Shown one piece after another: positions 1 through 33,751 of a stretch of DNA of 33,751 bases. The notes beneath the pieces are model-generated. The model ran no database searches and was not told where the DNA came from. It worked only from the letters and a program-made list of their open reading frames with translations. The stretch's first letter is position 1, and each line of letters starts with the position of its first letter. The stretch comes from Bacteroidaceae bacterium (GTDB taxonomy: Bacteria > Bacteroidota > Bacteroidia > Bacteroidales > Bacteroidaceae): contig JAGAQH010000008.1 of the NCBI GenBank assembly GCA_017622815.1, forward strand, positions 1 through 33,751. The letters are read 5' to 3'. The translations under genes and the position numbers were made by a program.

Positions 1-200
1 AATCGGAGGAGTAGCAGTACATTTAGAACATCCATCATCGCCGTCGTTTTGTCTTGGCGGTGCTGACATATTGTCATGCGCCTGCTCATTCATGTTCACG
101 GGTGATTCCATGCGAGGACCGAGCCTTGACGATACGAGGATTTCCCGCCCAGCACCGTGCAGAGAGGGATGTAAAGTTTTTTTGGAGAACGGAGTACGGA

Positions 201-306
201 CCCTCCCCCAACCCCTCCACAAGGGAGGGGGAGTATAATCTACTGTTTGATGTGGGCATTAGTCAGTTGTAACTACTCCCTCCCCTTGTGGGAGGGTTGG
301 GGAGGG
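201..306. repeat. Inverted pair of C/G-rich palindromic repeats
   Basis: Positions 201-233 read CCCTCCCCCAACCCCTCC, then ACAAGG and GAGGGGGAG. Positions 276-306 are close to the reverse complement of the same unit. Each unit is internally near-palindromic (CTCCC...GGGAG around a CACAAGG centre), and the pair could fold into a large cruciform about 40 bases apart. A third, plus-oriented relative lies at 483-515. Repeats of this look are scattered through many Bacteroidota intergenic regions, but family membership is from memory, not a search. Confidence 0.75.
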
Positions 307-370
307 GTCTGCAAGAGTACTGACCACGGACGGCACTGATTTGGTGATAAATGCGCCTTCGGTGCACATT

Positions 371-407
371 ATCTTGCTCTATCTCGCTCTATCTCGCTCT
401 ATCTTGC
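371..407 (+). repeat. Short 10-base tandem repeat
   Basis: The unit ATCTYGCTCT occurs three times head to tail (371-380, 381-390, 391-400), followed by a partial fourth copy. The array lies in the intergenic stretch with no adjacent gene start that it would obviously control. A slipped-strand polymorphism is possible at this length, but no function can be read from it. Confidence 0.7.
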
Positions 408-482
408 AAGGCGCCGGATTTAAGCACTATCTTTGCAAACGGAAAGACGGAACAGACCCTCCCCATCCCCAGACCCTCAAAG

Positions 483-515
483 CCCCCTCCCCATCCCTCC
501 CACAAGGTGAGGGAG
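483..515 (+). repeat. Third copy of the C/G-rich palindromic repeat
   Basis: This stretch reads CCCCCTCCCCATCCCTCC followed by CACAAGG and TGAGGGAG. It matches the unit at 201-233 in the same orientation with several substitutions. A degenerate half-copy (CCCTCCCCATCCCC) lies just upstream at about 457-470. Confidence 0.65.
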
Positions 516-645
516 TGATTACTACTGACTAAGTGGCCACACGAAACAGCGCCCATCGCCTCACAAGAAAACGAAAACACAAAGAATGAACCGCCCCTAC
601 CGCGTTCACCGGCAAAACGCCAACAGGGGGCATTGGCAGTTTGGG

Positions 646-1374
646 TTACAAGTAGAAATCCTCACACAGGAGAGAGTATTCCTGGCTGCGTCCGCCATCG
701 GGAGAGTGGAGTGTAATGAATGTAGGAGTGGAGTTGTCACCTGACTGGAAACCAAACTCTAACAGCACACGCTTTGGAGTTTTCCTTGAAACCGTCTTCA
801 CACGACATTCCCTGCGGATATGAAGTCCGTTCTTCAGGGCTGCACCTACGAAAAAATCCCTTGCCTGCATGGGGATGACGAGGGCAAAGGTTCCGTCCTC
901 CTTCATCAGGCGGCAGACGGATTCCACAAGGGCACCGAAGGACAGGTGCACGGCATTGCGGGCCATGCTGCGCCGTTGGTCTGGCGGAAGGGTGTCTTCT
1001 GTGTAATAAGGAGGATTGCACAGAATCAAGTCAAAGGATTCAGTCGCAGGTTCCGCGGCCAGGCTCCTGACGTCGGCCACCTGGAACCGCACCCTGCCGG
1101 CAAAGGGGCTCTGCCGGGCGTTTTCCGTGGCCTCCTCTATGCTGGGCACGTCTATGTCTATGCCAAGCACCTGGGCGCGAGGACAACGTTGTGCCGCCAT
1201 GAGCGAAATGACACCGCATCCGCACCCTATGTCCAGTATGGATGCCTGTGGACGGGTATTGCAAGCCTGCACGTCTGCCCATGCTCCAAGCAGCACGGCA
1301 TCGGTGCCTACACGCATGGAACTCCTGTCGTGGCTGACCTGGAATTTGCGGAATCTGAAGGGTTCTGTTGCCAT
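646..1374 (-). CDS. trmN6: tRNA1(Val) (adenine(37)-N6)-methyltransferase family protein
   Basis: This is a 242-residue class I SAM-dependent methyltransferase of the TrmN6/YfiC group, which in known members methylates N6 of A37 in tRNA-Val. The SAM-binding glycine loop is LDIGCGCGVISL. The N6-adenine methylase signature is NPPY, in LILCNPPYYTED. The N-terminus PFRFRKFQVSHDRSSMRVGTDAVLLGAW is the family's typical opening, which is why I start at the ATG at 1374. An upstream ATG at 1449 would add 25 residues with no family character. The gene is divergent from lon and stands alone on this strand. Methyltransferase confidence is high; exact tRNA specificity is inferred from the family. Confidence 0.88.
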   Translation of the reverse strand: MATEPFRFRKFQVSHDRSSMRVGTDAVLLGAWADVQACNTRPQASILDIGCGCGVISLMAAQRCPRAQVLGIDIDVPSIEEATENARQSPFAGRVRFQVADVRSLAAEPATESFDLILCNPPYYTEDTLPPDQRRSMARNAVHLSFGALVESVCRLMKEDGTFALVIPMQARDFFVGAALKNGLHIRRECRVKTVSRKTPKRVLLEFGFQSGDNSTPTFITLHSPDGGRSQEYSLLCEDFYL

Positions 1375-1452
1375 AATCGGGGACAAATTTACCACTTTCC
1401 CTTCAATAACCTGTGATTTGCGCGGGAAAAAGAAATTAAGGCCGGGCATAAT

Positions 1453-1483
1453 TTTGTACTTCCCCCGGTTTTTCATATCTTTG
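1453..1483 (+). promoter_or_regulatory. Bacteroidota-type promoter for lon
   Basis: A -33 TTTG at 1453-1456 is separated by 19 bases from a -7 box TATCTTTG at 1476-1483. This matches the Bacteroidota vegetative consensus (TTTG, N19-20, TAnnTTTG). Predicted transcription starts near 1489, leaving about 50 bases of leader before the lon ATG at 1542. No separate heat-shock element is recognisable. Confidence 0.75.
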
Positions 1484-1541
1484 CAAGCCAATATTATATT
1501 GTACACATACACGCACACAGAATCTTTTAAGACACACGTAT

Positions 1542-4031
1542 ATGCGGAAGAACTCTTCGTTTTCATTCGTTACAGAAATAGATGCCGACATAGAAAAGGT
1601 AATACGCCAGAGCAACGACGGCGACATGGGCATACTGGCCCTGCGCGACAACATACTCTTCCCCGGCACGGTGACCCCCGTCACCATAGGCAGGAAGAAG
1701 AGCCTGAAGACACTGAAACTGGCCGACAAGAAAGGCGCTCTGGTAGCCGCCTTCGTGCAGAAGAACCCTGAAACGGACGAGCCGGGCATGGACGACCTCT
1801 ACCACGTGGGCACGGTATGCAGGATAGTCCACCTGATGAAGTTGCCCGACGGCAACCACAACGCCCTGCTTCAGGCACTCAACCGCGCAGGACTGGACTC
1901 TCTGGAGGAAACCGCGGACGGACTTGTGGGACACGTGACGGCGATACCCGAGATAAAAAGCCCCGACAGGGAGGCCGAACTCACCGTAACCACGGAGATG
2001 ATACAGGAGCGCATCAAGCGCCTCTCCACCATGAGCGAGGACATACCCATGGAGGTGATGGAATTCATCAAGAAGATGCCCACGGGAGTGTTCTTCGTGA
2101 ACTTCATCTGCACCAACTTCCCCTTCCCCACCGAGAAGAAGGCGCAACTCGTATGCGAGGACACCGACCTGGGACGTGCCACCCTGCTGCTGAAGTTCCT
2201 GAACTTCGAGATACAACTGGCCAAGATGCGTCAGGACGTGGAGGCAAAGACACACGCCGACCTGAACCGCCAGCAGCGCGAATATTTCGTGAACCAGGAG
2301 ATACGCAACCTGCAGGCAGAACTGGGCAATACGGACGAGTTCTCCAGCAAGTTCGACGACCTGAACATACTGCGCATACAGGCAAGGGAGAAGAAGTGGA
2401 GCATAGCCATCGCCGAGACCTTCGACAAGGAACTGACGAAACTCTCGCGCATCAACGCACAGAGCCCCGACTACAACGTGCAACTCAACTACCTCCAGAC
2501 AATGCTGCAACTGCCCTGGGGAGAGTACACGCAGGACAATCTGGACCTGAAGCGCGCACAACGCTTCCTGGACGAGGACCACTACGGAATGGAGAAGGTG
2601 AAGGAACGCATCCTGGAACACCTGGCCGTGCTGAAACTGAAGGCCGACAAGAAGAGCCCCATCATCTGCCTGTACGGCCCTCCCGGAGTGGGCAAGACCA
2701 GCCTTTGCAAGAGCATAGCCAATGCCCTGAAGCGCAACTACGTGAGAATATCACTGGGTGGCATGCACGACGAGAGCGAGATACGCGGACACCGGCGCAC
2801 CTACATCGGGGCCATGCCCGGACGCATAGTGAAGAGCATCATAAAGGCCGGCAGTTCCAACCCCGTTTTCGTGCTGGACGAGATAGACAAGGTGACACAG
2901 GCCACCGTGCACGGAGACCCATCCAGCGCCCTGCTGGAAGTGCTCGACCCCGAGCAGAACACCGCCTTCCACGACAACTTCCTGGATGTCGACTACGACC
3001 TGTCGCGCGTGATGTTCATAGCCACGGCCAACGACATACACACCATACCCCGTCCCCTGCTCGACCGCATGGAACTCATTGAAGTGGGCGGATACATCAC
3101 CGAGGAGAAGGTGGAGATAGCCAAGCGCCACCTATTCCCCAAGGAAAAGGAAAACAACGGCCTGGACAAGCAGAAAGGGCTGAAGATAAAGAAGGGTGCC
3201 ATAGAGAAAATCATCGAAAACTATACCCGCGAAAGCGGAGTGCGCTCGCTGGAAAAGCAGATAAACAAGATGCTGCGCAAGGTGGCCCTGGAGTTTGCCA
3301 AGGCACAGGGCGGCGATGCCGGCACCGACATCCGTGTGGACAAGAACATAGACGAGAAGGAGGTGGAGCGCCTGCTGGGCAAACCCCTCTTCACACGCGA
3401 CACCTACCAGGGCAACGGATTTGCCGGTGTGGTGACAGGCTTGGCATGGACAAGCGTGGGAGGCGAAATCCTCTTCATTGAAACCAGCGTGTCAGAAGGC
3501 AAGGGAGGAAGGCTCACGCTGACCGGCAACCTGGGCGACGTGATGAAGGAATCGGCCACCATAGCACTGGAGTACATACGTTGCCACACACGCGACCTGG
3601 GCATAGACCCTCGCGTGTTCGACAACTACAACCTGCACATCCACGTGCCCGAAGGTGCCGTGCCCAAGGACGGACCTTCTGCCGGCATAACCATGGCCAC
3701 CAGCATAGCCTCGGCACTGACCCAGCGCAAGGTGCGCAAGGAACTGGCCATGACGGGCGAGATAACCCTGCGAGGCAAGGTCTTGCCCGTGGGAGGCATC
3801 CGCGAGAAGATACTGGCCGCCAAGCGTGCAGGCATAAAGCACATAATCCTGTGCCAGGACAACAAGAAGGACATTGAGGAGATACCGGCCATATACATCA
3901 ACGGCCTGGAGTTCCACTATGTGAACACCGTCATGGACGTACTGGATTATGCCTTGCTGAAAGAAAAGGTGGCCAACCCCATAGAGTTCCGCTTTGAAGA
4001 GGCAAAGACCGAAAAGGATTCAACGAAATAA
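1542..4031 (+). CDS. lon: ATP-dependent protease Lon
   Basis: The 829-residue protein is a full-length LonA, a cytosolic AAA+ serine protease that degrades misfolded and regulatory proteins. The N-terminal substrate-binding domain covers about residues 30-240. The ATPase has Walker A GPPGVGKT at 379-386 and Walker B VLDE at 444-447. The protease domain carries catalytic Ser713 in [10 protein letters not shown] and Lys756 in GGIREK, 43 residues apart as in E. coli Lon (Ser679/Lys722). It follows a good promoter and is followed after 46 bases by tgt and then an lptG-like gene on the same strand, probably co-transcribed. Nothing appears broken. Confidence 0.97.
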
Positions 4032-4077
4032 ACGTCCATCACTACCCCACCCCCCATAAAAAGAGCACCAAGGAAGA

Positions 4078-5208
4078 ATGACATTCGAACTACAGCATAC
4101 AGACACACTGAGCAATGCCCGTGCGGGCTTGCTGACCACCGACCACGGACAGATACAGACCCCCATCTTCATGCCCGTAGGCACCGTGGGTAGCGTGAAA
4201 GGCCTCACCGTGCGCGACCTGAAGGAGGAAGTGAAGGCACAGATCATCCTGGGCAACACCTATCACCTCTATCTGCGCCCAGGCACCGAGATACTGGAAA
4301 AGGCCGAAGGCCTGCATAAGTTCAACGGTTGGGACCGCCCCATACTTACCGACTCGGGCGGTTTCCAGGTGTTCTCCCTCACCGGCATACGCAAACTGAC
4401 GGAGGAAGGATGCACCTTCCGCAGCCATCTGGACGGTTCAAAGCACATGTTCACCCCAGAGCGTGTAATGGACATAGAACGTAGCATCGGAGCAGACATC
4501 ATCATGGCTCTGGACGAGTGCCCTCCCGGCACAAGCGACTATGCCTATGCAAAGAAAAGTCTGGGACTTACGCACCGGTGGCTGGACCGTTGCTTCAAGC
4601 GATTCAACGAGACGGAACCCCTCTACGGCTACAACCAGAGCCTCTTCCCCATAGTGCAGGGATGCACCTACAAGGACCTGCGTCGTGAGAGTGCCGAGTT
4701 CGTGGCATCGAAGAATGCCGACGGCAATGCCATAGGAGGACTGGCCGTGGGCGAACCTGCCGAGGTGATGTACGAGATGATAGAGGTGGTGAACGAAATA
4801 CTGCCCAAGGACAAGCCGCGCTACCTGATGGGAGTGGGCACACCGGCAAACCTGCTTGAAGGCATAGAGCGTGGCATAGACATGTTCGATTGCGTGATGC
4901 CGACCAGAAACGGACGCAACGCATGCCTGTTCACCAGCGAGGGTATCATGAACATGCGCAACCGCAAGTGGGCGGACGACTTCACCCCCATAGATCCCAA
5001 CGGCACGGCATCCGTGGACCTCTTCTACACAAAGGCATACCTGCACCACCTCTTCAAGGCACAGGAACTCCTGGCCCTGGAGATAGCATCCATACATAAC
5101 CTGGCCTTCTACCTCTGGCTCGTAGGCGAGGCAAGGAAGCACATCATCGCAGGCGACTTCACCACATGGAAGGCCATGATGATAAGGCGAGTAACAAACA
5201 GACTGTAA
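4078..5208 (+). CDS. tgt: tRNA-guanine transglycosylase (queuosine pathway)
   Basis: This 376-residue protein exchanges guanine-34 of GUN-anticodon tRNAs for the queuosine precursor. The substrate pocket motif DSGGFQVFSL and the nucleophile region MFDCVMPTRNGRNA are intact. The zinc site is odd. The E. coli-type sequence DPECDCYTC is replaced by DPNGTASVD (residues 306-314), so all three cysteine ligands are missing, while the fourth ligand, His340 in SIHNL, remains. I believe other Bacteroidota Tgt proteins share this loss, but that is memory rather than a search. The gene lies 46 bases after lon and 12 bases before the permease gene. Length is normal for the family. Confidence 0.95.
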   Translation: MTFELQHTDTLSNARAGLLTTDHGQIQTPIFMPVGTVGSVKGLTVRDLKEEVKAQIILGNTYHLYLRPGTEILEKAEGLHKFNGWDRPILTDSGGFQVFSLTGIRKLTEEGCTFRSHLDGSKHMFTPERVMDIERSIGADIIMALDECPPGTSDYAYAKKSLGLTHRWLDRCFKRFNETEPLYGYNQSLFPIVQGCTYKDLRRESAEFVASKNADGNAIGGLAVGEPAEVMYEMIEVVNEILPKDKPRYLMGVGTPANLLEGIERGIDMFDCVMPTRNGRNACLFTSEGIMNMRNRKWADDFTPIDPNGTASVDLFYTKAYLHHLFKAQELLALEIASIHNLAFYLWLVGEARKHIIAGDFTTWKAMMIRRVTNRL

Positions 5209-5220
5209 GCACAGGGGAGC

Positions 5221-6318
5221 ATGAAACTATTCACCCGACTGGACAAGTACATAATAAAGAAGTTTCTGGGGACATACGTCTTCAGCATCATCCTTATCAT
5301 CAGCATTGCCGTGGTGTTCGACTTCAACGACAATGTGGACAAGTTCACCACCAACAATGCTCCGTGGGAAGGTATCATCTTCACATATTATGCCAACTTC
5401 ATCCCCTTCTACTCCAACCTGTTCTCGGCACTGTTCGTCTTCATCTCCGTGATATTCTTCACGGTGAAACTGGCTGACAATAGCGAGATAATAGCCATGC
5501 TGGCGGCAGGAGTGAGTTTCAGGCGCCTGATGTGGCCCTACATGTTCAGCGCCGCACTCATTGCCGCACTTAACTTCTATCTGGGCACGGACGTGATACC
5601 AAGGGGCAGTGTCGAGCGCCTCGCCTTTGAGAACCAATACAAGAAAAGGATAAAGGTGAAGATGTGGGCGGACAACGTGCACCTGCAGGTGGACAGCGGT
5701 GTGGTGGCCTTCATGGAGCACTACGACGGAACATCCAACACGGGATACCACTTCTCCCTGGACAAGTTCGAGGACAAGAAACTGGTATCGCACCTCACCG
5801 CCACATCCGCCCAGTACGACACCATCTCCGACGTGCGCTTCAAATGGACGCTGAGAAACGTGAACATCCGAGAACTGAGCGGGCCTCGCGAGAAAATCAC
5901 GCACTACAACCAGATAGACAGTATCATAAAACTCGAGCCCCAGGACTTCCTGCTCACCAACAAGATGCAGGAAACCATGACCTCGCCCCAACTGAAGGAC
6001 TTCATCGACCGCCAACGCATACGAGGCATTGCCGGATTGAGGGACTTCGAGGTGGAGTACCACAAACGCATTGCCGCTCCATTTGCCGCTTTTGTACTCA
6101 GTATAATAGGGGCAAGCCTGTCGGCACGCAAACGCAAGGGAGGCATGGGTACCGCACTGGGTATAGGTCTTGCACTGAGTGCCACATACATCCTTCTTCA
6201 GGGCGTATGTGCAACGTTCAGCACACAGGCAGGCATGCAGCCCTGGCTTGCCGCATGGTTGCCAAACATCATTTTCACCCCCGTTGCAATATATCTCTAC
6301 ACTAAAGCGCCAAGATAA
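5221..6318 (+). CDS. LptF/LptG-family permease (lipopolysaccharide export)
   Basis: This 365-residue inner-membrane protein belongs to the YjgP/YjgQ family, whose members form the LptB2FG transporter that extracts LPS from the inner membrane. Membrane segments are seen at about 15-37, 55-85 and 98-118, then a large periplasmic beta-rich stretch (about 120-270). Three C-terminal segments follow (about 282-300, 310-335, 340-362). The opening KLFTRLDKYIIKKFLGTYV, a charged coupling helix before the first membrane helix, is typical. It starts 12 bases after tgt, suggesting co-transcription. LptF and LptG cannot be told apart safely by reading; LptG is slightly favoured. Confidence 0.88.
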   Translation: MKLFTRLDKYIIKKFLGTYVFSIILIISIAVVFDFNDNVDKFTTNNAPWEGIIFTYYANFIPFYSNLFSALFVFISVIFFTVKLADNSEIIAMLAAGVSFRRLMWPYMFSAALIAALNFYLGTDVIPRGSVERLAFENQYKKRIKVKMWADNVHLQVDSGVVAFMEHYDGTSNTGYHFSLDKFEDKKLVSHLTATSAQYDTISDVRFKWTLRNVNIRELSGPREKITHYNQIDSIIKLEPQDFLLTNKMQETMTSPQLKDFIDRQRIRGIAGLRDFEVEYHKRIAAPFAAFVLSIIGASLSARKRKGGMGTALGIGLALSATYILLQGVCATFSTQAGMQPWLAAWLPNIIFTPVAIYLYTKAPR

Positions 6319-6370
6319 AAACGACGGCACCACATAGACACATATTATATATATATTATAATACGACATA

Positions 6371-7789
<1,419 letters not shown>

Positions 7790-7810
7790 CCTTTGAATAG
7801 TACTTGATAT

Positions 7811-7866
7811 ACTCCTGGAAGGACTGAAAATTATTTCAGAAATAACCTTTCAGGAGTTGCTTTTTT
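7811..7866 (+). terminator. Rho-independent terminator after the RNA helicase
   Basis: An outer stem ACTCCTG (7811-7817) pairs with CAGGAGT (7851-7857). Inside it lies a second hairpin, CTGAAA-ATTA-TTTCAG (7824-7839). A six-T run follows at 7861-7866. It ends the helicase transcript about 70 bases after the stop codon. Confidence 0.85.
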
Positions 7867-7888
7867 AGAGATAAATGTTGTACCTTTG
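7857..7888 (+). promoter_or_regulatory. Promoter for the HU/SPOR gene
   Basis: The -7 box TACCTTTG is at 7881-7888. A partial -33 (TTG at 7857-7859) lies about 21 bases upstream, just inside the end of the preceding terminator. The GTG start codon at 7894 is only five bases past the box, so the mRNA probably begins at or next to the start codon. Confidence 0.6.
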
Positions 7889-7893
7889 CCGTC

Positions 7894-9030
7894 GTGAAAG
7901 ATTTAAGCAGACATATAGAATATCTCCTTTGCGAGCATGACTCGGTGGCAATACCAGGCATCGGAACCTTCATCACTGAAGACCTCCCTGCACGGTATTA
8001 CATGGAGGAGAACACCTATCTCCCGCCCGTTAAGAGCGTGCGCCTGGATATCGGGCAGAAGCAGGACGACGGCAAGTTGGAGAACTGCTTGATTCAATTG
8101 CATCGTGTCACACGCAATGTTGCCCAGAAGTGGATAACGGATTATACCAACGACATCAACCAGGCTCTCGCAGAGGCCGGCTTCATGGACCTTGGCACAA
8201 TGGGCAGATTGGTGTATGCAGACAATGTGGTTTCCTTTGAAGCATGCGAAGCCGGTGTCAATTCACCCGAATGGTATGGCCTTGACTCTTTCCAGATGCC
8301 CAAGTTGCCTGCATATGCGCACAAGCACAATGGATACAAGGATCCCACACACTTCACCATAAGGCTTCGCCGTAGCACGGTACACCGTGTCATGACCGCG
8401 GCGGCAATGATCATCGTTGCCCTTACGGTCATCGTCCCCAACTATGGTGCCTTCAGTCTCAACGGCAAATGGCAATCGCACTTTGCATCGGCAGAGAGTC
8501 TTATGACATTGTTCACCGCAAATCCCAAACCCATTGCCGAACAGACTTTGCAGATAGCCGAGACCAAACCTGTTGCTATCGCCCCGGAAGAGGATATCCA
8601 GGATAATGCCGTTTCAGCAGAGGTAAGTCAGGATTCCACAATGCTTTCCGCAAGCACCGCAGAACCTGTGGAACAGGTGCAGGAAAATAACGTTGAGGTA
8701 CCTGCCATGCAGACCTCCACCGTACAGGAACCTGTCAAACACGAACCCGCCGTGCAGGAAAAGGTTGTGGAGGAAGCCGTTGCCGAATCCTCACCCGAAG
8801 TGAAGGGCTATTGTGTTGTCATGGCCAGCGCCATTACCCACAAGGGTGCCGAGCATCTTATCAGCAAACTCAACAAGGAGGGTTTCCTGAATGCCGTGAA
8901 GTATGACGACAATGGCATGCTCCGCGTTGTGCTTGTCGGATATGATAGCGAAGAGGCTGCACGTGCCGATATGGCCGTTGTACGCGCTACGGACAAGTTG
9001 TACTCCGGTTCTTGGCTGAAGCAATTCTAA
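7894..9030 (+). CDS. HU-CCDC81 and SPOR domain protein
   Basis: The 378-residue protein begins with a CCDC81-like HU fold (about 1-135; opening LSRHIEYLLCEHDSVAIPGIGTF). One membrane helix follows (about 165-187), then a Pro/Gln/Val/Glu-rich linker and a C-terminal SPOR domain (about 303-378). SPOR domains bind denuded peptidoglycan glycans at division sites, and proteins with this layout are characteristic of Bacteroidota. The function is inferred to be envelope or division related. The start is GTG; no in-frame ATG precedes it and the HU motif begins immediately. Its promoter box is almost adjacent to the start, implying a leaderless or near-leaderless mRNA. The next gene follows after 38 bases. 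Confidence 0.85.
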   Translation: MKDLSRHIEYLLCEHDSVAIPGIGTFITEDLPARYYMEENTYLPPVKSVRLDIGQKQDDGKLENCLIQLHRVTRNVAQKWITDYTNDINQALAEAGFMDLGTMGRLVYADNVVSFEACEAGVNSPEWYGLDSFQMPKLPAYAHKHNGYKDPTHFTIRLRRSTVHRVMTAAAMIIVALTVIVPNYGAFSLNGKWQSHFASAESLMTLFTANPKPIAEQTLQIAETKPVAIAPEEDIQDNAVSAEVSQDSTMLSASTAEPVEQVQENNVEVPAMQTSTVQEPVKHEPAVQEKVVEEAVAESSPEVKGYCVVMASAITHKGAEHLISKLNKEGFLNAVKYDDNGMLRVVLVGYDSEEAARADMAVVRATDKLYSGSWLKQF

Positions 9031-9068
9031 CATCATTTTCTCTCCCCCATAATTTTATCTATCACAAC

Positions 9069-9608
9069 ATGAAGCGTGTACGTTGTCCCAAATGTGACAG
9101 TTACATTACTTTTGACGAAACGAAGTACCAGGCAGGACAGCAACTGGTATTCCAATGCCCGGAGTGCTCCAAGCAATTCGGCATACGCATGGGCACGAGC
9201 AAGGTACGCGACACACGCAAGAACGAGGTTTTGGACGAGGAGGCCAACAAGGACCAGTGTGGTAGCATCGTGGTGGTGGAAAATGTGTTCCACTACAAGC
9301 AGGTCCTTCCTCTCAGCATGGGCGACAATGTGCTTGGCAGATATGTAAAGGGCACGAACATAAACCTGCCCATAGAAACGGTGGACCCCAGCGTGGACAC
9401 CAAGCATTGCATCATCCGCGTGCAACGCAACAAGCGCGGGGAGTTGCAATACATCCTCTGGGACGCCCCTTCCAACACCGGCACTTTCTATATGAACGAC
9501 ATCCTGGGCGACAACGAGAAGGTGTCACTTTCCGATGGCGACATTATCACCATTGGTGCCACCACGCTCATCCTCCGCACGGCTAAGGATGGTGAGGCAG
9601 AGGAATAG
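9069..9608 (+). CDS. Zinc-ribbon plus FHA domain protein
   Basis: This 179-residue protein opens with a zinc ribbon, CPKC (residues 6-9) and CPEC about 23 residues later, of the MJ0042-like kind. It continues into a forkhead-associated domain (about 85-175) with NVLGRY, a variant of the usual GR-S core, and the downstream TKH-I and NTGTF elements. FHA domains bind phosphothreonine peptides, so it may read a Ser/Thr kinase signal. No kinase gene lies nearby. I start at the ATG at 9069, directly before the zinc ribbon. An in-frame ATG at 9012 falls inside the upstream gene. Its 3' end overlaps the convergent SprT-like gene by 26 bases. Confidence 0.82.
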   Translation: MKRVRCPKCDSYITFDETKYQAGQQLVFQCPECSKQFGIRMGTSKVRDTRKNEVLDEEANKDQCGSIVVVENVFHYKQVLPLSMGDNVLGRYVKGTNINLPIETVDPSVDTKHCIIRVQRNKRGELQYILWDAPSNTGTFYMNDILGDNEKVSLSDGDIITIGATTLILRTAKDGEAEE

Positions 9609-10272
9609 TTTTTATCGTATCCCCCTCTTTCACCAAAGGCAAGGCATCGGCAAGTTGCCTTTCCAATTCCTCCCTATCGACAAGATAAATCTTTACCGTC
9701 TGGGAGCGGCGGAACCTGTTGAAGTACGGGTTCAGGGAAGAATACCATTTACACTCTACGACACCGGGGAACTTGGGTATCTCGTTCCATAGCATGAAGA
9801 CCCTTGTCCGTGCGGCTATGGTGATGCCTGTCCTTCCGTCGGCAAAACGGCTTGCGCAAATCAGGTGGCGGCGTATCTCGCGGTCCTTCTCCCTTTCCTC
9901 CTCGGTAGGCTTGTGGCTGATGGTTACATTACGGCCGAAGCGGGCATTGATGTCGTCCATCATCTTGCGGAAAAGTTTGCCGTGTGCCGAAGTATCCTGC
10001 AACTGGTTGGAGAGTATGTGGTAGTGTATCATCTCGTGTATGATGGTATCTTCCAGCAGGCGCTCGTCCATTTCCTTGCCGGCACTTATGACGAACTGGA
10101 AGTTGGCGTACTTCCATCCTCCCCAAAAACTACGCTTGCGACTATAACGCAGTTGTCCCAGGAACGTGCGTGCGTTGCTGAGCCTGAATGGCAACGGTTT
10201 CAAACGTCCTCCGAATATTGTATGATTGAATTCATTGAACTTGCGTTCAACATAGTCAAGTGTCGCAACCAT
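9583..10272 (-). CDS. SprT-like zinc metalloprotease-type protein
   Basis: This 229-residue protein has the SprT/Spartan-type zinc site: HEMIH at 79-83, with a likely third ligand at His97 in TSAHGKLF. The family includes eukaryotic Spartan, which cuts DNA-protein crosslinks; bacterial roles are poorly known. The C-terminal half (about 130-229) has no cysteine zinc ribbon that I can see. The gene converges on the FHA gene and shares 26 bases with it, so the two transcripts overlap at their ends. Confidence 0.82.
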   Translation of the reverse strand: MVATLDYVERKFNEFNHTIFGGRLKPLPFRLSNARTFLGQLRYSRKRSFWGGWKYANFQFVISAGKEMDERLLEDTIIHEMIHYHILSNQLQDTSAHGKLFRKMMDDINARFGRNVTISHKPTEEEREKDREIRRHLICASRFADGRTGITIAARTRVFMLWNEIPKFPGVVECKWYSSLNPYFNRFRRSQTVKIYLVDREELERQLADALPLVKEGDTIKTIPLPHHP

Positions 10273-10305
10273 TTACATGCAAATGTGCCGGTGGTTATAC
10301 ATATA

Positions 10306-10339
10306 AAAAGATGTGCCATAAGAATCTATGACACATCTT
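10306..10339 (-). terminator. Terminator after the winged-helix gene
   Basis: AAGATGTG (10308-10315) and CACATCTT (10332-10339) form an eight-pair stem, extended inward by CATA/TATG around a six-base loop. Read on the minus strand, the stem is followed by a T-rich run. It lies 25 bases beyond the stop codon of the small winged-helix gene. Confidence 0.7.
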
Positions 10340-10364
10340 CCTAATTATCTTCTCAACAAGAATC

Positions 10365-10565
10365 TTACTTCAGAGACAGAGTAATCTCCTTACCCTCCTC
10401 TACTACGTTCAGCTTGTCCTCGCGGAGCAACCAACCCATAGCCAGATACAAATCCTTGTCAGTCTTAATCTTGCAAACCTTCTTCAGGTCCTTGGCGTTC
10501 ATTGCGCCATTCTCGTTGAGGGCTGTCCAAACAGCACCAGCAACGCTACCAATCTTCTCGATCAT
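10365..10565 (-). CDS. Small winged helix-turn-helix protein (DUF2582 type)
   Basis: The 66-residue protein (opening MIEKIGSVAGAVWTALNE, with LKKVCKIKTDKDLYLAMGWLLRE) matches the compact winged-helix DUF2582 family that is widespread in Bacteroidota. It has a helix-turn-helix followed by a beta-wing (KLNVVEEGKEITLSL) and no other domain. Targets are unknown. It is a single-gene unit with its own promoter and terminator. A palindrome lies between its promoter boxes and could be an autoregulatory operator. Confidence 0.82.
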   Translation of the reverse strand: MIEKIGSVAGAVWTALNENGAMNAKDLKKVCKIKTDKDLYLAMGWLLREDKLNVVEEGKEITLSLK

Positions 10566-10630
10566 CGCTTTAATACCTTAATGTTTGAATAATATACCTA
10601 TCTAATTGCGACTTTTATCAATTCGCGATG

Positions 10631-10662
10631 CAAAGGTAAGTTAATTTTACTTAACTCGCAAG
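10631..10662 (-). promoter_or_regulatory. Promoter with embedded palindrome for the winged-helix gene
   Basis: On the minus strand the -7 box is TACCTTTG (10638-10631) and the -33 is CTTG (10662-10659), 20 bases apart. The spacer contains the inverted repeat AGTTAA-TTTTAC-TTAACT (10639-10656), a plausible operator. The start codon lies about 65 bases downstream. Confidence 0.65.
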
Positions 10663-10723
10663 AATTATAGCGTTTATTTTATGTTATAAAACACAAATAA
10701 TACATCTTTCCTGCTTCATGAGC

Positions 10724-11122
10724 CTATTTATAGTCTTCCGGAGTGAAGATGAAGGACATGTACTCTGTCGCCTTTGTGGATGAATAGTAGGTATAGTGGA
10801 ATGTCGTGCCATGCTCCTTCAGTTCGTGAAGTCCTATGTTCTGGCGTATATTGTCCAGAAGATTGGCATGAAATACGCTGAGGAGTTTGGAGTTGTATAT
10901 GCTGTCTACGTCCAATTTGCCCGATACCGAGTAATAATACGACATCATCCTGCCCTCCGTGTCATATACAAGGCTGTCCAAAACCGTGTACTCGTCCATC
11001 TGTTTGGGACAAGAATTTTTTGTAAAATTACGGGCCTGACGGCAAATCCTGTCGCTTTTCGACTCATGGTTGCATGATACCAGCGCAAGCAGGAGAAGCA
11101 GCAGGGCTGATGGAATCTTCAT
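10724..11122 (-). CDS. Small lipoprotein of unknown function
   Basis: This 132-residue protein begins with a lipoprotein signal, MKIPSALLLLLLALVSC, with the lipobox LVSC giving lipid-modified Cys17. I chose the ATG at 11122 because it directly precedes the signal; an ATG seven codons upstream would place extra residues before it. The mature part has no domain I recognise. It looks like a small beta-rich secreted protein with tyrosine-rich segments (SYYYSV, FHYTYYSS). It stands alone between the winged-helix gene and yebC. Confidence 0.65.
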   Translation of the reverse strand: MKIPSALLLLLLALVSCNHESKSDRICRQARNFTKNSCPKQMDEYTVLDSLVYDTEGRMMSYYYSVSGKLDVDSIYNSKLLSVFHANLLDNIRQNIGLHELKEHGTTFHYTYYSSTKATEYMSFIFTPEDYK

Positions 11123-11153
11123 ATTATCTATATATAATTTCATTGCATCTATA

Positions 11154-11197
11154 CAAAAATATAGAATCTAAATATACTATAGAATCTATAGAATCTA
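11154..11197 (-). promoter_or_regulatory. Palindromic 9-base repeats at the lipoprotein promoter
   Basis: TAGAATCTA, a near-perfect palindrome, occurs at 11162-11170, 11180-11188 and 11189-11197, the last two directly abutting. On the minus strand a -7-like TATTTTTG lies at 11161-11154, so the repeats cover the region where a -33 element and an upstream regulator would sit. No proper -33 TTTG is present, which would fit activator dependence. Confidence 0.5.
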
Positions 11198-11210
11198 TAT
11201 ATAATAATAT

Positions 11211-11273
11211 AAAAATGGAGAATCACTCAGAAAGACCCGTATATGCGAATGTCCTTCTGCCGGCGATTCTCCA
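11211..11273 (-). terminator. Terminator after yebC
   Basis: TGGAGAATC (11216-11224) pairs with GATTCTCCA (11265-11273). Read on the minus strand, the stem is followed by a T run (the A run at 11211-11215). It lies about 40 bases past the yebC stop codon and ends the pheT-yebC transcript. Confidence 0.75.
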
Positions 11274-11311
11274 CTTTATTTATGCATGCCTTTTGAAGCG
11301 GGAGGTGTGTG

Positions 11312-12052
11312 TTACTCCTCGGGCTTCATGTTGGTGTACACCGTCTGCACGTCATCAAACTCCTCCATCTTCTCCACCATCTTGTTGATGGTTTCGCGCT
11401 GCTCGGGGGTAACGTCCTTCAGGTCGTTGGGGATGTATGTGAACTCACCGCCCACCTCCTCGAAGCCCTTGGCTTCCAAAGCCTTCTGTATCTCGCTGTA
11501 ACTTGTAGGCTCGCCATAGATGGTGATTGTGGTTTCGTCCTTATCCTCGTCGTATTCCTCGTCGTACTCCTCCTCCACTCCGAAGTCGATCATCTCCAGG
11601 ATGAAGTCGTCCATATCCATGTCGGCACTCTTCTTGAAGGTGAAGACACACTTGTGGTCAAAGAGGAAAGACAGGGAACCCGTGGTACCCATGTTGCCAT
11701 TGAACTTGTTGAAGATAGAACGTACGTCGGCCACGGTACGTGTGGTGTTGTCGGTCAGTGTATCCACGAACACGGCCACACCGTGGGGGCCGTATCCCTC
11801 GTATGTAACACTCTTGTACTCGCTCTGGTCCTTGCCCATGGCATTCTTGATAGCACGCTCGATGTTGTCCTTCGGCATGTTCTCACGCTTGCACACGGCT
11901 ATTACGGAGCGGAGTGTGGGGTTGTTCTCGGGTTCGGGTCCTCCGGCCTTTACCGCTATGGCAATCTGCTTGCCCAGACGGGTGAAAGTCTTGGCCATGT
12001 GGCCCCATCTCTTCATTTTTGCTGCTTTGCGATATTCAAATGCGCGTCCCAT
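11312..12052 (-). CDS. yebC: YebC/PmpR family protein
   Basis: The 246-residue protein is a full-length member of the YebC/TACO1 family. Its opening is MGRAFEYRKAAKMKRW, followed by the conserved MAKTFTRLGKQI, NMPKDNIERAIKNA and YEGYGPHGVAVFVD. Members were long annotated as transcription regulators. Several are now linked to translation, helping ribosomes through difficult motifs such as polyproline. It starts 33 bases after pheT on the same strand and ends at a clear terminator, so it is probably co-transcribed with pheT. An acidic stretch (EEEYDEEYDEDKDE) near residue 170 is longer than in E. coli. Confidence 0.93.
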   Translation of the reverse strand: MGRAFEYRKAAKMKRWGHMAKTFTRLGKQIAIAVKAGGPEPENNPTLRSVIAVCKRENMPKDNIERAIKNAMGKDQSEYKSVTYEGYGPHGVAVFVDTLTDNTTRTVADVRSIFNKFNGNMGTTGSLSFLFDHKCVFTFKKSADMDMDDFILEMIDFGVEEEYDEEYDEDKDETTITIYGEPTSYSEIQKALEAKGFEEVGGEFTYIPNDLKDVTPEQRETINKMVEKMEEFDDVQTVYTNMKPEE

Positions 12053-12085
12053 ATTGTTGTTTTATATTTGATTTTACGTTTCTTC

Positions 12086-14599
12086 TTATCTCAGTTCGGC
12101 GCCAAGTTGCTTGGTCAGTTGCTGTATCAACTTCTGCATGATGGCATCGATAGCCTTCTCGCTCATGGTCTTTTCCGTGTCCTGAAGAATGAAGTTCACG
12201 GCGTAAGACTTCTTGCCTGCGGGCAGGTTCTTGCCTTCGTACACATCAAAGAGCGTTACGGCCTTAAGCAGTTTCTTCTCCGTCTGGTATGCTATCTGCT
12301 CTATGCGTCCGAACTCCACGCTCTGGTCGATGAGCAGTGCCAGGTCGCGGCTCACGGCAGGGAACTTGCTTATCTCGGTGTACTTGACGGCCTGGTTGCG
12401 TATGGTCTTCATGAGGAGTTTCCAGTCAAGGTCGGCAAAGAACACGGGGTTCTCTATGTCGAATGCCTTCAGCACCTTGCGGCTAACGATACCCAACTTT
12501 GCGAGCACCTTGCCGCCACGGTTGCGGATTTCCAGACTCTTCTCGAAGATGTCCTCCGTGCCATCGGCAAATACCAGCATGCCGAAGGGAACGCCAAGGC
12601 GGGATAGGATGTTCATGACGTATGCCTTCAGTTCGGCACAGGAACTGTCCTCGTTGCAATGTGCCCAACTGCCACAAACACGCTTGCCTGTAACCCACAG
12701 GCCCATGTGCATCTCCTCGGAGTATGCGTCCAGGACGTGCTTTATCACCTCGGGGTCGCGGCTGCTGGATACGCCGGGAATGATGTCGGCACACTTGCGT
12801 GCCTGGTCAAAGCGGTAGCAGTTGCCGAACTCGAACATGCGCTGGTCGGGCATGCGGTGTGCGGTATTGCGTGCTATGCTCTCAAGTCCGCCGAACAGGA
12901 GGCTCTGGCGCAATACGCTCAGGTCCTGTGAAAGGGGGTTGAGCAGGCGTACACAGTTCTCCTCCTTGTAGGTCTGCTGGGAACCTCCGGCATAGTATGA
13001 AATCTTCTGCAGGCTGTTGTTCAGTATCTCGTGGAAACCACAACCCACCAACTGCTCTGCAATGAGGTTCTGCAACTTGTGGCTCTTGTCTGCCTCGCCC
13101 TTTACGGACAGGCTCGACTTCACCGTTGTGGGAATCTCTATGTTGTTGTATCCGTAGATGCGCAGGATGTCCTCCACCACGTCGCAGGGGCGCTGGACGT
13201 CCACGCGGTAGGCGGGTACGGAGAGTTGCAAGCCTTCGGCATCCTCCCCTACGATCTCCATCTCCAGGCTTGTGACGATGCTCTTCACCGTCTCGGCAGG
13301 GATTTCCTTGCCGATGAGGGAATTCACGTAGGCATACTTCACTTCCACGCTGAAGGGCGCTATGGGTTGGGGATACACGTCCACAATCTCCATGCTCACC
13401 TTGGCACCGGCCAGTTCCTTGGCCATGATGGCAGCCTGCTTCAGGGCATAGATCTGTCCGTTGGGGTCAATGCCGCGCTCGAAACGGAAACTGGCATCTG
13501 TCTGCAGGCCATGGCGGCGCGAACTCTTGCGGATGCATGTGGGATTGAAGTAGGCGCTCTCCAGCAGTACGTTGCATGTCGTATCGTAGGTACCGCTACC
13601 CTTGCCGCCGAACACACCGGCTATGCACATCGGTTCCTCGGCATTGCAGATGGCCAGGTCGCGCTCGCTTAGTTTGTGCTCCACGCCGTCCAGTGTCACG
13701 AAGGGTGTGCCCTCGGGCATGGTCTTCACCACCACTTCCTTGCCCAGAATCATGTCTGCATCAAAGCAGTGCAGGGGCTGGCCATAGGCCATCATTATGT
13801 AGTTGGTGATGTCCACGATGTTGTTGATGGGACGCAGACCTATGATGCGCAGGCGGTCCTGCAACCATTCGGGGCTCTCCTTCACCTCGCATCCGGTCAG
13901 TGTCAGGGCGCAATAGCGGGGGCATGCCTCGGCAGCCTCCACTCTGACGGGAATCTGCAGGTCGGTGTTGTCCACCTGGAAGGCGTCGCAAGAGGGACGG
14001 TGCAGGGAAGTCTCATAGCCGTTCTGCACCAACCATGCATACAGGTCGCGTGCCACACCCCAATGGCTGCACGCATCGGCACGGTTGGGGGTGATGTCCA
14101 CCTCTATCAGGTAGTCACTCTCCAGATTGTAGTACTGCTTGGCAGGGATGCCCACGGGGGTGTCCTCGGGCAGCACGATGATGCCGTCGTGGCTTGTGCC
14201 CACACCTATCTCGTCCTCGGCACAGATCATGCCCAGGCTTTCCACACCGCGTAACTTGCTGCGCTTTATGGTAAACTCCTCGTCGCCGTCGTACAACTTG
14301 GTACCCACCACGGCAACTATCACCTTCTGTCCGGCTGCCACATTGGGGGCGCCGCACACTATCTGCAAGGGAGCCTCCTGACCCACATTGACGGTGCACA
14401 CGTGCATGTGGTCGCTGTTGGGGTGCTCTTCACAAGTCAGTACCTCGCCTGTCCACAGACCTTCCAAACCTCCCTTTATGCTCTGGACTTCCTCCACGCT
14501 GCCCACCTCCAGACCTATGCTGGTCAGTGCAGCAGCCACCTCCTCGGCCGTAAGGTCGACATCCACGTATTCACGAAGCCATTTGTAAGAAATATTCAT
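12086..14599 (-). CDS. pheT: Phenylalanine--tRNA ligase beta subunit
   Basis: This 837-residue protein is the beta chain of the cytosolic (alpha-beta)2 phenylalanyl-tRNA synthetase. The N-terminus MNISYKWLREYVD is typical. An EMAP/OB-type tRNA-binding domain follows (about 40-155), then B3/4 editing (about 210-380), B5 (about 405-485), the catalytic-like core, and a C-terminal FDX-ACB tRNA anticodon-binding domain (about 742-837, FPAVSRDLALLID). Length is normal. The alpha subunit gene pheS is not in the window. yebC follows after 33 bases. Confidence 0.97.
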   Translation of the reverse strand: MNISYKWLREYVDVDLTAEEVAAALTSIGLEVGSVEEVQSIKGGLEGLWTGEVLTCEEHPNSDHMHVCTVNVGQEAPLQIVCGAPNVAAGQKVIVAVVGTKLYDGDEEFTIKRSKLRGVESLGMICAEDEIGVGTSHDGIIVLPEDTPVGIPAKQYYNLESDYLIEVDITPNRADACSHWGVARDLYAWLVQNGYETSLHRPSCDAFQVDNTDLQIPVRVEAAEACPRYCALTLTGCEVKESPEWLQDRLRIIGLRPINNIVDITNYIMMAYGQPLHCFDADMILGKEVVVKTMPEGTPFVTLDGVEHKLSERDLAICNAEEPMCIAGVFGGKGSGTYDTTCNVLLESAYFNPTCIRKSSRRHGLQTDASFRFERGIDPNGQIYALKQAAIMAKELAGAKVSMEIVDVYPQPIAPFSVEVKYAYVNSLIGKEIPAETVKSIVTSLEMEIVGEDAEGLQLSVPAYRVDVQRPCDVVEDILRIYGYNNIEIPTTVKSSLSVKGEADKSHKLQNLIAEQLVGCGFHEILNNSLQKISYYAGGSQQTYKEENCVRLLNPLSQDLSVLRQSLLFGGLESIARNTAHRMPDQRMFEFGNCYRFDQARKCADIIPGVSSSRDPEVIKHVLDAYSEEMHMGLWVTGKRVCGSWAHCNEDSSCAELKAYVMNILSRLGVPFGMLVFADGTEDIFEKSLEIRNRGGKVLAKLGIVSRKVLKAFDIENPVFFADLDWKLLMKTIRNQAVKYTEISKFPAVSRDLALLIDQSVEFGRIEQIAYQTEKKLLKAVTLFDVYEGKNLPAGKKSYAVNFILQDTEKTMSEKAIDAIMQKLIQQLTKQLGAELR

Positions 14600-14632
14600 A
14601 ATTATATATAATGTATACGCTTATTCAAGGCG

Positions 14633-14640
14633 CAAAGTTA
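14633..14640 (-). promoter_or_regulatory. -7 box of the pheT promoter
   Basis: TAACTTTG reads on the minus strand at 14640-14633, 34 bases before the pheT ATG. No good TTTG lies at the usual spacing upstream, so only the -7 element is called. No T-box or attenuator hairpin is visible in the short leader. Confidence 0.5.
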
Positions 14641-14658
14641 CAAAAAAAATGGCACAAA

Positions 14659-14790
14659 ATGGGAGAAAAGAACAAAATAAATATTCTTCCCGACGGAATT
14701 TGGAACGGAGGATAAAATCCTCAACATCCTCATCACAGTACTAACGGCAATCGCCGCCACATTTGGAGTGACGAGTTGCATGTAAAACGA
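14659..14790 (+). pseudogene. Possible frameshifted 'smalltalk'-type small protein
   Basis: A plus-strand frame ends KILNILITVLTAIAATF then GVTSCM and a TAA (codons from 14714), which matches my recollection of the C-terminus of Bacteroidota 'smalltalk' mini-proteins. This frame has no ATG; it opens after a stop at 14678-14680. The only suitable upstream ATG (14659) lies in another frame, encodes MGEKNKINILPDGIWNGG and stops at 14713-14715. The family usually has a Trp-Asn pair just before the KIL segment, so a one-base shift near 14708-14713 would join the two parts. It lacks the usual neighbours (an HU protein and an amidase), fitting a decayed remnant. The family call is by eye. Confidence 0.45.
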
Positions 14791-15024
14791 ACGAAAAGGC
14801 GAAACGACGTGAAATGAGCGGAGTAGCGTCTGCCCCACCTCGTTCCATAGAGGCGATGCGCTCCGCAAGTTTCTTCAACGTCCTTAAAGGTACATAATGC
14901 AAAAGTTGGTGATGTTTGAATTGAACAATGGAATAGCGGCGGCAAAAAAGACACACTGACCTGCCAAAACCGAAACTTGACAGGGCGAAGTTTTCCATTT
15001 CACCAGAACAACGTCGAAATAACG
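14791..15024. other. Gap between the small-protein remnant and the htpG terminator
   Basis: I see no gene here. Minus-strand open frames cover much of it (14741-15052) but have no start context, no recognisable domain and odd composition. Together with the remnant at 14659-14790 it forms the roughly 480-base gap between pheT and htpG. It contains no obvious repeat within this window. Confidence 0.4.
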
Positions 15025-15056
15025 AAAAGAGGATGTGGTCTTGCGTCCACATCCTC
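15025..15056 (-). terminator. Terminator after htpG
   Basis: GAGGATGTGG (15029-15038) and CCACATCCTC (15047-15056) form a perfect ten-pair stem around an eight-base loop. On the minus strand it is followed by TTTT. It lies 22 bases beyond the htpG stop. Confidence 0.85.
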
Positions 15057-15078
15057 CTGTCTGCATATTACATTTGCA

Positions 15079-16935
15079 TTATTTAATCATATCAACCGAA
15101 CGTCTGATGAACTTGCTCAGAGCCTCGCCACTTAGCATGCCGTTTTGCAACAAGGCCAGGTCTATAAGTTGGCTGACACGTTCCTCGTTTTCCGAGGTCA
15201 AAAGTTCCCTTACCTGTGGAGAATCCGTATTCAGTACCATGTTGTACATGTCGGGCATCTCACCATAAAACTGCATGCCAGGCTGCAGACGGGCCATATC
15301 CTTCATACGTCGCATGTACTCACTTTGGGTGATGATTACCGGCAACTGCTCTTCTCCCATGGCCTGAGTCTGTACGGTGAACTCGACCTTGTCCATCTTG
15401 GGCAGAAGTTCCTTGAACTGGTTCTGAAGTTTCTCCGCCTGCTCCTTCTCTATCTGCTCCTTCTCCGTATCATCGCGCTTGATAAGATTGTCCACTGTAT
15501 CAGCATCTACACGGCAGAAATGAGTCTTCTCCAGTTTCTGTTCAAGCATGTTGATAAGGGGAGTGTCCAACTGGCCGTTCATCATCAGCACGCTGTATCC
15601 CTTGGCTTTTGCCGCCTCAATGTAGGTATATTGTGACTGTGCATCCTGGGCATAGAGATAGACAAGTTGTCCTTCCTTGTCGGTCTGGCTGCTTTCCACC
15701 AAGGTCTTATACTCGTCTAAGGTAAAGAACTTGCCGTCGATGTCCTTGAGCAGGAAGAATTGCTTCGCCTTGTCATAGAACTGCTCCTCGCTGAGCATGC
15801 CATAGTCAATGAAAATACTTATATCGTCCCACTTCTCCTCGAACTCCTTACGGTCATTCTTGAATATACCGTTCAGGCGGTCGGCCACCTTCTTGGTAAT
15901 GTATTGGCTTATCTTCTTGACGTTCTGGTCACTCTGCAGATAACTGCGGCTCACGTTCAAGGGAATGTCTGGAGAGTCTATGACACCATGCAAAAGAGTA
16001 AGGAACTCCGGCACGATACCCTCAACCTGATCGGTAACGAAGACCTGGTTGCAGTACAACTGTATCTTGTTACGCTGAATGTCCAACTGGTTCTTTATCT
16101 TGGGGAAATAGAGGACACCGGTCAAGTTGAAGGGATAGTCAACATTGAGATGAATCCAGAAGAGAGGCTCGTCAGCCATTAGGTACAACTTGCGGTAGAA
16201 CTCCTTGTAGTCCTCGTCCTTCAGTTCGCTAGGTTTGCGTGTCCAGAGAGGATCCGTGTCGTTGATAATGTTATCCTCCTGAGTGTCAACCATCTTCTTC
16301 TCCTCATCATTCCATTCGCTCTTCTTGCCGAAAGCCACGGAAACGGGCAGGAAATGGCAGTATTTCTTCAGCAGGCCCTCTATCTTATGCTTCTCCAAGA
16401 ACTCCTCGCAATCCTCGCTGATGTGCATAACAATGTCGGTACCACGGCCTTCCTTCTCCACCTCCTCGAGAGTGAATTCCGGACTTCCGTCGCACGACCA
16501 CTTCTGTGCAGGCCCCTCCGACTTGTAACTCTTGGTGATGATATCCACCCGGTCGCTGACCATGAAACTTGAATAGAAGCCCAAACCGAAGTGTCCGATA
16601 ATCTGCGGAGCATCGTCCTTGTATTTGTCCAGAAAATCGTTAGCACCGGAGAATGCAATCTGATTGATGTACTTCTCTATCTCCTCTGCCGTCATGCCAA
16701 TACCGTTATCACTTACAGTTATGGTCTTGGCATCCTTGTCAATGCTCACGCTAACCTTCAGTTCGCCCAGTTCGCCCTGGAACTCACCCTTGCCGGCAAG
16801 AGCCTTCAGTTTCTGTGTGGCATCTACGGCATTACTTACTATCTCACGCAGAAAAATCTCGTGATCGCTATACAGGAACTTTTTGATTACGGGGAAAATG
16901 TTCTCTGTGGTTACCCCAATATTTCCTTGCTTCAT
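15079..16935 (-). CDS. htpG: Chaperone protein HtpG (bacterial Hsp90)
   Basis: The 618-residue protein is a complete Hsp90. The GHKL ATPase motifs are EIVSNAVDA (N box), DNGIGM (G1 box) and GHFGLGFYS (lid/G2 region). The middle domain carries the catalytic arginine region (NVSRSYLQ), and a C-terminal dimerisation domain runs to the end. The opening MKQGNIGVTTENIFPVIKK is the usual Bacteroidota start, and length is close to E. coli HtpG. It begins 66 bases downstream of clpC on the same strand with no clear TAnnTTTG box between, so it is probably read from the clpC transcript. The two together form a chaperone/unfoldase unit. Confidence 0.96.
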   Translation of the reverse strand: MKQGNIGVTTENIFPVIKKFLYSDHEIFLREIVSNAVDATQKLKALAGKGEFQGELGELKVSVSIDKDAKTITVSDNGIGMTAEEIEKYINQIAFSGANDFLDKYKDDAPQIIGHFGLGFYSSFMVSDRVDIITKSYKSEGPAQKWSCDGSPEFTLEEVEKEGRGTDIVMHISEDCEEFLEKHKIEGLLKKYCHFLPVSVAFGKKSEWNDEEKKMVDTQEDNIINDTDPLWTRKPSELKDEDYKEFYRKLYLMADEPLFWIHLNVDYPFNLTGVLYFPKIKNQLDIQRNKIQLYCNQVFVTDQVEGIVPEFLTLLHGVIDSPDIPLNVSRSYLQSDQNVKKISQYITKKVADRLNGIFKNDRKEFEEKWDDISIFIDYGMLSEEQFYDKAKQFFLLKDIDGKFFTLDEYKTLVESSQTDKEGQLVYLYAQDAQSQYTYIEAAKAKGYSVLMMNGQLDTPLINMLEQKLEKTHFCRVDADTVDNLIKRDDTEKEQIEKEQAEKLQNQFKELLPKMDKVEFTVQTQAMGEEQLPVIITQSEYMRRMKDMARLQPGMQFYGEMPDMYNMVLNTDSPQVRELLTSENEERVSQLIDLALLQNGMLSGEALSKFIRRSVDMIK

Positions 16936-17001
16936 ATTGTATATGTATAAATTTTTGTTTGTTGTCAGGAAAGTCCTTTTACACGCAATGTCCCTTGGGT
17001 A

Positions 17002-19473
17002 TTAGAGCCTTATCACCTTGTCCTCGGCAATCCCCTCATTATTTCCAGTCAGGAGCATTTCGCATATCGGGTCTTCTATTATCCGTTGTATGGCACGACG
17101 CAGAGGACGTGCTCCGTATTGTACATCGTAGCCCTCAGTGGCTATTTGTTCTATGGTTTTGTCTGAGAGTTCCAGTGTATAGCCCATTTCTGATATACGG
17201 CGTATCAATGGCTTCAGTTCAATGTCTGCTATACGGCGGATGTCTTCTCGCGAGAGTTGGTCAAAGTAGACAACATCGTCCAGACGGTTCAGGAACTCGG
17301 GTGCAAACTGTTTCTTCAGGGCCTTCTCCACTATGGAGCGCGTCTGCTGTTTCCTGTCCTCATCGGTACTGCGGTTCTGGAAACCTATGCCTGTGCCGAA
17401 GTCCTTTATCTGCCTGGTGCCGGAGTTGCTGGTCATTATGATGATGGTGTTACGGAAATCTATTGTCGTACCATTGCCGTCAGTCAGACGTCCTTCGTCC
17501 ATAACCTGCAGAAGAATGTTAAACACATCGGGATGCGCTTTTTCTATCTCGTCAAGAAGCACTATGGAGTAAGGTTTGCGCCTTACACGCTCAGTCAGTT
17601 GCCCGCCCTCTTCATATCCGACATATCCCGGAGGAGCACCCATCATACGGCTTACCGTATGCTTTTCACCGTATTCGCTCATGTCAATGCGTATCAGAGA
17701 AGCCTCACTGCCGAACATTTCCACGGCCAACCGCTTTGTCAGATAGGTCTTGCCCACACCTGTGGGGCCAACAAACAGAAACGTACCAATGGGGCGGTTG
17801 GGGTCTTTCAGGCCCACACGGCTTCGCTGTATGGCACGTGCCACTTTGCGTACCGCCTCGTCCTGTCCGACAACGCTGTCCTGCAGATTTTTCTGCAACT
17901 GGCGCAACCTGTTGTTTTCATCATCACCTATACGGTATGCAGGTATACCGGTCATTATACTCACCACCTGTGCCACAGTATCCGCCGTGACCTGTGTGCG
18001 GTTCTGCTCCTGTTCCTCAACCCAGGCACGCTGAAGTTGTTCCAGTTTTTCGGACTTCATCTGCAGTTCGTCACGAAGGTCGGCAGCCGTTTCATAGTTC
18101 TGCGACTTGATGGCCATGTTCTTACGTTCCTCTATGTCGCGCAACTCTGTTTCCAGATTGTCAATCTCCATATTGGCAGGAATGTTGAAGATATGCATGC
18201 GTGCCCCGCTTTCATCCATAGCGTCTATGGCCTTGTCGGGAAAGGCACGGTCGCTCACATAGCGCTGTGTCAATCTCACACAGGCATCCAAAGCCTCATC
18301 GGTGTACTGCACCTTGTGGTGCTTTTCGTATGCCGGTTTCAGGCGGTGCAGTATCTGCAATGTCTCCTCTGCCGTAGATTGTGCCACTATAATCTTCTGG
18401 AAGCGACGGTCCAGGGCACCATCTTTCTCTATGGTCCTGCGAAACTCGTCTATCGTCGTCGAACCTATACACTGCATCTGGCCTCGTGCCAATGCCGGCT
18501 TCAACATATTTGCGGCATCCATGCTACCCTGCGAACCTCCGGCACCTATGATGGTGTGTATCTCGTCAATATATATAATAATGTCACTATTGGACTCAAG
18601 TTCAAGCAACAGGTTGCGTATGCGTTCCTCAAACTGGCCCCGGAACTTGGTACCGGCAACCATGGCGGCCATATCCAGTGTCAGTATACGCTTGCCCCAA
18701 AGTTGACGTGCAACCTTGCGTTCAACGATCCTCTGTGCCAACCCTTCTACAATAGCACTCTTGCCCACACCCGGTTCTCCAATGAGGATAGGGTTGTTCT
18801 TCTTTCTGCGAGACAGTATCTGGGCTACGCGCTCCATTTCCTTCTCACGGCCAACCACTGGATCTAACTCACCCTTGAGTGCCTTTGCTGTCAAATCCGT
18901 ACAGAAATTATCCAAAACTGGCGTGTCACTCTTTGAGGTTTTCTTCTTGGTCAGAATTGGAGTGTCATCGTCCATAGGACCATTTGTTTCGAAACGCCCA
19001 TCTGCATTTTCAGGTTCGTCCTCGCTATCAAGATGACTATATCCACCCTTCACGTCTCCATAGACGTTCTCACGTGTAAGTCCGTGCTCTTCCAGCAATT
19101 GCTGTATGGGGCTGCCCTGATCCTTAAGCATCGCCCTGAGGAGATGTTCCGTATCTACCTCTTCAGAATGCTGGGCACGAGCCTCAAGTACGCTCAGACG
19201 CATCAATCTGAGAGCCTCCCGGTTCAGTTCCATGTTATTCCTTTCCGGCACGACAGCCACCTTCCTTTCCCTGGCCACCTTTTCCAGATGCCTTTTCAGA
19301 GAGAGCAAATCCGGTTGCACCTTATGCATCATGCGCGTAGCCTTACTGACATTTTGTCTCAAAATGCCCAGCAACAGATGCTCGGGTGACACATTGTCAC
19401 ATTCCGTCCTTTCAGCCTCTTCCTTTGAGAAGTTGAAAACAGATGCCATATCGTTAGAGAACTTGTTGTCCAT
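17002..19473 (-). CDS. clpC: ATP-dependent Clp protease ATP-binding subunit ClpC
   Basis: This 823-residue AAA+ unfoldase has an N-terminal double Clp-N domain (about 1-150), a first AAA domain with Walker A GEPGVGKS (about 232-239), and a short middle domain containing a UVR-like stretch ([11 protein letters not shown]). The second AAA domain has GPTGVGKT (about 569-576). The ClpP-docking loop IGF (about 696-698, in GTGIGFQNR) and the UVR-like middle region mark it as ClpC rather than ClpB. It feeds substrates to ClpP, which is not in the window. I start at [13 protein letters not shown] (19473), matching the family opening. An ATG five codons upstream is possible. htpG follows after 66 bases. 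Confidence 0.93.
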
Positions 19474-19591
19474 ATCGTGTAATATCATGATATGTGGCTG
19501 TTATGCAATATCCTTAGCCACGTTGTTACAGATATACTTGCGCAAAGTTCGTGCCAAAAGCCCACAATTCCTAAAAATATTACCCTTTTTC

Positions 19592-19623
19592 TTTGGTGGA
19601 TTGCCCGAATCTTCATACCTTTG
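19592..19623 (+). promoter_or_regulatory. Promoter for tRNA-Arg
   Basis: A -33 TTTG (19592-19595) lies 20 bases from TACCTTTG (19616-19623), a full match to the Bacteroidota consensus. The tRNA starts about 55 bases after the expected transcription start. Confidence 0.8.
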
Positions 19624-19682
19624 TACCCGCAGATGAGGATGGGACCTCACTTTTTTTATGCCCCATTTCGATTTTGTATGAT

Positions 19683-19760
19683 GGTTCGGTAGCTCAGTTG
19701 GATTAGAGCAGCAGCCTTCTAAGCTGCGGGTCAAGGGTTCGAGCCCCTTCCGAATCACCA
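19683..19760 (+). tRNA. tRNA-Arg (anticodon TCT)
   Basis: The cloverleaf is complete. The acceptor stem is GGTTCGG with CCGAATC (one G-U pair), and the D arm is GCTC...GAGC. The anticodon stem GCAGC/GCTGC holds the loop CTTCTAA, giving anticodon TCT (reads AGA). The T arm is AGGG-TTCGAGC-CCCT. The discriminator is A and CCA is encoded (19758-19760). It has its own promoter and terminator. Confidence 0.95.
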
Positions 19761-19781
19761 GAACGCAAATCAAAATGCATC

Positions 19782-19812
19782 AAGAGAGTTCAGCAATGGA
19801 CTCTCTTTTTTA
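19782..19812 (+). terminator. Terminator after tRNA-Arg
   Basis: AAGAGAGT (19782-19789) pairs with ACTCTCTT (19800-19807), followed by a T run to 19812. It begins 21 bases after the tRNA end. A near copy lies inverted at 19978-20005. Confidence 0.85.
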
Positions 19813-19971
19813 TCCTCGGCATTAAAGAGGCAATATCCGAAATATGGTGGCAAGTCATGAAAGAGTATACAAAAATCAGGCAGGGTGGACAAAAATCATG
19901 TTCTCGGTTTATGGCACCTGGCAACCAAGAATATCCGCTGACTCGCTATAACTGCACTTATGTCCAGTAAA

Positions 19972-20005
19972 CAAAAAAGAGAGGGTTCATTGCTGAACAC
20001 TCTCT
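19972..20005 (-). terminator. Minus-strand terminator, relative of the tRNA-Arg terminator
   Basis: AGAGAG and GTTCA (19978-19989) pair with TGAAC and CTCTCT (19994-20005) around TTGC, each arm interrupted by one base. On the minus strand the T run is the A run at 19972-19977. The stem shares the GTTCAGCAATG-like core of the tRNA-Arg terminator in the opposite orientation, as expected for a tRNA terminator of the same host family. It sits just past the tRNA 3' fragment at 20015-20036. Confidence 0.8.
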
Positions 20006-20014
20006 GTCTTTTTT

Positions 20015-20036
20015 GAGCCTCTTGTCGGAATTGAAC
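20015..20036 (-). other. 3' end of a second tRNA gene; likely attachment-site scar
   Basis: Read on the minus strand, these 22 bases are a tRNA 3' end: T-loop TTCAATT, T-stem CCGAC, acceptor strand AAGAGGC and discriminator T. They are followed by the tRNA-style terminator at 19972-20005. The 5' part of the tRNA is absent: upstream bases (ATAATCG) no longer form a T-stem and no D or anticodon arm is present. Acceptor bases recall Bacteroidota tRNA-Thr, but identity is uncertain. Site-specific integration into a tRNA leaves exactly such a fragment next to the native terminator, which would place the inserted element to the right. CAAGAGG at 20051-20057 can pair with the fragment's CCTCTTG. Confidence 0.65.
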
Positions 20037-20068
20037 GATTATTTTATATTCAAGAGGTTATATGAATA

Positions 20069-20099
20069 TGTGTACATTGTCTTATATATCGTGTACACA
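20069..20099. repeat. TGTGTACA inverted repeat
   Basis: TGTGTACA (20069-20076) and its exact reverse complement TGTACACA (20092-20099) are separated by 15 A/T-rich bases. It lies 33 bases inside the presumed element from the tRNA fragment. A recombinase or excisionase arm site or an operator would be plausible; no protein is assigned. Confidence 0.6.
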
Positions 20100-20205
20100 A
20101 GCAGAATTCGCACCTTCGATACGTATCAGTATTACAAGGCGAATAATTAGTTAATAATTCTGCATACTTCTACGCTTAAAAGTACGGCAAGTCGAAAATG
20201 TTTGT

Positions 20206-20226
20206 TTGTTTGTTTGCCAAATTAGT
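20206..20226 (+). repeat. 21-base direct repeat, copy 1
   Basis: This sequence (TTGTTTGTTTGCC then AAATTAGT) recurs without mismatch at 24735-24755. It ends 12 bases before a plus-strand -33 element. The second copy ends 11 bases before one. Confidence 0.85.
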
Positions 20227-20238
20227 AAGCAATGTTAT

Positions 20239-20269
20239 GTTGTCATGTCAAAACGTTGCCGTAAATTTG
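20239..20269 (+). promoter_or_regulatory. Candidate promoter for the replication module
   Basis: GTTG at 20239-20242 lies 19 bases from TAAATTTG (20262-20269). The leader to the first gene would be about 170 bases. The -33 differs from consensus by one base, which fits an activated promoter with the upstream repeat as the binding site. Confidence 0.5.
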
Positions 20270-20307
20270 CCATCGTAAAACTAATAAAACACTCTCTAAA
20301 TGCGATG

Positions 20308-20339
20308 CAAAGATACAAAAAATACAGCAAACAAACAAA
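20308..20339 (-). promoter_or_regulatory. Leftward promoter in the control region
   Basis: On the minus strand, TTTG (20339-20336) lies 20 bases from TATCTTTG (20315-20308), a full consensus match. It reads away from the replication genes, toward the tRNA fragment, and overlaps head-on with the rightward promoter at 20239-20269. Confidence 0.6.
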
Positions 20340-20445
20340 CATTTCTTTTCCTTATATATGCCTCCAGTCAAGAATATGTAATGTTCTGAACTATCCACCT
20401 GTTTTTATAAATGACATACAAGTTTAACAATTAAATTTCTAGACA

Positions 20446-20688
20446 ATGGAAGAAGATTTAATTATTAGTAAAGCAGAATGGGTTCGAGACATAAAGATTG
20501 GAGAATCAAAGACATGTATTGTCAAGGCTCATAACGAACTGGAATCTTTTGCAACCACTGTAGGTAGGTATAACCGTGGATACGGCAGAGAGAGAGGTAT
20601 ATACTTAACCTATTCTACTAATTGGTTTGAATATTCATTCACTATAACAGCACATGACTTGAATGAAAAGGACAAGATACGCAAATAG
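20446..20688 (+). CDS. Small protein of unknown function, first gene of the element
   Basis: I do not recognise this 80-residue protein. It is soluble, mixed in charge, begins MEEDLIISKAEWVRDIK and contains an aromatic and Arg/Gly-rich middle (GRYNRGYGRERG). It starts after an A/T-rich leader and its last 26 bases overlap the next gene, so the two are probably translated together. Base composition is like the element and unlike the host genes to the left. By position it may be a control or accessory protein. Confidence 0.6.
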   Translation: MEEDLIISKAEWVRDIKIGESKTCIVKAHNELESFATTVGRYNRGYGRERGIYLTYSTNWFEYSFTITAHDLNEKDKIRK

Positions 20689-20896
20689 GTTGTCGGGATT
20701 GTCACCATCTCAACTTCGTAAGGAGATTGATTTGAATGATAGTATCATGACTCTAAATGATGCCGCTCCATTCATAGGAAAGTCTGTTTCCGCTGTTAGA
20801 AAGATGTGTCAAAGGAACCAGATTCCTGCACATAGGGTAAACTACAGATGGATGTTCCTAAAAAGTGAAATTTTAATTTGGCTCAAAGAACAATAG
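20663..20896 (+). CDS. Helix-turn-helix protein, excisionase/MerR-like
   Basis: The C-terminal half of this 77-residue protein, TLNDAAPFIGKSVSAVRKM through IPAHRVNYRWMFLKSEI to WL, is a winged helix-turn-helix of the kind found in excisionases and small element regulators. An N-terminal extension of about 28 residues precedes it; an internal ATG at 20747 is an alternative start. It overlaps the preceding gene by 26 bases. Candidate roles are regulation of the repeats in the control region, excision, or replication initiation; none can be chosen from sequence. Confidence 0.7.
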   Translation: MKRTRYANRLSGLSPSQLRKEIDLNDSIMTLNDAAPFIGKSVSAVRKMCQRNQIPAHRVNYRWMFLKSEILIWLKEQ

Positions 20897-20917
20897 CATC
20901 TAAAATAACTCTCTAAA

Positions 20918-20973
20918 TGCAAAGTCCTCCAGGCCCAGTCTGAGAAGATAGTGTCTGGAGGCATTATTTTGCA
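20918..20973 (+). promoter_or_regulatory. Large hairpin upstream of the primase operon
   Basis: CCTCCAG (20926-20932) pairs with CTGGAGG (20955-20961). TGCAAA (20918-20923) and TTTGCA (20968-20973) can extend the stem across a bulge. It lies between the HTH gene and the next start (20999). It may terminate or attenuate transcription before the primase genes; the trailing ATTATTTT is only a weak T run. Confidence 0.5.
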
Positions 20974-20998
20974 CCTTATTTATTATATCATAACATTT

Positions 20999-21205
20999 AT
21001 GGTCACACGGGAACTAGTACTTCAGCCTAAAATCGTTACTTGGATGATGGAAATGGTTGTTGAACATTCACTTCCTATGGAAATTCATGTTCAGGAAAGC
21101 ATTAACGATTTAAAAAAGGTTGTGCTAAATTATGAAGCTGAGGATGAGAGTATGGCTGAATGGGTTATCTGTAAGTGTATCGATAGATTTCTTCCTACTT
21201 TATGA
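20999..21205 (+). CDS. Small protein of unknown function coupled to the primase
   Basis: I do not recognise this 68-residue protein. I start at the ATG at 20999 (MVTRELVLQPKIVTWMMEMV). A GTG at 20951 would add 16 hydrophobic residues and would lie within the hairpin. It is acidic in the middle (NYEAEDESMAEW) and helical in look. Its TGA overlaps the primase ATG in an ATGA arrangement, so translation is almost certainly coupled. The position suggests a replication accessory protein, an inference only. Confidence 0.6.
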   Translation: MVTRELVLQPKIVTWMMEMVVEHSLPMEIHVQESINDLKKVVLNYEAEDESMAEWVICKCIDRFLPTL

Positions 21206-24200
21206 TTTCACAGGATACCATAGACAGAATTCTTGATGCAGCTGACATTGTTCAGATAATAGAAGACTTTATTCCTCTTAAGAAGCGCGGAGTAAATCTT
21301 ATTGCTTGTTGTCCGTTCCATTCAGAAAAAACTCCTTCATTTACTATATTTCCTAAAACAGGTACATTTAAGTGCTTTGGCTGTGGGGAACAGGGAAATG
21401 CCGTCGGCTTTCTGATGAAGCATGAGAATATGTCCTACCCCCAGGCTCTTAAATGGGTGGCGAGGAAATACAATATCGATATTCAGGAGGAGAATCTTAC
21501 TCCAATACAGAAGCAGGAGTTTCGTGAAAAAGAAGCTATGTGGATTGCTAACGATTATCTGGCTAAAGAATATGCCAAAGTTCTTTTGCTTCCACAATAT
21601 AAATTTGCGCGTGACTATGCTTACAAAAGATGGGGAGAAAGGTTCTGCACTCAAATGGGTATCGGATTTTGTCCGAGAGATTCCAAAATTGTTGAAGACA
21701 GCTATATTACAGATGAAATTGCAGAGGCTCTTCATCTTCGTAATAAGGCTGGCTTCGATTTCTTTGGTGGCAGAATAACAATACCTATCAAAGATAGACA
21801 ACAGCATGTTATCGGTTTTACTTCTCGTGTTTTGGATGAGAGCAAGCCAAAATACATGAATTCTTCCGATTCGCTTATCTACAATAAGTCGAAATCTATC
21901 TTTGGTATTGATACAGCATGGAGAGAAGCGGCAAAGACAGAGAGGTTCTATCTTGTTGAGGGTGCTCCGGATTGTATGCGACTTCAATGTATTGGCGTAT
22001 ATAATTCCGTCGCTACTCTTGGCACTGCCTGGACGGAAGCACATTTCAATATCCTTAAACATGCAGCTTCTCATCTATGCTTTCTTCCGGACGCTGATCC
22101 TCCTAAAGAGGGGGAACAGTTTGGTCCTGGAATAAATGCTGTGATAAAGTCTGGTGAGCTTGCCATGCGGTTAGGGTTCTCCGTTTCTGTAAAACAGATT
22201 CCCGTATCTGATGTAAAGCAAGATCCCGATACTTTCTGCACGTCATTGGCTATTTTTCAAGCTATAGAAGAACATGACTTCATTCTATGGCTTGCTGATT
22301 TGCTTTTTTCTGATGAGATGATTACGGAGAACAGAAGCAAGTCAGTAAACAGGATTGCTGACCTGCTTGCCCGTATCAATGACGAGACAAAGGTTGACAT
22401 CTACATCTCTCGCCTTATTAAATATAGCCAGAAGTCTGTATGGAAGAAGTCTATAGAGAGATTTCGTCGTGAGCATCGTGAGAATGAGGCAAAAGAAAAG
22501 GCAGAAAAAGAGGAAGGTCTGCTTAAAAGATATGGATTTAATGTAGACAGGAACAAGTACTATTCTATTGGTGATAAAGGATACTACGAATGGAGCAATT
22601 TCACTATGGAGCCTTTGTTCCATATTAAGGATTCAATTTCTCCTAAGCGTATCTACATCCTTCGCAATACTTTTGGCATAGAGGAACTTGTGGAAATGAA
22701 ACAGGAGGATTTGGTTTCCATTTCCAAATTCAAGCAAAAAGTGGAGGGTCTGGGTAATTTCGTGTGGTGTGCCTCGGAGAAGGAATTAACTAAACTGAAG
22801 TCTTATCTGTATGAGAAGACTGAGACTGCAGTACAAATTACTCAGCTTGGTTGGCAGAAGGATGGTTTCTTTGCCTTCGGCAATGGCATTTATTACGATA
22901 ATGCCTTTATCAAGGTGGATGATTATGGCATTGTGCGTATAAAGGATAAGGGGAATTATTACCTTCCGGCACACTCCAAGATATATTTCAATGATTCAAA
23001 GCTCTTTCAGTTTGAGCGCAGATTTGTTCACCAGGATCTTTCTTCAATTACATTAAGTAAATTCTCTGAGCAAATCTTCAAGGTGTTCGGTAATAATGGT
23101 AAGGTTGGCTTTTGCTTCTATCTCGCTACTTTGTTCCGTGACATAGTAACGAGAGAGTCGCGCTCCTTCCCTATTCTTAATCTTTTTGGTCCAAAAGGTA
23201 GCGGTAAATCTGAGCTTGGTCATACATTGATGTCATTCTTCGTTGCTGACAATGTACCACCAAACATTCAGAACTCTACTCTGCCGGCTCTTAACGAGAC
23301 GGTGGCGGCAGTGGCCAATGCTCTTGTACATATTGATGAATTCAAGAATGACATCGATATAAACAAGAGGGAATTTCTGAAAGGCCTTTGGGATGGTACT
23401 GGTCGTACTCGTATGAATATGGATCTGGACAAGAAAAAGGAGACAACTGCCGTGGATAGCGGCATTATCCTTAGTGGCCAGGAAATGGCTACAGCGGATA
23501 TTGCTCTTTTTTCTCGTCTTATATTCCTTTCTTTCCCAAAGTCGGACTTCTCTGCTGAGGAGAAAGAGGCATATCAGATTCTTAAAAAGGTAAGAACTAC
23601 TGGCATGACACATCTAACCTTGCAGATTCTTTCATATAGAAACAAGGTCGATACATCATTCAAGGAGGTGTATAATGCTACTCTTCAGGATGTGGTAGAA
23701 AAATTGAAGGATAATCCTATTGAAGACAGAATTCTTTTAAATTGGATTGGTCCTCTTGCAGTTTTTAGATTGCTGGAACAGTATATTGATGTCTCTATTT
23801 CGTATAAGGAGATGAAAAAGATAACCATAGATGGTATCAAGAACCAAAATTCAGAATGTCGACAGAATAGCGAACTGGCTTCATTCTGGAATATGGTTCA
23901 GTATCTCGTTAGCGAAGGTGAGATTATTGATGGTGGTGACTATAAGATAGAATATGTCCGTAATTTCAAGTCTTCTATTTGTACTCAGCAGTGGTTAGAG
24001 TCGCGTCCCGTCCTTCTAATACAGAAGACTCGTGTTTTCATGCTTTATAAGAAATATGGCAAGGCTGTTGGTGATACTTTGCTTCCGGAGGGCTCACTAA
24101 AATACTATCTCGAAAATTCAAAAGCATATCTTGGTGAGAAGACGGCAAGATATGATGTCTACCATAAGGGTATCCTGCAATATGTCAAGAATGAAAAGAA

Positions 24201-24375
24201 AGTCGGTGGATCGTTAATAAAACAAACCACCACTCATAGGTCATATTGCTTTGACTATTCTAAGATAGTAGAGAGCTTCGATGTGAATTTTGAAAAAACA
24301 AAGCTTGAGAATAATGATGTAGGTTCTGACGGGGATGAAGATGATGATACGGAGAAGGAGTTTAAGTTTGACTAA
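21202..24375 (+). CDS. Primase fused to an AAA-type ATPase/helicase-like domain
   Basis: This 1057-residue replication protein begins with a DnaG-type CHC2 zinc finger (Cys37, His40, Cys58, Cys61). A TOPRIM catalytic domain follows, with Glu253 in LVEGAPD, Asp297 and Asp299 in PDAD, and DPDTF near 341. After a charged linker (about 440-475) comes an ATPase region with Walker A GPKGSGKS (663-670) and Walker B HIDE (to Glu713), reminiscent of DUF927-type or superfamily 3-like element helicases. It would prime and perhaps unwind replication of the element. Its start overlaps the previous gene by four bases, and the C-terminus is very acidic. It ends at a terminator followed by an iteron-like region. 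The helicase class is less certain than the primase call. Confidence 0.85.
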   Translation: MISQDTIDRILDAADIVQIIEDFIPLKKRGVNLIACCPFHSEKTPSFTIFPKTGTFKCFGCGEQGNAVGFLMKHENMSYPQALKWVARKYNIDIQEENLTPIQKQEFREKEAMWIANDYLAKEYAKVLLLPQYKFARDYAYKRWGERFCTQMGIGFCPRDSKIVEDSYITDEIAEALHLRNKAGFDFFGGRITIPIKDRQQHVIGFTSRVLDESKPKYMNSSDSLIYNKSKSIFGIDTAWREAAKTERFYLVEGAPDCMRLQCIGVYNSVATLGTAWTEAHFNILKHAASHLCFLPDADPPKEGEQFGPGINAVIKSGELAMRLGFSVSVKQIPVSDVKQDPDTFCTSLAIFQAIEEHDFILWLADLLFSDEMITENRSKSVNRIADLLARINDETKVDIYISRLIKYSQKSVWKKSIERFRREHRENEAKEKAEKEEGLLKRYGFNVDRNKYYSIGDKGYYEWSNFTMEPLFHIKDSISPKRIYILRNTFGIEELVEMKQEDLVSISKFKQKVEGLGNFVWCASEKELTKLKSYLYEKTETAVQITQLGWQKDGFFAFGNGIYYDNAFIKVDDYGIVRIKDKGNYYLPAHSKIYFNDSKLFQFERRFVHQDLSSITLSKFSEQIFKVFGNNGKVGFCFYLATLFRDIVTRESRSFPILNLFGPKGSGKSELGHTLMSFFVADNVPPNIQNSTLPALNETVAAVANALVHIDEFKNDIDINKREFLKGLWDGTGRTRMNMDLDKKKETTAVDSGIILSGQEMATADIALFSRLIFLSFPKSDFSAEEKEAYQILKKVRTTGMTHLTLQILSYRNKVDTSFKEVYNATLQDVVEKLKDNPIEDRILLNWIGPLAVFRLLEQYIDVSISYKEMKKITIDGIKNQNSECRQNSELASFWNMVQYLVSEGEIIDGGDYKIEYVRNFKSSICTQQWLESRPVLLIQKTRVFMLYKKYGKAVGDTLLPEGSLKYYLENSKAYLGEKTARYDVYHKGILQYVKNEKKVGGSLIKQTTTHRSYCFDYSKIVESFDVNFEKTKLENNDVGSDGDEDDDTEKEFKFD

Positions 24376-24385
24376 TTGATTAAGG

Positions 24386-24414
24386 AAAGCCAGGAAGAAA
24401 ATCTTGGCTTTTTT
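24386..24414 (+). terminator. Terminator after the primase gene
   Basis: AAAGCCA (24386-24392) pairs with TGGCTTT (24405-24411), followed by T residues to 24414. It begins ten bases after the primase stop codon. Confidence 0.8.
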
Positions 24415-24452
24415 CGTCTCTTTAATAGCAGAAATTATGGGGCGAAAATCTA

Positions 24453-24650
24453 TGTAACAGTTGTAACATTATGTAACAATAATATATTCAACATATTAGA
24501 CATATATTATAGTCTAAATTATATGTAACATTTTGTAACAAAGAATGGCAAATATCGTGTTTTGTAAATATATTCATGTTTTAAAAACAATATTTAATTT
24601 TTTATAATTTTATATGTGCTTATAAATTAGGCTATTAAGTCGACGTTACA
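24453..24650. repeat. Iteron-like TGTAACA cluster with a palindrome; candidate origin
   Basis: TGTAACA occurs at 24453, 24462, 24472, 24524 and 24534 in one orientation, with spacings of 9, 10, 52 and 10 bases, so copies in each cluster fall on the same face of the helix. A partial inverted copy (GTTACA) is at 24645-24650. Between the clusters lies a palindrome, TTAGAC...GTCTAA (24496-24517), around A/T only. Very A/T-rich DNA surrounds this. Position after the primase and the iteron-like layout fit a replication origin; this is inference. Confidence 0.55.
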
Positions 24651-24734
24651 AATGTTGCAGTTGTTTTGGCCATTATGTATCTGTACTTTTAAAAAGAAAA
24701 AACAATTTTGAATTAGACTCGTTAAAATATTTGC

Positions 24735-24755
24735 TTGTTTGTTTGCCAAATTAGT
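24735..24755 (+). repeat. 21-base direct repeat, copy 2
   Basis: Identical to 20206-20226. It ends 11 bases upstream of the -33 element of the promoter at 24767-24797, the same geometry as copy 1. Both copies lie outside genes. Confidence 0.85.
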
Positions 24756-24766
24756 TTACATTTAGC

Positions 24767-24797
24767 TTTGCTAATACATTGTTTAATAGTAACTTTG
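24767..24797 (+). promoter_or_regulatory. Promoter for the unknown 166-residue gene
   Basis: TTTG at 24767-24770, 19 bases, then TAACTTTG at 24790-24797: a full consensus match. The start codon at 24817 is about 15 bases past the expected transcription start. The upstream 21-base repeat probably binds a regulator. Confidence 0.75.
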
Positions 24798-24816
24798 CAA
24801 AGTAAATAATATAGAC

Positions 24817-25317
24817 ATGAATTGTACAATTTTCCTAACTCTTGAACCATATCTTGCTCAATGGTTGTTACACGAGTGCGACGGTGAATCTCCAATAAAA
24901 TTCAAGAAAAACTCTGCTGAATCTAAAATTCTGGAGCTTTATTTGACCACTCAGCCAAGAAAGGAATCGTATATTCCGCAGACTCGTCCAGAACCGGGAC
25001 AGATTACGGTGGTTCTTCCCCACTTCAGGTATAAGGACACTCGGAATAACAACTATTTGCCTCCTCGTGGTGTTGTAGCTCTTCAGGAATGTATCCGAAA
25101 CAGGTTTCGTGTAGAACTTTGGAAGGATCTTTATACTATAGGTAATGTCATTAAAAGGACTGATATCAGCATCACCAATTGGATGAAGTTGCATGGTATC
25201 GTTGATGACGACAGGAATTTCAATACCATAGCCAAGATTTTGCAAAGAAGCAGAGCTGCTTACTGTTCAGATGGTAGGCTTACAAATCATAAATCTTCGA
25301 AACATCGGAAAAAATAA
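24817..25317 (+). CDS. Unrecognised element protein (166 residues)
   Basis: I cannot assign this 166-residue protein. It begins MNCTIFLTLEPYLAQWLLHE. The C-terminal half is basic and helical (ECIRNRFRVELWKDL, then TDISITNWMKLHGI and TIAKILQRSRAAYC) and ends in a Lys/His-rich tail, which suggests nucleic-acid binding. It has its own good promoter and lies between the replication and head modules. A small terminase subunit or regulator is possible by position, but no diagnostic motif is visible. Confidence 0.65.
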   Translation: MNCTIFLTLEPYLAQWLLHECDGESPIKFKKNSAESKILELYLTTQPRKESYIPQTRPEPGQITVVLPHFRYKDTRNNNYLPPRGVVALQECIRNRFRVELWKDLYTIGNVIKRTDISITNWMKLHGIVDDDRNFNTIAKILQRSRAAYCSDGRLTNHKSSKHRKK

Positions 25318-25331
25318 TACCGACATAAATA

Positions 25332-25339
25332 TATCTTTG
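25332..25339 (+). promoter_or_regulatory. -7 box before the 135-residue gene
   Basis: TATCTTTG lies at 25332-25339, 20 bases before the ATG at 25360. No TTTG is found at the expected -33 position. The bases from its TTTG onward, TTTGTCCACCTA (25336-25347), recur immediately before the terminase start (30650-30661). Confidence 0.5.
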
Positions 25340-25359
25340 TCCACCTAACATTTGATTCT

Positions 25360-25767
25360 ATGAAACAGTCTCTTCCTGGTATTAAAAATATAAGTGTCTT
25401 GCCTTGCGCTGGCATCCCTCAACATGCTATGGCAAAATGCCTAAGCGACATTCCTGTTGGCTTGAATTGCAATACCTCTAATTTGGATATATATCCTGAG
25501 TCTTCTTTGGAGGTGGAAAGTAATTACACTAATGGGGATTATTATGAAAACCTCACCCTTAAATTCACTTCCACTACCCGAATTCCCAAGCAACGAAAAA
25601 TGGCTCTTGTTGTTACTGATGTCGAAGGTAAGAATTATTTGATTGGAACTAAAGAGCGTCCATTTCCAATAATTGAATACACAAGGGAGATTTCCGGTTC
25701 AAGGAATATTTATGATATCAAGGTTACTTTCTCTGGTAAGCGTGCCTTGATTCCTTGTGCTATATAA
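25360..25767 (+). CDS. Unrecognised, possibly virion-related protein (135 residues)
   Basis: The 135-residue protein looks largely beta-stranded (LTLKFTSTTRIP, KMALVVTDVEGKNYLIGT, YDIKVTFSGKRALIPC), with no signal peptide or membrane segment. It recalls small proteins encoded beside capsid genes in Bacteroidota prophages, perhaps a head-completion or adaptor protein, but this is impression rather than a match. It precedes a bidirectional hairpin and the inverted toxin-antitoxin pair, which may have split it from the head genes. Confidence 0.6.
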   Translation: MKQSLPGIKNISVLPCAGIPQHAMAKCLSDIPVGLNCNTSNLDIYPESSLEVESNYTNGDYYENLTLKFTSTTRIPKQRKMALVVTDVEGKNYLIGTKERPFPIIEYTREISGSRNIYDIKVTFSGKRALIPCAI

Positions 25768-25797
25768 AAACGGGATTTAGCGATAATGCTAAATCCC
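25766..25797 (-). terminator. Hairpin between convergent genes, mainly minus-strand
   Basis: GGGATTTAGC (25772-25781) and GCTAAATCCC (25788-25797) form a perfect ten-pair stem with a six-base loop. The A run at 25766-25770 gives a T run on the minus strand, so it best terminates the toxin-antitoxin transcript. It also lies four bases after the plus-strand stop and may serve both directions. Confidence 0.8.
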
Positions 25798-25876
25798 AAT
25801 TCGACCTTTTTAAAGTGCAATACGGAGCGACGGGGGCTTCCGCACACACTATCGATATTGCAAAGGAATAATATTG

Positions 25877-26389
25877 TTATTCGTTGGTATCACTTATTGT
25901 AAATTTGTCTATACCGTAGACTTTGCGCGTGTGAGTATCTATAAAGTCATTCTCTTTCAAATGCTTCATGACATTTTGTAAATCATGCGCATTCAGGTGT
26001 CCCATCTTCTCTGCTTTCTTGGCCTTAATCTTTGAAACTTTAAGTTCCTTGGGATCTGTACAATCTATCCAACTGTCATGGTCGAGAATCTCGGGATAAT
26101 CTATCTGTCTGATTAGATACTGTTCTGCTTGCCAGTCTGGTGCTGATGAGAAATCATTATCTGAATTTATCAGTACAGCACATACTTCTTTTTGATTGGA
26201 CTTAGAACCAGCAACGACTACGTATTTGAGCCTTGAATCATAACCATCCTTAGGAATAATACCATCTGCTCTGTCCATATCATAATATACGATGTCTCCT
26301 ACCTGAAGGTCATGCATATCTTTAACAATAGACTCATTATGCATCATCTCGCTGAGATGTGATAAAACATTGTATGTATTATTGTCCAT
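25877..26389 (-). CDS. Putative toxin partner of a Panacea antitoxin
   Basis: This 170-residue protein follows the Panacea gene with a one-base overlap (TAATG), the usual tight coupling of toxin-antitoxin pairs. Its core, VGDIVYYDMDRADGIIPKDG through SRLKYVVVAGS to VCAVLINSD, looks like an SH3-like barrel of the PemK/MazF type. This suggests an RNA-cleaving or translation-blocking toxin, but I see no definitive catalytic signature. The C-terminal third is a Lys-rich helical tail (KIKAKKAEKMGHLNAHDLQNVM). The toxin role rests mainly on its partner and position. Confidence 0.6.
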   Translation of the reverse strand: MDNNTYNVLSHLSEMMHNESIVKDMHDLQVGDIVYYDMDRADGIIPKDGYDSRLKYVVVAGSKSNQKEVCAVLINSDNDFSSAPDWQAEQYLIRQIDYPEILDHDSWIDCTDPKELKVSKIKAKKAEKMGHLNAHDLQNVMKHLKENDFIDTHTRKVYGIDKFTISDTNE

Positions 26390-26961
26390 TAAGAAAGCTC
26401 TGTTGCAATTAACTCCTTTTCACGAATGTAGGCTATCATTTTATCGGTAGCGCCACCGGCCTTAGCTATCTCAATGTTTGTAAGAGTTCCTAATTGTGGG
26501 TCTTCCAAGAAACGGGCATATGCTATATCGTATGCCTTATCATGCGATTCTGGTGATAACTCGGTCTTGGAATCTTTTTCCTTACAATAGACAAACCATT
26601 TGTCCAAATATTCACATTCCTTCTGTGACAAATAGTCCATATCTGGCTCTGCAATACCAAAAACCTTTTGGTCCGTAACTCGGATTGAGTTGCGGAATCT
26701 CATTAAATCTGGATACTGGTCTATATCCTCGTCTTCCAATTCCACTAACTTGATTACCTTGTCTGACAAGGCTGGTACAGGACCAAATTTGCGTGCTTTG
26801 AATGTGTCAGGACAGAGTACCTTTCCATAGTTTACCAGATATTCTTTTTGGGCAAAATAGATTATCTTGAAAAGCTTGATGTAATCTACGCCTTCAGGAA
26901 AATTTCGTAGTACATACAATACTACGGATTCTATTTTTTTTATCTGTTCTATAGTCTTCAT
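26389..26961 (-). CDS. Panacea (DUF4065/SocA-like) antitoxin
   Basis: The 190-residue protein carries the Panacea/SocA domain. Typical features are VDYIKLFKIIYFAQKEYLVNYG, then FKARKFGPVPALSDKV, and YLSQKECEYLDKW in the second half. Panacea domains are known as antitoxins that pair with many unrelated toxins. The gene comes first in a two-gene minus-strand unit, starts below a promoter carrying a perfect 19-base palindrome, and is likely autoregulated. In this element it may provide maintenance or defence against other phages. Confidence 0.85.
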   Translation of the reverse strand: MKTIEQIKKIESVVLYVLRNFPEGVDYIKLFKIIYFAQKEYLVNYGKVLCPDTFKARKFGPVPALSDKVIKLVELEDEDIDQYPDLMRFRNSIRVTDQKVFGIAEPDMDYLSQKECEYLDKWFVYCKEKDSKTELSPESHDKAYDIAYARFLEDPQLGTLTNIEIAKAGGATDKMIAYIREKELIATELS

Positions 26962-26988
26962 TTTGACGAAATATCATTTATTTGTCTG

Positions 26989-27012
26989 CAAAGATACTAA
27001 ATTATTTAGTAT
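26989..27012 (-). promoter_or_regulatory. Promoter and operator of the toxin-antitoxin pair
   Basis: The minus-strand -7 box TATCTTTG occupies 26996-26989. Overlapping it is a perfect odd palindrome, ATACTAAAT-T-ATTTAGTAT (26994-27012). A repressor bound there would block the promoter, the usual autoregulation of antitoxin operons. No clear -33 TTTG is present. Confidence 0.7.
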
Positions 27013-27193
27013 TTTTGAGTTTTACTTGTTAATTTATACAGATTATAGGATTATTACCAGGTATTTTTAGATTCTTTGTCAAGCTTATCTGCAAATAGAT
27101 ATAGTTTCGGGGTTCGAATAACAGGATTCATTTCGGGCCATGCGTTTTTATTTTTGGCTATTTTCTGTCTTTTCTTTCTCCTAATTCGCTGTA

Positions 27194-27201
27194 TATCTTT
27201 G
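27194..27201 (+). promoter_or_regulatory. -7 box of the head-gene promoter
   Basis: TATCTTTG (27194-27201) lies 19 bases after a TTTC (27171-27174) that could serve as the -33. The first head gene starts at 27225. The promoter probably drives protease, capsid and accessory genes. Confidence 0.6.
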
Positions 27202-27224
27202 CACTATAAATAATTCTTATTTGT

Positions 27225-28202
27225 ATGGCAAAGAAAAATTACAATCTTCATCTTAAAGGTTACGTCGGTGGTTGGGATTTTGATGCTGACTATGTTGACT
27301 ACGTTCTTGGCAAGAATCAGGATGGCGAGGTGAATGTGCTTATCGATTCACTTGGCGGTTCTCTCGCTAAGGCTCTTTCTATCGTTGCAGCTTTCCGTAA
27401 TCATGGAAATGTAAATGTGCATTTCGTTGGTATGAATGCGTCAGCTGCAACTATCGCTTCTCTGGGTGCAAAACATGTCAGCATGGATTCTTCTGCTATG
27501 TATCTGGTTCATAAGTGTTCCATGGAGTTCTTCCAATGGGCTTCTGCCAATAGTGACAAGCTTCGCTCTATCATCAAGGAAGCAGAGCAGATGAAGGAGG
27601 ATCTTGACAAGATGGATGCTAACGTGGCTGAGATGTATGCCGTCAAGTGCAAGCGTGAACCTTCTCAACTCCTGGCACTTATGAAGAAAGGTGGATGGCT
27701 TACCGCTAAAGAGGCTCTTGACTGGGGCTTTGTGGATGAGATTACTGACTTTGAGGACGATATGGCGCCTGTTATCACTGATGATATGGCGGCTGATATG
27801 TCCACAGCCGGTATTCCCATACCTGAAGGTTTTTCTCGCGTGAATCCTTCTGCTTTCAACCGCTTTGTCGTTGCGCTGACTAATTTCTTTAAGTCTAATC
27901 AAAATAACAATGAAAAGATGAACACTGAAAATTCTACTAAAGCTAATGCTGAGGAGAAGGTGGCTTCTCCTGCTTCTGAGACCATTTCTGCTGATGCTCA
28001 TGCCAAGGCTATCGCTGACAAGGATGCAGAGATTAAGGCTTTGAGGGATGAGATTGAGGCTCTGAAGAAGGCTCCTGGCGATTCTACATCTCATATCGTG
28101 GATGAGAATAAGAAAGGTACCGCTTCTCTCGACCCTAACTCTCCTGAGGCTTTCTTCGAGACAAAGGCTCGTGCACAGGAACTGTATGACATGCTTCCCT
28201 AA
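27225..28202 (+). CDS. ClpP-like prohead protease with C-terminal scaffold-like domain
   Basis: This 325-residue protein has a ClpP/crotonase-fold head-maturation protease (about 1-185). The nucleophile is Ser73 in GMNASAATIASLGA and the likely base is His96 in MYLVHKCS. The position matching the ClpP catalytic Asp, two residues before WLTAKEA, is Gly, so the third residue is unclear. From about 205 it becomes a charged helical coiled coil (DAHAKAIADKDAEIKALRDE) resembling a scaffold that is cleaved away. An in-frame ATG at 27918 (MNTENSTKAN) could give a free scaffold, as in several phages. The major capsid gene follows after 24 bases. Confidence 0.82.
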   Translation: MAKKNYNLHLKGYVGGWDFDADYVDYVLGKNQDGEVNVLIDSLGGSLAKALSIVAAFRNHGNVNVHFVGMNASAATIASLGAKHVSMDSSAMYLVHKCSMEFFQWASANSDKLRSIIKEAEQMKEDLDKMDANVAEMYAVKCKREPSQLLALMKKGGWLTAKEALDWGFVDEITDFEDDMAPVITDDMAADMSTAGIPIPEGFSRVNPSAFNRFVVALTNFFKSNQNNNEKMNTENSTKANAEEKVASPASETISADAHAKAIADKDAEIKALRDEIEALKKAPGDSTSHIVDENKKGTASLDPNSPEAFFETKARAQELYDMLP

Positions 28203-28226
28203 TCGTTAAACTCTAATCGTTATATT

Positions 28227-29186
28227 ATGGCTGGTAAACTTACTTTTACTCTTCAGGAATTTCAGGAGGCGGCCACCAAATGGCGTTCTGACCTTCTGAT
28301 GCTTCCTATCATTGGCATTCAGGAGACTCTTAAGTACATGACTGCTCGTCCTGGCATTCGCTACAAGGAGAATGTGGGTGCTCTCTCTGGCGATGCGCAG
28401 TTCGGTCCCTATAAGCCTTCGCGTTTCACAGATTTCAATCTCAATGTGGACTACCGTACTCTTGAGACATTCATGGGTTCTGTGGTGGCCAAGTTCGAAC
28501 CTAACTCTGCCGTGTCTACTCTGCTTGGTCAGGTTGGCGCTACCAAGGGTGATGGACAGATGAAGGCTCCTACTGCCTTGCATGTCCTCGCTCTTATCGC
28601 TCGTGGCCTGTCGGAACACCTCAATGAGGCTATTTGGGCTGGAAAGCGTAATGCAGCAGGTGATACTACAATGGACCTCTTTGATGGTTTTGATACCATT
28701 ACCACAAAGGAGGTGACTTCGGGTGCTATCGCTGCAGAAGAGGGGAATTACATGAAACTGGACGAGGAGATTACTTCTGCAAATGCCGTGGATGCTGCAA
28801 AAGAAATTCTCTTCTCTCTGGATCCTCGTCTGCGTTCTCAGGATTTGTACATGTTCTGCACTCAGGATTTTGCAGACAAGTACAATGAGGGCTATCTGCT
28901 GTCGCATGGCGGTATCAACTACAATACTCAATATTCACAGACTACTGTGGAGGGTTCAAATGGCAGGTTGCATATCATTCCTATGTACAACAAGATTGGT
29001 TCTAAGTTCATCCACATCTGTCCTAAGTCCAATATGCTTATTGGCTATGACCAGATGGGTGACGTGGAGTCTGTTATGGTAAAGGAGTACGAACCTTTCA
29101 TCCTTTCGTACATCGCTACCATGTTCTTTGGTTGTCAGTTCGAGTCTATCGACAAGCGTAGATTCAAGGTTGTTGAACTTGTCTAA
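28227..29186 (+). CDS. Major capsid protein (HK97-like, inferred)
   Basis: This 319-residue protein follows the protease-scaffold gene and has the size and composition of a phage major capsid protein. It has no signal peptide and no cleavable-looking delta domain, which fits a separate scaffold. It is rich in mixed alpha/beta sequence, with a C-terminal stretch FIHICPKSNMLIGYDQ resembling the axial-domain region of HK97-fold proteins of Bacteroidota phages. The assignment combines position, length and overall likeness; no single motif proves it. Confidence 0.75.
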   Translation: MAGKLTFTLQEFQEAATKWRSDLLMLPIIGIQETLKYMTARPGIRYKENVGALSGDAQFGPYKPSRFTDFNLNVDYRTLETFMGSVVAKFEPNSAVSTLLGQVGATKGDGQMKAPTALHVLALIARGLSEHLNEAIWAGKRNAAGDTTMDLFDGFDTITTKEVTSGAIAAEEGNYMKLDEEITSANAVDAAKEILFSLDPRLRSQDLYMFCTQDFADKYNEGYLLSHGGINYNTQYSQTTVEGSNGRLHIIPMYNKIGSKFIHICPKSNMLIGYDQMGDVESVMVKEYEPFILSYIATMFFGCQFESIDKRRFKVVELV

Positions 29187-29198
29187 AGTGTATTGGTT

Positions 29199-29858
29199 AT
29201 GGCAAATTGTATTAACATACAGCGTTCGCTGGATTGGTGCATGGGTACACCGGAATTGCCGGGTATCAAGCGTAGGGTTTACTATATTGCAAAGAATCAG
29301 ATAGTAAAATGGCCGGCATTCCTCCGTGATGACAATGGACGGGTCTCCTCCTCTACTCTCTCTGGTTCCTTCACGTTGGTTGCTGATGCCAAGTGGCATT
29401 ATATAGTCATCCTTGCCGATAAGTCACAGCTGACTTCGGAGGCTCAGGGTGAAGTGCCTTCGCAGACACAGCTGAACAAGGCAACTTTGGTTCATCCTGG
29501 TGTAGGTCCTTCTGCTTCGGCTGCTTCTGCCTACCTTAACAATTCGGACAATGTCTTCGTAGTCGAGGACATGAAGGGCAATTTCCGTATTGTCGGTTCT
29601 GAGCGATGGATGACTAAAACAACCGTGGCTCAGGATAATGGTCAGGGTGCTACAGGCACAACATCTACCACAATTTCAGTGGAGGCTACGGATGAGATTC
29701 CTTCTCCTTTCTACGTTGGCACACTCAATACTGAGGAGGGTGTTATTGATTGCAGTAATGGCAATGTTTCTGGTGGCAACACGAATAATGGTGGCAACAC
29801 GAATAATGGTGGTACATCCGGTGATGATGATGACTTCGATGGCAACCTTGGCGATTAA
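29199..29858 (+). CDS. Virion-accessory-like protein after the capsid gene
   Basis: The 219-residue protein starts at the ATG at 29199 (MANCINIQRSLDWC); a TTG two codons earlier is not needed. It is mostly beta-rich (RVYYIAKNQIVKWP, DAKWHYIVILADKSQ, SQDNGQGA-like AQDNGQGATGTTS, ISVEATDE). It ends in a flexible tail of GGNTNN repeats and an acidic terminus. It lies 12 bases after the capsid gene and so is probably a head-accessory, neck or tail-tube-like protein. Similar proteins occur beside capsid genes in Bacteroidota prophages as far as I recall. No tail genes are nearby. Confidence 0.6.
   Translation: MANCINIQRSLDWCMGTPELPGIKRRVYYIAKNQIVKWPAFLRDDNGRVSSSTLSGSFTLVADAKWHYIVILADKSQLTSEAQGEVPSQTQLNKATLVHPGVGPSASAASAYLNNSDNVFVVEDMKGNFRIVGSERWMTKTTVAQDNGQGATGTTSTTISVEATDEIPSPFYVGTLNTEEGVIDCSNGNVSGGNTNNGGNTNNGGTSGDDDDFDGNLGD
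29772..29813 (+). repeat. 18-base tandem repeat in the accessory protein
   Basis: The unit GGTGGCAACACGAATAAT is present twice without mismatch (29772-29789, 29790-29807), followed by a partial third. It encodes GGNTNN repeats in the disordered C-terminal tail; copy number can vary in frame. Confidence 0.85.
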
Positions 29859-29903
29859 CTTCTGTGAGTTTTAATAAATGAATCTTATTCATGTTTGAAC
29901 TGG

Positions 29904-29937
29904 ATACCCAGGGACCGTGATGGTTCTTGGGTATTTG
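29904..29937 (+). terminator. Strong hairpin between accessory and phosphoribosyltransferase genes
   Basis: A 13-pair stem, ATACCCAGGGACC (29904-29916) with GGTTCTTGGGTAT (29922-29934), includes two G-U pairs and a five-base loop. Only a short T run follows, and the next ATG (29943) is eight bases away. It may partly terminate the capsid transcript or hide the start region of the next gene. A smaller hairpin, ATGAAT-CTT-.-ATTCAT (29878-29892), precedes it. Confidence 0.65.
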
Positions 29938-29942
29938 TGTAA

Positions 29943-30608
29943 ATGCTTCACATTATGCTTGATGATGTTCTGAATGATATTCCTATGCCTCAGTCTGTTT
30001 CAGATGTGACACAGGATATAGATATTGGTGCTCTTCCAAATTGGAACGAGGATGACAATCTGCCAAAGAAGGATATCTTTGCCGTAGAACAGCGAAAGGG
30101 CTGGGATAAGTCTGTAGAGGCACGTTGTGACTTTACTCCTAAGCTTCGTCTTACTCGTCGTGCTTCTACAAACTTTATCTCGCTTTGGCAGAAGTCCATC
30201 TTCGGAAGAACACTGACTGAGATAAAGGCTGATGATTCAATGGTGCAGTTCTTCATTGATTCTCTTGTGCCGATTATCAATGAATGTGTCGGATATCATG
30301 TCTCATCTGGCAATTGGGCTGTCGTTACTACTCCTATGCGTAGACATAGAGAGAGAAATTTTGCGTCGCGCATTGCCGAAGGTATTAGCAGCTCTCTTGG
30401 GATTCCTTTCTACTTTGACTGCGCACATTGTCAGAGCAAGCAGCGTGTCGGGGCTGTGTTCCTGCCTAATAACATTCCGGCAGAATCGAATGTGATTGTT
30501 TTTGATGATTTCGTTACTACAGGATCTACATTGCTGGCAATGAAGAACCTTCTTCACGAGCATCAAAAGAATACTGTTTTTATCACTGGAATAAATAACA
30601 AACTATAG
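29943..30608 (+). CDS. ComF-like phosphoribosyltransferase
   Basis: This 221-residue protein has the type I PRTase signature VIVFDDFVTTGST (184-196), with both acidic residues and the TTGST PRPP-binding loop. The ComF-like lead-in TPMRRHRERNFASRIAEG (about 130-147) is also present. Residues 1-75 form a polar extension I do not recognise. The ComF zinc fingers are absent apart from a lone Cys-Ala-His-Cys (160-163). Known PRTases make or salvage nucleotides; the function in a phage head module is unknown. It lies between capsid and terminase genes on the same strand and so seems part of the element. PRTase fold is confident, substrate is not. Confidence 0.82.
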   Translation: MLHIMLDDVLNDIPMPQSVSDVTQDIDIGALPNWNEDDNLPKKDIFAVEQRKGWDKSVEARCDFTPKLRLTRRASTNFISLWQKSIFGRTLTEIKADDSMVQFFIDSLVPIINECVGYHVSSGNWAVVTTPMRRHRERNFASRIAEGISSSLGIPFYFDCAHCQSKQRVGAVFLPNNIPAESNVIVFDDFVTTGSTLLAMKNLLHEHQKNTVFITGINNKL

Positions 30609-30660
30609 TCCAAATTATTTTCAAAAAATCATCCCGACTTTAATTGTATTTTGTCCACCT

Positions 30661-32316
30661 ATGAGCAAGGAAGTTTATTTCAACAAACCTCAGCGTTTGA
30701 CTCAGCTGATTGGTGCTAATATTTCTGTGATTGTTGCTGGTCGTCGTACTGGTAAGACTGATTCTATTGCGGCTCCTTTCGTTCTTCGCAACATGCAGCG
30801 CATGCCTGGTTCTACAGGTGGCATCGTGGTGCCTACCTTCAAGCATGGACTTACTAATACTCTGCCAGGACTCCTTGCGGCATGGAAGCGGTGGGGTTAC
30901 ATCCGTGGCATTCATTATGTCATCGGGCGTAAACCTCCGAAGACTTTTGCCAAGCCTATCATTGAGCCGGCGGAGTATGAGCATGTCATAACTTTTTACA
31001 ATGGGTCTTGTGCTGTGATTATCTCTCAGGACCGACCCGGTTCTTCTAACTCGCTGACGCTTTCATGGCTTCTTGTGGATGAAGCGAAGTTCATCGACTA
31101 CAACAAGCTGAAGGATGAGACGCTTCCTGCCAATGGCGGTATTAAGTCCTACTTTGGCAAGCACTCTTGCAATCACTCTATCATGATCCTTAGTGACATG
31201 CCTCAGACACAAAAGGGGTCTTGGTTCCTGCATTATAAGGATAAGATGGACAGCGAGGTGATTGCTGCTATAGAGGGGCTTGTGTATGACATCTGGAAGT
31301 TGAAGGAGAAAATAAAATCATTCAGGGAGACTGGTGAATCTGTTCCTAAGCATCTGCTTTACACGTTAAAGCATAAAGACAGACAATTAAATCAGTTACG
31401 TTCCATTGCTACTTACTATAAAGAGTATTCTTCTATTGAGAATTTGCAGTTGCTTGGAGAGAACTATATCCGTCAGATGAAGCGTGACCTGACTCCGCTG
31501 ACCTTTCAGACGTCGATACTATGTCAACGTATAGGTATAGCAAAGGATGGTTTCTATTCTTCCATGAGGGAGGGGCATAAGTATGATGCTTCAGACATGG
31601 AGTATCTGGACAATGTTGCTCAGTCATTCTACGACAATGATGATTCTCATATTTCTGCCATAGGGGCACAGATGGATTGTCGTGCAGACAAGGATACTGA
31701 CCCGAATGCGCCTATTTGCATTGGGATGGACTACAATGCAAATATCAATTGGATTGTGGCTGGACAGCCTTCAGGACGTAGACTGAATGTAATAAAATCT
31801 TTCTATGTCAAATTTGAAAGAAAGATACCTGCTCTTGTGGAGGAGTTCTGTTCTTACTATGCGTTCCATAAGAACAAGACGGTGATATTTTATTACGATA
31901 CTACAGCACTCGGTTCAAACTATGCGGTGAATGAACAGGACTTCCGTTGGGTCATAATCCATGAGTTTGAACGTCGTGGTTGGGAGGTGGTTGATGTGTA
32001 TCTTGGCAATCCCATGCGACATGATGAGAAGTACCTGCTCATCAACCAGGGATTTGCAGGGAAACAGAGGTTGATGCCGTTCTTCAACAGGCAGAATAAC
32101 GATGACCTTATCCTTGCTATACAGGCTGCAGGTGTTACTCGTGGACGTAATGGGTTCCGTAAGGATAAGGGTGGAGAGAAGCTGGCAGAATCGGAGGAGG
32201 ATTTGCTTGAACATCGTACTGATGGGACGGATGCTTTTGATACGCTTTATATAGGGTGTGAGAAGTTTCCGCAAGCAAACTACTCTTCTCGTTATTCTGT
32301 TTCTGGAGTTTCGTAG
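30661..32316 (+). CDS. Phage terminase large subunit
   Basis: The 551-residue protein has both parts of a DNA-packaging motor. The ATPase has Walker A AGRRTGKT (26-33) and Walker B LLVDEA, with Asp140 and Glu141. The RNase H-like nuclease has acidic residues at Asp357 (IGMDYNA), Asp413 (YYDTTA) and Asp524/Asp527 (DGTDAFD). All key residues seem intact, so it is likely functional. It is the last virus-like gene; the portal gene that normally follows is not there. The start ATG directly follows TTTGTCCACCT, shared with the leader at 25336. Confidence 0.88.
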   Translation: MSKEVYFNKPQRLTQLIGANISVIVAGRRTGKTDSIAAPFVLRNMQRMPGSTGGIVVPTFKHGLTNTLPGLLAAWKRWGYIRGIHYVIGRKPPKTFAKPIIEPAEYEHVITFYNGSCAVIISQDRPGSSNSLTLSWLLVDEAKFIDYNKLKDETLPANGGIKSYFGKHSCNHSIMILSDMPQTQKGSWFLHYKDKMDSEVIAAIEGLVYDIWKLKEKIKSFRETGESVPKHLLYTLKHKDRQLNQLRSIATYYKEYSSIENLQLLGENYIRQMKRDLTPLTFQTSILCQRIGIAKDGFYSSMREGHKYDASDMEYLDNVAQSFYDNDDSHISAIGAQMDCRADKDTDPNAPICIGMDYNANINWIVAGQPSGRRLNVIKSFYVKFERKIPALVEEFCSYYAFHKNKTVIFYYDTTALGSNYAVNEQDFRWVIIHEFERRGWEVVDVYLGNPMRHDEKYLLINQGFAGKQRLMPFFNRQNNDDLILAIQAAGVTRGRNGFRKDKGGEKLAESEEDLLEHRTDGTDAFDTLYIGCEKFPQANYSSRYSVSGVS

Positions 32317-32430
32317 CATTTGCGAGAACAAAGGTAGCTGTATAGTATAATAATAATACAAGGTGATTAATATCATTTAATGCTAATTCAAACTCAATTG
32401 TACCATAGTTGGGGAAATGTTGAACAGAAA
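32317..32430. other. Right junction of the virus-like region
   Basis: This short gap lies between the terminase stop and the promoter of the TPR gene. I see no copy of the tRNA 3' fragment at 20015-20036, no integrase and no clear direct repeat with the left end. A minus-strand TACCTTTG (32336-32329) is present without a good -33. Confidence 0.4.
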
Positions 32431-32431
32431 T

Positions 32432-32462
32432 TTTATTTTCTCCCTTAAAAACTTTACCTTTG
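32432..32462 (+). promoter_or_regulatory. Promoter of the TPR lipoprotein gene
   Basis: TTTA at 32432-32435 lies 19 bases from TACCTTTG (32455-32462), a near-complete Bacteroidota consensus. The start codon at 32503 is about 35 bases past the expected transcription start. Confidence 0.7.
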
Positions 32463-32502
32463 TATAGTGATTAAACATACATTATATATTATTAGGTGAA
32501 TT

Positions 32503-33751
32503 ATGGTAGTTTTTCGCAAACAATACTTATTCTTGCCAATATTGGCATTCATATTATTCTCATGCACTGACCAGCATGCAGAATCCATTATTACTAAGGC
32601 AGAACAGCTATTAAACACTAATCCGGATTCTGCCCTTGCTGTACTTGATGATATCCAGGAAAACAAGGAAGATTGGCCTCGTTCGCAACAGATGCGCTAT
32701 GAACTTGTTTATGCACAGGCACAGAACAAGGCATATGTTAATTTTACTACCGATAGCATTGTTCTCAGCTTGGTTGACTACTATGAGCGCCATGGCAATG
32801 CCAATGAACAGATGATGGCAAACTACATGGCAGGGTGTGCATACCGCGATTTAGAGGATGCGCTTTCGGCACTGAAATACCTGAATCTGGCGGTAGATGC
32901 CGTTGACGAAAGCGATGAGGATTGCGATTTGAACACATTGATGCGTGTCTACAGTCAGATGGGAGGATTGTATCAGCGCGTTGCAGCGTTTGAGAACGAA
33001 AGAATTGCAGATATGCATGCAGAACGATTGGCATGGCAGATTGGAGATACAATATCGGCACTTCGTTTAATGTGGTTACAGGCATGTTGTTTATTTGATT
33101 CTAGAAATCAATCAGAGGCAATCATGATTTTGGATAGTATAGCGCAATTTACAGAAAAGAATGGAATTCAAGAGGATCCTGATTTGATATATCCAATTAA
33201 AACTGATTACTATCTTGAACGTAAAGACATTAAATGCGCGGAAATTCTATTGCGTGAATACGAATATAAGACAGGGATTCTAACAGAATCTCTAGATACC
33301 TTGAATTATGACATGGCTCACTTTTATCTTAAGGGCAAGTATTACAACATTGCTCAAAAGCCAGACTCAGCTATACAGATGTTCAATAAGTTGTCACATT
33401 TGATAGAGCTGCGTCCACTTTATACTTCTCAGCGCCACGGACTGAAAGAGGTCTCCTATCAAGGACTGACCAAGGCCTATTCGCTCAAACATCAGCCTGA
33501 TTCTGTTATTAAATATGCTAATTTATATTGTCAATGGAATGATTCCAGCACTCGGGCTAAATCATCTGAGTATCTTTTGAGGTATCAATCACTTTACAAC
33601 TATGCAAAAGTTCAAGAGCAGGCCCTGAAAGCAGAGCAGAAGGCATCACGTCTTCGTGTAATAATAATTTTGTTGGTGGTTTTCGCCACTACTATTGTCA
33701 TTGTTGCGTGGTTAATTTACCAGAAGCGACTAAAAAAAGAACGACAAAAGC
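32503..33751 (+). CDS. TPR lipoprotein with C-terminal membrane helix (partial)
   Basis: The frame runs open from the ATG at 32503 to the window end (416 codons, no stop). It opens with a lipoprotein signal and lipobox ILFSC (Cys21). TPR-like helical repeats (about 25-375) follow, including the pairs AEQLLNTNPDSALAVLDDI and IAQKPDSAIQMFNKL, and then a membrane helix (about 386-407) and a basic segment, LKKERQK. Bacteroidota often encode such TPR-plus-membrane proteins as sensor-like regulators, sometimes with a DNA-binding or kinase domain beyond this point. The part that would tell is outside the window. Composition is intermediate between the host genes and the element. Confidence 0.8.
   Translation, partial: MVVFRKQYLFLPILAFILFSCTDQHAESIITKAEQLLNTNPDSALAVLDDIQENKEDWPRSQQMRYELVYAQAQNKAYVNFTTDSIVLSLVDYYERHGNANEQMMANYMAGCAYRDLEDALSALKYLNLAVDAVDESDEDCDLNTLMRVYSQMGGLYQRVAAFENERIADMHAERLAWQIGDTISALRLMWLQACCLFDSRNQSEAIMILDSIAQFTEKNGIQEDPDLIYPIKTDYYLERKDIKCAEILLREYEYKTGILTESLDTLNYDMAHFYLKGKYYNIAQKPDSAIQMFNKLSHLIELRPLYTSQRHGLKEVSYQGLTKAYSLKHQPDSVIKYANLYCQWNDSSTRAKSSEYLLRYQSLYNYAKVQEQALKAEQKASRLRVIIILLVVFATTIVIVAWLIYQKRLKKERQK

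Follow-up and report, generated by a model that had tools for sequence, protein, structure and literature searches.

What kind of element encodes its own primase, capsid and intact large terminase subunit (TerL) in a 12-kb island that shows no portal, tail or integrase gene? The window that we analyzed is one complete contig (positions 1–33,751) of a Bacteroidaceae bacterium assembly (G000). An earlier note on this DNA offered two readings of the island: a satellite that forms capsids of its own, or a prophage missing one side. The second was right. Judging from sequence comparisons, the element is very probably the left arm of a temperate tailed Bacteroidota phage integrated at tRNA-Thr(TGT), and not a satellite. 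The right side is most likely missing because the contig breaks off and the assembly lacks the attR/tRNA-Thr end.

The primase, ClpP-like protease, capsid protein and TerL that the earlier note listed are real, so the window has an HK97-fold capsid, a maturation protease and a terminase (Table). Most of these assignments come from Pfam or PHROG profiles. The major capsid protein (MCP) had no match in either database and was assigned from an AlphaFold model: its top PDB match in Foldseek is the capsid of phage phiRSA1 (E = 3e-7, TM about 0.5). The match list consists of HK97-fold capsids, with encapsulins further down; it also includes the capsid of a gene transfer agent (GTA; E = 3e-6) and structure 9gyi, which we take to be a capsid-forming phage-inducible chromosomal island (cf-PICI). 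The proposed phosphoribosyltransferase does match Pribosyltran, but weakly and under the Pfam cut-off. The genes of the left arm are open, and most of them align to G026 or G040, two assemblies with relatives of the element, over nearly their full length. What had been described as iteron-like repeats is one 32-nt element with two direct copies and one inverted arm, which resembles an operator rather than an iteron array. Its core, TTTGTTTGTTTG, is also present at the left ends of the related loci L161, L165, L166 and L221.

Table. Features of the window, in order of position.
Feature	Position	Strand	Evidence or remarks
Chromosomal flank, terminator	19968..20013	-	resembles the terminator after tRNA-Thr(TGT) in an unoccupied site
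attL, putative left boundary of the prophage	20014..20038	-	degenerate copy of the 25-bp tRNA-Thr(TGT) 3' end
32-nt operator-like repeat, copy 1	20195..20226	+	5' of early genes
Inverted arm of the same operator-like element	20327..20350	-	
Small early protein, 80 aa	20446..20688	+	36-41% to L161, L165, L166; conserved in relatives
HTH_17 protein, excisionase/regulator-like	20663..20896	+	Pfam 5e-9
Small early protein, 84 aa, GTG start	20951..21205	+	matched in L161, L165, L166
DnaG-like primase, long C-terminal region (phrog_22657)	21202..24375	+	Pfam Zn_ribbon_DnaG 2e-33; phrog_6444 1e-75
32-nt operator-like repeat, copy 2	24724..24755	+	5' of later genes; 94% to copy 1
Conserved phage protein, function unassigned, 166 aa	24817..25317	+	cluster of 58 ORFs in 58 loci, some of which overlap
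Conserved phage protein, function unassigned, 135 aa	25360..25767	+	cluster of 64 ORFs in 64 loci
PemK/MazF-like protein, weak	25877..26389	-	Pfam 0.0065, under curated cut-off
SocA/Panacea-domain antitoxin-like protein	26389..26961	-	Pfam 1e-11
Head maturation protease, ClpP fold, long C-terminal tail	27225..28202	+	phrog_94 3e-32; Pfam CLP_protease 1e-15
Major capsid protein, HK97 fold	28227..29186	+	AlphaFold model (pLDDT 78.6) and Foldseek
Conserved protein 3' of capsid gene, head accessory by position only	29193..29858	+	cluster of 92 ORFs in 86 loci
Phosphoribosyltransferase-like protein	29943..30608	+	Pfam Pribosyltran 3e-4, below cut-off; cluster in 85 loci
TerL, intact	30661..32316	+	phrog_2 3e-8
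Probable start of TerL-portal cargo slot	32317..33751	.	TPR/lipoprotein-like gene (32503-) cut by contig end

Among the genes of the window we too recognized no portal, tail-tape or integrase gene, but the absence may not be intrinsic to the element. The contig ends 1.4 kb 3' of TerL, within a repeated gene, and because its final 141 bp recur exactly at the end of a second contig (C35) in the same assembly, we interpret the end as an assembly break in that gene. With the window stopping there, the absence of portal, tail and integrase proves nothing. A homolog of the interrupted gene (80% amino acid identity) lies 1.8 kb past TerL in G026.

The relatives show where the other genes lie. A portal (by profile) is on the same contig in 27 of the 50 viral contigs with this MCP/TerL module that we searched. 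Among the 26 contigs scored, the portal is 3' of TerL and on the same strand in 24, at a distance of 1.4–32 kb, and before TerL in the other two. The portal call relies on position and on PHROG, which matched 7 of the 14 members (best 5e-8); neither of the two members scanned matched Pfam, and the portal profile had no match in the PDB. At the right ends, we found a tyrosine integrase in all five that were scanned, and a tape measure and an amidase in the one scanned for each. The relatives begin with attL and early regulators, continue through primase, protease, capsid and TerL to the variable cargo, and then carry portal, a connector (DUF6712), tail genes, amidase, tape measure, integrase and, last, the tRNA. 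Capsid before TerL, which had been thought unusual, is the usual order in this lineage.

When syntenic copies were compared, as the earlier note had suggested, there were full-length prophages among the relatives. In the nearest copy, G040 (MCP 99% and TerL 94% identical to the window's), two contigs joined by an exact 141-bp overlap of their ends place the portal 14.8 kb past TerL. Two assemblies from the same genus have TerL and portal on one contig and strand, about 23 kb apart in G041 and about 27 kb apart in G059, where TerL is a partial match (amino acids 141–541). In G185 (MCP 86%, TerL 87%) the unit spans 62,543 bp between 25-bp tRNA-Thr repeats, in the order primase-MCP-TerL-cargo-portal-tail-integrase, with tape-measure and amidase genes as well. 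Prophages of uncultured Bacteroidales in IMG/VR (e.g., UViG_2876622487_000001, 58.5 kb, MCP 84%; and UViG_3300028888_002997, 63.8 kb, MCP 86%) have the same MCP/TerL module and the same order through TerL. These prophages carry portal, tail, an amidase-like gene and integrase to the right, whereas the window has the left arm only, and its cargo is different.

The left boundary of the element also points to a prophage. The putative attL matches the 3' end of tRNA-Thr(TGT) with 3 mismatches in 25, and 0 of 100 shuffles gave a match. Positions 19970-20036, which include the att site, are 85.7% identical over 70 bp to the tRNA-Thr 3' end of G026 and the sequence beyond it. In G016 and G091 the left end carries a 24-bp copy of att, and the copies at both bounds in G185 are exact. 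(The element in G026 is at a different site, and we saw no tRNA-Thr att at its left end.) We found no second copy of att in the G000 assembly. The full-length tRNA-Thr(TGT) is 100% identical in 7 of the 9 same-genus assemblies that we tested; G040 has a 33-nt fragment and G000 has none, which fits with the right end (attR) having been left unassembled. We also considered tRNA-Arg(TCT) at 19683 as the integration site and rejected it: its 26-bp 3' end occurs just once in G000 (allowing up to 2 mismatches), and the tRNA-Thr remnant about 250 bp further inward gives a better att.

If the element is a prophage, then in this copy the cargo would run on past the contig end, followed by portal, tail and integrase, all unassembled or unbinned. 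The phage would replicate with its own primase and build an HK97-type head that is matured by the ClpP-like protease. TerL would package DNA via the phage's own portal, so that a helper would be unnecessary.

Some observations argue against an intact prophage. Portal and tape-measure profiles had zero matches in the whole G000 assembly or in two other assemblies with the left arm, G026 and G016, and the att site is imperfect, as described above. Because G000 is 88% complete, the right arm may have been missed, or it may have been lost in nature. A truncated remnant, whose right arm was deleted or recombined away within the cargo slot (and perhaps in G026 and G016 too), would explain why three assemblies lack the tail half; the G026 contig continues for about 25.8 kb beyond TerL without a portal. 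The family does decay: some chromosomes of the genus carry fragments of the 3' end of TerL, near cargo-type genes in the two contexts that we read, and G075 retains primase-orf166-TerL with the capsid genes gone. Also, most of the window's last gene is 94% identical to a chromosomal paralog in G026, so the window's right flank could be chromosome. On the other hand, the left-arm genes are open, with mostly near full-length matches in G026 or G040, the contig ends at a repeat, and the tRNA-Thr expected at attR is missing from G000 as well. Overall, we consider a remnant to be unlikely.

A satellite that makes its own heads, packages its own DNA and takes portal and tail from a helper would also account for those three assemblies having capsid, protease and TerL genes but neither portal nor tape measure, and for the defense-like genes in the small cargo slot within the window. 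However, over half of the relatives searched have this module and a portal on one contig, the nearest copy has a portal 14.8 kb past TerL, and in G185 the unit between the att repeats contains portal, tail and integrase genes. Also, the 22 scorable contigs without a portal all end within 24.2 kb of TerL, and we saw TerL-portal gaps as large as 32.1 kb. The earlier note had said that full-length syntenic prophages would refute a satellite; such prophages exist, and they carry portal, tail and integrase on the right, in the same orientation. A satellite is therefore unsupported, and we consider it very improbable. This strikes off one candidate portal-less satellite, and it cautions against inferring missing tail genes from a capsid island that lies where a contig ends.

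GTAs lack genes for autonomous mobility, and their particles package random host DNA. A domesticated GTA whose head and tail genes sit at different loci would fit the GTA capsid match and the host-like genes that part the head and portal blocks in several genomes, but the family has its own primase, an att repeat and integrases, the tRNAs adjacent to the integrases are of different kinds (Thr, Pro, Lys), and the distribution is patchy (an MCP match in 17 of 139 genomes of the genus), so we find a GTA scarcely credible.

The prophage reading leaves two places for cargo. In the small slot (25877..26961), PADLOC had no match to either protein, and relatives have Abi_2 (G040) or SLFN_AlbA_2 (G010) there. 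The slot between TerL and the portal is 7–32 kb in 18 relatives, and those that we read contain restriction, BREX, Zorya-like, UmuC and host-like genes. In the att-bounded 62.5-kb prophage, the cargo block is nearly half of the total. We lean slightly towards viewing this gap as a giant cargo bay, that is, a swappable block of defense or host-like genes within the head module, whose remnants persist in chromosomes with the 3' end of TerL. If the block is packaged, these phages would ferry complete restriction, BREX and Zorya-like systems among gut Bacteroidota. They would also need a single capsid type to fit genomes of about 41–66 kb, if the non-cargo genes take up about 34 kb, as in G185. 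Cargo length can thus be tested against the capacity of the capsid. Because the slot is unusually large and at a fixed place, TerL and the portal could serve as anchors for harvesting defense systems.

A repeat of the TerL 3' end at the far end of the cargo would be a sign of cargo insertion, and we found no extra copies in the 29 loci searched. We also set aside the idea that the post-TerL block of G026 is plain chromosome: for 7.1 kb of it, only a 44-bp match was reported in G000, which is not a strict absence because the search scored only 2 of 34 G000 candidates. Kilobase-long pieces of the same 7.1 kb are in a few genomes. The block may be phage cargo.

The lineage is widespread, and none of the deposited phages searched is a close match. 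A scan of GTDB contigs gave 189 relatives of the capsid, and the 80 listed are mostly from gut and rumen Bacteroidales. Cultured isolates are among the carriers of this capsid family: contigs of Prevotella sp. MA2016 and P6B1 and of Xylanibacter ruminicola D31d encode an MCP that is 75-76% identical. The MCP had just one weak match among 50,697 phage records and none among 72,556 plasmids. TerL is 34.6% identical (over 97% of the query) to the annotated TerL of Microcystis phage Mea-Yong924-1 (MZ447863) and 26.1% identical (over 95%) to that of Bacteroides phage BT-TP2 (PQ571279). As in the window, both phages have a head protease 5' of TerL. In Mea-Yong924-1 a gene annotated as capsid also precedes TerL, and the right end has an integrase; in BT-TP2 the annotated portal is 4.3 kb past TerL, with short genes only in the gap. 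Neither phage matched the window's MCP (tblastn).

Cf-PICIs encode their own HK97-fold capsid protein, protease and terminase, have no tail genes of their own in the mobile unit, and depend on a helper phage. The window is like a cf-PICI in having its own head and packaging genes. Unlike a cf-PICI, the att-bounded relative holds portal, tail, tape-measure, amidase and integrase genes.

In the titles and abstracts that our literature searches listed, and in passages of PMC10367356 and PMC9122126, we saw no description of this phage family or of a TerL-portal slot, though one may be in print. The passages of Rousset et al. 2022 (PMC9122126) do describe defense hotspots of about 1–5 kb in P2 and P4, where variable defense genes are likewise flanked by two conserved phage genes. 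Compared with the hotspots in those passages, the TerL-portal slot is larger and also holds clusters of host-like genes.

Beyond position 20,000 of the window, which is the full contig C40 (33,751 bp) of an assembly (G000) with 42 contigs and 88% completeness, the GC content drops from ~0.5 to 0.33–0.48. A series of genes in the same direction begins at about this point. The first part encodes an 80-aa protein, an HTH_17 protein, an 84-aa protein, and a 1057-aa DnaG-type primase. Next are two small conserved proteins and, on the minus strand, a pair of which one is SocA/Panacea-like and the other weakly PemK-like. The last part encodes a ClpP-fold head protease, a 319-aa protein, an accessory protein, a weak PRTase match, and the terminase large subunit (TerL). 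Neither Pfam nor PHROG gave a match for the 319-aa protein. We modelled it from 25 relatives (pLDDT 78.6), and the model matches HK97-fold shells in the PDB list (phiRSA1, P4, cf-PICI, and GTA capsids) and also encapsulins, with a TM of about 0.5 at best; phage major capsid proteins are among its matches in BFVD. With this model and the Pfam and PHROG results, the gene calls of the earlier note (primase, ClpP-like protease, capsid, accessory protein, PRTase, and TerL) hold. Its iteron-like repeats do not: we found a single 32-nt repeat that occurs twice in direct orientation and once as an inverted arm. Because the core of this repeat is found again at the left ends of relatives, it may be better explained as an operator, a putative common regulator-binding site.

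Positions of features in the window and in related genomes
Feature	Sequence	Positions	Detail
Copy of tRNA-Thr repeat	window	20014-20038	3 mismatches to the 25-bp repeat of G185; 0/100 shuffles match
32-nt repeat	window	20195, 20327, 24724	precedes both early and later gene blocks
orf80	window	20446	80 aa
orf166	window	24817	166 aa
Capsid protein (MCP)	window	28227-29186	319 aa
TerL	window	30661-32316
TPR/lipoprotein-like gene	window	32503-33751	contig ends within it
Part of this gene	window	32544-33749	83% to the G026 copy that lies 1.8 kb past TerL
Part of this gene	window	32724-33751	94% identity to a further G026 paralogue (contig C32); 79% to own-genome paralogue
G026 copy	L161	8175-8827	starts about 240 bp past a short YolD-like frame that is next to a Y-family polymerase-like gene
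3'-terminal TerL fragment	L263 (G056)	7826-8173
3'-terminal TerL fragment	L266 (G075)	10218-10484
Primase and orf166, then TerL directly	L265 (G075, contig C11)	6322-12529	protease and capsid genes missing

The final 141 bases of the window are identical to the final 141 bases of another contig of its assembly (C35), so the contig breaks off at a repeat. As the earlier note said, no portal, tail, or integrase gene is seen to the right of TerL in the window, but this need not be a property of the element, because the contig ends at that repeat. The last gene appears mosaic: its own-genome paralogue is the more distant one despite the identical last 141 bp, and gene conversion is likely.

Among viral contigs, we found 70 relatives of MCP and 358 of TerL (80 of these were kept). 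Some of these contigs encode a candidate portal of 433–461 aa, and 7/14 of these proteins match the PHROG portal family phrog_11226 (best 5e-8). The portal profile had no PDB match, and Pfam was negative for the two proteins scanned; the putative identity rests on the phrog_11226 matches, the adjoining DUF6712 gene, and position. With this profile (A1), a portal gene shares the contig with the MCP/TerL module in 27/50 viral contigs searched. TerL was scored in 26 of the 27 and is always on the same strand as the portal (26/26); the portal comes after TerL in 24 and before it in two (L030 and L032, MCP 76%). Locus L031 resembles these two, but its TerL falls outside the locus. In the six contigs with MCP <60% identical to that of the window, the TerL-portal gap is 1.4–8.7 kb. 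The remaining eighteen have gaps of 7.2–32.1 kb (median 23.5 kb); they comprise 17 with MCP at 68.6–86.5% and one without MCP in its locus, and two of these, L034 and L041, may be one phage. Of 23 portal-less contigs, 22 were scorable, and none reaches >24.2 kb past TerL, so all 22 can be fragments.

In G040, the nearest copy (MCP 99%, TerL 94%), the module is on contig C96 and the portal is on C133, and these contigs have an exact 141-bp end overlap, which places the portal about 14.8 kb after TerL on the same strand. TerL and portal are on one contig in two other genomes, 22.7 kb apart in G041 and about 27 kb apart in G059 (TerL match from aa 141). Across 139 same-genus genomes, matches at E 0.001, weak ones included, numbered 17 for MCP, 28 for TerL, 18 for the portal, and 29 for the tape measure.

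The right ends of five long contigs have a gene for a tail protein, a long gene resembling a tape measure (the single one scanned is PhageMin_Tail), and an opposite-strand tyrosine integrase (5/5 scanned). In three of the genomes compared (G166, G185, and G167), a tRNA is next, within about 330 bp. The tRNA-Thr(TGT) next to the G185 integrase has a second copy of its 3' end (25/25 bp) just outside the orf80-HTH-primase end. The unit between these repeats is 62,543 bp and contains the protease, MCP (86%), TerL (87%), and a 28.5-kb TerL-portal gap. The window has a copy of the repeat, and this copy and the DNA just outside it match the unoccupied tRNA-Thr 3' end and following stretch of G026 (85.7% over 70 bp), so the window's left boundary is an attL at tRNA-Thr. 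We rejected tRNA-Arg as the integration site, as it is a neighbour only. There are 24-bp attL copies in G016 and G091, and another contig of G091 has tRNA-Thr and then an integrase-like ORF. The copy in G026 lies at a site other than tRNA-Thr, and it is therefore probable that the family integrates at more than one site.

We observed this family's gene content and order, an att-bounded unit in one relative, and attL in the window. We are highly confident that the window's element is a prophage arm, and the capsid island without portal or tail is best read as a contig-end effect. This bears out the suggestion of a prophage missing one side: attL is at tRNA-Thr, and the contig end is a repeat break. 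The chief counter-evidence is that in three assemblies with the left arm (G000, G026, and G016), a profile search found neither portal nor tape measure. In G026 (MCP 97%), host-like genes and no portal were found in about 25.8 kb past TerL; this stays within the observed range of TerL-portal gaps. Full-length, 100% identical tRNA-Thr(TGT) was found in 7/9 same-genus assemblies tested; G040 has a 33-nt fragment and G000 had none, as expected if assembly missed the attR end of this prophage. It is unlikely that this copy was truncated in nature; even then, it would count as a prophage arm. A satellite with its own capsids, as also proposed, is most improbable: the portal is on the same contig in 27/50 cases and 14.8 kb on in the nearest copy, and relatives have portal, tail, and integrase, which the att-bounded unit of G185 includes.

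The prophage would be a lysogen at tRNA-Thr, excise via the right-end integrase, and replicate through its primase. Its HK97 head would be matured by the protease and filled by TerL via the downstream-encoded portal, and the cargo would be packaged together with the rest of the prophage.

The family also shows decay. Some genomes have 3'-terminal TerL fragments, and more short TerL matches are in G037, G047, G086, G092, G101, and G137. These fragments start at different points and give no evidence of a single cut site. In the two contexts read, they are close to cargo-type genes: a UmuC gene (93% to UmuC in L006) and an ATPase gene with 99% identity to the one that follows TerL in L075. Judging from its genes, contig C11 of G075 carries a deleted copy of the module. 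Many phages have genes of about 245, 173, 91, and 210 aa between PRTase and TerL. Members of this set sit in the portal block instead in G141 and G091 (loci compared: L193-L194 and L191 versus L168 and L118), and such a shift may account for the direct succession of PRTase and TerL in the window.

The large cargo slot between TerL and portal is the part worth keeping. We scanned 105 of 159 listed cargo proteins with Pfam. The top 25 of 87 families include UvrD-type helicases, type I and III restriction domains, Eco57I and N6 methylases, HaeIII and NgoPII endonucleases, a C5 methylase, and Porph_ging and glycosyl hydrolase domains. Cargo proteins also match PADLOC models, among them BrxC and the GajB/RT-helicase models; the latter catch UvrD-type helicases, so these cargo proteins are only putative members. 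Individual proteins of G141 gave matches to methylase, DarT, and ZorB models, and UmuC is present as well. Our impression is that the cargo is enriched in defence genes; the gaps in G026, G041, and G059 appear host-like, not defensive. The window's Panacea pair (no PADLOC match) sits in a second, smaller slot that separates the 135-aa gene from the protease; this slot has Abi_2 in G040 and SLFN_AlbA_2 in G010. In 38 loci there is an ArdA-like gene from a single cluster, of which one member was tested; in the loci read, it is upstream of orf166.

Among the matches listed, the capsid relatives come mainly from gut and rumen Bacteroidales, most of them known as metagenome-assembled genomes. Against 50,697 phage records, MCP had one weak match. 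Microcystis phage Mea-Yong924-1 (TerL 34.6% identical to the window's) has the same order of protease, capsid, and TerL, with an integrase at the right end. In Bacteroides phage BT-TP2 (TerL 26.1% identical), the portal is 4.3 kb after TerL. P2/P4 hotspots are given in PMC9122126 as ~1–5 kb.
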